Shown one piece after another: positions 1 through 64,000 of a stretch of DNA of 64,000 nucleotides (position 1 is its first letter; each line of letters begins with the position of its first letter). The notes beneath the pieces are model-generated. The model ran no database searches, was not told where the DNA came from, and saw only the letters and a program-made list of their open reading frames with translations. The translations under genes were made by a program, and so were the position numbers. Location of the stretch: assembly GCF_025947065.1 (NCBI RefSeq), contig NZ_CP109994.1:1798001-1862000 (forward strand), given 5' to 3'. This DNA is from Flavobacterium sp. N1736. GTDB lineage: Bacteria; Bacteroidota; Bacteroidia; Flavobacteriales; Flavobacteriaceae.

Positions 1-1
1 T

Positions 2-1189
2 GTTTTAATTCAGTTTGGACATAATGATGACGGGCCAATAAACGATAGTCTTCGCGCTCGCGGAACGATAAAAGGTATTGGTAATGAAACGCAGGAAATC
101 GATAATATCCTGACTAAAAAACATGAAATAGTTCATAGTTACGGCTGGTATATTGAGAAAATTGTCCGCGAAGCAAAATTAAAAGGAGCGATTCCGATTA
201 TTTGTTCTCCGATTCCGAGAAATGACTGGAAAAACGGAAAAGTGCCACGCAACGATACTTCATACGGATTATGGGCGAAGCAAATTGCAAATAAAGAGAA
301 GGTCACTTTTATTGATTTGAATAATAAAATGGCTCTTGAAATGGAAAAATTGGGTGAAACGAATGTAACGGGAACGTATTTCTATAAAAAAGATCATACG
401 CATACTTCTGCAAAAGGCGCTGTGCTTTCGGCTTCGGTGATTATTAGTGAAGTGAGAGAAAGCAAAAATTCGCTCAAAAAATATGTTTTAAAAGATCCGA
501 AAATTGTGCTTCCGTCAAAGAAAAAAGTCTTTTTAGTGGGAGATTCTACAATGGCGAATAATAAAGATGAAAATGCTGTTGGCTGGGGTGTCACTTTTCC
601 TATGTTTTGCGATACGACTAAAATTGAGGTAATTAACAAAGCCAGAGGCGGGAGAAGTACGAGAACTTTTGATCATGAAGGTCTTTGGGAGGAAGTTAAA
701 AACCAATTACAACCCGGAAATTTTGTCCTGATTCAGTTTGGTCATAACGACGCCGGAGCTGTTGATAAGGAAAAATTCAGAGGTTCATTGAAAGGTAACG
801 GAGATGAAATTCAAGAGGTTAAACTGTCCGACGGATCTAAAGAAACTGTTCATACTTTTGGCTGGTATATGAACAAATTTATCCGCGAAGCCAAAGAAAA
901 AGGCGCGATTGTAATTGTGCTGAGTCAGACGCCAAGAAACGAATGGACAAACGACAAGGTTGAAAGAAGAACGGATACGTACGGAAAATGGTCTAAAGAA
1001 GCTGCTGAAAAAGAAGGCGTTTTTTATATTGATTTGAATGAAATTGTGGCATTAAAATATGAAGCTTTAGGAAAAGAAAAAGTAAAGGCGTTTTTCCCAA
1101 AAGATCATACGCATACGGGTTTTGAAGGTGCAAAACTAAACGCACAAACCGTAGCTGAAAGTATTAAAAAACTAGGAGTTCAATTGTGA
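2..1189 (+). CDS. Tandem SGNH (CE12-type) rhamnogalacturonan acetylesterase, 5'-truncated
   Basis: Secreted-type esterase predicted to remove acetyl groups from rhamnogalacturonan. The gene starts before the window: the frame is open from base 2, so the in-frame GTG at 242 is internal. Two SGNH domains follow one another. The first lacks its nucleophile block but shows GHND (visible residues 6-9) and the C-terminal DHTH near residue 130. The second is complete, with GDSTMANN near 180 (Ser 182), the GGRST block, GHND near 247, and the Asp/His pair of DHTH at 368-371. Both belong to the family of the CE12 protein at 32288-33034. The gene lies in the pectin locus, convergent with the small H1-like gene. 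Substrate is inferred from family and neighbours. Confidence 0.88.
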   Translation, partial: VLIQFGHNDDGPINDSLRARGTIKGIGNETQEIDNILTKKHEIVHSYGWYIEKIVREAKLKGAIPIICSPIPRNDWKNGKVPRNDTSYGLWAKQIANKEKVTFIDLNNKMALEMEKLGETNVTGTYFYKKDHTHTSAKGAVLSASVIISEVRESKNSLKKYVLKDPKIVLPSKKKVFLVGDSTMANNKDENAVGWGVTFPMFCDTTKIEVINKARGGRSTRTFDHEGLWEEVKNQLQPGNFVLIQFGHNDAGAVDKEKFRGSLKGNGDEIQEVKLSDGSKETVHTFGWYMNKFIREAKEKGAIVIVLSQTPRNEWTNDKVERRTDTYGKWSKEAAEKEGVFYIDLNEIVALKYEALGKEKVKAFFPKDHTHTGFEGAKLNAQTVAESIKKLGVQL

Positions 1190-1301
1190 ATTGTGAATTG
1201 TGAGTTGTGAATTGTGAGTTATGGGTTAACTTCTAACTTCTAACATTTAACTTCTAACATTTAACATCTAACTTCTAACATTTAACATCTAACTTCTAAC
1301 A
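1186..1301. repeat. Short degenerate tandem repeats
   Basis: Just after the acetylesterase stop, a unit like GTGAATT/GTGAGTT repeats, then units like CTTCTAACATTTAA repeat several times. The units are 7-14 bp and imperfect. The tract ends at the terminator hairpin. It looks like replication-slippage DNA, with no coding content. Confidence 0.7.
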
Positions 1302-1304
1302 CAA

Positions 1305-1338
1305 AAAAAACCTCATCTAATTGCTTAAACGAGGTTTT
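1305..1338. terminator. Bidirectional rho-independent terminator
   Basis: The stem AAAACCTC/GAGGTTTT (about 1307-1314 and 1331-1338) has A-rich DNA on its left and T-rich DNA on its right. It sits between two convergent genes and can serve both. Confidence 0.75.
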
Positions 1339-1359
1339 ATCTTTTTCATTCAAAAAAGA

Positions 1360-1536
1360 TTATTTTTTTGATTCTTCGATAGAAACTTTTCTGAATTCTT
1401 TTAAAAGTTTTTCAATTTCTAAAGTCGCTTTACGAGCTCTAGGTCCAGCAGCTTTAACTCCTTTTTCAGTTAATGATTCAGCCTCTGCTTTGAATGTGTC
1501 GATTTCGGCGTTGATTTTTACTAATAGATCTTTCAT
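1360..1536 (-). CDS. Small histone H1-like protein
   Basis: A 58-residue lysine/alanine/glutamate-rich protein. It begins MKDLLVKIN, has a central GVKAAGPRARKA segment and ends in an amphipathic helix. This pattern fits the short histone H1-like (Hc1-related) proteins of Flavobacteriia, which are thought to bind DNA. I chose the ATG at 1534-1536. An upstream in-frame start at 1614 would add 26 hydrophobic residues that do not fit the family. The gene stands alone, convergent with the acetylesterase. DNA binding is family knowledge, not visible here. Confidence 0.72.
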   Translation of the reverse strand: MKDLLVKINAEIDTFKAEAESLTEKGVKAAGPRARKATLEIEKLLKEFRKVSIEESKK

Positions 1537-1823
1537 GCTTATACTTGTTAAATTAAGGCGCAAAAATAAAAGTTTGCTTGATAGATAACGCAAGTTTAGT
1601 GTTAAAATTATCACTCTTTTTACCCCGAAAGTTAATATTTCATTAACCGATCTTCTTCATCATTCATTATCAAACCATTACAGAAATAACTTTTTTTATT
1701 TTTTTTTACGTTATCACTTAATAATCACGGGATAATAACAATTTTCAGACATTTTTTGTATTACAAAATCAACACTTAAAGACTTTACAACTGTAAACTC
1801 TTACAACTTTGTGGTTCTGCAAC

Positions 1824-3152
1824 TTACTCTGTTAATTGTTTGTTTATATAGACATTTTTAAAGGTTACTCCGTTTATTAAGCTTTTATCTATATTGGTTT
1901 TGGTGGTTTCTATATTTAAATTTTCAAAAGTAAAATTTGACAAACGTACATTCGGGTCATTTTCAACTCCGTAAAAAGTATCACATTTCAACTCTATATT
2001 TTTCAAAGTGATATTGTCTCCGTAAGAAAGCGGAATATCAGGACGTCCTTTTAGATCAAAAAACTGTTTCCACGCAAATACAGCAAGTCCTGTTTTGGCT
2101 TCTCCTTTAATATCTTCGACTCTAATATATTCATATCGCTGTGGTGTATCGGGACGCATTTTAAGCCATAATAATCGTGATGCTCCATCTATTTTGCAGT
2201 TGCGCATAATGACATTTCTGTTATGGATGGATTCACTTCCGTTTGTTAAGGATGAATGACAAAAACCGAAATTACAGTCTTCTATGATAATATTGGCGTT
2301 TGGTCCGTTGTTTTTGTCCTGATCTGCATATGGGCCTTTTCCTCCTTTTAGGGCAATCGCATCATCGTTTACTGACATATAACAGCCTTTTACTAAAAAA
2401 TTGGTGCAAATATCTATATCAATCGCATCTGTACTTGGTGCTTTTACGCCAATATGTGGGGAGAAAATGTACAAATCGAGCATTTTTACATTGTTGCATT
2501 TATAAAAATGGTTTGTCCAAAAACCTGAATTTATCAGTTTTACATCTTGTAATTGCACGTTGTTCGAATTCCACACAAAAATTAATCTTGGTCTAGAAAC
2601 TTCGAGGTTGGTACATTTTGGGTTTTCTTTTCGTCTTTGCCAGAATGCTTCCCAATATTTTTTACCGTTTCCGTTGATGGTTCCTTTTCCGGAAATCGAA
2701 AAATGATCGACTCCGTAAGCATTTACCAAAGCCGGAAAATAATCCAGATTTTGTCCTTCCATTCGTGATGGCATAATTGGAAAATCGGCAATATTATCTG
2801 ATCCTTTTAAAACTCCGCCTTCTGAAACGTATAAAGCTGTTTTTGGTTTAAAAAATAAGGCACCGCTTAAATAAACACCTTTGGGAATTACAATTACGCC
2901 GCCGCCATTTGCAGCAGCTTTATCGATTACTTTTTGGATGGCGACGGTTTGAATTTTAGTGCTGTCTTTGCTTACGCCAAAATCTGTAATGATATATTGT
3001 TTGCCTAAATCTTTTAATTGGAGTTTCGTATAATCTTTAAACCAGTCTGAAATTGGTGATCCGTCCGGGAAAGTGTCGTTTTTGTAGTTTTGAGATATTA
3101 GCACTTGCGTGAAAGCGAAAATGCATATTATCGAGGTTAGAATGTTTTTCAT
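1824..3152 (-). CDS. GH28 family glycoside hydrolase (polygalacturonase-like)
   Basis: Secreted right-handed beta-helix enzyme of 442 residues, predicted to hydrolyse galacturonic acid links in pectin or rhamnogalacturonan. A Sec signal peptide spans about residues 1-20. GH28 signatures are STDAIDID (240-246) and NDDAIALK (262-269). A CHSSLTNGSES block (298-308) stands in place of GHG.SIGSE, and LWLKMRP (329-334) stands in place of the RIK motif. The catalytic Asp set is kept but the His and Lys motifs are divergent, so this is an unusual GH28 branch. It is the last gene of the leftward set starting at 7347, separated from the DUF4861 gene by a hairpin repeat. Exact linkage specificity is unknown. 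Confidence 0.88.
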   Translation of the reverse strand: MKNILTSIICIFAFTQVLISQNYKNDTFPDGSPISDWFKDYTKLQLKDLGKQYIITDFGVSKDSTKIQTVAIQKVIDKAAANGGGVIVIPKGVYLSGALFFKPKTALYVSEGGVLKGSDNIADFPIMPSRMEGQNLDYFPALVNAYGVDHFSISGKGTINGNGKKYWEAFWQRRKENPKCTNLEVSRPRLIFVWNSNNVQLQDVKLINSGFWTNHFYKCNNVKMLDLYIFSPHIGVKAPSTDAIDIDICTNFLVKGCYMSVNDDAIALKGGKGPYADQDKNNGPNANIIIEDCNFGFCHSSLTNGSESIHNRNVIMRNCKIDGASRLLWLKMRPDTPQRYEYIRVEDIKGEAKTGLAVFAWKQFFDLKGRPDIPLSYGDNITLKNIELKCDTFYGVENDPNVRLSNFTFENLNIETTKTNIDKSLINGVTFKNVYINKQLTE

Positions 3153-3182
3153 TTTTGGTTGGTGTTAGTGAGGTTGGTATTT

Positions 3183-3267
3183 GTCTTTGCGAGGAACGAA
3201 GCAATCACATTTGCTGAGTCACACTTTATGGTTTTGTTAGTGAGGTTGCTTCGTTCCTCGCAATGAC
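3183..3267. repeat. REP-like inverted repeat
   Basis: The arms at 3183-3206 and 3244-3267 are near-perfect reverse complements around a core GCGAGGAACGAAGC. The same element type recurs at 33095-33193. It sits between two genes of one leftward set and could stabilise or trim the mRNA. Confidence 0.75.
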
Positions 3268-3289
3268 GTGGTTTGTGGTTATTTTGTGC

Positions 3290-4573
3290 TTACTTTACCT
3301 CAACTTTAATTTTTGCTGAAAGCTGCTTCGCAATATTCGTCACGTAATTGGTAAAATAAGGGGAATCTTTAAAGTTTTTATCAGCGCTTAATTCCCATCC
3401 GGCAATTGGGTAATAACTAATTTGCTGTTTGTTTTTTACGTTTAATTTTATAAGATATGAATCTGTTAATTGTCCGGTTTTTGGTGCTTCGATATAGCCT
3501 TTATAGACATTTTTCGGAATTATTATAGCTGTTCCTAAAATCCATTGGCGTTCGTAGGTTAATTTATCGTGCTGAATAAAACATACAAAATCGCCTGAGT
3601 CAATTACTTGCAATGGGTTCTGGTTGTTTAGGTTAGAAAGTGCAATCAATAACATTTCGTTTCCTTTTAATCCGTTTAGAGATACGGTATTTTTATAACC
3701 GTACATTCCCGGCCAGATCGAAGCGGTTTCTTGTGCCTGATATTCGTTTCCGTCTATTTTCCAGTTATGGTAATTATAGCTTAAAACGGAGTTTACCGGA
3801 CCTTCACTGACGATTTTGAACGTCGTTTTTTCGATATTATTTACGGTATCGCTGGCGATAATTCCGAGTCTGTTGATTTTATTGTCTTTCAATAAGGCAA
3901 AACCGCCTAATCCGGCAGAATTTCCAACAGGAAAAATATCTCTTCCCCAATCGTACATTACGTGATAATTATCTTCAACGGCGCCTTTGCTGTTTATACC
4001 CACATCTTCGGGCGTGATTCCGGGTATTTTTTTCCCGAAAACATCTTTAGAATTTCTTCCGTCTAAATAATGTCTAAAACCAACTTTATCATTTTCCCAG
4101 CTTGGTCCGTCGGTTTGATATTTTTGATAGCCTAATTTTTTATGTACCTGATTTGCCATTAAAACTTCTTGCGTGTCCGGATGAACCGGTTTGTCTTTGG
4201 CTTCTCTTTTTCCGAATCGAACGCTTGTTTTCATTGGAAATTTAGGATCTTTTTTTGACCATTTTAAGGCTAACGTTTTGGTTTCATTTGGAGAAAAATC
4301 GGCAACTAAAAATAATTCATCCCATTTTCCATCTCCGTCAAGGTCATTTACCTGCGCCGGAATTGTATCTGTTTTATAAATTAAAATTGGATATTGACTG
4401 GCTTCGTCTTTAATCGAAAGCTGATTTCTTTTTATTGAAATTGCTTTTTGAGACAGTTCTAATTTGGAAGAATTCTTTAAAACAATTTTGTTTCCGGTTG
4501 CTTTTTGCTGTGCATTTATATTTGCAAAAACCATTGCTGTTACTGCAATTGACAGATAGAATTTAGTTTTCAT
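3290..4573 (-). CDS. DUF4861 family secreted protein
   Basis: About 427 residues. I prefer the ATG at 4571-4573, which gives a clean signal peptide (MKTKFYLSIAVTAMVF, cleavage after INA); a start at 4621 would add 16 Lys/Asn-rich residues. Family marks are DGDGKWDELF near the N-terminus, RHYLDGRNSKDVFGK, the YHVMYDWGRDIFPVG block, and WPGMYGY. A shorter paralogue lies at 41149-42114 in the second pectin locus. DUF4861 proteins are often found with pectin-degrading enzymes, but I know no firm biochemical role. The neighbours on both sides (GH28, propeller protein) support a role in processing rhamnogalacturonan fragments outside the cytoplasm. Confidence 0.82.
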   Translation of the reverse strand: MKTKFYLSIAVTAMVFANINAQQKATGNKIVLKNSSKLELSQKAISIKRNQLSIKDEASQYPILIYKTDTIPAQVNDLDGDGKWDELFLVADFSPNETKTLALKWSKKDPKFPMKTSVRFGKREAKDKPVHPDTQEVLMANQVHKKLGYQKYQTDGPSWENDKVGFRHYLDGRNSKDVFGKKIPGITPEDVGINSKGAVEDNYHVMYDWGRDIFPVGNSAGLGGFALLKDNKINRLGIIASDTVNNIEKTTFKIVSEGPVNSVLSYNYHNWKIDGNEYQAQETASIWPGMYGYKNTVSLNGLKGNEMLLIALSNLNNQNPLQVIDSGDFVCFIQHDKLTYERQWILGTAIIIPKNVYKGYIEAPKTGQLTDSYLIKLNVKNKQQISYYPIAGWELSADKNFKDSPYFTNYVTNIAKQLSAKIKVEVK

Positions 4574-4622
4574 TTTTTTTGTTTTTTTTATGCTGTTTGT
4601 TTTTTGTAACAATTTAATCATT

Positions 4623-5693
4623 TTATACTATTCTAAAAATAAAAGCCGACGCAGTTTCGTATTTTCCTCCCTGAGATGCAGTAAATAAATAGGTGGCTTT
4701 TCCGTTTTGAAACAATAACTGCGGTCGTTCGGCACGTCCATATCTATTTAAATGTTTTGGTGCTTCGGGCTGTTTTATATATTTATCCAATGGCTGATAT
4801 GCAATTGAAGGTTCGTTCCAATAAATACCGTCGTCAGAATCCATATAAAGCCCGTGATCGATTCCGAAAACGCCCATATCTCGGGCTAACATTTTAAATT
4901 TCTTGTTTTCGTACCACACAAAAGCGTCTTCGCATTGCTGGTTATTTCCCAGTTTAGAAAAATCAATTAATGGATTATTTTTATGTTTAATGTATGGTCC
5001 TTCAAGCGATTTTGAAATTGCCAATCCGTATTTTCTGTTTCCTTTTATGGGGAATTTTGGATGTACATAATTTTCTGTATCCAACGATTTATAATACAGC
5101 CAATATTCTCCGTTTGGATGTTTTAAAAAGGATGGATTTGTGGTTAAAAGATCATCCCATTCTCCTTTTTCTCCGGGTAATAATAAGGGTTTGTCGGGTC
5201 TTTTCCACGGACCGTAAAGTGAATCAGAAGTTGCTAAACCAATTCGTTTGGTGTCCATTTTTCCGTTGGAATTTCCCATAAAAAACAGGGCATATTTTCC
5301 ATCCACAAAATGAATACTTGGATTATGACAGGTTGTTGCATCCCAAAATCCTTCGCCACGCGGTGCCAAAATAGTACTTATATATTCGTACGGTCCTTCG
5401 GGTTTATCGGCAACGGCGTGTGCAATTTCTGAAGAATTAATCCAGCCGCTCATTCCTTTTGATTTTTTCCATCTTGAAAAAAAAACATGAATTTTGCCAT
5501 CAGGTCCTTCAATTGGACTGTTGCACCAAACATAATAATCTTCAAATTCAAGCGCACGACCAACGGGACGAAGTTTTTTTTCAAAATCTGAAAGCTTTGG
5601 TTCGTCTAAAAAATCTATGGCTTTCGCCGAAAACGGAAGACATAAAGCTAATAATGCAAGTGAATTTCCAACTATAAATTTTCTTCTGTTCAT
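4623..5693 (-). CDS. Five-bladed beta-propeller glycosidase-like protein (GH43-like)
   Basis: 356 residues. The N-terminus MNRRKFIVGNSLALLALC is a hydrophobic signal with twin Arg, resembling a Tat signal. The body shows repeated propeller phrases: VWCNSPIEGPDGKIHVFFSRW, TCHNPSIHFVDGKYALFFMG, TTNPSFLKHPNGEYWLYYK, and KPEGPYEY/GPWKRP blade loops. These resemble the GH43/GH32-like propeller fold. I cannot assign a CAZy family. It overlaps no gene and lies 49 bp before the DUF4861 start, in the same direction. It is probably a glycosidase for a side chain of pectin; substrate unknown. Confidence 0.72.
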   Translation of the reverse strand: MNRRKFIVGNSLALLALCLPFSAKAIDFLDEPKLSDFEKKLRPVGRALEFEDYYVWCNSPIEGPDGKIHVFFSRWKKSKGMSGWINSSEIAHAVADKPEGPYEYISTILAPRGEGFWDATTCHNPSIHFVDGKYALFFMGNSNGKMDTKRIGLATSDSLYGPWKRPDKPLLLPGEKGEWDDLLTTNPSFLKHPNGEYWLYYKSLDTENYVHPKFPIKGNRKYGLAISKSLEGPYIKHKNNPLIDFSKLGNNQQCEDAFVWYENKKFKMLARDMGVFGIDHGLYMDSDDGIYWNEPSIAYQPLDKYIKQPEAPKHLNRYGRAERPQLLFQNGKATYLFTASQGGKYETASAFIFRIV

Positions 5694-5741
5694 TTTTTAA
5701 TTTCAGATTTTAGATTTTAGATTCATTATGTTGATTTTTTT

Positions 5742-5809
5742 CACGCAGATTTGGCAGATTAAGCAGATTTTTTTTATTTTTTAATCTTTTAATCTTTTTA
5801 ATCTGTGGC
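5742..5809. repeat. Dispersed CAGATT repeat (copy a)
   Basis: A left half CGCAGATTTGGCAGATTAAG and a right half ending TAATCTGTGGC are separated by T-rich DNA and can pair as a long weak hairpin. Related copies lie at 36778, 41015, 51353, 58901 and 58982. Confidence 0.7.
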
Positions 5810-5814
5810 TATAT

Positions 5815-7347
5815 TTATTTTTTCTCTGTTTTATCAATCCAATCATCTGTTCTGAAAGGTGATGCGGGCAGGTTTTCAGTATTGAATAAATTGGGTTCCG
5901 GTACGGCTTTCCATGCAAAACGAACGGCTGCGGGATTTTTTACTTTTGAAGAGGAAACTACTATTGTTTTTCCTTCAATTTTGGCATTGGCAGGATAAAA
6001 AATCTGATCGTCTCCGGCAATTTCAAATTCTTTCAGCGTTTCTCCGTCTTTCTTCAAACCTGATTCGGCATAATCAAAAAACAATTGTGCTTTTTGATTT
6101 TTAATTTTCATGTGATTGTAAATGGGTCCTGAATACACTAATTTATTTTCGTTATACGTTTTGGCTCTTGCCAATAAAGCAAGGCGATGCCCAACGGTTT
6201 GTTTGTCTATTGGGTGAATATTGTTTGCGTCGCCAACATCTGTTGTAACAACCATTCCGCTATTGGTTATGGTTTTTAAGGACATTAATTGTGCTTCCCG
6301 AATGTCTGCATTTTGTCCTTTGTGAGGTGCAATTTGTACATAATAAAAAGGGAAATCACCTTGTTTCCAATCGTCTCTCCAATTTTTTACCATTGCCGGA
6401 AATAGTGTTCGGTACAAATTTGCTTGTCCGGAATTGCTTTCGCCCTGATACCAGATTACGCCTTTCATGGTGTAATTTATTAAAGGATAAAGCATCGCAT
6501 TATACAAAACATAGGAGGTTTTATTGGCTTCTTTCTTTGGCTTTTTTATTTCTGATTTTGCTGCATTTGCCGCGCTTGCGATTCGTTCATTTATTAAGGC
6601 TAAATAATAGGCTTCTAGTTTTTCCTGATATATTTTTTCGTTTTTGGCATCTTGCTGCAATATTGGCAAAAAAGAAACATCGCTTTCTAAAACATTTTGA
6701 GATGTCCACGCTTCTGCTTTTGTACCGCCCCACGAACTCGAAATTAATCCGATTGGGACGTTTAATTTTTGATATAATTCTCTCCCGAAAAAATAAGCTA
6801 CTGCCGAAAATGTATTGATACTTTCGGGCGAACATTTTTTCCATGAACCAATTACATCGTCAAGTGGCTTTGGTGATGCATTTGTTAAAACGGTAAACAA
6901 TCTGATGTTTGGGTAGGAAGCATTTTTAACTTCTTCCTGATAGTTTTTAACTCCGGTTTTCCAGGTTCCTTCTTCTTTTCCTACAGGAAAATACATGTTT
7001 GATTGTCCGGAACAAATCCAGACTTCACCAATTAAAATATTATTGAGTATAATTTTATTGGTTGCGGTAATGGTTATTGTATATGTTTTTTCGCTTCCTG
7101 TTGGCGTATCAAGAGTTGTTTTCCATGTTCCGTCGGGATTTGCAACGGTTTCAATTGTGGTAGTTAACCATTCTGGATGAATGCTTATTTTTTCGTTTGG
7201 AGACGCCCATCCCCATACATTGACTTTTGCGTTTTGCTGTAAAACCATATTATCGCTTACCAATGCAGGCAATTTAACCTGAGCGGTAAGGGAAATTTTC
7301 ACAAACAAAACAACTAAAAACAAGGGCAACTTTTTTAAGTAAATCAT
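5815..7347 (-). CDS. Sialate O-acetylesterase-type carbohydrate esterase (SASA family)
   Basis: Secreted 510-residue esterase. The signal peptide covers residues 1-22 (cleavage after LTA). A beta-sandwich-like segment precedes the SGNH/SASA domain. Catalytic marks are GQSN with Ser 116, SSWGGTKAEAW near 204-214, WYQGESN near 299-305, and the C-terminal DVGDANNIHP block with His 378. The family deacetylates sialic acid, xylan or pectic sugars. In this locus acetylated rhamnogalacturonan is the likely substrate (inference). It is the first gene of a leftward set and has its own promoter with the CAGGA box at 7404-7420. Confidence 0.87.
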   Translation of the reverse strand: MIYLKKLPLFLVVLFVKISLTAQVKLPALVSDNMVLQQNAKVNVWGWASPNEKISIHPEWLTTTIETVANPDGTWKTTLDTPTGSEKTYTITITATNKIILNNILIGEVWICSGQSNMYFPVGKEEGTWKTGVKNYQEEVKNASYPNIRLFTVLTNASPKPLDDVIGSWKKCSPESINTFSAVAYFFGRELYQKLNVPIGLISSSWGGTKAEAWTSQNVLESDVSFLPILQQDAKNEKIYQEKLEAYYLALINERIASAANAAKSEIKKPKKEANKTSYVLYNAMLYPLINYTMKGVIWYQGESNSGQANLYRTLFPAMVKNWRDDWKQGDFPFYYVQIAPHKGQNADIREAQLMSLKTITNSGMVVTTDVGDANNIHPIDKQTVGHRLALLARAKTYNENKLVYSGPIYNHMKIKNQKAQLFFDYAESGLKKDGETLKEFEIAGDDQIFYPANAKIEGKTIVVSSSKVKNPAAVRFAWKAVPEPNLFNTENLPASPFRTDDWIDKTEKK

Positions 7348-7375
7348 TGGCGTTGAAGTATTAAGTCCTGAACTT

Positions 7376-7420
7376 TAAATTTAAAATAGTTAAGTCCGAA
7401 AAGCATCCTGTGCTTTCCTG
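7376..7420 (-). promoter_or_regulatory. Promoter of the acetylesterase set with CAGGA direct-repeat box
   Basis: Read on the minus strand, the box CAGGAAAGCACAGGATG (7404-7420) is followed by exactly 20 nt and then TAAATTTA (7376-7383), a -7 box with one change from TAnnTTTG. The start codon is 28 nt beyond. The same box and spacing occur at two other promoters of the locus, at 12236-12280 and 12484-12528. Confidence 0.7.
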
Positions 7421-7443
7421 TTTCTTTTGAATTGGAAAATGCA

Positions 7444-7472
7444 AAAAAGCTGTCAAAAAAAGACAGCTTTTT
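7444..7472 (-). terminator. Terminator of susC-susD
   Basis: A perfect 11-bp stem AAAAAGCTGTC/GACAGCTTTTT with a 7-nt loop, 44 bp past the susD stop. T-rich on both strands. Confidence 0.85.
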
Positions 7473-7515
7473 CAAAAAAAACAAAATATAAAAAAAGATT
7501 GGGGGCAAAGTTTTT

Positions 7516-9051
7516 TTAGTCGTAACCAATATTTTGATCATAAAGTCCCGGAACTGCCAGTATTTCCTGTAACGGAATTGGATAAATCAAGGCGTTATTA
7601 TCTATAGTTCTAATTTTTCCATCGGTATCTTCAACGGCTTTCCAGGCGTTCATTGTTTCAACTGCTTTTCCAGATCTGATTAGATCAAACCATCTTGTTC
7701 CTTCTGAGAAAAATTCTTTTCTTCTTTCGGCAAATAATTGATCTAAAGTAATATTTGCAGCATCTGGAGTTATTCCGGCTCTTGTTCTTACTTTATTTAC
7801 AATGTCATCAACATCGGCCTGCGAGCCTCCGCCTCCGTGAAGTGTACATTCTGCCATCATCATTAATACATCTGTGTAGCGTATTACCATAAAATCTACG
7901 CCCCAGTCTTCACGACCGTTTCCGTATCTTGTTGGGTCTATATATTTTTTGAAAACCGGAAGTGTGTAACTTCCTTTATATGTTCCTGTTGCTACTGTAT
8001 AACTTGTTGCAATACCAAAAGTTTTTCTAAGATCTGTTGCAGCAAACTTATTTACAAGGTCTGTCGATACGGGTTTTGCTTCTAAAGATCCTTGTGCCGA
8101 TAAATTAACTGAGGCAAAATAAGGTTCGTAGCCTACTTCTACCATAAAATTGCCTCCAACAGAGCTTGGAAGACTTTGTGTATATGGAATCGTTAATACG
8201 TTTTCTTTATTTGTCAGTCCTTCAATTTTAAAAATATTCGCATAATCAGTACCAAAAGTATATAGTCCGCTTAGTTTGATATCGTTTAATTGCTGATAGG
8301 CTTTATCCCATTCGTTTAAGCCAAGTGTAGCGCCGTCAATTCCGTAAGTTGGGCTTGAGCGTGTCATATAAACAAGACCTAATAATGCTTTTGCTCCATA
8401 TTTTGAAACTCTTCCGTAGTTTGCAGCATCGTATGCAGGAAGAAGATCCGGAATAGCTTGTTCAAGGTCGGAGATAATAAAATCGTAAACATCTTTAACG
8501 GGTGTTCTTTTAACATTTGCTACTTCTGCAGCTGTCATTGTTCTGTCGATTAACGGTACTCTTCCAAACCATCTGATTAAATCAAAGTAGCAAAATGCTC
8601 TAAGAAAACGAGCTTCGGCAACCATTGAAGTTTTATCGGCAGGATTTGTAAAAATAAGGTCTCCTTTTTCGGATAGTTTTTCGAGCAATTGATTTGCTTT
8701 ATAAATCGCATTGTAATTACTTGTGTATGCTTCTTTTACATAGGTATTGGTGCTGATATTGGTATAAAAGCTGTTGATTCCCTCCCATTCTCTTGATGCT
8801 GTTGTGGTTGCATACAAATTATCTGATCTGGTTTCGCTTAAATTTAAAACTCTGTTGGCATAACCATACGTTCCCGCACCATGAAAGGCAACGGAATAGG
8901 TAGCATTTCTTGCCTGAACAAAATCAGACTGTGTAAGATAAAAATTCTCTATTGTTCGTTGTGAAAGTGGCAATTGAGTCAATTCATCTTCGCAGCATGT
9001 AAAGGCAAATAATGCCAAAACGCCTGCAGCTAAAGAGATATATTTTTTCAT
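7516..9051 (-). CDS. SusD/RagB family outer-membrane glycan-binding lipoprotein
   Basis: 511 residues. The lipoprotein signal ends in the lipobox-like FTCC (Cys near residue 19-20). RagB/SusD features include the N-terminal helical repeat region (YSVAFHGAG, AEARFLRAFCYFDLIRWFG near 145-165), FAERRKEFFSEGTRWFDLIRSGKA near the C-terminus, and the terminal QNIGYD, a variant of the family's QNPGY tail. It binds oligosaccharides at the cell surface and hands them to the SusC partner. It starts 6 bp after the susC stop, so the two are co-translated. The ligand is inferred to be a rhamnogalacturonan fragment. Confidence 0.95.
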   Translation of the reverse strand: MKKYISLAAGVLALFAFTCCEDELTQLPLSQRTIENFYLTQSDFVQARNATYSVAFHGAGTYGYANRVLNLSETRSDNLYATTTASREWEGINSFYTNISTNTYVKEAYTSNYNAIYKANQLLEKLSEKGDLIFTNPADKTSMVAEARFLRAFCYFDLIRWFGRVPLIDRTMTAAEVANVKRTPVKDVYDFIISDLEQAIPDLLPAYDAANYGRVSKYGAKALLGLVYMTRSSPTYGIDGATLGLNEWDKAYQQLNDIKLSGLYTFGTDYANIFKIEGLTNKENVLTIPYTQSLPSSVGGNFMVEVGYEPYFASVNLSAQGSLEAKPVSTDLVNKFAATDLRKTFGIATSYTVATGTYKGSYTLPVFKKYIDPTRYGNGREDWGVDFMVIRYTDVLMMMAECTLHGGGGSQADVDDIVNKVRTRAGITPDAANITLDQLFAERRKEFFSEGTRWFDLIRSGKAVETMNAWKAVEDTDGKIRTIDNNALIYPIPLQEILAVPGLYDQNIGYD

Positions 9052-9057
9052 TTTATT

Positions 9058-12000
9058 TTAATTAAAATTAATGTTAAGACCTATAACAAGTGACTTTGCA
9101 AGTGGAGCGCCTCCGTAATCTACCGGCACAGAAAAATCACTATTAGAACTTGCCGAAGTATTTACAGCTTCGGGATTGTAACCTACCTTATATTTATTCC
9201 AGTAGAACCAGTTTTCTCCTGTAATGTAAAGTCTTGCATTGTCAATTCTTTTTACGCCTTTTAATGCCTGTCTCAAATTATAACCAATTGAAATACTTCT
9301 GATACTTACATAATCTGATTTATACAACCAATCTGAGTTTGCCTGATATCCAAAAGAAGTTCTCCAGTTTCCTCTTGTGGCAGGATCTACATCTAATGAA
9401 TTTTCTACAGATCCCATTCCGGTACGGTCAATCGCTCTTCCTGTTAATCCGTAAACTGTTCCTCCGTTTTGACCCTGTACTAAAACGCTTAAATCAATAT
9501 CTTTATATTTAAAATTATTGGTGATTCCCCACGTGTATTTTGGAGTAGGATTTCCTAAATCTACACGATCTTCTGAGTTTATTTTTTTGTCTCCGTTTTG
9601 ATCAATATATCTTGGATCTCCTAAAACGAGTTTATTTCCCCCAATAGTAGTTCCGCCTTTATCAATATCAGCCTGACTTACAACGCCATTTTGCTGTAAT
9701 CCGAAGATGGTATACATGGGTTTGCCAACTTCTAATTTTATAAACGGAACGCCTCCATCATAAGCATTACTAATTTCAATTTTAGACTGACCTGTTCCTA
9801 ATGCCAAAACTTTATTTTCGTTATGACTGATATTTGCTGATGTTCTCCACTCGAAATTATTTGTTTTAACGTTTATGGAATTCAATTCAAATTCCCATCC
9901 TTTGTTTTCAACTTCTCCAATATTGGTTAAATAATTTTGAAATCCACTTGCGGCAAGAACCGGAACGCGCAATAATAATTCGCTGTTATTTTTTTTGTAC
10001 ACCTCAAATGTTCCTGTAATTCTGTTTTGAAGAAATCCGAAATCTACACCATAATCAATACTTTTTGATTCTTCCCAGTGCAAGTCAGGATTTGGTATTG
10101 TAGATGCTCCAAGTCCGCCGGCAGATGCACCGCCAATAGAATAATTAAATTGTCCCAAAAGTGCATACGGACCGTAAGAAGCAATGTTATTACTTCCGTT
10201 TGTACCTGCACTGGCTCTTAATTTTAAATCACTTAGCCAATTTACTTCTTTCAAAAATTCTTCTTGTTTTACTCTCCATCCTAACGAAAGTGAAGAGAAT
10301 ACGCCCCAACGTCTGTCAGTTCCAAATTTTGATGAACCGTCGCGTCTAACACTCGCTGCTAAAATGTATTTTTCTTTATAATTGTATTGCAATCTTGCAA
10401 AATAAGAAAGCAATGTATTTTTTTCGGCAGTTGTTGAACCTAATGATCCGGTTGGTAAAGTTTCGATACCGGTATCCTGATAAAGCGCTCCCGATGAAAG
10501 TGACGATTTTGTAATTTCATATTTATTAAAAGACTGTCCTAAAAGCACATTAAAATGATGATCTCCTAATGACAAATCGTAATTTAAAGTATTTTCATTT
10601 ACTAAATTTTGTCTTCTGTACGTGTTATAAGCTCCTCTAATACTTGCAATAACATCGTTTGGCGTGTAACTTTCGTTAACGTTATCTGCGTTATCAAAAT
10701 TAATTGTGCTTTTAAATGTTAATCCTTTAACAAATTCATAGCTCGCATAAGTAGAAATTAAAGTTCTGTTCATTGAATTTTTCCCTGTTCTGGCTAACGC
10801 ATTCAACATATTGGTTGTACTGCTTCCCCATGCATACCTTGTGGTGTATTTTTCTCCGGCAGCATTTGATGTGCTTTCAAAAACAGGAGTTGCTGTTAAA
10901 GCTTTAAATAATGTATTATCTTTTCCTTCAACACCCGGATCATTTTTTACAGAATAAGAAGGCGCTAAATTGATTCCCATCTTGAATTTTTCTGATAATT
11001 TAACATCAACATTTGCTCTTGCAGAAAACAAAGTATAATCAGTTCCTACAATATATCCTGTATTTTTTTGATAATTGGCAGACACATAATAGTTAACCGT
11101 TTCTGTAGCTCCCGAAGCTGATAATTGATAATTGCTAAATTCTCCTGTACGGAAAACTTTATCCTGCCAATCGATATAATCCAGTCCCGGATGTCCCGGC
11201 ATATCCCATCTGTCATCATACAAATAGGTAAAATATCTTGAATTTGCAGTTGTAAGCGGCGCTGTTGGATTTACTGCATTATAAGCCGCAATACGCTGCG
11301 CCGTATTTTGATTGGCAGATGCACCTGCAATTCCAGATCCAACCCATTGCGCATCAATCATGGTTTTAGCTCTTCCAATCCATTGTTCTGCCGATAACAT
11401 ATCAACTCTGTTGGCTTCTTTATTAACTCCTCCGTAAGTATTAAAAGTGAATGTTGGTTTCCCTAATTTTCCTTTTTTTGTTGTAATAAGAACTACTCCG
11501 TTTGATGCTCTTGATCCATAAATTGCAGCTGCTGCCGCATCTTTTAAAACTTCAATCGAAGCTACATCATTTGGGTTCATATTATCCAGCGGACTACCGT
11601 TTGAAAATCCTCCGTTTACATTTGATCCTTCGGTATTAATTGGAAATCCGTCTACTACATACAACGGTTCGTTTCCTGCCGTGATAGAACCTGCTCCACG
11701 AATTTCGATACTAAAAGGCTGTCCCGGTAAACCTGTAGTTTGTTTTACACGAACTCCGGCAACCTGCCCAATTAAACCCTGATCGATTCTTGAAATAGGT
11801 CTTTCAGTAAAATTTTCTGTTTTAATTCCCGAAATTGCTCCTGTGGTTAATTTTTTCTTTTGAGTTCCGTACCCAATAACTACAACTTCATTTAAGTTAG
11901 AACTTTCTGTTTCTAAAGTAACATTGTAGGTATTTGAAGCACCAACTTTTAGTTCTTTTGTCACAAATCCGATAAAAGAAAAAACAAGCGTTTCTCCTTC

Positions 12001-12201
12001 AGATACCTTGACACTGTACTTTCCATCAAAATCTGTACTGGAAGCTCTATTGGTTCCCTTAACAAATACATTTACTCCCGGTATCGATAGTTTCGCCGGA
12101 TCAGTAACTGCTCCTGAAACTACTTTTTCTTGCGCATAACCCGTAGAATGGAATAATCCAAACAGAGCTATAATCAGCAAAAGTTTAATGTTATTTTTCA
12201 T
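9058..12201 (-). CDS. SusC/RagA family TonB-dependent outer-membrane transporter
   Basis: 1047 residues. Signal peptide to about 23 (GYA). Then a carboxypeptidase-like regulatory domain (VSGAVTDPAKLSIPGVNVFVKG, about 28-105), a plug domain beginning VIGYGTQKKKLTTG (about 108) with the SusC marks QGLIGQVAGVRV and IEVLKDAAAAAIYGSRA, and a 22-strand-type barrel to the end. It imports oligosaccharides using TonB energy. It heads the susC-susD pair. Promoter at 12236-12280 with a CAGGA box. The only complete SusC/D pair in the window. Confidence 0.96.
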   Translation of the reverse strand: MKNNIKLLLIIALFGLFHSTGYAQEKVVSGAVTDPAKLSIPGVNVFVKGTNRASSTDFDGKYSVKVSEGETLVFSFIGFVTKELKVGASNTYNVTLETESSNLNEVVVIGYGTQKKKLTTGAISGIKTENFTERPISRIDQGLIGQVAGVRVKQTTGLPGQPFSIEIRGAGSITAGNEPLYVVDGFPINTEGSNVNGGFSNGSPLDNMNPNDVASIEVLKDAAAAAIYGSRASNGVVLITTKKGKLGKPTFTFNTYGGVNKEANRVDMLSAEQWIGRAKTMIDAQWVGSGIAGASANQNTAQRIAAYNAVNPTAPLTTANSRYFTYLYDDRWDMPGHPGLDYIDWQDKVFRTGEFSNYQLSASGATETVNYYVSANYQKNTGYIVGTDYTLFSARANVDVKLSEKFKMGINLAPSYSVKNDPGVEGKDNTLFKALTATPVFESTSNAAGEKYTTRYAWGSSTTNMLNALARTGKNSMNRTLISTYASYEFVKGLTFKSTINFDNADNVNESYTPNDVIASIRGAYNTYRRQNLVNENTLNYDLSLGDHHFNVLLGQSFNKYEITKSSLSSGALYQDTGIETLPTGSLGSTTAEKNTLLSYFARLQYNYKEKYILAASVRRDGSSKFGTDRRWGVFSSLSLGWRVKQEEFLKEVNWLSDLKLRASAGTNGSNNIASYGPYALLGQFNYSIGGASAGGLGASTIPNPDLHWEESKSIDYGVDFGFLQNRITGTFEVYKKNNSELLLRVPVLAASGFQNYLTNIGEVENKGWEFELNSINVKTNNFEWRTSANISHNENKVLALGTGQSKIEISNAYDGGVPFIKLEVGKPMYTIFGLQQNGVVSQADIDKGGTTIGGNKLVLGDPRYIDQNGDKKINSEDRVDLGNPTPKYTWGITNNFKYKDIDLSVLVQGQNGGTVYGLTGRAIDRTGMGSVENSLDVDPATRGNWRTSFGYQANSDWLYKSDYVSIRSISIGYNLRQALKGVKRIDNARLYITGENWFYWNKYKVGYNPEAVNTSASSNSDFSVPVDYGGAPLAKSLVIGLNINFN

Positions 12202-12235
12202 AAAAAGTTTGGTTTGGTTAATTAATTAGTTAAAC

Positions 12236-12280
12236 CAAATTTATTTAGAACCAAACCCCACACCATCCTGTAGTATCCTG
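12236..12280 (-). promoter_or_regulatory. susC promoter with CAGGA direct-repeat box
   Basis: Minus-strand reading: CAGGATACTACAGGATG (12264-12280), then 20 nt, then TAAATTTG (12236-12243), a perfect match to TAnnTTTG. The two CAGGAT half-sites are 10 bp apart, so they lie on one face of the helix, upstream of the usual -33 position. This is where an activator would bind. The regulator is not in the window. Confidence 0.78.
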
Positions 12281-12483
12281 TTAAATATCAATATCTTATA
12301 TTTTTACTTAACCTTTTTTTAACTAAAACCCAATATAAGTGACTGATTTACAATGCGAAAAATATAAATATCATATTAAAAATTTTATTGAATTATTTTT
12401 TCACTATACATATTTTTATAGTCTTTATAATAAGAAAATGTAAAAATATTAACCAATTTTAAGATTATTTAATATTTTAAAAA

Positions 12484-12528
12484 CAGGACGCTACAGGATA
12501 GCAATTTCAGGAAGGACTTTTACTTTTA
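12484..12528 (+). promoter_or_regulatory. GH106-GH105 promoter with CAGGA direct-repeat box
   Basis: Plus-strand reading: CAGGACGCTACAGGATA (12484-12500), then 20 nt, then TACTTTTA (12521-12528), matching TAnnTTTR. The start codon follows 31 nt later. The rest of the divergent gap (12202-12559) is very AT-rich and holds nothing else I can support. Confidence 0.75.
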
Positions 12529-12559
12529 CTATAACATACCAACCTTTTGACTATTTAAA

Positions 12560-15361
12560 ATGAGACGAATCAAAACCGGTTTCTTTATTATATTTTGTGC
12601 TTTATATGCTTGCTGTGCTTTTGCGCAAAAAGAAGCCGTTTCTCCATGGCCAAAATCAATTAACATCAATCAGCCGTGGGCACGTTGGTGGTGGATGGGA
12701 AGTGCTGTAGACAAACCGAACTTAAAGAAAAGCCTTTTAGATTTTCATAATGCCGGAATTGGCGGTGTAGAAATTACGCCTATCTATGGCGTAAAAGGTG
12801 AAGAAAATAATTTTATTGATTATCTGTCTCCTAAATGGCTGGAAATGTTAGATTATACGATTCATGTTTCAGACAGTCTTAATATGCAGGTTGATATGGT
12901 TTTAGGAACGGGCTGGCCTTACGGCGGTTCTCATGTTACTTTGCCAAATGCAGCGACCAAGTTGATTGTAGAAAAATACCAGCTTAAAAAAAATGAAACA
13001 ATCGACAAAAACATAGCGGTTGACAGTAATAAAGAAAAAATCCCTGCCGAACTTTTATATGTTGTGGCTTACGGAAATGACGGAACATTTGTAAACTTAA
13101 CAGATCAGGTAAAAAATAAAAATATCAAATTAAATGATAAAGGAATTGAGGGAAATCATATCTCAATTCCAAATCAATTAGAGGCAAATAAATTAAAATG
13201 GAAGGCTCAAAAAGCAGATTATACTATTTATGCCGTTTTTAGCGGAAAAACCGGGCAACAGGTAAAAAGAGCCGCTCCGGGCGGAAGCGGATATACACTG
13301 GATCATTATTCTGAAAAAGCTTTAAATGCTTATGTCGTTCCTTTTAATACTGCTTTTAAAGGCAGGGAAGGTAAAATTAGAGCTATTTTTAATGATAGTT
13401 ATGAGGTTTACGGAACTGATTTTACGCCTGACTTTTTTGAAGAATTTAAAAACCTGAGAGGTTACGATCTGAAAAAAGAAATGCCGCTTTTGCTGAATGA
13501 AACCGATAATGAAATTGGAAATCGAATAAGAAGTGATTACAAACAAACGATTGCCGATTTATTGCTGAATAAATTTGACAAACCCTGGACGGCGTGGGCA
13601 AATTCTAAAAACTTTAAAACTAAACTTCAGGCGCATGGTTCTCCCGGAAACCTGATTGATTTGTACGCTTCTGCGGATATTCCGGAATGCGAAACTTTTG
13701 GTTCTATGCCTTTTGATATTCCGGGTTTACGACGTGAGAAAGAAGATATTCGTGAAGGCGATGCTGATCCTGTTATGCTGAAATTTTCATCATCGGCAGC
13801 ACATATTTCCGGAAAGAATCTGGTTTCATCAGAAACTTTTACCTGGTTACGCGAGCATTTTAAAACAGCTTTATCGCAATGCAAACCAGAAGTTGAAGAT
13901 TTGATGCTAAATGGCGTAAATCATGTTTTTCTTCATGGTTCAACTTATTCGCCAACAAGAGCAGTTTGGCCGGGCTGGCAATTTTATGCTTCGGTAAATT
14001 TTAATGCCAATAATAGTATTTGGGAAGATGCTCCTGCCCTTTTCTCTTATATTGCAAACTGTCAATCGTTATTGCAACAAGGAAAACCAGACAATGAAAT
14101 TTTGCTTTACTGGCCTATTTTTGATACTTGGGGTGAATACCAAAAAGGTAATTTATTCTTTCAGTTTAAAATACATTCTTTATCAGAATGGCTATATGGA
14201 ACTTCATTTTATGATACCACCAAAAACCTGATGAAGAAAGGATATGGAGTTGATTTTATATCGGATAATTTTCTTGCTCAGGCAAAAGTAATCGACGGAA
14301 AAATTAGTTTAGGCAATGTAACTTTCAAATCCTTAATTATTCCTTCGTGCAAAAAAATGCCGCTTGCTACTTTACAAAAAATCATATCGTTACAAAAAAA
14401 CGGTGCCACTATTATTTTTGAAGGATTGCCGGAATCTGTTCCGGGTTTTAATAATTATAAACAACAGGAAGAAGAACTTAAATCTATTTTAAATGCAAAT
14501 AGTGAGTTGGTAAAACCGGTATCGGATATTTTTAAAGCCTTAGAAAACAAACAAATATATCCGGAAACACTTGTAAATACAGGTTTAAAATATATTAGAA
14601 GAAATATTGACGGAGAAAAAACTTATTATTTGGTAAACCACACTCCAAAAACCATTGATGAATTTATTCCGATAGAAATTGGCAATAAAGAAGTTATTAT
14701 ACTTGATCCTTTAACCAGAGAATCAGGAAATGCAATTGTAAAAAAATCAGCTAATAAAACTCTTGTAAAAATCAAAATAGAACCGGGACAATCTTATTTT
14801 TTAAAAACAGAAAATACGGCTTCACAAAAAAAATGGGTTTATTATGAATCAGGTTCTGAATCAATTCTGTTAAAAGGAAACTGGCAACTTACTTTTGATA
14901 AAGGCGGACCAAAATTACCGTCCAATGCGACGATTTCTACTTTAGAATCATGGACAAAACTAAGCCCGGAAGCAGTAGCTTTTTCAGGTTCTGCAACGTA
15001 TACTTTGCAATTTGAAAATCCAAACAGTAAAATAATAAATTGGAGTTTAAATCTGGGAGATGTTCGCGAAAGTGCCAAAGTATGGGTTAATGATGAATTT
15101 GTTGGAACCGCATGGTCTGTTCCGTATAAACTGAATATCAAAAACTTAAAAAATGGCAAAAACACTTTAAAAATTCAGGTTACTAATCTTTCTGCAAACA
15201 GAATTCGGGATAAAGAATTAAAAGGTGAAGAATGGAAAATCTTTTACGAAATAAATATGGTGGACAAAGATTATAAAAAATTTGATGCCACAAAATGGAA
15301 TCCGATGCCTTCAGGATTATTAGGACCAATTAGTATTACACCATTAAAACAACAAAATTAA
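12560..15361 (+). CDS. GH106 family alpha-L-rhamnosidase
   Basis: Secreted 933-residue enzyme, predicted to release L-rhamnose from rhamnogalacturonan oligosaccharides. Signal peptide to about 22 (CAFA). The N-terminal block ARWWWMGSAVDKPNLKKSL with GIGGVEITPIYGV, followed by LGTGWPYGG, is the GH106 signature. The core contains HLHGSTYSPTRAVWPGW-like phrases and EDIREGDADP. The C-terminal part (about 770-920) is a galactose-binding-like jelly roll (WSLNLGDVRESAKVWVNDEFVG). First gene of a rightward pair; GH105 follows after 15 bp. Controlled by the CAGGA box at 12484. Confidence 0.9.
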   Translation: MRRIKTGFFIIFCALYACCAFAQKEAVSPWPKSININQPWARWWWMGSAVDKPNLKKSLLDFHNAGIGGVEITPIYGVKGEENNFIDYLSPKWLEMLDYTIHVSDSLNMQVDMVLGTGWPYGGSHVTLPNAATKLIVEKYQLKKNETIDKNIAVDSNKEKIPAELLYVVAYGNDGTFVNLTDQVKNKNIKLNDKGIEGNHISIPNQLEANKLKWKAQKADYTIYAVFSGKTGQQVKRAAPGGSGYTLDHYSEKALNAYVVPFNTAFKGREGKIRAIFNDSYEVYGTDFTPDFFEEFKNLRGYDLKKEMPLLLNETDNEIGNRIRSDYKQTIADLLLNKFDKPWTAWANSKNFKTKLQAHGSPGNLIDLYASADIPECETFGSMPFDIPGLRREKEDIREGDADPVMLKFSSSAAHISGKNLVSSETFTWLREHFKTALSQCKPEVEDLMLNGVNHVFLHGSTYSPTRAVWPGWQFYASVNFNANNSIWEDAPALFSYIANCQSLLQQGKPDNEILLYWPIFDTWGEYQKGNLFFQFKIHSLSEWLYGTSFYDTTKNLMKKGYGVDFISDNFLAQAKVIDGKISLGNVTFKSLIIPSCKKMPLATLQKIISLQKNGATIIFEGLPESVPGFNNYKQQEEELKSILNANSELVKPVSDIFKALENKQIYPETLVNTGLKYIRRNIDGEKTYYLVNHTPKTIDEFIPIEIGNKEVIILDPLTRESGNAIVKKSANKTLVKIKIEPGQSYFLKTENTASQKKWVYYESGSESILLKGNWQLTFDKGGPKLPSNATISTLESWTKLSPEAVAFSGSATYTLQFENPNSKIINWSLNLGDVRESAKVWVNDEFVGTAWSVPYKLNIKNLKNGKNTLKIQVTNLSANRIRDKELKGEEWKIFYEINMVDKDYKKFDATKWNPMPSGLLGPISITPLKQQN

Positions 15362-15376
15362 TTTAACCAAATTAAA

Positions 15377-16501
15377 ATGAGAAAATTACTTTTATGCTTC
15401 ATGATATACTTTTTGTATGCAAGTACAACAAGCGCACAACAGCCATTTGATAAAAAATTAGTGCTAAAACAAATGATATTGGCCAATGATTATTTCATGC
15501 AAAAATGGCCGGAAACAGGCAAAACGATCATTACTAATAAAGAACGCCCAAGCAATATATGGACACGCGGTGTTTATTATGAAGGATTAATGGCTTTGCA
15601 TGAAATTTTCCCGAAAGAGGCCTATTATGATTATGCTTTTTCATGGTCTGAATTTCATAAATGGGGATTTAATGGCGGAAATACGACTCGTAATGCCGAC
15701 AATTATTGCGCAGCTCAAACCTATATTGACTTATACAATTTAGAACCGGACGCCAAAAAATTAAAAAATACAATTGCGAATACGAATATGCTTTTAAACA
15801 CGCCGCAACTGGATGACTGGTCGTGGATTGACGCTATACAAATGGGAATGCCGGTTTTTGCTAAAATGGGGGTTTTAGAAAAAGACAATCGTTATTTTGA
15901 AAAAATGTATGAAATGTATATGTACACCAGAAACAAACATGGCGATCATGGTTTATTTAACACAAAAGATGGTTTATGGTGGCGTGATGCCGATTTTGAT
16001 CCTCCATATAAAGAACCAAATGGAGAAGATTGTTACTGGAGCCGAGGTAATGGCTGGGTAATTGCTGCACTTGCAAAAGTGCTTACTATAATTCCTGAAA
16101 ATGCACCGCACAGGGAACAATATATAAAAGATTTAAAATTAATGGCTGCTGCTCTGGTTCCTATTCAAAGAGCGGACGGATTTTGGAATGCAAGTTTGCA
16201 CGATCCAACTAATTATGGCGGAAAAGAACTTTCAGGAACAGCATTGTTTGTTTATGGAATGGCTTACGGCATTAACAGCGGAATTTTAAAAAAAGAGACT
16301 TATTTGCCTGTTATTCAAAAAGCATGGAATGCCATGACAACTGAAAGTTTACAATCTAACGGGTTTTTAGGGTATCTGCAATCAACAGGAAAAGAACCTA
16401 AAGACGGACAACCGGTAACAATAGATAAGATTCCGGATTTTGAAGATTATGGATTAGGCTGTTTTTTACTGGCTGGTTCAGAAATTTATAAAATGAAATA
16501 A
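15377..16501 (+). CDS. GH105 unsaturated rhamnogalacturonyl hydrolase
   Basis: 374 residues with a signal peptide (cleavage near TSA/QQ, 20-21). It cleaves the unsaturated galacturonyl residue left by pectin or rhamnogalacturonan lyases. GH105/GH88 six-hairpin barrel motifs: IWTRGVYYEGLMALHEIFP (61-79), NADNYCAAQTY (106-116), DDWSWIDAIQMGMPV (146-160, catalytic-type Asp 152) and WSRGNGWVIAALAKV. Same transcript as GH106. It is only distantly similar to the two GH105 paralogues at 38534-40979 and resembles the YteR type more. With GH106 it would act alternately on the two sugars of the rhamnogalacturonan backbone. Confidence 0.92.
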   Translation: MRKLLLCFMIYFLYASTTSAQQPFDKKLVLKQMILANDYFMQKWPETGKTIITNKERPSNIWTRGVYYEGLMALHEIFPKEAYYDYAFSWSEFHKWGFNGGNTTRNADNYCAAQTYIDLYNLEPDAKKLKNTIANTNMLLNTPQLDDWSWIDAIQMGMPVFAKMGVLEKDNRYFEKMYEMYMYTRNKHGDHGLFNTKDGLWWRDADFDPPYKEPNGEDCYWSRGNGWVIAALAKVLTIIPENAPHREQYIKDLKLMAAALVPIQRADGFWNASLHDPTNYGGKELSGTALFVYGMAYGINSGILKKETYLPVIQKAWNAMTTESLQSNGFLGYLQSTGKEPKDGQPVTIDKIPDFEDYGLGCFLLAGSEIYKMK

Positions 16502-16504
16502 ATA

Positions 16505-16539
16505 AAAAACCAGGATATTCAGATAATATCCTGGTTTTT
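16505..16539 (+). terminator. Terminator of GH106-GH105
   Basis: A perfect 15-bp stem, AAAAACCAGGATATT/AATATCCTGGTTTTT, with a 5-nt loop, 4 bp past the GH105 stop. Strong on both strands. Confidence 0.92.
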
Positions 16540-16576
16540 ATTTTGAATCAATAAATAACTTAAAAAAAAAACATCG

Positions 16577-17029
16577 TCAAACGGCTGATATTATTAGCCT
16601 TTTTAATGATGTATACGATTGATTTTTCTGTGTGTGAAAATCAGAAAAAACAGTTTCAGAGACTTGCTGTCTAAATCCCAGCGTACTTTTAAAACCAGAT
16701 CTCAAATCGGTCATGATTTCCTTTCTGGTTTTAGAACCATCTAGTAAAATCAAATCATTAAAATCTTCTAAAAAGGTTAAACCTGTGTATAAATTTTTAT
16801 TAAATATGCACACTAAAATATTGGTTCCTTTTTTATATAGTTTTAAAAATTCTATCAATTCAAACTTATTGTATACCACAAAAACCACCTTGTCAAAACT
16901 TTCTATTTTATCTTCACTTTCATCCAAAGTTCCATTATCAGTAAATTCAAATTCATGACTGAACTTTCTTTTAAACATTTTTATGAAAACTTTTTTATTA
17001 TCACATACTAAAATATTTTTCTTTCCCAT
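16577..17029 (-). CDS. Receiver-like protein lacking the phosphorylation pocket (hypothetical)
   Basis: 150 residues. It opens KNILVCDNKKVFIKMFKRKF, which lines up with the first strand and acidic pocket of CheY-type receivers, but only one Asp (D10) is present. Later strands read VVFVVYNKFELIEFL, TNILVCIFNK and DLILLDGSKTRKEI, a receiver-like alternation. There is no phosphorylatable MDLxMPG Asp. The tail is basic and Ser/Gln rich. I read it as a pseudo-receiver or a distant response-regulator relative; function unknown. It stands alone at the edge of the signalling island. Confidence 0.6.
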   Translation of the reverse strand: MGKKNILVCDNKKVFIKMFKRKFSHEFEFTDNGTLDESEDKIESFDKVVFVVYNKFELIEFLKLYKKGTNILVCIFNKNLYTGLTFLEDFNDLILLDGSKTRKEIMTDLRSGFKSTLGFRQQVSETVFSDFHTQKNQSYTSLKRLIISAV

Positions 17030-17126
17030 TTGTATATTTTTTTACTATTTTTCAATAAAAAAACTGAATTAAATAAGGCTTATGGTTTGGTAGTTTTAGA
17101 TTTTTGAAATGAAGCAATCGCAGGTA

Positions 17127-17348
17127 TTACATCTTGATAACTTTAATTACATTTCTCTCTACGAATGCGATTAATTCGTTTATATTTCTATTCTCATCAA
17201 ATTTATTCGATATAGATATAATATGCTGATCATCATCTTTAATATATAAAAAGAAAAAATCTTTTGTTAAAACTGCTTTTTCAATTTGACTCCATTTATG
17301 AGCAAATGCTCCCTGGACTGGTCTATTTATTGATTCTGAATTTAAATC
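17127..17348 (-). pseudogene. Remnant of a YcxB-like protein gene (C-terminal end only)
   Basis: On the minus strand a 73-codon open frame ends at the TAA 17127-17129. It has no ATG, GTG or TTG start that would leave a sensible protein. It reads like the C-terminal end of a YcxB-type membrane protein: HKWSQIEKAVLTKDFFFLYI, then DDDQHIISISNKFDENRN, then INELIAFVERNVIKVI. The N-terminal membrane part is absent and the frame is closed by a stop just upstream. Codon use looks like that of real neighbours. I call it a decayed fragment. The rest of 17030-17455 holds only AT-rich DNA and the upstream region of the 17456 gene. Confidence 0.5.
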
Positions 17349-17455
17349 TTAATTTTTATTTGTGTAAATTACATAACAAATCCCGATTTTTTTATAAGAG
17401 ATTTTATTTGCAACGATCGTAATTTTAGACTTCTAATTAATTAAAAATTAATATC

Positions 17456-17674
17456 ATGGAAAATATTATTACTTATAACGAATTACAAAAATGTCCGTAT
17501 CACAGTCAGCACAAACATGCCAACCAATACAACAGTGATCGTGAAGATGCCAATACCGGAGATTGGGATGACGAACGTGATGATGCGCGCACAGATAAAG
17601 AAGGTTATAACACAGACAAAAACGACAATACAGGAGGTTCCGGAAGTTCTGGAAGCGCCGCTACAAACAGCTAA
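17456..17674 (+). CDS. Small acidic, disordered protein
   Basis: 72 residues. A short N-terminal segment MENIITYNELQKCPYHSQHK is followed by a highly charged stretch rich in Asp, Asn, Thr and Arg (NSDREDANTGDWDDERDD) and a Gly/Ser tail. No domain recognised. The ATG follows an AT-rich leader, and the exonuclease III gene begins 36 bp after the stop on the same strand, suggesting one transcript. Other frames across this span are open too, so the coding call rests on start placement and hydrophilic composition. It resembles small stress-induced hydrophilic proteins, such as the one at 26259 (inference). Confidence 0.5.
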   Translation: MENIITYNELQKCPYHSQHKHANQYNSDREDANTGDWDDERDDARTDKEGYNTDKNDNTGGSGSSGSAATNS

Positions 17675-17710
17675 ATTGGTGAAGAAAAAATTACTTTTAT
17701 CTGATGCCAA

Positions 17711-18484
17711 ATGAAAATAGCTACTTATAACGTAAACGGTGTTAACGGGCGTTTGCCTGTTTTGTTGCGATGGCTTGAAGAAGCTGCTCCTGACATTGTT
17801 TGCCTGCAGGAATTAAAGGCGCCTCAGGATAAATTTCCTGAAAAGGCAATTAACGATGCGGGCTACAAAGCTATTTGGCATGGGCAGAAACAATGGAATG
17901 GCGTAGCTATTTTGTCCCGCAATATGAACATAGAGGAAATTACTCATATTTTGCCCGGAGACGAATCTGATATGCATAGCCGTTATATTGAAGCGTTGAT
18001 TGACGGAATTGTGATTGCATGCCTGTACCTGCCAAACGGAAATCCCGCTCCGGGACCTAAACTGGAGTATAAACTCAAGTGGTTTCAAAGATTAGCAGAA
18101 CGTTCTGCAATACTTCTTACCTTAAAAACACCTGTAATTCTTGTTGGCGATTTTAATGTAATGCCTACTGAACTTGATGTTTATAAACCGGAACGCTGGA
18201 TTGATGATGCTCTTTTCAGACCTGAGGTTCGAGAGGCTTTCTTCAATATTATTTCTCAGGGATGGACGGATGCCATTCGTACTTTGTATCCTAATAAGGT
18301 AATTTACACTTTTTGGGATTATTTTAGAAATGCCTACAGCCGTAACGCCGGACTTCGTATTGACCATTTTTTACTGAGTCCGCAAATAGCAAAAAAACTA
18401 CATTCGGGTGCAGTTGATACTCACGTTCGCGGATGGGAAAAATCAAGCGATCATGCACCGGTATGGATCAAAATTGATAAATAA
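17711..18484 (+). CDS. xth: Exodeoxyribonuclease III
   Basis: 257 residues, cytoplasmic. An endonuclease/exonuclease/phosphatase-fold enzyme that cuts at abasic sites and removes 3' blocks in base-excision repair. Motifs in order: MKIATYNVNGVNGRL (metal Asn), DIVCLQELK (metal Glu), YLPNGNP, LVGDFNVMPTELDVY (catalytic Asp/Asn), LRIDHFLLS and SSDHAPVWIK (catalytic His near the end). Length matches the XthA family. It lies in a stress gene cluster and may be co-transcribed with the small acidic protein. It converges with the receiver protein at 18495 with only 10 bp between stops. Confidence 0.93.
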   Translation: MKIATYNVNGVNGRLPVLLRWLEEAAPDIVCLQELKAPQDKFPEKAINDAGYKAIWHGQKQWNGVAILSRNMNIEEITHILPGDESDMHSRYIEALIDGIVIACLYLPNGNPAPGPKLEYKLKWFQRLAERSAILLTLKTPVILVGDFNVMPTELDVYKPERWIDDALFRPEVREAFFNIISQGWTDAIRTLYPNKVIYTFWDYFRNAYSRNAGLRIDHFLLSPQIAKKLHSGAVDTHVRGWEKSSDHAPVWIKIDK

Positions 18485-18494
18485 GCTGTTGCTG

Positions 18495-18878
18495 TTATTT
18501 GCTGAAAATTTCTGTAAGCAACGTTATTAAATCCTGATAATTTGTGGGTTTGGTAACATAATGCTCTATTTTAAAGGGTTTGGTTAATTCCTGCATAATT
18601 TCTTTTGTATGTGAAGAATATAAAACAATAGGAACCTGCTGCATAATTTCTGAACTTTTAATCTGCTCTAATAATTCAAAATGATTTACGCCAGGCATAT
18701 TAAGATCCATAAAAATTAAATCGGGTACAATTTTACTATTCTCCAGCGCTTCAATTACTTTCGCGCGCTTGGTTGCGGCATAACATACTTTTTTTTCAAG
18801 TATAGACTCTATCGCTTCGGTAAGTATTTCAACATCTTCAAGATCATCATCAATTAATAAAATATTCTGGTACAACAT
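18495..18878 (-). CDS. Single-domain response regulator
   Basis: 127 residues, one receiver domain and no output domain. The acidic pocket is DDD at 10-12, the phospho-acceptor is Asp 58 in FMDLNMPG, and the conserved Lys is 110 in VTKPTN. Proteins of this kind relay phosphate from hybrid or PAS-type histidine kinases. The kinase ending at 19792 and the CheB-CheR kinase at 26716 are plausible partners. It is separated from the DUF892 gene by a terminator, so it has its own promoter or depends on read-through. Confidence 0.9.
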   Translation of the reverse strand: MLYQNILLIDDDLEDVEILTEAIESILEKKVCYAATKRAKVIEALENSKIVPDLIFMDLNMPGVNHFELLEQIKSSEIMQQVPIVLYSSHTKEIMQELTKPFKIEHYVTKPTNYQDLITLLTEIFSK

Positions 18879-18966
18879 AATGGGTTTGTATGATATAATT
18901 ACTTGTTATATCTATTATATACGAATCATGGATTGGTGTGGTTTTAGAAAACAGGTCTTATATTAT

Positions 18967-19002
18967 AAAAAAACCTGTATCATAAATAATACAGGTTTTT
19001 TT
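18967..19002 (-). terminator. Terminator of the DUF892 gene
   Basis: A 14-bp stem of A-run plus ACCTGTAT paired with ATACAGGT plus T-run, 8-nt loop, 35 bp past the stop. Confidence 0.85.
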
Positions 19003-19037
19003 CAATATTAAAACTAATTTTTAATATAAAAATTCAA

Positions 19038-19676
19038 TTATTCCTGATCCTGATCTTCTTCGTTAGCATCAAAATTAATTGTGTTGTAAGCAGCTTCTGT
19101 AAGCAAGATATCTGCTTCTTTTTCTTCTGCTAAAGTTTTCTCTAAAAGCAATACTGCGTCATCTTCTCCTAAAGTTGTTGCAAATGCGACTAATGTACCA
19201 TAAGTAGCAATTTCATAATGCTCAATTTTTTGAGAGGCTGCAATGATTCCGGCATCACGTACGGCACCAACTTCGGTTTCTTCCATAATACCTTCTCCTT
19301 CTTTAATCAGTCCTTCCATAGCGTCGCATTTTTTGGCTACGGCTTTTTCACCCACAAGCGAAAACACTTTTTCAAGTCGTGCAACTTGTTCTTGTGTTAC
19401 AGCTAAATGGTCGTTGATTGCAGAAATTAAATTTTCTGATGTTGCATTTTTTGCCATTTTTGGCAATGCTTTAGTCAAAGCTTTTTCTGCCCAATAGATA
19501 TCTTTAAGAGAATCTACAAATAAATCTCTAAGACCTTCTGCCGCAGATGGTTTTGCTTTTACTGTTCCGTTAGAAGTGCTTTTAGATGCACTTGTTTTTG
19601 ATGCAGTTGTTTTCGTTTTAGTATCAGCTGCGCTTTTACTTTTTGCAGTAGTTGTGTTTTTTGTCGCTGTTTTCAT
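19038..19676 (-). CDS. DUF892 (YciE/YciF-type) ferritin-like protein with Lys/Ser/Thr-rich N-terminus
   Basis: 212 residues. Residues 1-48 form a low-complexity K/T/S/A arm (repeats of the AKSKSA, KTTASKTSASKS kind) that could bind DNA or simply be disordered. From about 50 the DUF892 four-helix domain begins: LRDLFVDSLKDIYWAEKAL, then paired Glu/His positions (HLAVTQEQVARLE, KIEHYEIATYG, LLEKTLAEEKEAD). DUF892 proteins are stress-induced in other bacteria. The C-terminus is acidic (NEEDQDQE). The position next to the stressosome operon fits a stress role (inference). Confidence 0.88.
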   Translation of the reverse strand: MKTATKNTTTAKSKSAADTKTKTTASKTSASKSTSNGTVKAKPSAAEGLRDLFVDSLKDIYWAEKALTKALPKMAKNATSENLISAINDHLAVTQEQVARLEKVFSLVGEKAVAKKCDAMEGLIKEGEGIMEETEVGAVRDAGIIAASQKIEHYEIATYGTLVAFATTLGEDDAVLLLEKTLAEEKEADILLTEAAYNTINFDANEEDQDQE

Positions 19677-19791
19677 GATTTATATTTTTTAAAGTATAAT
19701 TCAAATCTACAACTCTTGGTAATGAATGTTTTACAGGATATTTTTAATTAATTATAGTATTTCAATATAAAAGTATTGATATGTCTAAATT

Positions 19792-21423
19792 TTAATGCTT
19801 GGGAAGAAATATCCAAAATGTTGTTCCCTGATCTGGCTGGCTTGTAAAATTAATAAAGCCATTATGGTTCTCCACAATTCGTCTGCATAAAGCAAGTCCA
19901 ATACCGTTTCCTCCAAATTGATCGCGCTCGTGAAGTCGTTGGAACATATCAAAGATTCGTCCTGAATATTGACTGTCCATACCAATACCATTATCTGTAA
20001 TAGATATAATATGAAATTTTTCCGGAGAAAGGGTTTTATCAGTAAAACCAATAGTGTCCGGATATTTATCTGTTAAAGAAATAATTACAGAGGGTTCTGT
20101 TGTAGTAAATTTTAAGGCATTGCTTATCAAATTATAAAATAACTGGCGAAGCTGAGTATCGAGTCCCAAAACCTGAGGTAATGAATTTACCTGTATTTGG
20201 GCATTCTTCTCCTCGATTACCATGCTTAAATCGCCTAATGCTTCTTCGATAATATCGTTTAGATTGACTTCTGTAAATTGCGAAACCCTGTTATCAATTC
20301 TGGAATAATTCAAAACATCTGATATTAAATTAGACAATCTGCCCGCTGCAAGGGTTATTTTATCAAAATAATATTCTTTTTTTTGTTCTTCGGATAAGTG
20401 ATTTCCTGCTCGTGAAAGCATTATCATGATTTTGCGAAGTGGTTCCTGCAAATCATGACTGGCAACAAAGGCAAATTGTTGAAGCTCTTTGTTTTTAAAA
20501 ACTAATTTTGAGTTGGCTGTTTCCAGTTCACGCTGAATTTCTTTTAGTTCAGAATTGTCTTTTAGCGCTTCTACAACCTTTTTTTGTGCATTTATATCAA
20601 CAAAATAAACAAGCCAGCTATTAAATGTATCATCTTCTGATTTATTTGGAATAATCGAAATAAGATGCCAAACATATTCTGTTCCTTTTTTAATTCGGGT
20701 TTCGCCTATAAAATCCGAACGGCTTTTTTTAGCTTTATTCCATCCTTCTGAAATAGTATCTAAATCATCGGGGTGAACAAAGGCGCTCATGTTTTTTTTA
20801 TCAAATACGGTTAATGTTGTCTGCAAATAATCATTTAATGATTCATTGGCAAGCAATACATTATTACGCTCATTTACAATACAAATTAAAACCGGAATTG
20901 TATTGGCCAATTGCCTGTACCTGTTTTCACTTTCGCCAAGTTTTTCAGATAATGCTATTAGCTCTATATTTTTCTTTCTGATCTCATCATAAGGAGATAA
21001 AGGCGGTTCGTATTTGAAGTAATCAACAAGACTTTTTATTTTTACATCTGATAAAAGTCCTGGTGCTAATACGGGCTGACTTAGTTTTGTAATAAACTGA
21101 TTACCTGAATAGCTATATTCAATGTTTCCGGAAATTTTTGCTGCATATTTAAAAGCCTCAGGGCTGCATTTTTGCAAATCGACAGCATCTGTAAGTATGG
21201 CCAATATTTCTTTCTGGTTGGCTCTGATAATGTTAATTCCTAAAACCAGTACAGAGTTTTTACCATTTGCAATAGAACATCTTGCAACTTCTGATACAGC
21301 TGTAGAGAATCTTGTTTGCGCAGAAGATGGCATGCCGCACATTTCGGCAATTTTCATAGAGCGCTTATGAGCCAATATCAGGTCCATTTCATTATCAAGA
21401 TTAATCTTTACAATTTCCTTCAT
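19792..21423 (-). CDS. Histidine kinase with degenerate RsbT-like N-domain and PAS domain
   Basis: 543 residues, soluble. Residues 1-130 resemble an RsbT/RsbW ATPase but are eroded: the N-box reads FSTAVSEVARCSIANG (Cys where RsbT has Asn), and no DxGxG box is seen. A PAS domain follows (about 165-300, RYRQLANTIPVLICIVNERN). Next are a coiled linker, a HisKA domain with the phospho-His in ASHDLQEPLRKI, and HATPase_c with DNGIGMD and GGNGIGLALCRRIVENH. It is the last gene of the rsbRST operon, 4 bp after the PP2C gene. It likely receives the stressosome signal and passes phosphate to a receiver such as 18495-18878. Confidence 0.9.
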   Translation of the reverse strand: MKEIVKINLDNEMDLILAHKRSMKIAEMCGMPSSAQTRFSTAVSEVARCSIANGKNSVLVLGINIIRANQKEILAILTDAVDLQKCSPEAFKYAAKISGNIEYSYSGNQFITKLSQPVLAPGLLSDVKIKSLVDYFKYEPPLSPYDEIRKKNIELIALSEKLGESENRYRQLANTIPVLICIVNERNNVLLANESLNDYLQTTLTVFDKKNMSAFVHPDDLDTISEGWNKAKKSRSDFIGETRIKKGTEYVWHLISIIPNKSEDDTFNSWLVYFVDINAQKKVVEALKDNSELKEIQRELETANSKLVFKNKELQQFAFVASHDLQEPLRKIMIMLSRAGNHLSEEQKKEYYFDKITLAAGRLSNLISDVLNYSRIDNRVSQFTEVNLNDIIEEALGDLSMVIEEKNAQIQVNSLPQVLGLDTQLRQLFYNLISNALKFTTTEPSVIISLTDKYPDTIGFTDKTLSPEKFHIISITDNGIGMDSQYSGRIFDMFQRLHERDQFGGNGIGLALCRRIVENHNGFINFTSQPDQGTTFWIFLPKH

Positions 21424-21427
21424 AGCG

Positions 21428-22441
21428 CTAAATTATTTTTCCAACAAACACAGTAGCGTCATCGGTTCCTCTAATATTATCTTTATACAATGCGGCTGCT
21501 ATTACTCCTGAATTCTGCTTAATAATAGAAACTAAATCATTAAGATTCCATCTGGTTCGTAATCCGTCGCTGTGCATAACAATAATCTGATGTTTTTCAT
21601 ACGGAACAATAGTGCTATTTAAAGTACGTGGTATATTATGACCGATAATTCCGTTATAAGGCGTGTAGGTTTTATTCTCTAAACCCCGATATATGCGTGT
21701 GTTTATGTTTCCAATACCACAAATATTCCAGCTTTCGGTTTTATAGTTTACCGTCGCTATAGTCGCAACCAGTCCCCTGCTCTTTTTTACCTCATCATGA
21801 ATATCTCTAAGTATAGCGGCAGGTTCTGTCTGTCGGGTTTGTTTAAAAGCTTTTATTGCCTGCTGCACAGCCTCATTTGCATTTGCCCCGTGTCCTAATC
21901 CGTCGCCAACAAAAATTTGAAAACCATCTTTTAAATATTTAATGTGATAACCATCGCCACAAATTCTTTCTCCTGGATAATTCACTCTGATTGTTGCGTA
22001 ATTAAAACCATTAATTAATGCGGGTATAGGAATTTCTGCCTTATCAAAAATTTTTATGTATTGAATTGTACCCCAATTTTTCATGGAGTAAATTTGAAAA
22101 TCGTTGCTTAATCTTTTGATTGCACCCAACCCCTGACCTAAGGTATTTGAGGAAGAATAACCATCGTTCATTATCTTTACGACATTATCAATTCCTACAC
22201 CTTGATCTATACAATAAATTTCTATTTGATTTTGTCCTTCACTATGGTGGGCCCTGTATAAAAGTTCACCCTCCTTTGCATATTTAATAAGATTTGAAGT
22301 CAATTCAGCAATAATAATATCTGTTTCTGCTGCTCTGTGTGGAGTAAATCCTAATTGAAGTGCCAGATTATGTATTTCTCTTTTAATAAAAGGTATTAAA
22401 CTTCGATCATCAATTTTATAACAGGAAAAAGTATTATCCAT
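21428..22441 (-). CDS. Fused anti-sigma-type ATPase and SpoIIE/RsbX-type PP2C phosphatase
   Basis: 337 residues. Residues 1-135 are a GHKL ATPase of the RsbT/RsbW kind: the N-box AELTSNLIKYA, DQGVGID and TLGQGLGAIKRLSNDF. Residues 145-337 are a SpoIIE/RsbX-type PP2C phosphatase, with GERICGDGYHIK, FVGDGLGHGANANEA, HSDGLRTRW and GTDDATVFVGKII giving the metal Asp residues. In the B. subtilis stressosome RsbX dephosphorylates RsbR and RsbS; here it is fused to an ATPase that may bind the same partners. It overlaps the rsbT stop by 8 bp, so translation is coupled. Confidence 0.9.
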   Translation of the reverse strand: MDNTFSCYKIDDRSLIPFIKREIHNLALQLGFTPHRAAETDIIIAELTSNLIKYAKEGELLYRAHHSEGQNQIEIYCIDQGVGIDNVVKIMNDGYSSSNTLGQGLGAIKRLSNDFQIYSMKNWGTIQYIKIFDKAEIPIPALINGFNYATIRVNYPGERICGDGYHIKYLKDGFQIFVGDGLGHGANANEAVQQAIKAFKQTRQTEPAAILRDIHDEVKKSRGLVATIATVNYKTESWNICGIGNINTRIYRGLENKTYTPYNGIIGHNIPRTLNSTIVPYEKHQIIVMHSDGLRTRWNLNDLVSIIKQNSGVIAAALYKDNIRGTDDATVFVGKII

Positions 22442-22859
22442 TTTTCCATTTTATTATAGTTACGGTTGTTCCGTTTCCTAATTCTGTTTGTATGTTAAAT
22501 TCATTCACCAGTCTTTTTGTACCAGGTAAACCAAGTCCCAGGCTTTTTCCTGTGCTATATCCGTCTTTCATCGCCAAATCTATATCTATTATACCAGGAC
22601 CATTATCTATAAAAGTCACTCTTACTCCATTTTCACGTCCGTTATTCACGGCTTCTATTATCACTTTTCCTCCGCCGCCATATTTTAAAAGGTTACGAAC
22701 AAGCTCGCTGGTAGCTGTAATTAACTTGGTTTGATTTAGTATGCTCATTCCAATTTTTACACCATAATCCTTGACACGATTGCGCAAAGGAACTACGTCC
22801 TGTTCTTTTACAATTGCGATTTCTTCTTTATTCGTCGTCGTTATCATAAATCTGCTCAT
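22434..22859 (-). CDS. rsbT: RsbT-type serine/threonine switch kinase
   Basis: About 141 residues from the ATG at 22857-22859. ATGs at 22847 and 22868 are also possible, and a start at 22919 would overlap rsbS by about 90 bp. The GHKL ATPase boxes are intact: ATSELVRNLLKYGGGG (N-box), FIDNGPGI and SLGLGLPGTKRLVNEF (G-boxes). The family phosphorylates RsbS and RsbR in the stressosome, is then released and acts on a downstream target. It overlaps rsbS by 32 bp and the next gene by 8 bp. The target here cannot be RsbU, which is absent; the kinase or PP2C neighbours are candidates (inference). Confidence 0.9.
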   Translation of the reverse strand: MSRFMITTTNKEEIAIVKEQDVVPLRNRVKDYGVKIGMSILNQTKLITATSELVRNLLKYGGGGKVIIEAVNNGRENGVRVTFIDNGPGIIDIDLAMKDGYSTGKSLGLGLPGTKRLVNEFNIQTELGNGTTVTIIKWKNG

Positions 22860-23223
22860 TATCGCCATTATACATCTTTGCGCGAAGCAGATCCATCCCT
22901 TTTTCAACATTAAGGGCACTTATAACCCCATTTAAGGATAATCCAAGTTCAACAAGAGTGATAGCAACAGCAGGCTGCATACCTACTACCACGGTTTGTG
23001 CATCCATAATTTTAGACATCACAGCAATATTGCCCAGAATTCTTCCCATAAAGGAGTCAATAATAGAAACGGCTGATATATCAATTAACACGCCTTTTGA
23101 GCTGTGTTTATTGATTGTATTTATTAAGTCAGATTCAAGATTTTCTGCTAATTGGTCGTACAAATCCACTTGTATCGTAACCAGCAGAAAATCTCCCATC
23201 TTTAGTATAGGAATTCTTTCCAT
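22828..23223 (-). CDS. rsbS: RsbS-type STAS-domain stressosome scaffold protein
   Basis: 131 residues, a single STAS domain (about 4-115) plus an acidic tail (NDDE). The conserved phospho-Ser is at 57 in IIDSFMGRILG, matching the RsbS DSF motif. GMQPAVAITLVELGLSL is the C-terminal STAS helix region. In the family it packs with RsbR into the icosahedral stressosome core and holds RsbT until phosphorylated. It starts 20 bp after the rsbR stop. Confidence 0.9.
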   Translation of the reverse strand: MERIPILKMGDFLLVTIQVDLYDQLAENLESDLINTINKHSSKGVLIDISAVSIIDSFMGRILGNIAVMSKIMDAQTVVVGMQPAVAITLVELGLSLNGVISALNVEKGMDLLRAKMYNGDNEQIYDNDDE

Positions 23224-23243
23224 ATTGTTTAAATCTTATTCGA

Positions 23244-24068
23244 TTATTTTCTCTTAACAACAGTTAGCTGCAGCATGTCAAAAGCTGTCTGCAAAGCACT
23301 TGCAAGTGACGCTTTTGTGATAATACCGGTAAGATCTATCCCTAAATGCACTACAGTTTGGGCGATTTCAGGTCGAATTCCGCTGATGATACATTCCGCT
23401 CCCATTAATCTGGTTGCACTTACTGTTTTAATAAGATGTTGTGCTACAAGAGAATCTACTGCCGGCACTCCTGATATATCAAGTATGGCAATAGAGCTTC
23501 CTGTGTCTACTATTTGCTGTAAAAGGTTTTCCATTACAACTTGTGTTCTTGAACTGTCTAAAGTTCCAATAATAGGCAGTGCTACAACGCCATCCCAAAC
23601 CCTGATAACCGGTGTTGAAATTTCGCTTATTTCATCTACTTGTCTCGAAATAACATCTTCACGACCTTTCATATAAGACTCGAAAGTCATAATAGTCATG
23701 TTATCTAAAACAGCGTTTAATTGTAAATTTGCATTGTATAATTTGTCCTTATCAGTTTCTATTTCTGAAAGAATTTTTGAAGCAGCTTCTTTAAATGAAA
23801 TAAGATACTGGGCATTTTCTCTTGGTGAAAAACCTCTTTTTGCTCTTGAGCTTGAAATCCCCATAAGCAAATCGTAAACTCGTTCGAATTCTTGCGAATC
23901 TTTATCATTTGTAAGAGCCAAAGCATTCAATAAAAGTGATGAGAATTCTTTTGATTCTTCTTCTTCTGTAGCCCCGTCAGTTGATCCGCTTTCTATAAGT
24001 AGTTGTGACCAGATTGTAAGTAATTTATTTTCGTGGTCTTTCAAGCCACCAAGAAGATTGTTTTGCAT
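23244..24068 (-). CDS. rsbR: RsbR-type stressosome sensor protein (N-terminal sensory domain and STAS)
   Basis: 274 residues. Residues 1-130 are a helical sensory domain of the RsbR-N kind, without recognisable cofactor residues. The linker QVDEISEISTPVIRVWDGVVALP leads into a STAS domain (about 150-270) with GTLDSSRTQ and DISGVPAVDS, where RsbR phosphorylation sites sit; here the second is Ser, not the Thr of B. subtilis RsbR. First gene of the five-gene operon rsbR-rsbS-rsbT-PP2C-kinase. A TATATTTG -7 box lies at 24095-24102. It senses an unknown stress. Confidence 0.9.
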   Translation of the reverse strand: MQNNLLGGLKDHENKLLTIWSQLLIESGSTDGATEEEESKEFSSLLLNALALTNDKDSQEFERVYDLLMGISSSRAKRGFSPRENAQYLISFKEAASKILSEIETDKDKLYNANLQLNAVLDNMTIMTFESYMKGREDVISRQVDEISEISTPVIRVWDGVVALPIIGTLDSSRTQVVMENLLQQIVDTGSSIAILDISGVPAVDSLVAQHLIKTVSATRLMGAECIISGIRPEIAQTVVHLGIDLTGIITKASLASALQTAFDMLQLTVVKRK

Positions 24069-24094
24069 TTGTGGTAAATTTAAATTTTCGTAAA

Positions 24095-24102
24095 CAAATA
24101 TA
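24095..24102 (-). promoter_or_regulatory. Possible -7 box of the stressosome operon
   Basis: Minus strand TATATTTG, a perfect TAnnTTTG match, 26 nt before the rsbR start codon. No clear TTTG is seen at the -33 spacing. Confidence 0.4.
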
Positions 24103-24292
24103 ACAAATTAATCGTTTTTATTATGTAAAAACGCATTAAAAGGTATGTCAAATTAAAAGCATTTTATTGTCATTATGTATAATAATTTCATTGATTTATT
24201 ATAGAATTTCCACTTTAATTTTTTAAATTTTCTTAATAAATATTTCTCTGCTCAAAAGTGCTTATCCTGTTCTCTTCAAAATAAATCAAACA

Positions 24293-24325
24293 AAAAAACC
24301 TGCTTCTTTACAGAGCAGGTTTTTT
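24293..24325 (-). terminator. Terminator of the aldehyde dehydrogenase gene
   Basis: Stem AAAAAACCTGC/GCAGGTTTTTT with a short loop, 22 bp past the stop. Confidence 0.85.
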
Positions 24326-24346
24326 ATTAGCCTTACATTCAACTTA

Positions 24347-25981
24347 TCAGAAGATATAATCCGTGCTTAAAAAATTAGAATCATGATCTCTTACGATTGA
24401 ATTAAATAATTTTTTGTTTGCATCTGTAGATTTAGTCGCAACCAGTGAACGGATCGAAAAAGAACGAAGGGCATCTGATATGGATAAAGTTCCCTCGGCG
24501 CTGTCTTTTCTTCCTGTAAAAGGAAACACATCAGGTCCGCGCTGCGATTGACAATTAATATTGACACGGCTTACCAAATTAACAAACGGATCAATAAGGC
24601 TTGCTACTTCTTTTGCATCTTCACTAAATATACTTACCTGCATACCATGCGAAGCATTTATCTGATAATCAATTGGTTCATCTATAGAATCAAACGGAAC
24701 AACCGGAATAATAGGTCCAAACTGCTCTTCGTGATACAATTTCATTTTGTCATTTACAGGATAAACCACAGCCGGAAAAACAAGTGAATTATTGGTATAA
24801 CCTCCATTTTCATTTATTATTTTTGCACCGTTAGCCACTGCATCATCAAGACAGGTTTTAAGATATGCCGGTTTATCAAATTCAGGAAGAGGCGTAATTT
24901 TTACATCTTTATCCCAGGGAAGTCCGGGTTTTAGAGCAGCCACAGCATCGCTTAGTTTTTTCACAAATTCATCAGCTACTTCTTTCTGCACAAAAATTAA
25001 TTTTAACGCCGTACAGCGTTGTCCATTAAAAGATAATGCCCCTAATAAACATTCATTTACAGCAACATTTAGGTCTGCATGTTTGGTTACAATAGCAGCA
25101 TTTTTTGCATCAAGACTTAATATAGATCGTAGTCTGTTGGCTTTTGGATGCAGTTTTTTTAACCCATTAGCTACTTTACTTGAACCGATAAAAGCCAGCA
25201 CATTCACTTTTCCGCTTTCCATAAGCGGCGAAATAATTTCTGCTCCCCTGCCGTAAAGTGTATTTACTGTTCCGGGAGGAAAAGCTTCTTTAAAAGCATT
25301 CAATAAAGGATAATGTGCTAAAACACCATGTTTAGGCAATTTAAATAAAATGGTATTTCCCATTATAAGTGCCGGAATCAAGGTCGTGAAAATTTCATTT
25401 AAAGGATAATTAAAAGGTCCCATACTAAGAACCACACCCAAAGAAGATCGTCTTATCTGTGCCAAAACTCCTTCAGCTTCTTCAAATCTTGAAGATTGTC
25501 TGTCTAAATCTTTTAAAGCGTCAATTGTTGCATTAATATATTCTACAGTTCTGTCAAACTCTTTGGTTGAATCCGGAAGACTTTTTCCGATTTCCCACAT
25601 AAGAAGTTTTATAACCAGTTCGCGCTGCTGAATCATCAGGTAAACAAATTTCTGCATGCATTTTATTCTGCCCTCCACGCTCATTGTTGGCCATTCGCCC
25701 TGCCCGTCATTATATGCTGCAACGGCGGCATCCAGAGATTCCAGTGCTTCCTTTGATGATGTATGCGGTATTGTACCAACCAGTTTGCGTACAGGACCTT
25801 GAGCGCCCTGAACAAAAACCGGAGAAAAAACCTCTGTAATATCTCCATTCCAGGGAACGAGCTGACCGTTTAAAAGATATTCGCGTTGATGAATTTCTGC
25901 TATTTTGTACTCCTCCGGAATACTGTTTTCCTCCACAAACAGACTATCAATAGCCTTTAAGGATGCTTGTAAATTTTCCAT
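24347..25981 (-). CDS. Aldehyde dehydrogenase, GapN-like (NADP-dependent glyceraldehyde-3-phosphate dehydrogenase)
   Basis: 544 residues, cytoplasmic. Family reaction: NAD(P)-linked oxidation of an aldehyde. It resembles non-phosphorylating glyceraldehyde-3-phosphate dehydrogenase. Motifs: GPFNYPLNEIFTTLIPAL (cofactor and active-site Asn), FKLPKHG, FIGSSKVANGLKK and FNGQRCTALK with the catalytic Cys. The usual LELGGK block with the general-base Glu reads LSLDAKNAAIV, so the Glu is replaced by Ser. EEQFGPIIPVVPFDS is normal. The single gene lies between the stressosome operon and the acidic repeat protein. The product of the kdg pathway encoded downstream is glyceraldehyde-3-phosphate, a possible link. 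Substrate call is moderate. Confidence 0.8.
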   Translation of the reverse strand: MENLQASLKAIDSLFVEENSIPEEYKIAEIHQREYLLNGQLVPWNGDITEVFSPVFVQGAQGPVRKLVGTIPHTSSKEALESLDAAVAAYNDGQGEWPTMSVEGRIKCMQKFVYLMIQQRELVIKLLMWEIGKSLPDSTKEFDRTVEYINATIDALKDLDRQSSRFEEAEGVLAQIRRSSLGVVLSMGPFNYPLNEIFTTLIPALIMGNTILFKLPKHGVLAHYPLLNAFKEAFPPGTVNTLYGRGAEIISPLMESGKVNVLAFIGSSKVANGLKKLHPKANRLRSILSLDAKNAAIVTKHADLNVAVNECLLGALSFNGQRCTALKLIFVQKEVADEFVKKLSDAVAALKPGLPWDKDVKITPLPEFDKPAYLKTCLDDAVANGAKIINENGGYTNNSLVFPAVVYPVNDKMKLYHEEQFGPIIPVVPFDSIDEPIDYQINASHGMQVSIFSEDAKEVASLIDPFVNLVSRVNINCQSQRGPDVFPFTGRKDSAEGTLSISDALRSFSIRSLVATKSTDANKKLFNSIVRDHDSNFLSTDYIF

Positions 25982-26178
25982 ATGTATGTTTTTAATTATA
26001 AAATAGAATTCAAAATTCTAACTTTATTCTTTGTAATTAATTGTAACAACAAATTACAACAATCCGTTTAATTGGCAATGAACATACCATAAATATAAGT
26101 TTTCCCGGTATTGTAATTATCTATTAATTATGCAACTACAATATGTTTTTCTATAATATAGAAACTACCAATCTAATA

Positions 26179-26186
26179 TAAATTTG
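26179..26186 (+). promoter_or_regulatory. Possible -7 box of the acidic repeat protein gene
   Basis: TAAATTTG, a perfect TAnnTTTG match, 72 nt before the start codon, giving a long AT-rich leader. Confidence 0.4.
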
Positions 26187-26258
26187 TAAAAACACTTTTG
26201 AAAGTAATTTCTGAAAAGTTAATTTCAATAATTAATCTAAAAATTTAAAAACAGCGTT

Positions 26259-26639
26259 ATGGAAAATCAAAACCAAGAATACGGTAAAACAGACCCGGAT
26301 TTTATTGATCAAAATACTCTTGTTGATGGTAATTACATTCAAGATAAAGATCAGTACAAGAAACAAGCTTCTGCTGAAGAAAAAAAAGAATTTGGAGAAA
26401 GCGATCCTGATTACATAGAACAAAATACTCTTGTCGATAATGATAATTACGCAAGAGACGAAGATCCTTACCAATATCAGGAAGAGTTCGTTGAAGATTT
26501 AAAACATCCAGAAAATGATTTTGAAATCAATAAAAACAACAACTCCGATAAAAATTTACAGACGGACAACATCATTAATAAGGAAGATATCCTAACGAAT
26601 GATGAACAGAAAAGTAATCTAAACAAAGATCAGGATTAG
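26259..26639 (+). CDS. Acidic hydrophilic repeat protein
   Basis: 126 residues, almost no hydrophobic residues, rich in Asp, Glu, Asn, Gln and Lys. Residues 8-34 and 49-76 are an internal duplication: TDPDFIDQNTLVDGNYIQDKD against SDPDYIEQNTLVDNDNYARDED. The rest is unstructured charged sequence. No signal peptide. No known domain. Composition resembles hydrophilins and other stress-protective proteins, and the gene sits in the stress cluster. Own terminator at 26664-26691. Function unknown. Confidence 0.78.
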   Translation: MENQNQEYGKTDPDFIDQNTLVDGNYIQDKDQYKKQASAEEKKEFGESDPDYIEQNTLVDNDNYARDEDPYQYQEEFVEDLKHPENDFEINKNNNSDKNLQTDNIINKEDILTNDEQKSNLNKDQD

Positions 26640-26663
26640 ATAAACTATCAAGATCAGAATAGA

Positions 26664-26698
26664 AAAAGGCATACTTAAACGTATGCCTTTTGTTTTTT
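26664..26698 (+). terminator. Terminator between the acidic repeat protein and the CheB-CheR kinase
   Basis: 11-bp stem AAAAGGCATAC/GTATGCCTTTT, 6-nt loop, followed by GTTTTTT. The two genes converge here. Confidence 0.88.
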
Positions 26699-26715
26699 AG
26701 ACAATAAAATAAATT

Positions 26716-29700
26716 CTAAACTGCCAGTATGATATGAAATTCAGCACCGATATTTTCTTCTGCTTTCGAAAAAATAAGTCCTTTATGATTTTCTACAATT
26801 TTTTTTCCAATTGAAAGCCCTATACCCGTACCACTATAAACTTCGTTATTGTGGAGTCTCTGAAAAATAGTAAAAATTTTATCTTTATATTGTTTATTAA
26901 AACCAATACCATTGTCTTTAATCACTATTTTATAATACTCAATTTTTGGATCTAAGCTGGGATATTTTTTAATTTGCGGAATAGTAAGTTTGCGGGAACT
27001 AATATCTATTTTACAAATTGAATCGTCATTTTTGCAAAACTTGAGAGCATTACTAATCAGATTGTAAAAAAGCTGATTCATTTGCAAAGCAACAGCGGTA
27101 ACAATTGGTAATTTCCCTAGTTTTATTTCAACCTTATTATCTTCTATAAGCAATTCAAAATCAATAAGAATATCAGCAACAATTACATTTAAATCTGTTT
27201 TTACAAAATGGTTGTCCGGATTATTGAGATAGGAATAAGTTAATAAATCTTTTATAAGCGTATTCATTCTTGTTGATGATTTACTGATTTTATCCAATAA
27301 AATAAGTGCTTCATCAGAAATTTTTTCGTCCATTCCCAAAAGCCTGCTGATAAACATTAATATCTTACGCAACGGTTCCTGCAAATCATGACTCGCCACA
27401 TACGCATACTCCTGTAATTGAACATTGGCTCCATGCAAATTTTTAACAGAAAGTTCAAGCTCCGTATTAGCACTTAGTAAATCAGCAGTGCGTTCCTGAA
27501 CATTGGCTTCAAAACCGTCTGAAAGAACCTGCAGTCTTTTTTCTGTAATTCTGCGTTCTGTTATATCTTCAATAGCCAGCAAAATTAATTGCTCTTTGCT
27601 GGTTTCATTAGTCACCTGTCGGGCATTAAGCAGCATAATACTTTCCCCATAAGGCAAAAGATTAACCGATATTTGATAATCGTCAAGCTGTATTTTTTCC
27701 GGAAGTACTTTTTCAAGCATGGAACGCATGGGTACATTATCAAAAAGATGATTCTGAATTTCATAAATCAATTTACCGGTAGCTTCATCCTTGTCAATAT
27801 TGTATTTTTTAGAAAATGCCCTGTTAATATTTCTTATTCTTAAATTAGTATCCAGCACCACAATAGGTTCTCTAAGAGTCGCTACAATGGCTTCTGTATA
27901 ATTTTTAGAAATATTAATCTCTTGTTGCTTATTTAAAAGTTCCTGATTAATTTGTAAAAGCTCTTCATTACTCGATTGCAATTCTTCTTTAGAAGTTTCC
28001 AGTTCCTCATTAAGACTTTGCAGTTCTTCACTCCCGCTCAATAATTCTTCATTGGCACTCTGCAATTCTTCGTTAGATGCCTCCTGTTCTTCACTAATCG
28101 AATTTACGTCATCATGTATTTTAGCCAGTTCTTTCTCAAGTTGCGCTATTCTTTTTAAATAAAGATTATCCTGTAATTCTTCAGAAGTAAATTTGCTTAT
28201 CGACAAATTATCTCTGTCAATAATACTTTTATAAAACAATACCAAAAAGTAAGGTTCTGATGTATCCTCTAATCGCTGTAATTCTATAGTAATATCTTCT
28301 GTACTGCCTTTGCTTTTAACCTGAATTCCTTCTTTTTTTATGGGTAAATCTGTTTCCTTAACTTTATGCCATGCATTGCGAAGTTCAAAAGCCAATCCTT
28401 CTTTAGCCATTTTCAATAAGTTGAAAGTAGGTTTACCGGGAGACAGTTCAATAAATTCAGCTATTGATCCGTTAATGTGCACAATATCCATTTGTTCATT
28501 TACAATAACACTCGCCGGAGTATATTTGGAAAGCAATAAAGAGTCAGCGCTCTTTCTGAAATCTTCTTTGATCGTTTCTTTTCTTTGACTATCCGGTTTA
28601 AAACTTTTTAATTTATCATGCACTCCCAAACCCGAATGTACAAATCTTCCCGAAACCTGCTTGCGGATATAAATTTTACCTGTTTTATCAAATGACTGAA
28701 AAAGTTCAGCAGCCGGAACAGCCGTTTCTGATTTTCCCAAAAGCAAAAATCCGCTTTCTTTTAAGGCATAATGAAAAGTTGCAAGTGATTTTTTTTGTAA
28801 AAACGAATCCATATAAATAAAGACATTTCTACACGTAATTAAATCCATTTTGGCAAAAGGAGGATCACTCAAAAAGTTATGAACTGCAAAAATACACAGA
28901 TCCCTGATTTGTCTTTTAATAGTATAACCATTGCTGCTTGCCGTGAAATATTTAGATAGAATATTTTCAGAAACATTCCGCATTTGAGATTTCCTGTAAA
29001 ATCCAATTCTGGCTTTGGCAATAGCCACTTCTGAAATATCCGAAGCAAAAATCTGAATCTCTTTTCCCTGAATATTTTCACCTAAAAATTCATGAAGTGC
29101 AATAGCCAGCGTGTATGCTTCTTCTCCGGTAGAGCAGCCCGCAATCCAAATTCGAATTGCATTTTCCTCCGGTACTCTGCTGGTTAATATCGGGAAAACT
29201 TTTTCTTTTATAGTTTGAAATATTTTACTATCCCTAAAAAATTCAGTCACAGGTATAAGCATATCGTTAAACAAATCTTCTGATGCCAATTTATCGCCCC
29301 GTAAAACTTTAAGATAATCCTTTAGGGTAACAATTTTGTTTAATGCCATCCTTCTGGCAATACGACGGCGGATGGTGGTTTGTTTGTAATAGGTAAAATC
29401 AACACCGCTTTTTTGATGTAAAATTTTTATAATTTCCTGAAATACAGTTTCATCATTTGAATCATTATCTTGACTAATACTATCTTTCGATTTTACAATC
29501 TGTATTAATTTCTCGACTATTTTTGCCGGCGTCAGCACATAATCAACCACTCCGGCATTAATTGCATTTTGCGGCATTTCATTGTACAGCGCACCAATAT
29601 CCTGAGCAAAAGTAGGGCCTCCGTGTTTTTTTATGGCTTTTAATCCTATTGTTCCATCAGATCCGTTTCCGGAAAGCAATACACCGTACGCCAAATCAAG

Positions 29701-30081
29701 ATGCACTTCCGCCAATGAATTAAAAAAAATGTCTATCGCCTGATTTTTAGTGTCTTTTAAACGGGGACTCAACTTTAGGACTCCATCAAAAGAAGTAAGC
29801 ATTTTATTTTCAGGAATTACATAAATATGATTGGGCGCTAAATGAATATCATCTGTTATTTCATTAATAGGAATTTTTGCCACACGGGAAAGAAGTTCCG
29901 TAAGCATACTGTCATGCATAGGATGCAAATGCTGTACAATCACATACGCCATTTCAGAATTATCCGGAATAGCATCAATAAACTGCGTAAAAGCCTCAAG
30001 ACCTCCTGCAGAAGCCCCAATACCTACAATAGGAAAATCCTGGCGTGTAGCTTTGGGTAAATTATTTGTACGGACATCCAT
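26716..30081 (-). CDS. CheB-CheR-PAS-histidine kinase fusion
   Basis: 1121 residues, soluble. Order: CheB methylesterase without its receiver (about 15-195; GIGASAGGLEAF, HPMHDSMLTELLSR, SGNGSDGTIGLKA give Ser/His/Asp). Then CheR methyltransferase (about 215-470; FRDSKIF, IAGCSTGEEAYTLAI for SAM). Next a long coiled coil of Glu-Glu-Leu-Gln-Ser heptads (about 655-725), a PAS domain (about 735-850), HisKA with phospho-His in ASHDLQEPLRKI, and HATPase_c (DNGIGF, GTGIGLSIGKKIVENH). No chemoreceptors are seen nearby, so this is unlikely to be classical chemotaxis. The receiver gene 83 bp upstream is its likely partner. Confidence 0.93.
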   Translation of the reverse strand: MDVRTNNLPKATRQDFPIVGIGASAGGLEAFTQFIDAIPDNSEMAYVIVQHLHPMHDSMLTELLSRVAKIPINEITDDIHLAPNHIYVIPENKMLTSFDGVLKLSPRLKDTKNQAIDIFFNSLAEVHLDLAYGVLLSGNGSDGTIGLKAIKKHGGPTFAQDIGALYNEMPQNAINAGVVDYVLTPAKIVEKLIQIVKSKDSISQDNDSNDETVFQEIIKILHQKSGVDFTYYKQTTIRRRIARRMALNKIVTLKDYLKVLRGDKLASEDLFNDMLIPVTEFFRDSKIFQTIKEKVFPILTSRVPEENAIRIWIAGCSTGEEAYTLAIALHEFLGENIQGKEIQIFASDISEVAIAKARIGFYRKSQMRNVSENILSKYFTASSNGYTIKRQIRDLCIFAVHNFLSDPPFAKMDLITCRNVFIYMDSFLQKKSLATFHYALKESGFLLLGKSETAVPAAELFQSFDKTGKIYIRKQVSGRFVHSGLGVHDKLKSFKPDSQRKETIKEDFRKSADSLLLSKYTPASVIVNEQMDIVHINGSIAEFIELSPGKPTFNLLKMAKEGLAFELRNAWHKVKETDLPIKKEGIQVKSKGSTEDITIELQRLEDTSEPYFLVLFYKSIIDRDNLSISKFTSEELQDNLYLKRIAQLEKELAKIHDDVNSISEEQEASNEELQSANEELLSGSEELQSLNEELETSKEELQSSNEELLQINQELLNKQQEINISKNYTEAIVATLREPIVVLDTNLRIRNINRAFSKKYNIDKDEATGKLIYEIQNHLFDNVPMRSMLEKVLPEKIQLDDYQISVNLLPYGESIMLLNARQVTNETSKEQLILLAIEDITERRITEKRLQVLSDGFEANVQERTADLLSANTELELSVKNLHGANVQLQEYAYVASHDLQEPLRKILMFISRLLGMDEKISDEALILLDKISKSSTRMNTLIKDLLTYSYLNNPDNHFVKTDLNVIVADILIDFELLIEDNKVEIKLGKLPIVTAVALQMNQLFYNLISNALKFCKNDDSICKIDISSRKLTIPQIKKYPSLDPKIEYYKIVIKDNGIGFNKQYKDKIFTIFQRLHNNEVYSGTGIGLSIGKKIVENHKGLIFSKAEENIGAEFHIILAV

Positions 30082-30163
30082 GATTTATAGTATTTAATTT
30101 CTACAGTGAACATTATGAATTATAAATCGAGCCCAAACAGCAGGTTTATATTTTTATAAAAAC

Positions 30164-30637
30164 CTAAACAGTAATAATGAAAGAATCTATTTCTAAATGC
30201 TCTAATCTTTGCTTCCAATCCATTTCGATTACTTTTTTTAATAATTGCTTTAAAACATTAAAATCAGTTGGCTTTACAATATAAGCGTTGGCACCCAGCC
30301 CAAAAGTATTTTTAATACCATCTTCTGTTGCCGATGTTGAATAAATGGCTATTATGGGGATATCCTTAAATTTAGCATCATCTCGAATTTGTTTTAAACT
30401 CTCAAATCCTGACATGACTGGCATATTGAGATCCAGAAATATGATATCGGGTATACTAAGACTTTTATCATAAAGACGATCTAAAAGTTCCACCCCATTC
30501 TTGCAAAATTCAATCGGAAAATTAAGATGGACATCAATTATTGCATCCGAAAAAAAATCTCTGTCATCTGCATCATCATCAGTCAACAAGATTCTTAAAT
30601 TCTTTTTGTCATCCATTAGTAGCTTATTTTTACTCAA
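30164..30637 (-). CDS. Single-domain response regulator
   Basis: 157 residues. Receiver domain with the acidic pocket DDD (20-22), phospho-Asp 69 in FLDLNMPVMSG, and Lys 122 in IVKPTDF. A short tail has no output domain. It reads in the same direction as, and 83 bp before, the CheB-CheR kinase, so the two form a kinase/receiver pair. A start at the ATG of residue 8 is also possible. Confidence 0.9.
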   Translation of the reverse strand: MSKNKLLMDDKKNLRILLTDDDADDRDFFSDAIIDVHLNFPIEFCKNGVELLDRLYDKSLSIPDIIFLDLNMPVMSGFESLKQIRDDAKFKDIPIIAIYSTSATEDGIKNTFGLGANAYIVKPTDFNVLKQLLKKVIEMDWKQRLEHLEIDSFIITV

Positions 30638-30797
30638 ATGTAAGCTTTAATAAACACTAAGGAATCAATTACAAGAATTACTTGCCAATTTTTAAAGAAT
30701 TAAACGCATATTACAGCAAATGCTAAGATGATATACAATTTCTTTCCGGTTCAATGTATAATGCATAATGTTTTTTTACTGACAATTAATAATGTTA

Positions 30798-30805
30798 TAA
30801 ATTTG
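30798..30805 (+). promoter_or_regulatory. Possible -7 box of the GNAT gene
   Basis: TAAATTTG, a perfect TAnnTTTG match, 32 nt before the TTG start. Confidence 0.4.
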
Positions 30806-30837
30806 CAGCCTCAACCAATTCAATATACATACTCCAA

Positions 30838-31353
30838 TTGATTACAATTAAAGAATGCCAAAAAAACCAGCTTGATTTATTATTTGAAGTTGCAATAGAA
30901 AGTTATAATGACACATATCAATATTTATGGTCAGATAATGGAAAAGCATATCTGGCCGAATTCTATAAAAAAGAAGATTTTAAAAAGGAACTTTCAGTGT
31001 CGGATATTTTTTATTTTTTAATCTATGATGCAGATAAAGCAATAGGATTTTTTAAATTAAAAAATAATGAGATTAAACCCTATTTAAAGGAACAATGTAC
31101 AGAAATTGACAAATTGTACCTGCTTAAAGAAGCCTCTAACAAAGGAATTGGAAAGATTGTAATGAAATTTATAATCTCATTTTGTATAAAAAATAAACGT
31201 CCTGTTCTCTGGCTGAAAACCATGGAACGCAGCGATGCAAAATATTATTATGAAAAACAGGGATTTATAGAAAAGGAGAAAAATTATTTAGATTACCCAA
31301 CAATGAAAGAAGAATACCGATGGATTCTCACAATGGTAAAAGAGATTGAATAA
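30838..31353 (+). CDS. GNAT family N-acetyltransferase
   Basis: 171 residues, cytoplasmic. Transfers an acetyl group from acetyl-CoA to an amine; substrate unknown. The core reads IDKLYLLKEASNKGIGKIVMKF (strand 4 and the acetyl-CoA pyrophosphate loop, Q/RxxGxG/A-like), then PVLWLKTMERSDAKYYYEKQGF, a typical GNAT ending. I accept the TTG at 30838 because the text after it (ITIKEC) is the usual GNAT first strand, and no ATG, GTG or earlier TTG lies between the upstream stop and it. Confidence 0.85.
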   Translation: MITIKECQKNQLDLLFEVAIESYNDTYQYLWSDNGKAYLAEFYKKEDFKKELSVSDIFYFLIYDADKAIGFFKLKNNEIKPYLKEQCTEIDKLYLLKEASNKGIGKIVMKFIISFCIKNKRPVLWLKTMERSDAKYYYEKQGFIEKEKNYLDYPTMKEEYRWILTMVKEIE

Positions 31354-31422
31354 TCTAAAGTCTATTTTTGATGAATTAAATCTGATATTGTCTAAAAGAA
31401 ATTTATGCAACTAATCGATTGA

Positions 31423-32031
31423 TTAGTAATACATATAAAGCATTATTTTAGAATCTGAACTGTCTATAATTTTTTCCAGTCTTTTAAAAAATACTTCACT
31501 AACCATTGGGCAGCCGTGGCTGTTGATAATATAGTATTCTTTTTCTTCATCAGGAACTTCCTTATACTTGTGCAATACAATAGCTCTTTTCCAGGCATTG
31601 TTATTCGTCTCATCAAGACCGTTTAACCTGAAAGCTTTTCCAAAAACACCATTATAAGATTTCTCAATAGTATAACGTCCAAGAGAAGTGCAGTTAGAAT
31701 TTGGTGTATTGCTAAACTGTAAGATATCACCTTTTATTCCTGTTTCTGATCCTGAACCATGTGCAACAAGACCCTGATCAAGTATTTTTTCATTTTGAAG
31801 ATCGTAAACGAAAAAACGGTTCTTTCCTGATTTGATTTTCATATCCACAAGAAAAGCGATTTTCTTACTGTAGCCAATATTTGACGAAGTAAAAGATTTA
31901 ATCTCACTTACATGATCTGTTAGTCTTGCGAATTCAATTTCAGATAAAATTTCTTTTTTCTCAGTTACGTTGTAGGTAGTAAAAGAACTCAAAGAAAGAA
32001 GCAGTGCCATAAAAAATACTCTCATATGCAA
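31423..32031 (-). CDS. L,D-transpeptidase (YkuD-type) catalytic domain protein
   Basis: 202 residues with a Sec signal (hydrophobic FFMALLLSLSSFTT). The family cross-links peptidoglycan stem peptides or hydrolyses them in the periplasm. Marks: FVYDLQNEKILDQGLVAHGSGSETG, NSNCTSLGRYTIEKSYNGVFG, IVLHKYK and the active-site NSHGCPMVS with Cys near 180. This matches the YkuD_2 type common in Bacteroidota. Single gene, convergent with the GNAT gene. Unrelated to the pectin loci. Confidence 0.88.
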   Translation of the reverse strand: MHMRVFFMALLLSLSSFTTYNVTEKKEILSEIEFARLTDHVSEIKSFTSSNIGYSKKIAFLVDMKIKSGKNRFFVYDLQNEKILDQGLVAHGSGSETGIKGDILQFSNTPNSNCTSLGRYTIEKSYNGVFGKAFRLNGLDETNNNAWKRAIVLHKYKEVPDEEKEYYIINSHGCPMVSEVFFKRLEKIIDSSDSKIMLYMYY

Positions 32032-32287
32032 ACAGTAAAATTAAGTTAACAGCAGATTGGGATTGCCTTATCAAAAATCAATTTTCTTTACTTGTTTTTT
32101 GATGTTGTAAAATTATGCACAAATCTTACACAATTCCCATGTTTCAAGTGTTAAATATATTATAAATATTTGAAAACAAGAAATTTATGTAACTTTTTTT
32201 TCTCTGTCTGGTATTTTTTTTACTTACACTTTACGTACAGCCTTTGTATTGATGATATCAAGGTAAAAACGGGAACCTCAATATTTT

Positions 32288-33034
32288 TTACTTAATGCCT
32301 TTTTTAAGTTTTTCAAGCGAAGAATCTTCTAAAATTTTGATTTGATTAACAACAATTTGTGCAATTGCAGTTGCGCCTTTTAATGAAAGATGCGTATCAT
32401 CAGCTTTATCTTTCTCATAATAAGCATTTTCACCGGCTTTAAAATGCAAATGCAATTGCTTCGATTTTTCCGGTCCGTAAGATTGTTCCAATAGTTCCGT
32501 GTAATATTCCAGATCAATAAAAGAAACTTTATATTCCTCAGCAACCAATCTCGTTTCTAACGGATAATCACCATGAGTTGGCACCAAAACCCCTTTTTCA
32601 TTAAAATTACGTCTGGCAATAGAAGTCAATAAAATAGGCGTTGCCCCTTTTTCTCTGGTTTCTTTTACAAACCGAATTAAATTATGACGATACGCCGTAT
32701 GCGGATTTGTATATCGGGTTGAATCTTCGATTTTTTCATCGTTATGTCCGAATTCAATAAAAACATAATCCCCTTTTTTAAGCTTTTTATAAATTGAATC
32801 CCAACGTTTTTCATTGATAAAACTTTTGGTACTTCTGCCATTTAACGCTTTATTTTCGACCACAATATTATCCTTAAAAAAAGACTGAAGAACCTGTGCC
32901 CAGCCGTGTTCAGGATTGCGGTCAGAATCTTTTTTGTTTGCCATTGTCGAATCGCCTATTGTATATAATGTCGTTTTTTGAGCGAAACAAGTCGAAGTTA
33001 TTAGACAAATAATGATGATGATAAAATGTTTCAT
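32288..33034 (-). CDS. CE12-type rhamnogalacturonan acetylesterase (SGNH)
   Basis: 248 residues with a signal peptide (cleavage after CFA near 18). SGNH blocks: IGDSTMANKK (Ser near 29), NGRSTKSF, FIEFGHNDEK and the C-terminal DDTHLS Asp/His pair. It removes acetyl groups from rhamnogalacturonan backbones. It is the last gene of the leftward pectin set that begins at 44649, 245 bp after the GH28 gene. It is a single-domain relative of the tandem protein at 2-1189. Confidence 0.92.
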   Translation of the reverse strand: MKHFIIIIICLITSTCFAQKTTLYTIGDSTMANKKDSDRNPEHGWAQVLQSFFKDNIVVENKALNGRSTKSFINEKRWDSIYKKLKKGDYVFIEFGHNDEKIEDSTRYTNPHTAYRHNLIRFVKETREKGATPILLTSIARRNFNEKGVLVPTHGDYPLETRLVAEEYKVSFIDLEYYTELLEQSYGPEKSKQLHLHFKAGENAYYEKDKADDTHLSLKGATAIAQIVVNQIKILEDSSLEKLKKGIK

Positions 33035-33094
33035 TTTTTTAGACTTACTTAGATTGTTAGACTTCTTAGATTATTGAATTTAAGCGTATAGTTT

Positions 33095-33193
33095 GTCTTT
33101 TCGACGAAGGAGAAATCACATCCAATAATCGACAAAGATTGGCTATACACTTTACAGAGTTACTTGAGAAGATTCTTCGTTCCTCAGAATGAC
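33095..33193. repeat. REP-like inverted repeat
   Basis: The left arm GTCTTTTCGACGAAGGAGAA... (33095-33117) and the right arm GATTCTTCGTTCCTCAGAAT... (33171-33193) pair imperfectly. Same family as 3183-3267. The rest of the gap 33035-33279 holds a TGCAGT/ACTGCA hairpin near 33200 and CTTTGAAC heptads. Confidence 0.68.
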
Positions 33194-33279
33194 AAGATTG
33201 CAGTAAAAGACTGCATTGCATCTCTACAAAAAACCTCTGAACCTCTGCCACTTTGAACCTTTGAACCTTCAAAAAAAAC

Positions 33280-34629
33280 TTATTTCGCTGCAGAAGGTAC
33301 CATTGCTCTCTTCCCAATAAAAACATCCGTCATTAAAACATTCTCTGCATTTTCGTTTGAAATTGCATTTTGCGCCGATTTAATTTCGATGTTGTTTAAA
33401 GAAATATTCCTGATTTTTTTCTCCGGAAATCCCTGAATTACAATTCCTGATTCTGTTGCTTTATTACACGTTATATTAGAAAAATGTACATTTGATATAT
33501 CAGATTGATATCCTTTGCCCTCACCGTGATAATTCGCCGTGATGTAGATACAATCTTCAACTTCATCTAATTGAATGTTTCTAACGAAGATATTTTTTAT
33601 AAAACCACCACGATCAGCATTCGTTTTAAGATAAATGCCTCTTTTTAAATACCCGACTGTTTTACAATTTTCTACAAAAACATTTTGAACTCCTGCCGAC
33701 ATTTCACTTCCTATAACTACACCGTGCAGTCCTTTAAAATTACAATTTCTGATAATAATATTCTCACTTGGCGTTGCTGTATTCGATCTTCCTTCGTGAT
33801 CTCTACCTGCTTTTATCGCAACATTATCATCGCCGTTATCAAAAGTTACATTTTCAATTAAAACATCCTTCGCATATTCAGGATCAATACCGTCATTATT
33901 ATAATTCAGCGATTTATAGCTTATTCCGCGAACGGTTATACTTTGTGATTTCAGCAAATGCAGACACCAAAAAGGCGAATTTTCGATACGTATGTTTTCG
34001 ACCAAAATATTCCTGCAATTAAAAAACTGGATCATTTGCGGACGTAAAAAATAACCTTCTCCAAATTTTCTGTCCTGCAAAGGCGTATTGTTATGATTCA
34101 TGTCACGGCTTCTGTTTTTACCGTCATTTTCTTTTGTTTTAAAACTTTTCCAGATTTTTCCTCCCTCTCCATCAATCGTTCCTTCTCCGGTTATCACAAT
34201 ATTCGAACATTCGTACCCATAAATAAGCGGACTGTAATTGTACAATATTGTACCTTCCCAACTTGTAAGAACCATTGGTAAATAATCTTGCGGATTATCA
34301 CTAAACTTAATTTTTGAGCCTTTCTCGATTTTAAGATTCACATTGCTGACAAAATGAATTGGACCATTTATTTTATAAATCCCTTTAGGAACGATAATAG
34401 TTCCTCCGTTGTTCTTTTTGCACAATGCCATCGCTTTGTCAAATGCAGCTTTATTATTGAAAACAGAATCTCCTTTGGCTCCTAATTTCAAAACATTGAT
34501 CTGATAAGAAGGAATTACCGGAAGCTGAATACTGCTCACAATTGAATCTACTTTTGCCGATGGAAATTCATTATTCTGGGCAAAAGAGAAACAGGAAATA
34601 AATAAAAAAATGAGAGACTTAAAATTCAT
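33280..34629 (-). CDS. GH28 polygalacturonase (exo-type)
   Basis: 449 residues, signal peptide to about 17 (SFA). Parallel beta-helix pectin hydrolase that releases galacturonic acid. Motifs: YNNDGIDPE (NxD block), NGDDNVAIKAGRDHEGR (the Asp pair), LHGVVIGSEMS in place of GHG.SIGSE, and RGIYLKTN (RxK block). TSWEGTILYNYSPLIYG and FLRPQMIQFFNC fit exo-acting bacterial polygalacturonases. It lies 23 bp after the PL10-CE8 gene in one transcript. Probably periplasmic, acting on oligogalacturonate ends. Confidence 0.93.
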   Translation of the reverse strand: MNFKSLIFLFISCFSFAQNNEFPSAKVDSIVSSIQLPVIPSYQINVLKLGAKGDSVFNNKAAFDKAMALCKKNNGGTIIVPKGIYKINGPIHFVSNVNLKIEKGSKIKFSDNPQDYLPMVLTSWEGTILYNYSPLIYGYECSNIVITGEGTIDGEGGKIWKSFKTKENDGKNRSRDMNHNNTPLQDRKFGEGYFLRPQMIQFFNCRNILVENIRIENSPFWCLHLLKSQSITVRGISYKSLNYNNDGIDPEYAKDVLIENVTFDNGDDNVAIKAGRDHEGRSNTATPSENIIIRNCNFKGLHGVVIGSEMSAGVQNVFVENCKTVGYLKRGIYLKTNADRGGFIKNIFVRNIQLDEVEDCIYITANYHGEGKGYQSDISNVHFSNITCNKATESGIVIQGFPEKKIRNISLNNIEIKSAQNAISNENAENVLMTDVFIGKRAMVPSAAK

Positions 34630-34652
34630 AATTATTATTTTTTGAATCTAAT

Positions 34653-36662
34653 TTATTTCGAAAACCAATTAGGAACCGAATCTTTCAGAATATTTTCTGT
34701 GGTATATTTTTCAGCTTCTTTTTTTGTAAGCTGATGTGACCACGCAACTCTTTTTGCAGGCTGAAATCCTTCGCCTTTGCAGTTATATTCAGCATAAAAA
34801 GCATTCTTTTCCGCATCCGGTTTCGACCAGTTTTCCCAGCCTTCCGGTTTAATATGTCTTCCCATTTCGCAATTGATATAAACCGTTTTAGCATAAATGC
34901 GCCACGGTCTTCCCAAATAAACCGCTGTTGCAGATGGTTCAGCCGTAAGCTTACAATTTTTAAAAACAAAACCAAAAGCTGTTCCCTCAGGAGTTGAAGC
35001 CGCTGTTACATACGAACTTTTAATACTATGAATGGTACAGTTTTCGAATAAAGCAGTAGCGCCTCCAAAAATAAAATCAGTTGTGCCTTCAATATAACAA
35101 TCTGTAAAATATTGTTTCGCATTTTTTCCGGACAAATACAAAGTATCCTGATTTCCGAGAATATTACAATTTGAAATTTTAACACGATTCGCCACAACAG
35201 ACAACGCAATCGCCTGACCTTTTTCTCCCGATGTATTTTTAATTGTTAAATTCGATGCTGAAAAATCATCGCCTTCAACCATAAGCGTATACGTATAAAA
35301 AGTGCTGTTTCTTCCTAAATTTATTTTCGAAAAATTATCATCAAAAGTAATAATGGTATTTTCTTTACTTTCTCCAACCAGAGCCAAATTCGTATTGCAC
35401 TCCGGAATTCGCACTTTTTCATTGTAAATTCCATTCTTCACAAACACCGTAACTTTCTCATACGGAAACGCAGGACTTGCATATATCGCATCCTGAATTT
35501 TTGTAAAGTCGCCGGAACCGTCTTGTGCAACCGTTATAAAGTTAGTTTTTTTTTTATCCGAAGCTTCCGCTGATGAAACTTTTACTCCGTTTTTAACTGC
35601 CCATGCAGGATATTTTTTTAGCACTTCTTTTGGCGCATCAGAATACCAGGAATATCCATTTCGTCTTTCAGAACCTATTTGGTCCAAAGATTTTTTTCGG
35701 ATTCCGTCACGATCACAAAAGAACGGTTCGTTGGTTTCAAGATCCATAAATCTTGCCCAAATTGGTGCGGCATTTGCGGTAGGAATCATTTTTTTATCGA
35801 TGATTTTTCCGGCGTCATTCAGCACTCTTTTTTCTTCAAGATTCGTGATTTTTGTTTTCTCAAACCAAATGTTGACACTTTTTATTGAAGTTATAATTTC
35901 CGGTGAAGGTTTTTCGATCGACATTAAAAGCAATACAATTTTTGCCGATTCAAAGCCGCTTAAAGAAGCCAGTTCAAAAGCTCTTGCATTGGCGGGAGCC
36001 AAAGTAAATTCGTCGTGCTGAGCGCACCAGCCCGTTAAAACGCCATTTTGTTTGTATTGTGTTTTTAAAATGCAGTCGATTCCTTTATCAAAAGCTTTCT
36101 TCGCTTTTTCGACAATTTCTTTCGATGGTTTAATGCTGTAAAAATCAGTTTCTTCACCAATTTCTTTTAAAATCACCAAAATGTTTACCATCGAATTATC
36201 ATTGTAGGTAATATGTGTATAATAGCCTTTTTTCAACGGAAAAAATTGCGGCCAGCCACCATTATCATATTGTGCTTCCAGCAAATAATTCAAACCTTTT
36301 AAGAAAGATTCTTTATATCGTTCATCCTTAACCTGAGCATACATTCTGGACATAAAAAGCATTTCCTGACACGTTGCTCCATTATCTGTAGTAATATCAT
36401 GTAAGTCACTTTTTAAATCAACAAGCTTTTGTTTTTCTGTTTCAGAAAGCGCATTTTGCATCTGAATATTCTTTGGCCAGCCGCCAATGTTTCTTTGGTA
36501 AAGCAATACATTTTCGGCTATCTTTTTAGCTTCCTCCGTACCAAACCAGCTTGCATCGTTTTTACGAATAACATCCGGCCAGTTTTTATACGTATTTTGT
36601 GCATTTATACTAAAACAAATGCTAAAGAAAACTAACGCTATATATTTTTTAAACTGAATCAT
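34653..36662 (-). CDS. Pectate lyase PL10 fused to pectin methylesterase CE8
   Basis: 669 residues, signal peptide to about 21 (INA). Residues about 25-360 form a PL10 pectate lyase (GGWPKNIQMQ, TTDNGATCQEMLFMSRMY, GGWPQFFPLKKGYYTHITYND, RARFMDLETNEPFFCDRDG). From about 380 a CE8 beta-helix methylesterase follows: TVAQDGSGDFTKIQDAI, GNQDTLYLSG, GTTDFIFGGATALFE and AVYLGRPWRIYAKT, which hold the two catalytic Asp and the Arg/Trp. The methylesterase would clear methyl groups and the lyase would cut the product. The fusion makes one secreted protein for methylated homogalacturonan. Same transcript as the GH28 gene. Confidence 0.94.
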   Translation of the reverse strand: MIQFKKYIALVFFSICFSINAQNTYKNWPDVIRKNDASWFGTEEAKKIAENVLLYQRNIGGWPKNIQMQNALSETEKQKLVDLKSDLHDITTDNGATCQEMLFMSRMYAQVKDERYKESFLKGLNYLLEAQYDNGGWPQFFPLKKGYYTHITYNDNSMVNILVILKEIGEETDFYSIKPSKEIVEKAKKAFDKGIDCILKTQYKQNGVLTGWCAQHDEFTLAPANARAFELASLSGFESAKIVLLLMSIEKPSPEIITSIKSVNIWFEKTKITNLEEKRVLNDAGKIIDKKMIPTANAAPIWARFMDLETNEPFFCDRDGIRKKSLDQIGSERRNGYSWYSDAPKEVLKKYPAWAVKNGVKVSSAEASDKKKTNFITVAQDGSGDFTKIQDAIYASPAFPYEKVTVFVKNGIYNEKVRIPECNTNLALVGESKENTIITFDDNFSKINLGRNSTFYTYTLMVEGDDFSASNLTIKNTSGEKGQAIALSVVANRVKISNCNILGNQDTLYLSGKNAKQYFTDCYIEGTTDFIFGGATALFENCTIHSIKSSYVTAASTPEGTAFGFVFKNCKLTAEPSATAVYLGRPWRIYAKTVYINCEMGRHIKPEGWENWSKPDAEKNAFYAEYNCKGEGFQPAKRVAWSHQLTKKEAEKYTTENILKDSVPNWFSK

Positions 36663-36777
36663 TGGTATATTTTTATTTTAGTTGGCATTTTTTAAACACA
36701 TAGAAACATAGCTTTTGTAAACTTAAAATAAGTCGTTTCACTCGAAATAAAACTCATAGTCTTTATGTTTATTTTTT

Positions 36778-36822
36778 CTCGCAGATTTAGCAGATTTAGC
36801 AGATTTAGCAGATTTGGTAGAT
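36778..36822. repeat. Tandem 9-bp repeat AGCAGATTT (copy b)
   Basis: Four to five imperfect copies of AGCAGATTT. It belongs to the same dispersed CAGATT family as 5742-5809. CTTTGAAC-type heptads follow at 36834-36865. Confidence 0.7.
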
Positions 36823-36865
36823 TTTTATAAACCTTTGCATCTTTGCACCTCTGAACCTTTGAACC

Positions 36866-38464
36866 TTATTTTGTCACTCTAAACCAATCTACAGCAACAT
36901 TTCCCGAATCATTGGTTACTTTTTGGCTCAGCGCAAAAAGACCTACTTTCGCACCAATCCATTTTCCTTCTTTAGCGGTAAAATCAGATCCAATTGGCTG
37001 GTATTTTTTATCGTCTACACTATAAAAGAAACTGCAAATACCGCCTTTTTTAATTTTTACCCTCAGGTAAATGGTATTATTTGCAATTAAAAGAGGCGCT
37101 GATTCTGTTTCTGAAACTTTTTTGTCAAAAGTTCCTGTTTTCTGATTTAGATATAATTTTCCGTTATCATTTTTTAAATTCAAATAACTATAATCCAATC
37201 CCATTATGATAAGTCCTGTCGATTCGCCATTTAACCTTGTATTAAAAGTCAATTTAGCTGACACTGTAAATTCTTCGGCAGGAAACTTTTGCAGCAATAA
37301 ATTTGGAGCATCTAAAATTTTATTGTTTTCTTTGATTGTTGGCAAACAAAATAAATTCAGATAGCCTAAACTCGTCGGAAAACCCCAATTGATTTGAGCA
37401 TTTGCCTGCCATTGCCATTGCAAACCTAATTTAGGTTCATTAAATTCATCCGATTCTGCAGGAGTTTCTATTGGATATTTCTTGCCTGTATTTGGTTTTT
37501 TGAATGTTGTAACCGGTTCGCCAATGCCGTTTTTATCAAAATCCTGTCCCATAACCGGCCAGTCATTTTCCCATTTCATAGGTTCAAGATGAACGATTCT
37601 GCCGTAAGCACCTTTATCCTGAAAATGAATAAACCAGTCTTCACCCGTTTGTGTTTGTACCCACGCACCCTGATGTGGACCATTTATAGCTGTTTTTCCC
37701 TGTTCGAGAACTTTCTTTTTTTCATAAGGACCGTATACATTTTTAGATCTTAAAACCGTTTGCCAGCCTGTTGAAACTCCGCCGGCAGGAGCAAAAATGT
37801 AATAGTAATTATTGCGTTTATAGAATTTTGGTCCTTCAATTGTACCTTCACTTTCGTGACCGTCAATAACCATAACTTCATCATTATTGGCAATTGTTCC
37901 TTCGGCATTCATGCTGCAAACCACCAATAAACTTTTAATTTGAGCGCGGCTTCCCGCAAAGGCATGAACAAGATATACTTTACCATCATCATCCCATAAC
38001 GGACTTGGGTCAATAAGTCCGGTTCCGGCTTTTACCAAAAGCGGTTCAGACCACGGACCTTCTGCTTTTTTGGCTTTTATCATATAAATCCCAAAATCAG
38101 GATCCGGATAATAAATATAGAATTCATTATCATGAAAATTAATACTCGGAGCCCAAACGCCATTACCGTGCTGCACTTTATTAAAAGTTTCAAACGGAGG
38201 CTGTTTTTGCAAAGCATAACTTAAAATCTTCCAGTTTACCAAATCTTTCGAATGCAAAATTGGTAATCCCGGAATGCAATTAAAAGACGATGCAGTCATA
38301 TAAAAATCATCTCCTACGCGAACAACATCAGGATCTGAATAATCTGCGTGAATAATAGGATTTGTATAAGTCCCGTCTCCATTGTCCGGCACCCAAACCT
38401 GAGCAAAGTTATTTTGCAGAGAGAATACTGATAGTAAAATAAAAATGACTTTTATATTTTTCAT
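36866..38464 (-). CDS. GH43 family glycoside hydrolase with C-terminal beta-sandwich
   Basis: 532 residues from the ATG at 38462-38464, which gives a clean signal peptide (MKNIKVIFILLSVFSL, cleavage near NFA). The start at 38488 adds 8 polar residues. Five-bladed propeller with the catalytic Asp blocks HADYSDPDVVRVGDDFYM and GTGLIDPSPLWDDDGKVYL, the general acid near ESEGTIEGPKFYKRN, and HQGAWVQT. From about 350 a laminin-like beta-sandwich (GH43_C2 type) follows. Activity may be arabinofuranosidase, xylosidase or galactosidase; a pectin side chain is the likely target (inference). Second half of the set, after the two GH105 genes. Confidence 0.9.
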   Translation of the reverse strand: MKNIKVIFILLSVFSLQNNFAQVWVPDNGDGTYTNPIIHADYSDPDVVRVGDDFYMTASSFNCIPGLPILHSKDLVNWKILSYALQKQPPFETFNKVQHGNGVWAPSINFHDNEFYIYYPDPDFGIYMIKAKKAEGPWSEPLLVKAGTGLIDPSPLWDDDGKVYLVHAFAGSRAQIKSLLVVCSMNAEGTIANNDEVMVIDGHESEGTIEGPKFYKRNNYYYIFAPAGGVSTGWQTVLRSKNVYGPYEKKKVLEQGKTAINGPHQGAWVQTQTGEDWFIHFQDKGAYGRIVHLEPMKWENDWPVMGQDFDKNGIGEPVTTFKKPNTGKKYPIETPAESDEFNEPKLGLQWQWQANAQINWGFPTSLGYLNLFCLPTIKENNKILDAPNLLLQKFPAEEFTVSAKLTFNTRLNGESTGLIIMGLDYSYLNLKNDNGKLYLNQKTGTFDKKVSETESAPLLIANNTIYLRVKIKKGGICSFFYSVDDKKYQPIGSDFTAKEGKWIGAKVGLFALSQKVTNDSGNVAVDWFRVTK

Positions 38465-38491
38465 TTTTTGGTGGTAATTGCTTTTCAATTA

Positions 38492-38521
38492 AACCCGACA
38501 GGTTTTAAAACCTGTTGGGTT
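38492..38521. repeat. Palindromic hairpin repeat
   Basis: 15-nt arms, AACCCGACAGGTTTT and AAAACCTGTTGGGTT, pair with one G-T wobble, no loop. It lies in the GH105-GH43 gap. Similar core to the element at 45977-46074. Confidence 0.75.
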
Positions 38522-38533
38522 TCTAAACGCGTA

Positions 38534-39754
38534 TTATCTATTCAATTCTAAAGCTGCCAAAATAAATGGTCCGGTTGCTTTAGGATCGTTGTCTTTCTTT
38601 TTTTCGTTTACATAATATTCGTAAGTTCCGTCACGATATGGTGTTCCGCCTAAACCGGCAACCTGACAACAGTTTGTCAATGTAATACCTCCATCAGCAT
38701 CCACTTTTATTAATTGTTTAGTCAAACCATCGAAAGCTTTGTTTGCCAATTTTTTATAGCTTGCAGGTAAATATCCTCTGTTAGCTCCTTTTGCAAAAGC
38801 ATAAGCAAACATAGATGATCCTGAAGCTTCAAGGTAATTTCCTTCCTTGCCGCCTTTATCAGTTACCTGATACCATAATCCTGATTTATCCTGAACTTTG
38901 GCTAAAGCAGCCGAAACATTATTTAAATATTTCACTAATTCTTTATGTTTTGGATGATCTTTTGGCATATAATCCAAAACATCAACAAGTGCCATAACAT
39001 ACCAGCCTAAAGCTCTTGACCAGAAATTTGGTGAATTACCTGTTTCCTTATTTGCCCACGGCATTTGTTTACTTTCATCCCAGGCATGGTATAATAATCC
39101 TGTTTTTGGATCTGTTGCATGCAATTGAATCAATTCGAATTGTTTGGCTATATCGTCAAAACTTTTTCCACCTTCAAAAGTCGCTGTATATTGCGCATAA
39201 AATGGTTCACCCATATACAAACCGTCTAACCACATTTGGTTTGGATAAATTTGTTTGTGCCAAAATCCACCGCTTGCCGTTCTTGGCTGTTCTGCTAATT
39301 GTTTGCGTACTAATTGCATTGCTTTCAAATACTTATCTTGTTTTGATTCAGCATAAATAGCAAAAAGCAAACGTCCCGGAACAACCAAATCAATATTGAA
39401 TTTGTCGAATTCGTACGTATTAACAGTCCCATCTTCCTGAACCAAATTATCTACATAACTTCTCACATAAGCTTTGTATCTCGGATCAGGATTTTTTTTA
39501 TATAATTCTTCAATTGAATGCAAAACCAAAGCATGAACATAATCCCATTTTGGCTTTTTAGAATCGTCGATCATGTAACTTTCAGGATGACGTTTCATCA
39601 ATGTTAAAGCCATTTTATCAGACCATTTTAAATCTTTAGAAATAACTATTTCTTTTTTTGAAGGTTCCTGCGAAATCACTTTACAGCTCGTAAAAGCCAT
39701 CGCGCAAACGAATAAAACCGACATAAAATAACCTTGCTTTCTATTATTTTTCAT
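38534..39754 (-). CDS. GH105 unsaturated galacturonyl hydrolase, lipoprotein
   Basis: 406 residues. The signal ends in the lipobox FTSC (Cys near 24), so the protein is probably membrane-anchored in the periplasm. GH88/105 marks: PKWDYVHALVLHSIEELY, NQMWLDGLYMGEPFYAQYTAT, YHAWDESKQMPWANKETG and FWSRALGWYVMALVDVLDYMP. It removes the 4,5-unsaturated galacturonate from lyase products. It is a paralogue of the next gene upstream (39777-40979), with long identical phrases, from a tandem duplication. The feed into KduI/KduD is encoded downstream. Confidence 0.92.
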   Translation of the reverse strand: MKNNRKQGYFMSVLFVCAMAFTSCKVISQEPSKKEIVISKDLKWSDKMALTLMKRHPESYMIDDSKKPKWDYVHALVLHSIEELYKKNPDPRYKAYVRSYVDNLVQEDGTVNTYEFDKFNIDLVVPGRLLFAIYAESKQDKYLKAMQLVRKQLAEQPRTASGGFWHKQIYPNQMWLDGLYMGEPFYAQYTATFEGGKSFDDIAKQFELIQLHATDPKTGLLYHAWDESKQMPWANKETGNSPNFWSRALGWYVMALVDVLDYMPKDHPKHKELVKYLNNVSAALAKVQDKSGLWYQVTDKGGKEGNYLEASGSSMFAYAFAKGANRGYLPASYKKLANKAFDGLTKQLIKVDADGGITLTNCCQVAGLGGTPYRDGTYEYYVNEKKKDNDPKATGPFILAALELNR

Positions 39755-39776
39755 TTCAAAATATATTTAAATTCTA

Positions 39777-40979
39777 CTATTTCTTTAATTCTAATGCAGC
39801 CAATAAAAATGCAGCCAAAGCCGGCGAACTATTGTCTTTTGTTTTGCTTTTTATATAATATTCATTGGTGCCATCGCGAAAAGGTTTTCCTCCTAAACCT
39901 ACATTTGATGATACATTTGAAATACTAATTTCTCCGTTTTCACTCTTTTTTACAAATTCTTTTAAAAATGCATCAAATGATTTTTGAGCGGTTTTTTTAT
40001 AATTTGCACCTATATATCCTTTATCTGCGCCTTTTGCCAAAGCATAAATAATCATTGCCGAAGACGACGATTCTGTAAAATTATCTTTCATTTCAGGTTT
40101 ATCAGCAACCTGATACCATAATCCCGAAGCACTTTTATGTTCAACGGCACTTTTTACAATTTGACTAAAATAACCTTGTAATTCTTTATATTTTGGATGC
40201 GTTTTAGGATAATAATCCAGCGTTTCAACCAAAGCCATCATATACCAGCCAATACCGCGACCCCAAATTGTTGGCGAAGTTCCCGTTTCAGGATTTGCCC
40301 AGCCAATTTCTTTGCTTTCATCCCACGCCTGATATACCAAACCCGTTTTTTTGTCAACCAAATGATTTTGTACCAACTCAAATTGTTTCGCGATATCATC
40401 TAAACTTTTGCCATTTTCATATCGCACCGTGTATTCCGTATAAAAAGGCTCAGCCATATACAAACCATCAATCCACATTTGATTGGGATAAATTTGTTTG
40501 TGCCAAAATCCGCCGCTTGCCGTTCTGGGCTGATTTTCAAGCTGATTTCTTAATTGCTGAATTACTTTCAAATAACGCTCGTCTTTTGTAATATCATATA
40601 AATTAAAAAGTAATTTTCCCGGATTTGCACAATCAATATTGAATTCCTTCATATCGTATTTCGCAATATTTCCATCCGCGTCAATTAGCTTATCAGCATA
40701 TTCTTTAATGTAATTCAGATACTTTTTATCGTTTGTTTTTTGATATAATTTTTCAAATCCAGACAATACCAATCCCATTTTATAATCCCACTTTGGTTTT
40801 TCAGTTCCGTCTATTTGCCAGACTTCAGGATATTTATTCAAAATAGTAATTGCGGTTCTTTCTGACCATTTTAAATTATCAGCAAGAGTTTTATTTTCAG
40901 CAGTCTGTGCGATTGTTTTTGTACCAAAAATGAACAGCAAAACAACTAAATTGATCGTTATAAAAGTCGATTTAAACAT
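39777..40979 (-). CDS. GH105 unsaturated galacturonyl hydrolase
   Basis: 400 residues, signal peptide to about 24 (TIA) with no lipobox, so likely soluble in the periplasm. Marks: PKWDYKMGLVLSGFEKLY, NQMWIDGLYMAEPFYTEYTV, YQAWDESKEIGWANPETG and WGRGIGWYMMALVETLDYYP. Close paralogue of the lipoprotein at 38534-39754, 22 bp apart. The two may act on different chain lengths or in different places. Confidence 0.92.
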   Translation of the reverse strand: MFKSTFITINLVVLLFIFGTKTIAQTAENKTLADNLKWSERTAITILNKYPEVWQIDGTEKPKWDYKMGLVLSGFEKLYQKTNDKKYLNYIKEYADKLIDADGNIAKYDMKEFNIDCANPGKLLFNLYDITKDERYLKVIQQLRNQLENQPRTASGGFWHKQIYPNQMWIDGLYMAEPFYTEYTVRYENGKSLDDIAKQFELVQNHLVDKKTGLVYQAWDESKEIGWANPETGTSPTIWGRGIGWYMMALVETLDYYPKTHPKYKELQGYFSQIVKSAVEHKSASGLWYQVADKPEMKDNFTESSSSAMIIYALAKGADKGYIGANYKKTAQKSFDAFLKEFVKKSENGEISISNVSSNVGLGGKPFRDGTNEYYIKSKTKDNSSPALAAFLLAALELKK

Positions 40980-41014
40980 ATATTGTATTTTAAACTTTTG
41001 TCTTTATTTTTTTA

Positions 41015-41146
41015 CCACAGATTAAATCACTTTGTGTGTGTTTTTCACGCAGATTTGGCAGATTGAGCAGATTTTTCTTTTCTAATTCAACGGATTAAAT
41101 CCGTCCATTTTTTCAATCTTTCAATCTTTTAATCTTTCAATCTGCC
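41015..41146. repeat. Dispersed CAGATT repeat (copy c)
   Basis: CCACAGATTAAA, then CGCAGATTTGGCAGATTGAG, then several AATCTTTCAATCT units. Fills most of the gap between the GH105 and DUF4861 genes. Confidence 0.65.
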
Positions 41147-41148
41147 TA

Positions 41149-42114
41149 TTACATTTTACCTTTTTTGTTCAGTATTTCTAATTGCTGATCTAAATATTTT
41201 ACAAATTCTTCTTTCGATTTAATTCCGTCTATTTGTTGTTCCCACGCGCCTAAAAGATAAAATGAATTTTCTTTTGTGGAAGGTTTAAACACCAAAAGAT
41301 AATCTAAATCAGTTTCAGCAAGATTTTCGATCGTATTCGTTTGATAAAAAATAGCCAGTCCTAATTTGTCCGGAACTAGAGATTGCGTTCCGTAAGTAGC
41401 CAAATAAGCCCATTTTTTATTTTTGCTTTCTTTTTTTAGTGTTTCAGCATTCTTTTGTTTTACAATTCCCGTGCAAATTCCCTTAATTTCTTTAGATGCT
41501 TTAATGGTATGCTGCGTGTATAACTGGTCTGGTTTAATCGTTAATTCTGAAATAAAATCAATTTTATCCGAAGCCGTTTTCCATCCATAATAATTTACTT
41601 TTACAACAGATTCGTTTGTTTTGTTAGCCACAGTTGCGATCGTAGAATCTACTTCACGGAAGTGTAATTTTTCATTGTTCAAATAACGATCTATAGAACC
41701 AATTCCAATTCCTTTTCCTGCGTTCAGGATATCTGCTCCCCAATCGCTCATTTTATGATAAGAATCAAAATTATCCTGACCAACTAACGGCAAAATCATT
41801 GCAGAAGTCTTTTTTCCGAAGATGTCAATCGCATTTCTCCAGTCTAAATACAAACGATACCCTACTTTATTACTTTCCCAACCCGGACCTTCATAACGAA
41901 TATCAAAAGAATGATCAGTATGTTCAGGAGCTTGTTTTAAGCGGTCTACATTCTTAAAAACTGTTCCGCCAATATATTTTCTTCCCTCCCATTTTCCGTC
42001 TGTTTTTGCAGAAATTTCGGCGTAGGTTTTTGCTGTTTTTATATCATATTTTTGAGCATTAACCGCTGTAACACCAAATAAAAATAAGGCTGCAATTTTG
42101 ATTGTTGTTTTCAT
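41149..42114 (-). CDS. DUF4861 family secreted protein
   Basis: 321 residues, signal peptide to about 20 (VNA). Shares with the protein at 3290-4573 the blocks WESNKVGYRLYLDWRNAIDIFGK, the SYHKMSDWGADILNAGKGIG region and TIKPDQLYTQHTI, but lacks about 100 N-terminal residues. Family function is not known to me. Both window copies sit beside GH28 and esterase genes, which makes a step in pectin degradation likely. 12 bp after the esterase gene, same transcript. Confidence 0.83.
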   Translation of the reverse strand: MKTTIKIAALFLFGVTAVNAQKYDIKTAKTYAEISAKTDGKWEGRKYIGGTVFKNVDRLKQAPEHTDHSFDIRYEGPGWESNKVGYRLYLDWRNAIDIFGKKTSAMILPLVGQDNFDSYHKMSDWGADILNAGKGIGIGSIDRYLNNEKLHFREVDSTIATVANKTNESVVKVNYYGWKTASDKIDFISELTIKPDQLYTQHTIKASKEIKGICTGIVKQKNAETLKKESKNKKWAYLATYGTQSLVPDKLGLAIFYQTNTIENLAETDLDYLLVFKPSTKENSFYLLGAWEQQIDGIKSKEEFVKYLDQQLEILNKKGKM

Positions 42115-42126
42115 TTGTATTATAAA

Positions 42127-43062
42127 TTATTTGAATATTGTATCTAAAAATTGTGTTGTATATTTCACCGTTTCAGTAAACCAGGGTTCAAAAAACCAAA
42201 ATGAATGCGGTGAATCCGGAATTGTTTTTATTTCATTATAAATTTTATTCTCACTTAAAATGGTTATCATATCATCCCTGCCCGCATGAAACCTGTCAAT
42301 ACTGCTGTTTATAAAAAGTACTGGCGGCGTATTTTTATCTGTATGGCTTAAAGCCGATGCATTTTTCCAGTTTTCGGGTTTCTCAGTATAAGAACCTCCC
42401 AGCCAAAACGATGCCATTTCTCCTTCTGAAGATTCCGGATGTTTAAAAGCTAAAACTCCGTCTATATCAATAATTGCATTTACTTTTGAAGTTGATTTAC
42501 TTTTGAAAGAAGCTTCTTCAAAACCCTGATTTTCATTTGTTGTACCAATCAAAGTTGCCATTTGTCCTCCTGAGGAACAACCTAAAACAACAATTTTGTT
42601 TGTATCAACATTGAATTTTCGTGCATTATCTTTTACAAATTTAATAGCATTTTTTACATCATAAACGCCTTCCGGATATTTTGCTTCTAAAGATAATCTG
42701 TATTCAATTGCAAAACAAGAATAACCTTTTGCAGCAAATTCTTTCGCCAAAGCATGCATTTGACTTTTATTTCCTGATCTCCAGCCACCGCCATGAATCA
42801 TGATTATTGCCGGGTTTAATTTCTTTTTCTTATAATAAAAAGCATCTAAATGTAAGGCTCTGTCTTTTCGCTGTTGGTAAATAAGGTCTTTTATTTCAGC
42901 TACATCTCCATTATGTTTTTCCTGCGGAATGGTAATAAAAGGATACTTTTTAATTAATTTATTATACGTGCTTTTTATGGTATACGAAGTATCAATATGT
43001 AAATTGCTTTGTGCAAATACAATATTGGAAATCAACACTATACTAAAAAAAACTTTTCTCAT
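42127..43062 (-). CDS. Alpha/beta-hydrolase esterase (BD-FAE-like), secreted
   Basis: 311 residues from the ATG at 43060-43062, which begins a clean signal peptide (MRKVFFSIVLISNIVFA). A TTG at 43071 is less likely. Serine esterase fold: oxyanion HGGG in IMIHGGGWRSGN, nucleophile in LGCSSGGQMA, and the acid and His near the C-terminus (FINSSIDRFHAGRDD, PDSPHSFWFF). Probably deacetylates or deferuloylates pectic oligosaccharides. The hydrolase at 57930 is a relative. Lies after GH28 in the same set. Confidence 0.85.
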   Translation of the reverse strand: MRKVFFSIVLISNIVFAQSNLHIDTSYTIKSTYNKLIKKYPFITIPQEKHNGDVAEIKDLIYQQRKDRALHLDAFYYKKKKLNPAIIMIHGGGWRSGNKSQMHALAKEFAAKGYSCFAIEYRLSLEAKYPEGVYDVKNAIKFVKDNARKFNVDTNKIVVLGCSSGGQMATLIGTTNENQGFEEASFKSKSTSKVNAIIDIDGVLAFKHPESSEGEMASFWLGGSYTEKPENWKNASALSHTDKNTPPVLFINSSIDRFHAGRDDMITILSENKIYNEIKTIPDSPHSFWFFEPWFTETVKYTTQFLDTIFK

Positions 43063-43087
43063 ATAAACCAAATTATAGTTAAGGATG

Positions 43088-43110
43088 GAGTTTGAAAAAT
43101 ATCAAACCCC
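43088..43110 (-). terminator. Possible weak hairpin between GH28 and the esterase
   Basis: Stem GGAGTTTGA/TCAAACCCC with one mismatch and an AAAATA loop. No T-run. Could trim or attenuate the transcript. Confidence 0.35.
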
Positions 43111-43209
43111 AGCTTAACTACTTCAAAAAACAATCCTTCAAAAATTATCAAATTACTAATAACCAGGATTTGTAAAAATATTTATTCGTGTGTTGGCACA
43201 ATAGCAGGT

Positions 43210-44649
43210 TTAGTTTTTAACTGACTCCACTTTTTTGCCATTGATATATGTGTTTATAAAATTGATGTTTTTTACATTTTTCAAAGAGTAAACGGAGTCT
43301 ACTTTTTGAATTACAACATTTTTTAATGTGATATTTTCTACCGGAGATTCTGCATAACCATCTGCCAAAACCCCAAATTTTCCTCCGTTTTTTACTTTAA
43401 TATTTTCAAGGCTGATATTTCGAACCACCGGAATAAAATTTCCTGTCTGACTGCCATAAACATTATATGTCATCGTTGCTCTTAAAACACATTCCTTTAC
43501 AGTTCCCACTTCAAGATTTCGAACAAAAATATCTTCGATAACGCCGCCTCTTTTAGAATTTGTTTTAATACGAATTGCTCTGTCCAAATTTGGACTGTCC
43601 ATGACGCAATTCTCTACAAAAACATTGTTTACACCCGCAGAAATCTCACTGCCAATTACCACTCCGCCATGACCGTCAATCATTTTACAATTCTGAACGA
43701 TTATATTTTTACTTGGTATAGCAACCCTTCTTCCATCAGCATCTCTGCCGGCTTTTATGGCAATACAATCATCACCGGTATTAAAGGTGCAGTTTTTAAT
43801 AATTATGTTTTGAGAATATTCAGGATCGCAGCCATCGTTATTAGGTCCGTGACTGTTTACGGTAACGCCGTCGATAATAATATTGTTGGATTTTAAAGGA
43901 TGTAAAATCCAAAAAGGAGCATTTATTACGGTAACATCTTTTATTAAAACCGTATTACATTCAAAAAATTCAATAAAACTTGGTCGTAAATAACGTCCGT
44001 CACCAAAAATTCTTTCTGAAACCGGAATTCCTTTTTCAGCCATATCTACTAAAACCTCGCGATTTGACGGATCATTTTGCGATGGAATTCCCTTTTGCCA
44101 GCCATAGCTTTTACCTCCGGACCAAACCCACCAGTTAGCACTGCTCGCCTGACCGTTTAGCGTTCCTTTTCCGGTTATGGCAACATTGGTTTTGTTTTTA
44201 GCATAAACAAGTGGAGAATAATTCATCAATTCTGTGCCTTCCCACGATGTATGAACAATTGGATAATCTTTTGGATCTATACTAAAAAGAATTTCAGCCT
44301 GATCTTCTAAATGTAAATTGACATTACTTTCTAAATGTATGGCACCTGTGAAGTATTTACCGTTTGGAACAAGTACTTTTCCTCCGCCATTTTCAGCGCA
44401 GGCTTTAATCGCTTTTGCAAAAGCAGCTGTGTTTAAGGTCTTTCCGTCAGCGACAGCGCCAAAATCGTTTATGTTATAAGTCTTATCAGAGAAGTGTGTT
44501 TCCGGAATACTTTTTATGATTAAATCCATTTTTTTCCACGGATTGGATTCTGAAACAGCAGAAACTTGTTTGCCACATGATAAAATCATTGTAATCATGA
44601 TACTAAAAATTGCAAGTGATCGAAACGTTATAAGCTTATTTGTAGTCAT
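43210..44649 (-). CDS. GH28 exo-polygalacturonase-type enzyme
   Basis: 479 residues. The N-terminus is hydrophobic and ends at LSCGK, so a lipoprotein is likely (Cys near 26). Classical GH28 motifs: PNNDGCDPE (NxD), TGDDCIAIKAGRDADGRR (Asp pair), GHGGVVIGSEIS (catalytic His) and RAIRIKTN (RIK). TSWEGTELMNYSPLVYA fits exo-acting bacterial enzymes. First gene of the leftward pectin set. Its promoter carries the LacI-type palindrome at 44695-44708 directly after the -7 box. Confidence 0.94.
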   Translation of the reverse strand: MTTNKLITFRSLAIFSIMITMILSCGKQVSAVSESNPWKKMDLIIKSIPETHFSDKTYNINDFGAVADGKTLNTAAFAKAIKACAENGGGKVLVPNGKYFTGAIHLESNVNLHLEDQAEILFSIDPKDYPIVHTSWEGTELMNYSPLVYAKNKTNVAITGKGTLNGQASSANWWVWSGGKSYGWQKGIPSQNDPSNREVLVDMAEKGIPVSERIFGDGRYLRPSFIEFFECNTVLIKDVTVINAPFWILHPLKSNNIIIDGVTVNSHGPNNDGCDPEYSQNIIIKNCTFNTGDDCIAIKAGRDADGRRVAIPSKNIIVQNCKMIDGHGGVVIGSEISAGVNNVFVENCVMDSPNLDRAIRIKTNSKRGGVIEDIFVRNLEVGTVKECVLRATMTYNVYGSQTGNFIPVVRNISLENIKVKNGGKFGVLADGYAESPVENITLKNVVIQKVDSVYSLKNVKNINFINTYINGKKVESVKN

Positions 44650-44694
44650 TTATGCAGTATTTATTATTCACGCCGATTAACATTGCAAAAGCCA

Positions 44695-44740
44695 TGTAAT
44701 CGATTACACGAAAATATAAAATTACATCGGATGCACCAAA
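44695..44740 (-). promoter_or_regulatory. GH28 promoter with LacI-type operator
   Basis: Minus strand: TTTG (44737-44740), 20 nt, TATTTTCG (44709-44716, one change from TAnnTTTG), then the perfect 14-bp palindrome TGTAATCGATTACA (44695-44708) with no gap. Transcription would start inside the palindrome, so binding should block it. Confidence 0.8.
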
Positions 44741-44858
44741 TTTATTTAGAAAAAAATTATATATTTAATTTTTATTATTAATTTTATTTGCACATTGCAC
44801 AAAAAAACACATAATTTATTATCATTGTACAACTGAAAACGTTTTAGTTATAAATTAT

Positions 44859-44872
44859 GGTAATCGATAACA
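44859..44872 (+). promoter_or_regulatory. Weaker LacI-type operator before the regulator gene
   Basis: GGTAATCGATAACA differs from TGTAATCGATTACA at two positions. It lies 65 nt before the regulator start. An AAAACGTTTT palindrome (44837-44846 area) lies just upstream. Suggests autoregulation. Confidence 0.5.
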
Positions 44873-44937
44873 ATTTGTATTAGATTATCTAAAAAAAATG
44901 TATTTTTGTCTGTAAATAAATCAAAAACTATTTTTGA

Positions 44938-45966
44938 ATGAGCGAAAAAATAACCATCTATGATATTGCAAAAAAGCTAAATATCACTGCAGCTACGGTT
45001 TCAAGAGCGTTAAACAATAATCCTAAGATAAAAGAAAGTACGCGCGAATTGGTTATAAAAACCGCAGCTTCAATGAACTATAAGCAGAACAAACTTGCTT
45101 TAGCGTTAAAAAGCGGCCGCAGCAATAACATTGGTGTAATTGTTCCTCGTATCGATAGTAACTTTTTCGCTTCTGTCATCAGAGGAATCGAAGAAGAACT
45201 TCATCCTCATGGTTATCAGGTAATTATTTGCCAGACTCATGAAGATTCCAAAAGAGAAAACGAAAATCTTTATACGTTGATTGATGCTCAGGTCGACGGT
45301 ATTTTAATGTCTGTAACTGCGGTTACAAACGAAAATGATGGTGCTTTTCATAATGTATTGCAAAAAAATGTTCCTCTGATCTTTTTTGACCGTAACAAAC
45401 ATATTGACGGCGTTAGTTCTGTTACCATTAATGACTTTAAAGGTGGTTATATGGCAACCAAACATCTTATTAATGAAGGCTGCAGATGTATTGCACATTT
45501 ATCAGGAGATCAGTCGCTTGAGATTTTTAAAAACAGGTTTTTAGGTTATAAACAAGCCTTGTTAGACAACGGAATGACTTTTAAGGAAGAATATGTTATT
45601 TCTGTAAAAAGTAGTGTCGAAGCCGGAAAAGAAGCAGTTGATGCATTATTACAGCTTGAAACCAGACCAGATGCTATATTTTCGTCGAGTGATTTTGCTG
45701 CTTTGGGAGCTATTCAGGAATTAAAAGAAAGAAATATCAGTATTCCAAAAGAGTTTTGTGTAGCGGGTTTTAGTAACGAACCTTTTACCAAATTCATGGA
45801 ATTATCAATAACTTCTGTAGACCAGTCTCCGCTTGAAATGGGAAAAATGTCTGCACGCGTTTTCCTTGAACAGGTAGACAAAACAGAGACTATCAAAATC
45901 GAAAAAAAGGTAGTTCTCGCACCGGAATTACACATTCGTAAATCATCGTCAAGAAGTACCTTTTAA
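44938..45966 (+). CDS. LacI-family transcriptional regulator of galacturonate use
   Basis: 342 residues. The N-terminal helix-turn-helix ITIYDIAKKLNITAATVSRALN (5-26) with the hinge helix NKLALALKSGRS is classical LacI. A periplasmic-binding-protein-like sensor domain follows (about 60-335: NIGVIVPRIDSNFFASVIRG, DGILMSVTAV, GCRCIAHLSGD). Divergent from the GH28 gene and next to uxaA. Palindromes of LacI type sit at the GH28, kduI and transporter promoters, so it likely represses them until a hexuronate or KDG intermediate binds. The target assignment is inference. Confidence 0.92.
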   Translation: MSEKITIYDIAKKLNITAATVSRALNNNPKIKESTRELVIKTAASMNYKQNKLALALKSGRSNNIGVIVPRIDSNFFASVIRGIEEELHPHGYQVIICQTHEDSKRENENLYTLIDAQVDGILMSVTAVTNENDGAFHNVLQKNVPLIFFDRNKHIDGVSSVTINDFKGGYMATKHLINEGCRCIAHLSGDQSLEIFKNRFLGYKQALLDNGMTFKEEYVISVKSSVEAGKEAVDALLQLETRPDAIFSSSDFAALGAIQELKERNISIPKEFCVAGFSNEPFTKFMELSITSVDQSPLEMGKMSARVFLEQVDKTETIKIEKKVVLAPELHIRKSSSRSTF

Positions 45967-45976
45967 TATATTATAG

Positions 45977-46074
45977 TTCCTGCAAGGTTTTCAAAACCTT
46001 GTAGGTATCTGGGTCCTTACAGATATCAGGATCCTTGAAAACATACCTACAAGGTTTTGAAAACCTTGCAGGAA
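45977..46074. repeat. 32-nt perfect inverted repeat with nested palindromes
   Basis: Arms 45977-46008 and 46043-46074 are exact reverse complements. Each arm itself holds a CAAGGTTTT...AAAACCTTG palindrome, and GATATC and GATCC lie in the centre. It follows the regulator stop by 10 bp. Confidence 0.85.
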
Positions 46075-46120
46075 AGAGTTCAAAGCTTTATTATCTTAAT
46101 ATTTTAATGGTAAAAAAACA

Positions 46121-46150
46121 AAAAAGCTCACTGTTTAAGTGAGCTTTTTT
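46121..46150. terminator. Bidirectional terminator between the regulator and uxaA
   Basis: Perfect 12-bp stem AAAAAGCTCACT/AGTGAGCTTTTT, 5-nt loop. The two genes converge here. Confidence 0.92.
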
Positions 46151-46166
46151 TATAGTTAACTTTTAA

Positions 46167-47783
46167 TTAAAGCGAAACTCCTCTTTTCCAAGGAATAAAG
46201 TCGTTTTGATTTAAAATTGCAGCTTTAGTTTTGATAGTTCCACTTGCAACATCAATAATAAATTCAAGCATTTCATCAGCCATTTCATCGATAGATTTTT
46301 CACCTGTGATAATTCCTCCGGTGTCAATATCAATAATATCAGACATTTTTTTAGCCAATTCTGTATTAGATGAAATTTTTACAACCGGTGCAATCGGGTT
46401 TCCTGTTGGAGTTCCTAAACCTGTTGTAAACAATACCATATTTGCTCCTGAACCTACCATTGCAGTTGTACATTCAACATCGTTTCCTGGTGTACAAAGT
46501 AATGTTAATCCCGGTGTCGTAATATATTCACCATAATCAAAAACACCTGTAATTGGCGATGTTCCACCTTTTTTAGCGGCTCCTGCAGATTTCATTGCAT
46601 CTGTAATCAAACCGTCTTTGATGTTACCCGGAGACGGATTCATATCAAATCCTGAACCTGCATCAACAACAGTTTTTTCATACCATTGCATTAAATCTAA
46701 GAAACGTTTTCCGCTTTCGTCTTCTACACAACGGTTTACTAATTCCTGCTCAACTCCACATAATTCTGGGAATTCAGATAGAATTGTAGTTCCGCCTAAA
46801 GCAGCCAGTAAATCTGAAGTTACACCTAAAGTCGGGTTAGCCGAAATTCCTGAGAATCCGTCAGAACCACCGCACTCTAAACCAATTCTTAGTTTAGATA
46901 ATGGAGCTGGCTCTCTTTTTATGTCGTTTGCTACTTTGATTGCTTCAAAAGTATCTTTTACAACGCTGCTTAACATTGTTTCGATAGTACCAATTTGCTG
47001 CTGATCGTAGATTAAAACAGGTTTTTTACTGTTTGGATTAATAGCATCCAAAGCATCTTTGAAGATTTGAATTTGAAGATTCTGACATCCTAAACTCAAA
47101 ACTGTAGCTCCGGCAACGTTTGGATTATTTACATATCCTGCCAATAATTTCGCAAGACTGTGCGAATCCTGACGAATTCCGCCACAACCACCTTGGTGCG
47201 TGATGAATTTTACTTCGATATTATTGAATAAATTAGCATCGTTTGAAGCCGCTTCATTACCTGCACCGCCTGTTTCTGTTTTTACCAAAGAACGAAGCAA
47301 CAATTGATAATCGTTTTCTTTTGGCTTCATTAATTCTTTTTCGAAGATATCTTTTAAGATTTCGATATTTCTGTTTTCACAAAAAACCAACGGAAAAAAT
47401 AACCATACATTCTCAGTTCCAACTTGTCCGTCTTCCCTGTGATAGCCCTGCCACGTTCTGTCTTTCCATTTGTCAATATTTGGAGAAGCCCAGCCAATAG
47501 TTTCGGTTTTACCCGTTACTTTATCACTTTCGTGTTTTACATTTTCTGTAGAAAGTAAACCTCCTTTTTCAATTCTGGCACTTGCTTTTCCAACCAAAAC
47601 ACCATACATAATAATGCGCTCACCTACTTCAAAAGTATGCATGGCGATTTTATGTTTCATTTTCACATCAGATACGATTGTAATATCTTGTCCTTCAAAG
47701 TTGATTACCTCACCAGCAACCAGATTTACTAATGCCACTGCGACATTATCTGAAGGGTTTACTTTTATTAATTTCTTTTGCAT
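46167..47783 (-). CDS. uxaA: Altronate dehydratase
   Basis: 538 residues, cytoplasmic. Converts D-altronate to 2-keto-3-deoxygluconate. An N-terminal SAF-type domain (about 1-95; IKVNPSDNVAVAL, HKIAMHTFEVGE) is joined to the UxaA catalytic part: YHREDGQVGTENVWLFFPLVFCENRN, THQGGCGGIRQDS, LSLGCQNLQIQIF, GLECGGSDGFSGISANPT and the Cys-rich LLCTPGNDVECTT. Slightly longer than E. coli UxaA. Last gene of the uxa/kdg set, 95 bp after uxaB, from which it is separated by a heptad inverted repeat. Confidence 0.95.
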   Translation of the reverse strand: MQKKLIKVNPSDNVAVALVNLVAGEVINFEGQDITIVSDVKMKHKIAMHTFEVGERIIMYGVLVGKASARIEKGGLLSTENVKHESDKVTGKTETIGWASPNIDKWKDRTWQGYHREDGQVGTENVWLFFPLVFCENRNIEILKDIFEKELMKPKENDYQLLLRSLVKTETGGAGNEAASNDANLFNNIEVKFITHQGGCGGIRQDSHSLAKLLAGYVNNPNVAGATVLSLGCQNLQIQIFKDALDAINPNSKKPVLIYDQQQIGTIETMLSSVVKDTFEAIKVANDIKREPAPLSKLRIGLECGGSDGFSGISANPTLGVTSDLLAALGGTTILSEFPELCGVEQELVNRCVEDESGKRFLDLMQWYEKTVVDAGSGFDMNPSPGNIKDGLITDAMKSAGAAKKGGTSPITGVFDYGEYITTPGLTLLCTPGNDVECTTAMVGSGANMVLFTTGLGTPTGNPIAPVVKISSNTELAKKMSDIIDIDTGGIITGEKSIDEMADEMLEFIIDVASGTIKTKAAILNQNDFIPWKRGVSL

Positions 47784-47798
47784 GATTTTTATTTTTAA

Positions 47799-47870
47799 GT
47801 TGCTAAGATTCTAAGTTACTAAGTTACTAAGATGCGTCCCAAAAACTTAGGAACTTAGAATCTTAGAAAC
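47799..47870. repeat. Inverted repeat built of CTAAGTT heptads
   Basis: Arms 47799-47825 and 47844-47870 match at 25 of 27 positions as reverse complements. It fills the uxaB-uxaA gap. Related heptads lie at 59361-59420 and 59640-59676. Confidence 0.75.
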
Positions 47871-47878
47871 TATTCCAA

Positions 47879-49321
47879 TTAATATTGTTTGCTGAAATTA
47901 GCAAATCCTTTTTCTATTCCGTTTTCTTCAATTTCATTTAAGGCCAATACTAAAGCTTCTGATAAACCTTTGATTTTAGTCAAATCTTCACCCCAAAACT
48001 CAGTGTTAGCTAATACTTTAGCTACAACTAAATCTGCAGATCCTAATTGCCACGCGTTTTTAAATGCTTCAACTATCTCTGGAGAATCTTTTACAGGTAA
48101 TGCTTCGTTATTCCAGGTTCCTTTGTAGAATTGAATTAAACTCGCTAATGAAAAAGTTAAATTAACTGGCAATTTTTTGTTAGTATTATAATATCCTAAT
48201 AAACTAGGTAAAACTCTTACTTTAAATTTTGAGATAGAATTTAATGCAATATCAGCAAGTGCATGTTTGATAAATGGATTTTTAAATCGATCCATTACCT
48301 CTTCAGTATAGGCTGTAATTTCATTTTTATCCATATCCAGTGTTTCACTAATTTCACCAATAACGCTGTTTACGAATTTTCCGGTAAAATCTCCGTTAAC
48401 AGTTTCCATTACCAATTTGTTACCGTACAAAAGTGAAAAAGGAACCATTGCCGTGTGTGCACCGTTTAGAATACGAACTTTAATCATTTTAAAAGGACGA
48501 ATATCATCAACGATTTTTACATTCAAATCTGTTTTATCAAAAGGTAATTTTGCTTTTAAAGCATCCCCGCCTTCAATAGCCCAAAGAAAGAAAGGTTCTG
48601 CAGCAACAATTAAATTGTCCTGATAATCTAATTTATTATTGTATTCTTCAATTTCAGCTCTTGGATATCCGGGAACAATTCTGTCAACTAAAGTACTGTG
48701 ATACGTACAAGCATCTGATACCCAAGTTTTAAATGCATCCTCTAACTTCCATGTATCGCAATATTGCAAAATATATTTTTTCAGGGTCTCTGAGTTATAA
48801 TCAATCAATTCACAAGGAATAATTGTTACTGCTTTAGAGGCATCTCCATTAAAATGTTTGAATCTTTCATATAATAAAACAGTCAGCTTTGCAGGAAATG
48901 AAACTGGCGGCTGCATATCAGGAGTATCACTTTCAATGAATTCAATTCCGGCTTCGGTAGTATTTGAAACAATAAATTGAAGTTCTTCTTCTTTGGCTAA
49001 AGCTAAATAATCTGCAAACTCAGTGTACGGATTTATAGCTTTTACAATGTTAGTAATTAACTCAATATCTTGTATTTTTTCGCCTTTTTTAATTCCGTTC
49101 ATAAACAAAGTATAAAGACCATCCTGATCATTTATCATATTTACCATACCGTCTTTCAAAGGCTGAACTATTGCAATACCGGCATTAAAATCAACTTCTT
49201 TATTTAGTTTGTGAAAAGCGTAATCAACAAAAGCTCTCAGGAAATTTCCTTCACCAAACTGAACTACTTTAATTGGCTGTAATTTCTCTAATCCTGTATT
49301 TTTTCTATTTAATTGTTTCAT
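47879..49321 (-). CDS. uxaB: Tagaturonate reductase (altronate oxidoreductase)
   Basis: 480 residues, cytoplasmic. NADH-dependent reduction of tagaturonate to altronate. Mannitol-dehydrogenase-type fold: the Rossmann start VVQFGEGNFLRAFVDYAF (about 19-36), VSNTTEAGIEF, ILNGAHTAMVPFSLLYG with the active-site Asn/His, and KHALADIALNSISKFKVRVLPSL with the catalytic Lys region. Length fits UxaB. Between kdgA and uxaA in a continuous leftward cluster. Confidence 0.95.
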   Translation of the reverse strand: MKQLNRKNTGLEKLQPIKVVQFGEGNFLRAFVDYAFHKLNKEVDFNAGIAIVQPLKDGMVNMINDQDGLYTLFMNGIKKGEKIQDIELITNIVKAINPYTEFADYLALAKEEELQFIVSNTTEAGIEFIESDTPDMQPPVSFPAKLTVLLYERFKHFNGDASKAVTIIPCELIDYNSETLKKYILQYCDTWKLEDAFKTWVSDACTYHSTLVDRIVPGYPRAEIEEYNNKLDYQDNLIVAAEPFFLWAIEGGDALKAKLPFDKTDLNVKIVDDIRPFKMIKVRILNGAHTAMVPFSLLYGNKLVMETVNGDFTGKFVNSVIGEISETLDMDKNEITAYTEEVMDRFKNPFIKHALADIALNSISKFKVRVLPSLLGYYNTNKKLPVNLTFSLASLIQFYKGTWNNEALPVKDSPEIVEAFKNAWQLGSADLVVAKVLANTEFWGEDLTKIKGLSEALVLALNEIEENGIEKGFANFSKQY

Positions 49322-49540
49322 TTTAAATCCATTAAAGTGTTATAAATAACCACATTAAATACCTTATTACTTTATAAGAAGTTTTTTTTAATTGTAAAAG
49401 AAACATTACACTTGTAAGAGTAAAATACAATTTGCTGTGAGGAGTGACAAGCTGTATTTAGCAAGCGTAATGCTCAATTACAAAACGTTAAAAATCTAAA
49501 AAAAACTGCAATTCAAATAAGGAATCGGTATGATTACTCC

Positions 49541-50212
49541 TTATTTATTTTTAATATTTTTGATGATTTCAAGAACGTTGCTGACTTTTGTTTTTAAGCC
49601 TTCAAAATCATTGTTATCGAGTATATCTTTCGAAATTAATTGTGACCCTAATCCAACACAAGTTGCGCCTGCATTTAACCATGACGACAAACTTTCAACC
49701 GTTGGATAAACGCCACCTGTTGGCATAATGTTCGTCCATGGGCAAGGTCCTTTTATGGCTTTTATAAACTCTGGTCCGTAAATATCCGCAGGGAATAATT
49801 TTACAATTTCACAGCCTAATTCTTCGGCTCTTGCAATTTCCGTCAGCGTTCCGCAACCTGGCGACCATAATACTTTACGACGATTACAGGCAATTGCAAT
49901 ATCTTCTCTAAAAACCGGAGTTACAATAAAATTCGCGCCTAAACTCATATATAACGATGCCGAAGCAGCATCTGTAATTGAACCAACTCCCAGAATCATT
50001 CCCGGTAATTCAGCCAAAGCATATTTGTTTAAAGCGCCAAAAACTTCATGTGCAAAATCGCCTCTGCTGGTAAATTCCATTAATCTGGAACCACCGTCAT
50101 AACAAGCTTTTAATACTTTTTTACTGATTTCAATATCTGAATGAAAAAATAGCGGAACCATTCCGTTATCTTTCATTTGCTGCGCTACTTCTATTCTTGA
50201 ATATTTTGCCAT
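49541..50212 (-). CDS. kdgA: 2-keto-3-deoxy-6-phosphogluconate aldolase
   Basis: 223 residues, cytoplasmic TIM barrel. Splits KDPG into pyruvate and glyceraldehyde-3-phosphate. The Schiff-base Lys lies in EIVKLFPADIYG. The catalytic Glu region reads RLMEFTSRGD, SPGCGTLTEI is the phosphate/active loop, and NIMPTGGVYP is the second phosphate loop. Starts 10 bp after the kdgK stop, so the two are coupled. Confidence 0.95.
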   Translation of the reverse strand: MAKYSRIEVAQQMKDNGMVPLFFHSDIEISKKVLKACYDGGSRLMEFTSRGDFAHEVFGALNKYALAELPGMILGVGSITDAASASLYMSLGANFIVTPVFREDIAIACNRRKVLWSPGCGTLTEIARAEELGCEIVKLFPADIYGPEFIKAIKGPCPWTNIMPTGGVYPTVESLSSWLNAGATCVGLGSQLISKDILDNNDFEGLKTKVSNVLEIIKNIKNK

Positions 50213-50222
50213 TTTATATAAA

Positions 50223-51245
50223 TTATCTTGATACTAATCCGGCAGAATCACCGTCAAGCATATTTTCAACTTCTTTTAATGTAACCAGATTGTAATCGCC
50301 CGCAATAGTGTGTTTCAAACAACAAGCCGCAACTGCAAAATCTAATGCTTTTTGATTATTGTTTTGATATTGTAACAAACCGTAAATCAATCCGCCCATG
50401 AAAGCGTCTCCGCTTCCTACTCGGTCTACAACCGGCGTAACTTCTTTTACAGCAGCATGATAAATTGCTTTTCCGTCAAACAAAACACCGCCAATTCGTT
50501 GGTGAGAAGCACTTACAGAATAACGTAATGTTGTGGCAACCGTTTTTAAATTCGGAATCAAATCAAATAATTGCGTGTATAAAGCAGGAAGTGATTTTTC
50601 GTCCTGATAATTCGGGTTTGCCTTAGGAATTCCCAACATAAAATACGCTGTATCAATATCTCCTAAAATAACATTACTGTATTGCAGCATTTCCGGCATA
50701 ACTTCGCTTGGCGTTTTGCCATATTGCCATAATTTTGATCTGTAATTTAAGTCGCACGAAATTGTAATTCCCATTTTATGAGCCACTTTAATGGCTTCTA
50801 AACAAGCTTCGGCTGCACTTTGAGAAATCGCTGGCGTAATACCGCTCCAATGAAACCAGTCTGCACCTTCCAATACTTTTTCCCAGTCAATAAGTCCTTT
50901 TTCAATAGTTGCCATCGAGCTGTGTGCGCGGTCGTAAACAACGTTACTTCCTCTGGTTCCGGCGCCTGTTTCCAGAAAATAGATTCCTAAACGTTCTCCT
51001 CCATAAACAATGTTTTTAGACTCGACATTCATTTTTCTGATTTCTTTTAATGCCGAAGCACCAATTTCGTTTTCTGGTAATCTGGTTACAAACTCGGCAT
51101 CTAAACCATAATTTGCCAAAGAAACCGAAACGTTAAATTCTCCACCTCCGTAAGAAGCTCCAAATGTTTTTGCCTGAGAAAAACGCAAGTGCCTTTCCGT
51201 CGAAAGACGCAACATAATTTCACCGAATGCAACTATTTTACTCAT
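50223..51245 (-). CDS. kdgK: 2-keto-3-deoxygluconate kinase (PfkB family)
   Basis: 340 residues, cytoplasmic. Phosphorylates KDG to KDPG. PfkB marks: VAFGEIMLRLS at the N-terminus, FGASYGGGEFNVSVSLANYG (substrate Gly motif), SCDLNYRSKLW, and the C-terminal VDRVGSGDAFMGGLIYGLL with the catalytic Asp. Followed directly by kdgA. The 270-bp gap before it holds a large inverted repeat. Confidence 0.95.
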   Translation of the reverse strand: MSKIVAFGEIMLRLSTERHLRFSQAKTFGASYGGGEFNVSVSLANYGLDAEFVTRLPENEIGASALKEIRKMNVESKNIVYGGERLGIYFLETGAGTRGSNVVYDRAHSSMATIEKGLIDWEKVLEGADWFHWSGITPAISQSAAEACLEAIKVAHKMGITISCDLNYRSKLWQYGKTPSEVMPEMLQYSNVILGDIDTAYFMLGIPKANPNYQDEKSLPALYTQLFDLIPNLKTVATTLRYSVSASHQRIGGVLFDGKAIYHAAVKEVTPVVDRVGSGDAFMGGLIYGLLQYQNNNQKALDFAVAACCLKHTIAGDYNLVTLKEVENMLDGDSAGLVSR

Positions 51246-51280
51246 ATATTTTTATTATTTTACCAATAAAATGTTTTTCT

Positions 51281-51504
51281 TTTTACCATTAAGAGATTAA
51301 GAAAAATTAAGTTTTGTCTTAATGAAACTTAACGTCTTATGGTTTATTTTTTCGCCACAGATTAAAAGATTAAAATGATTAATTTTTTTCCTTAAAAATA
51401 AAATCTGCTTAATCTGCAAAATCTGCGTGATTATTTTTTTAAACTTTAATCTTAATTTTTATTCAGCTTCCAACTTAATTTTCCTTAATCTCTTAATGGT
51501 AAAA
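51281..51504. repeat. 224-bp nested inverted repeat element
   Basis: The terminal arms 51281-51313 and 51472-51504 are reverse complements with one mismatch in 33. Inside, 51353-51432 holds the dispersed CAGATT repeat (copy d) in opposite orientation. No coding frame. Looks like a small composite or MITE-like element in the uxaC-kdgK gap. Confidence 0.7.
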
Positions 51505-51515
51505 TTATTTTTATT

Positions 51516-52919
51516 TTAGAATTTGAAATATTCCTTAGCGTTGTTGTATGAAATATCAGCAACCAGTTTTCCAATCCATTCCATATCAGCAGGAAGTTCA
51601 CCTCTTTGAATTTCGTCTCCTAAAAGATTACATAAAATACGTCTGAAATATTCATGTCTTGGAAAAGACAAAAAGCTTCTTGAATCTGTCAGCATTCCAA
51701 CAAAACAGCTAATTAATCCCATGTTTGAAAGAGCGTTTAATTGTTTCGTCATTCCGTCTTTCTGATCTAAAAACCACCATCCTGAACCAAACTGAACTTT
51801 TCCTCTAACGCTTCCGTCATTGAAATTTCCAATCATCGTAGCCATAACTTCGTTATCAGCCGGATTTAGGTTATAAATAATCGTTTTTGTCAATTTATCT
51901 TTGCTGTCTAATGCATTTAAAAATGAAGACAGTTTTTGTGCCTGTGGATAATCTCCAATAGAATCCCAACCTGTATCAGGACCTAAAATTCTGTGCATAC
52001 GTGCATTATTGTTTCTTAGCGCCCCTAAGTGAAATTGCTGAACCCAGCCAAATTCATGATACGTTTCAGATAAGAACAATAAAATTGCACTTTGAAATTT
52101 CAAGCCTTCTTCCGGCGTTATTGTTTGATTTTCTCTTTTCTTTTTGAAAATTGAATTCACTTCACTTTCTGTAAAGTTTTCAAAATAAATCTGGTCTAAA
52201 CCGTGATCGCTTAGTTTACAGCCATTTTGATTAAAAAATTCAATTCTTTTTCTCAATGCCGAACATAAATCAGCATACGTGTTAATCGCAACTCCGGACA
52301 CATCCCCCAACGTGTCCAGATATGCGTTATAGCCATCGTTTGAAATAAGAATAGCTTTATCGGGTCTGAAAGCCGTACTCATTTTTGTTCCAATTGGATT
52401 TTGAGACAGTTTTTTGTGAAACTCTAAACTATCAATTGGATCTTCTGTTGTACAAACTAATTCAGCATTTACTTTTTTAAGCAGGTTTTGTGTGCTGTAT
52501 GCAGGAGAATTTATTTTTTCTGAAGTTTCGATATAAATTTTCTCTGCCGATTTTTCATTCAGTAAATCATAAATATCAAAATAACGTGCCAATTCTAAAT
52601 GTGTCCAGTGATATAATGGATTACGCATTGTATACGGAACCGTTTTTCCCCAGTTTAAGAATTTATCTTTGTCAGAACCATTTCCGGTTACAAATTGTTC
52701 GTTAATACCTAACGTACGCATTGCACGCCATTTGTAATGATCTCCGTTAATCCAAACCTGAGTAATATTGTCAAATATTTTATCTTCGGCGATAAACTGC
52801 GGATTAAGGTGATTATGGTAATCTATAATAGGCTGATTTTTAGAGTAATTGTGGTACAACTCTTCAGCATATTTATTTTCAAGTAAAAAATTATCGTTTA
52901 TGAATGTCTTTGAACTCAT
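51516..52919 (-). CDS. uxaC: Uronate isomerase
   Basis: 467 residues, cytoplasmic amidohydrolase-type barrel. Converts galacturonate to tagaturonate (and glucuronate to fructuronate). Marks: PIIDYHNHLNPQ (metal HxH), WRAMRTLGINE, LVCTTEDPIDSLEFH, FHLGALRNNNARMH and FVGMLTDSRSFLSFPRHEYFRRI. Length fits UxaC. 23 bp after kduD. Confidence 0.96.
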   Translation of the reverse strand: MSSKTFINDNFLLENKYAEELYHNYSKNQPIIDYHNHLNPQFIAEDKIFDNITQVWINGDHYKWRAMRTLGINEQFVTGNGSDKDKFLNWGKTVPYTMRNPLYHWTHLELARYFDIYDLLNEKSAEKIYIETSEKINSPAYSTQNLLKKVNAELVCTTEDPIDSLEFHKKLSQNPIGTKMSTAFRPDKAILISNDGYNAYLDTLGDVSGVAINTYADLCSALRKRIEFFNQNGCKLSDHGLDQIYFENFTESEVNSIFKKKRENQTITPEEGLKFQSAILLFLSETYHEFGWVQQFHLGALRNNNARMHRILGPDTGWDSIGDYPQAQKLSSFLNALDSKDKLTKTIIYNLNPADNEVMATMIGNFNDGSVRGKVQFGSGWWFLDQKDGMTKQLNALSNMGLISCFVGMLTDSRSFLSFPRHEYFRRILCNLLGDEIQRGELPADMEWIGKLVADISYNNAKEYFKF

Positions 52920-52942
52920 GTCTTTTTAATTATAATTGAGAA

Positions 52943-53734
52943 TTATTCTTCGTTTGATGGTTTACCAATTGTTGCCAGGATTCCGCCATCAACATATAAA
53001 ATATGACCATTTACAAAATCACTTGCTTTAGAAGATAAAAATATTGCAGCTCCTGCTAAATCGCCAGGATCTCCCCATTTTGCAGCCGGAGTTCTGCTAA
53101 TGATAAAATCATTAAACGGATGTCCGTCAACTCTGATAGGTTTTGTTTGTTCTGTAGCAAAATATCCCGGACCAATTCCGTTAATCTGAACATTGTATTT
53201 TGCCCATTCTGTAGCCATATTTTTAGTCAGCATTTTTAAACCCCCTTTTGCAGCAGCATAAGCACCAACAGTATTACGACCTAATTCGCTCATCATCGAG
53301 CAAATATTAATGATTTTTCCCTGTCTTCTTTCGATCATTCCTTTTGCCACATGCTTAGAAACGATAAAAGGCGAAACCAGATCAATATCTATAACTTCTT
53401 TAAAATCGGCAACTTCCATTTCGATAAGCGGAATTCTTTTGATGATTCCTGCATTATTAATCAAAATAGCAATTGGTCCAACTTCACTTTCAATTTTTGC
53501 AACAGCAGTTTTCACTTCCTGTTCATCCGTTACATTAAATTTATAACCAACTGCATTTATTCCTTCACTTTGAAGTTCTTTAACAGCATCGTCAATTTTT
53601 TGCTGAGACGAATTTCCGTTCACTACAATTGTAGCTCCCGCTTGTCCTAAACCTTTTGCCATTGCCATTCCCAGTCCGTGCGTACTTCCTGTAATAAGGG
53701 CAACTTTTCCTTTTATATCAAATAATGAACTCAT
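52943..53734 (-). CDS. kduD: 2-dehydro-3-deoxy-D-gluconate 5-dehydrogenase (SDR family)
   Basis: 263 residues, cytoplasmic. Reduces 2,5-diketo-3-deoxygluconate to KDG. SDR motifs: ALITGSTHGLGMAMA (NAD-binding TGxxxGxG), NNAG in ILINNAGIIKR, a catalytic Ser near ICSMMSELG, and YAAAKGG (Tyr/Lys). Starts 4 bp after kduI, a coupled pair for handling unsaturated galacturonate. Confidence 0.94.
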   Translation of the reverse strand: MSSLFDIKGKVALITGSTHGLGMAMAKGLGQAGATIVVNGNSSQQKIDDAVKELQSEGINAVGYKFNVTDEQEVKTAVAKIESEVGPIAILINNAGIIKRIPLIEMEVADFKEVIDIDLVSPFIVSKHVAKGMIERRQGKIINICSMMSELGRNTVGAYAAAKGGLKMLTKNMATEWAKYNVQINGIGPGYFATEQTKPIRVDGHPFNDFIISRTPAAKWGDPGDLAGAAIFLSSKASDFVNGHILYVDGGILATIGKPSNEE

Positions 53735-53738
53735 CTTC

Positions 53739-54575
53739 TTATCTTAAATCAGTTATTTTACAAACATCCATATCTCCGTAATCTAAATTCTCACCCGCCA
53801 TTCCCCAAATAAAAGTATAATTTGAAGTTCCTGAACCTGAGTGAATTGACCAAGGCGGAGAAATTACTGCCTGATGATTGTTCATCCAGATATGTCTAGT
53901 TTCCTGTGGTTGTCCCATAAAATGGCAAACTGCCTGATTTTCCGGAATATCCAAATAGAAATAAACTTCCATTCTGCGATCGTGAACGTGAGCCGGCATC
54001 GTATTCCAAACACTTCCTGTTTTCAATTCCGTCATTCCCATTTGCAATTGGCACGTTGTAACCACGCTGCCAATAATCATTTGATTTACCGTACGGTGAT
54101 TTGCCGTTTCCATTGTTCCTAATTGTAATTTATTAGCTTGTTCTAAACTTACTTTTACAGTAGGATATGTTGTATGCGCCGGAGCTGAATTGATGTAAAA
54201 TTTAGCCGGATTTTTACTGTCGTCACTTTTAAAGATTACTTCTTTATTTCCACTTCCAATGTATAAAGCATCTTTAAAACCTAATGGATACGATGTTCCT
54301 TCAACTACAACAGAACCGCTTCCGCCAACATTTATAATTCCCATTTCTCTTCTTTCAAGAAAATAACCTGCTTTAAGAGGATCAATGGTTTGAAGCGTTA
54401 AATCTTTTACAGGAACTGCAGAACCTGCTATATATCGATCATAATGAGAATACGTCAAAACAATTTCATTCTCCTGCATTAAATCATCAATTAAGAATTC
54501 ATTTCTTAACTGCTGCGTATCATATTGTTTTACAGCTTCTGGGCTTGACGCGTATCTTGAACTATATTTTGTCAT
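53739..54575 (-). CDS. kduI: 5-keto-4-deoxyuronate isomerase
   Basis: 278 residues, cytoplasmic cupin. Converts 5-keto-4-deoxyuronate, formed from unsaturated galacturonate, to 2,5-diketo-3-deoxygluconate. Metal site: MPAHVHDRRMEVYFYLD (His/His/Glu) and a second His in SPPWSIHSGSG. GTSNYTFIWGMAGENLDYGDMD is the usual C-terminal end. Promoter with a LacI-type operator at 54590-54603; the first gene of the metabolic set that runs to uxaA. Confidence 0.96.
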   Translation of the reverse strand: MTKYSSRYASSPEAVKQYDTQQLRNEFLIDDLMQENEIVLTYSHYDRYIAGSAVPVKDLTLQTIDPLKAGYFLERREMGIINVGGSGSVVVEGTSYPLGFKDALYIGSGNKEVIFKSDDSKNPAKFYINSAPAHTTYPTVKVSLEQANKLQLGTMETANHRTVNQMIIGSVVTTCQLQMGMTELKTGSVWNTMPAHVHDRRMEVYFYLDIPENQAVCHFMGQPQETRHIWMNNHQAVISPPWSIHSGSGTSNYTFIWGMAGENLDYGDMDVCKITDLR

Positions 54576-54589
54576 AATTTTTATTTTTA

Positions 54590-54611
54590 TGTAATCGATT
54601 GCACAAAATTA
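54590..54611 (-). promoter_or_regulatory. kduI promoter with LacI-type operator
   Basis: Minus strand: TAATTTTG (54604-54611, perfect TAnnTTTG) directly followed by TGCAATCGATTACA (54590-54603), one change from a perfect palindrome. The start codon is 14 nt further, so the operator spans the transcription start and leader. Confidence 0.8.
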
Positions 54612-54663
54612 TATTTTTATCTTCAAAAATCATAATACAAATAGAAATTTATTTGTGTTGATT

Positions 54664-55980
54664 TTACACTTCTACTTTTTTCATCCTCGGAACTAAAATA
54701 TGCATAATCAGCCACGCCAGTAAATAAGAGGCTCCGCAAATGCAAAACATAATAAAATAACCCGTTTCGATTTTGCCTATTTTAGTATAATAAACAAACA
54801 TGTTTTTTTGAACTACTAAAGTTAGTAAAATTCCGCCAAGTGCGCCGAACATACCTCCTATTCCTGTAACAGAAGCTGTTGCCTTTTTAGGAAACATATC
54901 TGAAACTGTTGTAAAAATATTAGCACTCCACGCCTGATGTGCAGAAACTGCCAAACCAATTACTAAAATGGCCCACCAAATATTTATTGCGCCTAAATAT
55001 TGAGAAAATAAAACCGGTAAAACGGCAAAAGCATAAATTAACATACTTGTTTTACGGGCTTTATAAGCCGGCCAGTTTTTGTTTATTAATTTTAGCGGAA
55101 GCCATCCGCCGCCAATACTTCCGATACTTCCAATAACATAAACCAATGCACAAGGCCAGATAATTTCTGTTGCTGAAAGTTTATATTCTTTCATCAGGAA
55201 ATCAGGCAACCAGAATAAATAAAACCACCAAACAGGATCTGTTAGTAATTTACCAATTGCAAATGCCCATGTTTGGCGAAAACTAAGCAGTTTTAACCAT
55301 GAAACTTTTTCTGTATGTTCAACTTCTGTTACTTCTATTTTATCAGAATTAATATATTCAAATTCTGCCTGCGATAATCTTTTTTGTTTTTCAGGAACTT
55401 CATAAAAAATGAACCATAAAACAAGCCAGATAAAACCAACAATTCCCGTAAGGATAAATGCCCATTGCCATCCATAATTTTCTGCTATAAATGGTACAGA
55501 CAAAGGCACAATTATGGCTCCGATATTACTTCCTGAATTAAAAATTCCGGTTGCCAAAGCTCTTTCTTTTTGCGGAAACCATTCAGCAGTTGCTTTAATG
55601 GCTGCGGGAAAATTTCCGGCTTCTGTAATTCCTAAAAAAACACGTGCTATTAAAAAACCCGGAGTTCCTGTTGCCAGTGCATGACCAATTGCTGCTAAAC
55701 TCCATAAACCTGTTGCAATTGCATAACCAATTTTAGTCCCTAATTTATCAATAATTCCGCCTGCAACCAGCATTCCCATTGCATAAGCAATTTTAAAAGC
55801 CAGTTCAATATTAGAATAATCTATAACCTCTTGTTCAGGTGTCCAATGAAAAGCTTCTGCCAGAAAAGGACGCAGGTAACTAATTACATTTCTATCCAGA
55901 TAATTTACCGTTGTGGCAAAAAATACAAGACCACAAATTGTCCAGCGATATTTTCCAATTGCTGCATTAGCTTGATTCAT
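54664..55980 (-). CDS. Hexuronate MFS transporter (ExuT-type)
   Basis: 438 residues, inner-membrane protein with about 12 helices. Proton-linked uptake of galacturonate or glucuronate. ACS-family marks: YRWTICGLVFFATTVNYLDRNVISYL at the N-terminus, FLGITEAGNFPAAIKATAEWFPQKERALATG, GSNIGAIIVPLSVPFI, and AHQAWSANIFTTVSDMFPKKATASVTGIGG near the C-terminus. Lies between kduI and the second transporter; probably co-transcribed with it, 49 bp apart. Confidence 0.92.
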   Translation of the reverse strand: MNQANAAIGKYRWTICGLVFFATTVNYLDRNVISYLRPFLAEAFHWTPEQEVIDYSNIELAFKIAYAMGMLVAGGIIDKLGTKIGYAIATGLWSLAAIGHALATGTPGFLIARVFLGITEAGNFPAAIKATAEWFPQKERALATGIFNSGSNIGAIIVPLSVPFIAENYGWQWAFILTGIVGFIWLVLWFIFYEVPEKQKRLSQAEFEYINSDKIEVTEVEHTEKVSWLKLLSFRQTWAFAIGKLLTDPVWWFYLFWLPDFLMKEYKLSATEIIWPCALVYVIGSIGSIGGGWLPLKLINKNWPAYKARKTSMLIYAFAVLPVLFSQYLGAINIWWAILVIGLAVSAHQAWSANIFTTVSDMFPKKATASVTGIGGMFGALGGILLTLVVQKNMFVYYTKIGKIETGYFIMFCICGASYLLAWLIMHILVPRMKKVEV

Positions 55981-56029
55981 AATTTTAAGGTTTGGTTGGT
56001 TGGTTAGCTAGTTTATTTCATAAAATCTA

Positions 56030-57475
56030 TTAAAGATTTGTAATTGGGCTGTATTTTGGAACTAAACTTTTCATCACGATCCAGCCTGTTAAATAACAAA
56101 CGGCACAAATGGAGAAAATGATAAAATATCCGGCTTCAATACCTTTAAAACCCATAAAAACCATATTCGTATCTTTTGCATGATCAAACAGCATTCCTGA
56201 ACCTTTGTTGATTAATGTTGACCCAATTCCTCCTGCCAAACCTCCAATTCCGGTAATGGTTGCAATAGCTTTTTTAGGAAACATATCTCCTACTGTTGTA
56301 AAAATATTTGCCGACCATGATTGATGTGCAGCTCCTGCAATACCAATAATGATAACCGGAATCCAGTAACTGATATATCCTAAAGGCTGTGCGATTAATG
56401 CCAATAACGGAAAAAATGCAAAAATTAACATCGCTCTCATTCTTCCTTCGTACGGATTCATTCCTTTTTTCTCCACAAAATAAGTTGGCAGCCAGCCTCC
56501 AATAATCGAAAGCAGTGTAATCATATAAAGTACAAATAATGGCAAAGCAGCTTGTGTAGAATCCATATTATAAACAGAGCTTAAATACGCCGGAGTCCAA
56601 AATAAAAAGAACCACCAAACACCGTCTGTCATAAATTTACCAAAAGCAAAAGCCCATGTTTGTTTGTATTTAAAACAATCTACAAAAGATACTTTAGTCG
56701 AATGATCAGGAATATAACCTACTAATTTACTATCTGCAATATCATCTTGCTGAATATATTCTAATTCTTCAGGGCTAACTCTTGGGTGTCTTTCCGGTTT
56801 ATCATACATAAAAACCCAGAATCCCATCCATACAAAACCTAAAGCACCAATGATTATAAATGACATTTCCCAGCCAAAAGATTTCGCTATAAACGGAATC
56901 GATATTGGTGCTGCCAACGCACCAACTGTTGCGCCTGCATTAAAAATACTGGTAGAAAATGCTCTGTCTTTTTTAGGAAAATATTCAGCCGTTGTTTTGA
57001 TCGCCGCAGGAAAATTTCCGGCTTCACCAATTGCCAGGATAAAACGGGCAAAAATGAATAAACTCACACTTACGTTAATTACCATTCCCGTATCATTTAC
57101 GGTATGAATAATATCTTTTGCACCTTCAAAACCTACAAACCAGTTTCCTGTAATAATTCCCGAAGTTGCAATTCCGCAAAATGCATGCAGACAAGCACCA
57201 ACAGACCATATTCCGATCGCCCACAGAAAGCCTTTTTTAGTATCTAACCAATCCACAAATCTTCCGGCGAACAATAAAGAAATGGCATAAAAAATAGAAA
57301 ATAGCGCCGTGATATTTCCGTAATCATTGTTTGTCCAGTGAAATTCAGGAGCTATAAAATCACTCCATGTTAAAGAAAGTACTTGTCTGTCAAGATAATT
57401 AATAGTTGTGGCAAAAAATAATAATGCACAAATACTCCAACGATACTTTCCACTGTGTTTTTTGATTTGACTCAT
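56030..57475 (-). CDS. Hexuronate MFS transporter (ExuT-type), second copy
   Basis: 481 residues, about 12 helices. Related to the transporter at 54664-55980 (same YRWSICALLFFATTINYLDRQVLSL and EAGNFPAAIKTTAEYFPKKDRAFST phrases) but with about 40 extra residues between helices 3 and 5 (TSGIITGNWFVGFEGAKDII) and near the end. First gene of its pair, under the operator at 57602-57615. The two may take different uronates or oligomers (inference). Confidence 0.92.
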   Translation of the reverse strand: MSQIKKHSGKYRWSICALLFFATTINYLDRQVLSLTWSDFIAPEFHWTNNDYGNITALFSIFYAISLLFAGRFVDWLDTKKGFLWAIGIWSVGACLHAFCGIATSGIITGNWFVGFEGAKDIIHTVNDTGMVINVSVSLFIFARFILAIGEAGNFPAAIKTTAEYFPKKDRAFSTSIFNAGATVGALAAPISIPFIAKSFGWEMSFIIIGALGFVWMGFWVFMYDKPERHPRVSPEELEYIQQDDIADSKLVGYIPDHSTKVSFVDCFKYKQTWAFAFGKFMTDGVWWFFLFWTPAYLSSVYNMDSTQAALPLFVLYMITLLSIIGGWLPTYFVEKKGMNPYEGRMRAMLIFAFFPLLALIAQPLGYISYWIPVIIIGIAGAAHQSWSANIFTTVGDMFPKKAIATITGIGGLAGGIGSTLINKGSGMLFDHAKDTNMVFMGFKGIEAGYFIIFSICAVCYLTGWIVMKSLVPKYSPITNL

Positions 57476-57601
57476 AATAGGGTAATGGTTTAGGCTAGTA
57501 AAATATTAATAATTGAAAAATTCTAATCTCACAAATGCAGTTTAAGTTAAGTGTTCATACTTAACCATATAACGTAATTTGTGCAACAAAATTTCAAATA
57601 A

Positions 57602-57646
57602 TGTAATCGATTGCACAAATATAGTTTTTAATCTTAATATTCCAAA
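57602..57646 (-). promoter_or_regulatory. Transporter promoter with LacI-type operator
   Basis: Minus strand: TTTG (57643-57646), 19 nt, TATATTTG (57616-57623), then TGCAATCGATTACA (57602-57615) with no gap. A consensus promoter with the repressor site over the start. A second half-site ATTTGTGCAA (57577-57586) pairs with TTGCACAAAT (57611-57620). The rest of the divergent gap 57476-57929 is AT-rich, with a 10-bp palindrome ATGTATACAT at 57739-57748. Confidence 0.82.
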
Positions 57647-57929
57647 TAATTATATTAAAAATTATTTTGATACTCAAAATAAACATTTAACACAAAAAAG
57701 TAAACTCAAAATTACACATTAAATAATATATATGTTAAATGTATACATGCGAAATTCGTCCGTTTTAGGTGTCAAAATAGTACTAAAATCAATACTTTAA
57801 AATCAATTTATAACAACAATTCTTATGTAAAAAGAAATATGTTTTATAACAGCATTACGTCTTTAAATCAATAAAAAAATATAAATTTGAATAATACGAA
57901 TCACCAGCTATTAATAAAATTCTTTTAAA

Positions 57930-58868
57930 TTGAAAAAATCACAGAACTTCATAGTAAAAAAAACATTTTTAAACCTGATTTTCCTTTTAGGAATTACAAC
58001 TTATATTCAGGCCCAAAATCAGGTTATTCCTCTTTGGAAAACCATTCCGCAAGAAATTAAAGCTCCTGACTATCAAGAAAAAGAAGTCATAAAAGATGGG
58101 AAAGTGCAAAGTACAAGTCAGGTTTCGATACCTACTTTGAGTATTTTTTTACCAAAAGAAATTAAACAAAACCAAACCGCTGTAGTTATTCTTCCCGGTG
58201 GCGGATATTCGCATTTAGCCATTGATAAAGAAGGAACTAAAGTTGCCGAATGGTTGAATACTTTAGGTATTGCGGCTTTTGTTTTAAAATACAGATTACC
58301 AAATGATTTGATCATGACAAACAAAACTGTTGGTCCTTTACAGGATGCGCAGGAAGCAATTCGTATTGTGAGATTAAATGCCGCAAAATGGAATATCGAT
58401 CCGAATAAAATTGGCATAATGGGATTTTCCGCAGGCGGACATTTGGCGTCGACTTTATCGACTCATTATGATGACAGGGTATATGAAACGGCTTCAAAAA
58501 TAAGTGCAAGACCTGATTTTTCCCTTTTAATTTATCCGGTTATTTCCATGCAAAATGATATAACACACAAGGGATCTCAAACTAGTTTATTGGGGGCAAA
58601 TCCTTCTCAGCAAGACATTGATTCTTTTTCGAATGAAAAAAAGGTTACGGCTCAAACGCCTCCGGCATTTTTAGTTCATGCAACAGACGATGGTGCAGTT
58701 TTGGCTGAAAATAGTGTTAATTATTATTTGGCACTCAAGAAAAACGGAGTTACAGCGGAGTTACATTTATATGAAAAAGGCGGTCACGGATTTGGTCTTG
58801 GCGTGAATGACACAAGTAAGTTCTGGACAAAAGCCTGCGAGGAATGGCTTAAAAGCAATGGATATTAG
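57930..58868 (+). CDS. Alpha/beta-hydrolase esterase (acetyl-esterase-like), secreted
   Basis: 312 residues. It uses a TTG start at 57930; no ATG allows a full signal peptide and the hydrophobic LNLIFLLGITTYIQAQ follows it. Serine esterase marks: ILPGGGYSHLAIDKEG (oxyanion), GFSAGGHLAS with Ser 167, HATDDGAVLAEN (Asp 253 or 254) and KGGHGFGLG with His 286. Family members deacetylate plant polysaccharides. It is relative of the enzyme at 42127-43062 and is divergent from the transporter pair. Probably a pectin or xylan acetylesterase (inference). Confidence 0.85.
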   Translation: MKKSQNFIVKKTFLNLIFLLGITTYIQAQNQVIPLWKTIPQEIKAPDYQEKEVIKDGKVQSTSQVSIPTLSIFLPKEIKQNQTAVVILPGGGYSHLAIDKEGTKVAEWLNTLGIAAFVLKYRLPNDLIMTNKTVGPLQDAQEAIRIVRLNAAKWNIDPNKIGIMGFSAGGHLASTLSTHYDDRVYETASKISARPDFSLLIYPVISMQNDITHKGSQTSLLGANPSQQDIDSFSNEKKVTAQTPPAFLVHATDDGAVLAENSVNYYLALKKNGVTAELHLYEKGGHGFGLGVNDTSKFWTKACEEWLKSNGY

Positions 58869-58900
58869 AATTCAAGTTTTTTAAAACTGGGGTTATTTTT

Positions 58901-59058
58901 TTCTCGCAGATTTGGCAGATTAAGCAGATTTTTTTTTAAAATTTTAATCTTATTAATCCTTTAATCTGTGGCAAATATTTTTTCTCGCTGATTTGACAGA
59001 TTTAGCAGATTTTTTTGTTTTTTATGGGTTTTAATCTCACTAATCCTTTAATCTGTGG
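58901..59058. repeat. Dispersed CAGATT repeat, two tandem copies (e1, e2)
   Basis: 58901-58971 and 58982-59058 each run from CGCAGATTTGGCAGATT or a variant, through T-rich DNA, to TTTAATCTGTGG. The only place in the window with two copies in tandem. Confidence 0.75.
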
Positions 59059-59081
59059 TAAATATTATTATAAATAAAAAA

Positions 59082-59121
59082 GGTTTTTAGATTTAGTTTA
59101 ATATAACTAAATCTAAAAACC
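59082..59121 (-). terminator. Perfect 17-bp inverted repeat, terminator-like on the minus strand
   Basis: Arms 59082-59098 and 59105-59121 are exact reverse complements with a 6-nt loop. A T-run follows only on the minus strand. No minus-strand gene is seen to its right, so it is an orphan. Confidence 0.55.
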
Positions 59122-59678
59122 ATACTAAATTAGACACGATTGTATTTATTTGCAAATTTATACAACGACCACGATCAATGATTATGTCAAACTTTTGTTT
59201 TAACTAAAATTGTTTTTTCCAAAAAACTATTAGCAGAGACAAATGATACTAAAAAGGCAAAAAATTATATATCCTCATTTCTACAAAGCAAAACTACAAG
59301 CAACTTTTTAGAATTGCTTACGGGTTTCCACATTGTAACAAAATTTTTCTTTAAAGTTAGTTACTAAGGTTCTAAGTTGCTAAGGTTTTTTAGCTTAGAA
59401 TCTTTTCTTGTCCTAGATTAAGTTACCAGAATCTTGTTAATGAATACATTTGTCATGTAAATTAAATGTTCTGTCCAAAAACTGAAAAAAAAACTTAGTC
59501 CCGAAGCCTCGGGATAGAGTCTCAGAGACTTAGAAACTCAGAACCTTTTCTTATCCTAGATTAAGTTGAAATTACTTTCTAAGAAATACATTTGTAAAGT
59601 AAATTAGAAGTTCTATCAAAACAGAAAATTTAAAAATAAAAAAACTCAGAGACTTAGTAACTTAGAAACTTAGAAAAA
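59122..59678. other. Gene-free, repeat-rich stretch
   Basis: Holds a short TCCCGA/TCGGGA hairpin (59499-59514), CTTAGAA heptads, and a degenerate direct duplication: 59402-59480 resembles 59543-59620 (both TCCTAGATTAAGTT, then AATACATTTGT, then AGTTCT-like). The second copy lies just before the small gene at 59679. I see no supported gene. Confidence 0.6.
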
Positions 59679-59993
59679 ATGAAATTATTAGAATTTTTAA
59701 TACTCGGAAAAAACGAAGCAATCTTACCGATTTTACTTCGACTTGTAAACGCCAACGAGAATTGGAATGGAGTTAGTTTCAGCGATGAAAAAATAGCTCA
59801 GGAATATTTTCTAAACAACAAAATCGATATTGTTCTGCTGAGTTCCGGAATTGAAGATCATATCGAAAAAGAGTTTACTTCTTTTTGTTTAAAACATCAT
59901 CCGGATGTAGAAGTAATTGAACATTTTGGTGGCGGAAGCGGATTATTACAATCTGAAATACTACACCGATTACATTTAAAAGGAAAAATTTAG
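59679..59993 (+). CDS. Small hypothetical protein (104 residues)
   Basis: 104 residues, cytoplasmic (no signal). It reads like a small alpha/beta fold: MKLLEFLILGKNEAILPILLRL (strand-helix), IDIVLLSSGIEDHIEKEF (strand-helix) and DVEVIEHFGGGSGLLQSEI. Its shape is receiver-like but no phospho-Asp motif exists. I do not recognise it. It stands alone after the repeat-rich stretch. The GGGSG loop might bind a phosphate or nucleotide. Confidence 0.6.
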   Translation: MKLLEFLILGKNEAILPILLRLVNANENWNGVSFSDEKIAQEYFLNNKIDIVLLSSGIEDHIEKEFTSFCLKHHPDVEVIEHFGGGSGLLQSEILHRLHLKGKI

Positions 59994-60067
59994 GTACCAG
60001 AAAATCTCCTTTTAAAATTCATTAAAGCTTTAAAACATTTCATTCACGAATATCCAATGTTACATTG

Positions 60068-60079
60068 ACGATATATCGT
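60068..60079. promoter_or_regulatory. Perfect 12-bp palindrome ACGATATATCGT
   Basis: Lies 142 bp before the isochorismatase-fold gene. A possible operator; no -7 box matching TAnnTTTG is clear beside it. Confidence 0.4.
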
Positions 60080-60221
60080 TAAAATTACTATTACCTTTTT
60101 CGAAAAACCGTTTAAAATCAACGCCTTACAAACAAGGCACTGCTTTTGAACGCCATAAACCGAAAAAAACTAAAAACAAATTTAAAAATCCATTTTATTA
60201 ACAAACAAAAAATTTATTATC

Positions 60222-60911
60222 ATGAAAAAATTAATCTTAACAGCAGCTTTATTATTTATAACTTTTATTGGATTCGCTCAAAAACCAAGTCCGGCATTAC
60301 TAAATCCAACAAACCACACATTAGTACTTATCGATTATGAAAGCCAAATGGCATTTGCTGTTGGAAGTACACCTATTGATCAATTACGTAATAATACTGC
60401 GTTAGTTGCCGGAGCTTCAAAAATATTCAACGTTCCGACAATTGTAACAACTGTTGCCGAAAAATCATTCAGCGGGCCGGTTTTCCGTGAAATCGAAGAA
60501 TTTTATCCTAAAGCAACTTCAAATTATATTGATCGTACATCGATGAATACCTGGGAAGATGCTCCTGCATATAAAGCAATTATTGGAAAAGGTAAAAAGA
60601 AAATTGTTTTTGGCGGTTTATGGACAAGCGTTTGTATCGTAGGACCAACATTATCAGCAATTAACGATGGTTATGATGTTTACGTAATTACAGATGCAAG
60701 TGCAGACGTTTCTAAAGAAGCGCACGAAATGGCCATTACACGTATGGTTCAGGCAGGTGCGCATCCAATAACTTCATTACAATATTTATTAGAATTACAA
60801 CGCGACTGGGCACGTCAGGAAACTTATGTTGCCGTAACTGATTTGGCTAAAAAATATGGCGGAGCTTACGGTGTTGGTATTCAATACGCTCACGAAATGT
60901 TGAAACACTAA
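60222..60911 (+). CDS. Isochorismatase-fold cysteine hydrolase, exported
   Basis: 229 residues, signal peptide to about 20 (IGFAQ/K). Isochorismatase-type fold with Asp 38 in LIDYESQ and Cys 138 in WTSVCIVGPT, and a middle region YIDRTSMNTWED. Nearest to YcaC-like hydrolases of unknown substrate. Family members cleave C-N or C-O bonds; most are cytoplasmic, so a signal peptide is unusual. The amidohydrolase after the terminator may be functionally linked. Confidence 0.85.
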   Translation: MKKLILTAALLFITFIGFAQKPSPALLNPTNHTLVLIDYESQMAFAVGSTPIDQLRNNTALVAGASKIFNVPTIVTTVAEKSFSGPVFREIEEFYPKATSNYIDRTSMNTWEDAPAYKAIIGKGKKKIVFGGLWTSVCIVGPTLSAINDGYDVYVITDASADVSKEAHEMAITRMVQAGAHPITSLQYLLELQRDWARQETYVAVTDLAKKYGGAYGVGIQYAHEMLKH

Positions 60912-60920
60912 ATTTAATTG

Positions 60921-61048
60921 AACGCAGATAAAACGGATTCGCTATCGCGAAAACACGGATAAAAACGGATTTTAAAATTTAAACTATTTCATAGAAAAAA
61001 TCTGCGTAAATCCGCGTCTTTGCAAAGCAAATCAGTAAAATCAGCGGA
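60921..61048. repeat. Repeat related to the CAGATT family (copy f, variant)
   Basis: Starts AACGCAGATAAAACGGATT, holds a TCGCTATCGCGA palindrome, and ends with AATCTGCGTAAATCCGCG-type text. It can form a long hairpin. Confidence 0.6.
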
Positions 61049-61079
61049 CTATGTTCCTTTAAAACATTCAGAAAAACCC

Positions 61080-61110
61080 AAAAAGGCTGTGTTAAGTCAC
61101 AGTCTTTTTT
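61080..61110 (+). terminator. Terminator of the isochorismatase-fold gene
   Basis: Stem AAAAAGGCTGTG/CACAGTCTTTTT with one G-T wobble, 6-nt loop, T-run on the right. Confidence 0.8.
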
Positions 61111-61141
61111 CTCCCAAAACCAACTAAAAAATACCGCTATT

Positions 61142-62926
61142 ATGAAACTCTCTTTCAAAATATTAACATTTTTACTCATCATTTCTTTACCCATTTTTTC
61201 TCAAAGCAAAAAAGCCACACTTATTGTTCATCATGCCGTTATTCATACTTTAGATGACAAAAATACAATTGTAGAAGCTATGGCTGTAGCCGATGGAAAA
61301 ATCCTGAAAATTGGAAAAAACAGTGAAATCTTAAAATTAAAAAACAAAAATACAACCGTAATCGACGCCAAAGGAAAAGTAATAATTCCCGGAATATTCG
61401 ATTCACATATGCACATTATTCGCGGCGGAAGATTCTTTAATACCGAATTACGCTGGGATGGCGTTCGTTCTCTTAAAAAAGCTTTGGCAATGCTGAAAGA
61501 ACAAGCGCAAAGAACACCAAAAGGACAATGGGTTCGTGTTGTAGGCGGCTGGAATGCGTATCAATTTGAAGAAAAAAGATTACCAACACTTGCAGAAATT
61601 AACGAAGCGACAGGCGATGTTCCAACTTTTGTATTGCATTTATACGGTCACGCTTATTTGAATAAAGCCGGAATTGCAGCCTTAAAAATTGATGCCAATA
61701 CACCAAATCCAAATGGCGGACTTGTAGAAAAAGATGCCAACGGAAACCCAACCGGATTATTAGTTGCAGAGCCAAATGCATTCATCTTATACTCTACCCT
61801 TTCCAAACTTCCTGAATTATCTCCCGAAGAAAAAATAAACTCAACAAAACAATTCATGACCGAAATGAATCGTCTTGGCGTAACTGCAATTATCGATGCA
61901 GGCGGCGGATTTCAAAACTTTCCGGACGATTATGGCACAACAAACGGTTTATGCAAAGACAGCGGTTTAACGATTAGAATGCCCTATTATTTGTTTGCCC
62001 AAAAAGCAGGAAGCGAACTTAACGATTACTCGAAATGGGTTAGCACCGTAGAAATTGGCGAAGGCTGCGACGATCACGATACAGATAAAGTAGAATATCA
62101 TGCACAAGGCGCCGGAGAAAATTTGGTAATGAGCGGCGGAGATTTTGAAAATTTCGACAAACCAAGACCGGAATTAAGCCCGGCAATGGAAGGACAACTA
62201 AAAGAAGTTTTATCATTATTAATAAAAAACAGATGGCCGTTTAGAATTCACGCTACTTATAATGAAAGCATTACAAGATTCTTAAATGTAATTGAAGATA
62301 TTAATAAAGAAACGCCACTAAACGGACTTTTATGGTTTTTCGATCACGGAGAAACCGTTTCCCTGGAAAATTTAAAACGTATTAAAGCTTTAAACGGCGG
62401 ATTAGCAATTCAACACAGAATGGCGTATCAGGGAGAAAGTTTTATAAAAAGATATGGAAAAACGGCTGCTGCAAACACGGTTCCGCTTAAAAAGATACTC
62501 GAAATGGGCATCAAAGTTGGAATGGGGACCGACGGAACTCGTGTTGCCAGCTATAATCCGTGGGTTGGTTTGTATTGGTTAACAACCGGAAAAACACTTG
62601 GCGGCTTGAAATATATGGCAGACGAAAATATTCAGGACAGAACAGCGGCCTTAAAATTATTTACTTACGGAAGTGCCCAATTGATTAATTTAGAAAAAGA
62701 TCGCGGAATGCTTACTGCAGATAAATTAGCAGATTTTGCGATTCTTTCTGATGATTATTTCAACACTCCCGAAGAAAAAATTCTAAACATAGAATCGGAA
62801 CTTACAGTTGTAAACGGAAAAGTTGTTTATGCCGATAATGACTTTAGAACATTTGCACAGCCAACTCCAAAAGCCATTCCGGATTGGAGTCCTGTAAACT
62901 ATTTTGGAGGTTATCAAAAAAACTAA
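61142..62926 (+). CDS. Amidohydrolase family protein (YtcJ-like), exported
   Basis: 594 residues, signal peptide to about 20 (LPIFSQ). Metal-dependent hydrolase with an N-terminal composite domain (VIHTLDDKNTIVEAMAVADGKI), IIPGIFDSHMH with His 89 and His 91, FRIHATYNESITR, FDHGETVSLENL and a C-terminal MGTDGTRVASYNPWVGLYW with the metal Asp, then ADFAILSDDYF. Substrates of YtcJ-like enzymes vary (amides, esters of small molecules). The next gene, an outer-membrane barrel, starts 4 bp later, so the two are one operon. Confidence 0.88.
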   Translation: MKLSFKILTFLLIISLPIFSQSKKATLIVHHAVIHTLDDKNTIVEAMAVADGKILKIGKNSEILKLKNKNTTVIDAKGKVIIPGIFDSHMHIIRGGRFFNTELRWDGVRSLKKALAMLKEQAQRTPKGQWVRVVGGWNAYQFEEKRLPTLAEINEATGDVPTFVLHLYGHAYLNKAGIAALKIDANTPNPNGGLVEKDANGNPTGLLVAEPNAFILYSTLSKLPELSPEEKINSTKQFMTEMNRLGVTAIIDAGGGFQNFPDDYGTTNGLCKDSGLTIRMPYYLFAQKAGSELNDYSKWVSTVEIGEGCDDHDTDKVEYHAQGAGENLVMSGGDFENFDKPRPELSPAMEGQLKEVLSLLIKNRWPFRIHATYNESITRFLNVIEDINKETPLNGLLWFFDHGETVSLENLKRIKALNGGLAIQHRMAYQGESFIKRYGKTAAANTVPLKKILEMGIKVGMGTDGTRVASYNPWVGLYWLTTGKTLGGLKYMADENIQDRTAALKLFTYGSAQLINLEKDRGMLTADKLADFAILSDDYFNTPEEKILNIESELTVVNGKVVYADNDFRTFAQPTPKAIPDWSPVNYFGGYQKN

Positions 62927-62930
62927 AATC

Positions 62931-64000
62931 ATGAAATCGCCCCTAAATATATTCCGATTATTGTTGCTTTTGGGATTCATTTATTCCGCAAACGCGCAAC
63001 AAAACCCCGTATTCCAAAAGCTGCGATATGACGATGATGTAACTTATTTAAAAGATTCAGCTAAAAACTGGTACGAGAAAATCAAATACATTCCGTTAAG
63101 TCAAAATAGTAAATATTACGCAAGCATTGGCGGCGAAGCAAGATGGCAATATACGTATACCGTAAATGACAAATGGGGCGATGAATCTGATGAAGGCGAC
63201 GGTTATTTACTTTCCCGTTATTTGCTTCATGCCGATGCTCATTTGGGTGCTTTCAGAACCTTTGTAGAGTTGCAAAGCAGTTTGGCAAACAGCAAAATTG
63301 ATCCAAGTCCCGTTGATGAAAATCAGCTGGATTTTCATCAGGCATTTTTAGATATTGATTTTATTAAAAATGAAAACGAACGGCTTACATTACGATCCGG
63401 AAGACAGGAGATGTCGTACGGATCACAGCGCTTAATTGCCGTTCGTGAAGGTCCGAATAGTAGATTAGCGTTTGATGCCGTAAAACTATTTTATAAAAAA
63501 AACAATTGGCAAACAGATGCCTTTTTCACACATCCAATTGCCAATAAACCTGGGACTTTTAATGATCGTTTTAATGAAAATGCCCAATTTTGGGGAAGTT
63601 ACACCGTTATTCATAAAGTGCCTTTTATACAAAATATTGATTTGTATTATTTAGGATTATGGAAAAGCCGCGCCGTTTTTGATGACGCTATCGGAGAAGA
63701 AAACCGTCAGTCTATAGGAACCCGAATCTGGAAAAATAAAGGAAACTGGAAATATGATTTTGAAGGATTATATCAATTTGGAAACATAAATCAGAAAACA
63801 ATTTCTGCATGGACACTTTCATCTTTTGCCTGTTATACTTTCGAAAACATAAAATTTAGTCCTGAAATTGGTTTAAAAACAGAGATCATTTCGGGAGATA
63901 AAAATGCAGATGATAATCATTTACAAACCTTTAATCCTTTATATCCAAGAGGCGCTTATTTTGGATTAGTGGCTTTAATTGGTCCGTCAAATTTAATCGA
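62931..64000 (+). CDS. Alginate-export-type outer-membrane beta-barrel, 3'-truncated
   Basis: At least 356 residues; the frame is open from the ATG at 62931 to the window edge. Signal peptide MKSPLNIFRLLLLLGFIYSANA. Then a porin-type barrel with alternating hydrophobic strands: YASIGGEARWQYTYTV, RTFVELQSSLANS, ERLTLRSGRQEMSYGSQRLI, AVREGPNSRLAFDAVKLFY and FWGSYTVIH. The LRSGRQE...GSQRL block is characteristic of the alginate-export family. Follows the amidohydrolase by 4 bp. It would move a small molecule across the outer membrane; substrate unknown. Confidence 0.87.
   Translation, partial: MKSPLNIFRLLLLLGFIYSANAQQNPVFQKLRYDDDVTYLKDSAKNWYEKIKYIPLSQNSKYYASIGGEARWQYTYTVNDKWGDESDEGDGYLLSRYLLHADAHLGAFRTFVELQSSLANSKIDPSPVDENQLDFHQAFLDIDFIKNENERLTLRSGRQEMSYGSQRLIAVREGPNSRLAFDAVKLFYKKNNWQTDAFFTHPIANKPGTFNDRFNENAQFWGSYTVIHKVPFIQNIDLYYLGLWKSRAVFDDAIGEENRQSIGTRIWKNKGNWKYDFEGLYQFGNINQKTISAWTLSSFACYTFENIKFSPEIGLKTEIISGDKNADDNHLQTFNPLYPRGAYFGLVALIGPSNLI

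Follow-up and report, generated by a model that had tools for sequence, protein, structure and literature searches.

Which regulator joins the promoters of dispersed pectin-use genes that share one direct repeat, and what do these genes have in common? The window analysed here is a 64,000-nt stretch of Flavobacterium sp. N1736 (NZ_CP109994.1, positions 1,798,001-1,862,000, forward strand), in which the repeat CAGGA-N5-CAGGAT (the box) stands upstream of a -7 promoter element at three places. The features concerned, in window coordinates, are as follows.

1..1189, plus strand, 3' part of a double GDSL esterase gene (492 aa), whose start and box lie just upstream of the window
1824..7347, minus strand, genes after box 1: SASA esterase (5815-7347), GH43-like (4623-5693), DUF4861 (3290-4621) and GH28 (1824-3152)
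7376..7383, minus strand, -7 element of box 1, TAAATTTA, 21 nt after CAGGAT
7402..7420, minus strand, box 1 (core 7405-7420), two 10-bp units CAGGAAAGCA CAGGATGCT, matrix score 25.8
7516..12201, minus strand, genes after box 2: susC (9058-12201) and susD (7516-9051)
12236..12243, minus strand, -7 element of box 2, TAAATTTG
12262..12280, minus strand, box 2 (core 12265-12280), units CAGGATACTA CAGGATGGT
12484..12502, plus strand, box 3 (core 12484-12499), units CAGGACGCTA CAGGATAGC
12521..12528, plus strand, -7 element of box 3, TACTTTTA
12560..16501, plus strand, genes after box 3: GH106 (12560-15361) and a GH88/105-type gene (15377-16501)
38878..38893, minus strand, bare copy of CAGGA-N5-CAGGAT within an ORF, without a -7 element

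The initial annotation had placed all three boxes on the correct strands, with ends off by one, and had assigned them correctly to an acetylesterase set (headed by the SASA esterase), susC-susD and a GH106-GH105 pair; the gap of 20 nt that it gave to the -7 element is in fact 21 nt after CAGGAT, as in the N21 of its own search pattern. Its statement that the window holds no further copy holds for the box together with the -7 element and fails for the bare box because of the fourth exact copy at 38878-38893, which we judged to be a chance occurrence outside the regulon. The SASA esterase, GH43-like, DUF4861 and GH28 genes presumably form a single operon. The box of the GDSL esterase lies at genome positions 1797473-1797517, 528-484 nt before window base 1.

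A genome scan, which had been proposed as a check, extended the set well beyond three promoters. At up to 3 mismatches it gave 43 matches in the 5.1-Mb genome, of which 16 intergenic boxes, spread over 2.8 Mb, were kept and 27 were dropped. Many matches in unrelated places had been named as a result that would refute the proposal. Of the dropped matches 17 were inspected: 15 fall within open frames 157-725 codons long, another within an ORF of 828 aa (3235047), and one is intergenic and off consensus (1365719, L049). The kept boxes precede the rhaT operon, a second rhaEW, rhamnosidases, GH28, esterases, pectate-lyase-like genes, three susC genes and a BNR protein. RhaT and RhaEW score above the NCBIfam cut-offs, and an isomerase-like protein has L-rhamnose isomerases as its best models, with scores below their NCBIfam cut-offs. 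The regulon thus has at least 16 box promoters. Because the operon for L-rhamnose transport and catabolism is among their targets, and the box also stands before rhamnose genes in other genera, the name L-rhamnose regulon suits it better than one with pectin as its common theme.

The unit of the box is a 10-bp tandem repeat, CAGGAYASTA, present in up to four units in relatives. Among 91 distinct boxes collected without use of the -7 element, 81 had that element at one exact spacing (offset 22), which places the box, as predicted from sequence, where a Class-II-type activator site would overlap the -35/-33 region; the earlier suggestion that fixed geometry points to an activator is favoured by this single spacing. 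Loss of the box and spacing in orthologous loci had been named as refuting the proposal, and both are kept in relatives, box and -7 element being retained in related promoters while the spacers change. The lack of a -33 TTTG was discarded as evidence, given that the -33 element is described as weak in F. johnsoniae generally (PMC6847099, in part). The block TTGTAAATCA upstream of the susC box was sought at the other 14 boxes and gave no exact match, and one-mismatch matches at two.

The initial annotation expected a regulator encoded outside the window, and the best candidate reader of the box is the following protein, to judge from the sequence comparisons.

346-aa protein with a GntR domain and a LacI-type sugar domain, encoded at genome C1:1773895-1774935, some 23 kb before the window and divergently from rhaT

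We name it RhaR-type GntR. Its N-terminus is a GntR winged helix (PF00392, 1.2e-12), matching the winged helices of AraR and YvoA in the PDB by sequence, and its C-terminus matches a LacI/periplasmic-binding-type sugar domain by fold. Across 150 genomes, at least two boxes were found in 31 of 32 genomes with an orthologue and in 2 of 118 without one (raw counts that ignore phylogeny). The exceptions are G057, which has the orthologue and no match at 1 mismatch, its rhaT box having more, and G062 and G094, with two box matches each and no orthologue, both matches in G094 carrying one mismatch and those of G062 falling outside the matches listed individually. The orthologue adjoins box-rhaEW-rhaI-rhaK in other genera and families, and the box accompanies orthologues as distant as 46% identity even where the surrounding genes differ; a genome from outside the order, chosen by box alone, also has an orthologue, next to a kinase resembling rhaK. 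No box was found within about 10 kb of two 44-45% identical paralogues (L253, L254) or within 1.5 kb of the G473 orthologue, and no strong box within 1.5 kb of four orthologues of about 70% identity (L123-L126). A literature search that covered few subscription papers and no bioRxiv preprints turned up, among the records listed, neither a GntR-type rhamnose regulator nor this box for Flavobacteriia.

We therefore propose, with a probability of roughly 0.75, that the box serves an L-rhamnose regulon as its operator, bound and activated by RhaR-type GntR in response to L-rhamnose or its catabolic product. The winged helices would bind the tandem units, and the protein, seated at about -49 to -31, would contact RNA polymerase and activate weak sigma-A promoters (TAnnTTTR), whereby uptake and breakdown of rhamnose would be switched on jointly with the outer-membrane and secreted machinery that frees rhamnose from rhamnogalacturonan. 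What the sequences show is the box, its spacing and conservation, the genes it precedes, and that the GntR gene co-occurs with it and lies near it; binding, ligand and activation are inferred.

That chance or coding sequence accounts for the repeat has a negligible probability and is already contradicted: the fourth window copy does lie in an ORF, as do 17 of the 25 genome copies of CAGGA-N5-CAGGA, yet the window holds three copies of the box with its -7 element where 0.00 are expected (100 shuffles; four against 0.01 without the -7 requirement), a reversed control pattern gave 0 matches against 113 in 80 named loci and 5 in total in the 150 genomes, and box and -7 element outlast changes in the spacer. 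The HTCS or AraC-type activator suggested by the initial annotation, with the GntR gene merely a neighbour of rhamnose genes, is very improbable. The box at genome 2034451 does follow the end of an AraC gene by 19 nt, HTCS proteins are predicted to regulate the pectin loci of Bacteroides (PMC3878776, in part), and our co-occurrence check covered just one HTCS, classed as such by its domains and the nearest to the cluster (about 37 kb from the first of its boxes), and one AraC, in a genome with 48 HTH_18 matches. Both candidates were set aside, since they track the box less well than the GntR-type protein: the AraC orthologue (E below 1e-160) occurs in 9 of 150 genomes and 7 of the 33 box-positive ones (looser matches in 44), and the HTCS, with four candidates scored per genome, was found at ≥83% identity in 24 genomes, 20 of them box-positive, and is thus missing from 13 of 33, and at ≥52% in 38, 16 of these with at most one box. 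Of three further HTCS-size HTH_18 proteins in the genome, the comparison met just one, as a paralogue of 34% identity. Published HTCS and AraC-type rhamnose motifs, so far as these sources describe them, have a 21-bp periodicity (PMC3878776, PMC3870299), whereas the box keeps a 10-bp period even in four-unit arrays.

A somewhat less remote, still quite unlikely alternative is that another regulator binds the box, the GntR protein being confined to a site ahead of its own gene. In Flavobacterium the region between rhaT and the GntR gene carries, towards the GntR end, a second conserved, partly palindromic block (AATCGATT-like), of a form described for many GntR sites (PMC4494728, in part), which might be the real site of RhaR-type GntR. 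As a general operator the block was rejected: across 17 loci it occurs at up to 1 mismatch in 20 only upstream of the GntR gene in L061 and L148, whereas the box follows GntR orthologues to 46% identity. In L157 it lies upstream of the GntR gene with 5 mismatches, matches elsewhere have 4-5 mismatches at unrelated places, and at the GntR genes of other genera (L202-L206) it is absent even at 5 mismatches. The box associated with the protein is a direct repeat and the block at its own gene is palindrome-like, each a candidate operator; direct-repeat GntR sites are reported for FarR, NagQ, NanR, GabR and TauR (same source). Unlikely, though the least so of these alternatives, is that RhaR-type GntR acts on the box as a repressor, blocking RNA polymerase at -49 to -31 until released by rhamnose. 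AraR, of the same architecture, is named a repressor in PDB entries, and the DeoR-type RhaR shown experimentally, from a group with direct-repeat sites of 10-11 bp period, represses (PMC3870299, in part). Activation is favoured nonetheless, because repression does not need single-bp spacing, and the rigid spacing speaks for a predicted activator; moreover, A replaces G at -5 of the -7 element in 8 of the 16 own promoters, whereas this G is given as nearly invariant in F. johnsoniae (PMC6847099).

AraR of Bacillus subtilis resembles the candidate in its GntR winged helix (by sequence) and sugar-binding effector domain (by fold). It differs in being named a repressor and in its operators, which are palindromic, the usual form in the AraR subfamily; the boxes here are direct repeats in tandem, set at one position ahead of the -7 element. 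The DeoR-type RhaR regulons (Rodionova et al. 2013, PMC3870299), as far as that text was available, likewise serve L-rhamnose with an operator of two imperfect direct repeats, and the same source reports rhaEW in Bacteroidetes, but the protein belongs to a family other than the GntR winged helix with LacI-type domain found here; a text search of it gave no mention of flavobacteria or GntR. The AraC-type RhaR of Bacteroides is described as a rhamnose-gene activator in the same phylum (PMC3870299, PMC3878776), and the HTCS_Rgu regulons of B. thetaiotaomicron have predicted direct-repeat sites ahead of pectin-locus genes; unlike the 10-bp period seen here, with boxes over 2.8 Mb and rhamnose catabolic genes included, those tandem sites are given as averaging 21 bp apart (PMC3878776). 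TauR and GabR, of the MocR subfamily (PMC4494728, PMC5320631, each in part), are activators whose GntR winged helix binds direct repeats (TauR unit CTGGACYTAA), though with an aminotransferase-like sensor domain and other ligands. In pectin-grown Flavobacterium, SusC/D proteins are induced by pectin (PMC8056085); in the portion of that paper available, nothing was found that ties them to these boxes.

The odds are about even that in Flavobacteriia a GntR/LacI hybrid, a kind of protein familiar as a repressor at palindromic sites, activates transcription directly. It would recognise two to four tandem 10-bp direct repeats, positioned with base-pair precision ahead of the unusual -7 element of the phylum, and would thereby couple cytoplasmic rhamnose catabolism to dispersed rhamnogalacturonan loci. 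To our knowledge, few activators working with the Bacteroidota sigma factor have been defined by position, and a conserved box with single-bp spacing and a named candidate regulator offers a direct handle. The box would also let rhamnogalacturonan loci and unknown secreted proteins be assigned across flavobacteria, and its promoters are candidates for a rhamnose-responsive promoter in Flavobacterium.

The full pattern CAGGA-N5-CAGGAT-N21-TAnnTTTR, a box of two 10-bp tandem units upstream of a -7 promoter element (TAnnTTTR), matched three times in the window against 0.00 expected from 100 dinucleotide shuffles, and the bare box, with no -7 element required, four times against 0.01 expected. The initial annotation had placed the three complete copies correctly to within one base, and the genes it put downstream (the SASA-type esterase set, susC-susD, and GH106 with a GH88/105-type gene) were all found. 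The gap between box and -7 element was constant as it claimed, although 21 nt long rather than 20; its statement that no other copy exists holds for the box with a -7 element but not for the bare box, since a fourth copy without that element lies at 38878-38893 (minus strand) within the open reading frame 38534-39754. A separate TTGTAAATCA block at 12340-12360 precedes the susC box by 73 nt and is possibly the site of a second regulator; it is retained in seven aligned relatives, two of which differ by one base, and a copy with one mismatch precedes the box at genome position 1788937 by 74 nt.

Across the chromosome (5,106,030 bases, with the window at 1798001-1862000), the exact full pattern matched five times and its reversed control not at all. 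CAGGA-N5-CAGGA, with no -7 element demanded, gave 25 matches against 0 in the control: none of the 17 in open frames had TAnnTTTR at offset 22 (the distance to the -7 element, counted from where the second CAGGA ends), and six of the eight intergenic matches did. Among intergenic matches, L009 carries TAAATTAG at this offset, and by the same rule L006 has no TAnnTTTR there. Up to three mismatches gave 43 matches (control, 6), of which 16 intergenic boxes were retained; their consensus is CAGGATAGTA-CAGGATAGT. The regulon thus exceeds the three promoters first proposed. The boxes precede the following genes.

rhaT, then rhaEW (rhamnulose-phosphate aldolase/dehydrogenase), an isomerase-like protein, an FGGY kinase and LutA/LutB-like genes: one box
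Second rhaEW: one box
GH141-type protein with a rhamnose mutarotase domain: one box
GH78-like rhamnosidase: one box
GH28: one box
GDSL esterases: two boxes
SASA esterases: two boxes
susC, the window copy and copies at two other loci: three boxes
GH106: one box
BNR protein: one box
924-aa secreted protein, its middle part matching a pectate lyase in the PDB (E 7.8e-45): one box
Frame-split gene with pectate-lyase-like and fibronectin-III pieces (L058:7807-10262): one box, at genome position 682737

What the box-bearing genes have in common is L-rhamnose, rather than pectin as the initial annotation had it. RhaT and RhaEW score above NCBIfam cut-offs; L-rhamnose isomerase models match the isomerase-like protein best, but below their cut-offs. 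The susC and BNR proteins alone are uninformative on rhamnose. The second susC adjoins a rhamnogalacturonan lyase gene. The third shares a cluster at 3.22-3.29 Mb with the BNR gene, two more GH78, one GH106 and a BT_1020-like protein; judged by what BT_1020 stands for, this cluster is probably a rhamnogalacturonan-II locus. The two rhaEW copies are at L063:14475-16673, directly after a box, and L061:12300-14441, after the box-bearing rhaT. The double GDSL esterase gene behind the box at genome position 1797473 carries tandem copies of GTTTCAG in its leader (L038).

If the -7 element is placed at -12 to -5, where PMC9723704 and PMC6847099 put it, the two units fall at about -49 to -31. Spacing was analysed with a matrix covering just the 19 box positions, so that it was not selected for, in 80 loci around the gene of the candidate GntR regulator described below, 20 stretches around homologues (20 genomes, some possibly sharing species with the 80 loci) and this genome's own regions, identical boxes being entered once. 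This gave 91 distinct intergenic boxes, 15 of them own and 76 from elsewhere. In 81, a -7 element matching at 5 or 6 of 6 positions stood at offset 22; 41 boxes had a perfect element at that offset, and four had one at some other offset between 8 and 44. Offset 22 also held in 32 of 36 groups with dissimilar spacers, in 22 of 26 outside this genome and in 19 of 22 unlike any own box, the non-own counts being the fair ones because the matrix came from own boxes chosen with the -7 pattern. Reversed sequences gave 0 matches against 113 real ones in the 80 loci, 0 in the 20 stretches, and 3 in three stretches of genome G473 at a lower cut-off (13). Four consecutive 10-bp units were seen in Ulvibacterium (L202:18768-18806) and G473 (L261:9575-9613, L262:12713-12751). 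The main argument for activation is that a bound protein in contact with RNA polymerase would be expected to need such rigid spacing; repression does not. The final -7 base is A, not G, in 8 of 16 own promoters, which suggests that these would be weak promoters.

Both boxes and both -7 elements are kept, with differing spacers, in all seven relatives in which susC and GH106 are divergent (8 of 31 loci examined, the eighth, L003, being the window's own region again), these loci having been fetched for holding at least one box match; the promoter alignment proposed initially thus bears out retention. The susC of five of these relatives shares only 38-40% identity with the window copy across the piece that matched; for GH106 the figure is 79-83%.

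The regulator had been predicted to lie outside the window, and a candidate is indeed found before its start.

1773895-1774935: GntR protein, 346 aa, divergent from rhaT, with a box in between

It comprises an N-terminal GntR winged helix and a sugar-binding domain whose fold, predicted on a 99% identical orthologue, resembles LacI-family proteins and the AraR effector domain; it matches the AraR subfamily in both domains. Of 150 Flavobacterium genomes, 32 have an orthologue (over 440 bits), and 31 of these hold at least two boxes (up to one mismatch); without an orthologue, 2 of 118 genomes have at least two and 9 of 118 at least one (Fisher p 1.3e-28 for at least two, uncorrected for phylogeny; five control matches in total over the 150). 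In the exception, G057, the rhaT box is present with more mismatches. A box separates the GntR gene from rhaT at 26 of 30 orthologue loci; of the 80 loci used for the spacing analysis, 79 have a box inside the stretch covered, L204 being the exception at that cut-off. Of 25 stretches in total, 23 around homologues in other genera or families and two around 44-45% paralogues, 19 contain rhaEW, directly preceded by a box above cut-offs in 18 and by a weaker one in L204; neither paralogue stretch has a box. Paralogues of 59% (G066) and 48% (G008) lie within 0.5 kb of one. The gene is tandem-duplicated in L203, L205 and L237 (copies 64-75% identical to the query). In Flavobacterium a conserved AGCAATCGATTTCG-like block lies upstream of it (rhaT-GntR intergenic, L061:15692 region); the centre of this block is palindromic in some species, and it may be an operator through which the GntR gene controls itself.

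In a blind test on 295 genomes of the class, the refined pattern matched in five, one of which, G473, is outside the order. G473 has one GntR orthologue (47% identity), whose neighbour is an FGGY kinase gene with 38% identity to rhaK. Boxes in this genome precede rhaT, a susC and a further gene adjoining another susC, and there is none within 1.5 kb of the orthologue.

The box may instead be read by another protein, and the initial annotation named a hybrid two-component (HTCS) or AraC-type activator as examples. The genome has 48 HTH_18 matches, and one AraC and one HTCS were compared with the box distribution alongside the GntR protein. The AraC gene adjoins a box, and seven of the nine genomes (of 150) with close orthologues are box-positive; the HTCS nearest the cluster is absent from 13 of 33 box-positive genomes and present in several box-free ones. 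Both follow the box less well than the GntR protein. AraC-type rhamnose regulators are reported with a 21 bp period and DeoR-family ones with direct repeats of a 10-11 bp period (PMC3870299); HTCS sites average 21 bp (PMC3878776). Reported direct-repeat GntR proteins, some of them activators, include FarR, NagQ, NanR, GabR and TauR (PMC4494728, PMC5320631). Taken from sequence comparison, our data suggest that the box is a site from which the GntR protein would activate transcription, and the system would work like a rhamnose regulon under a class-II-type activator.
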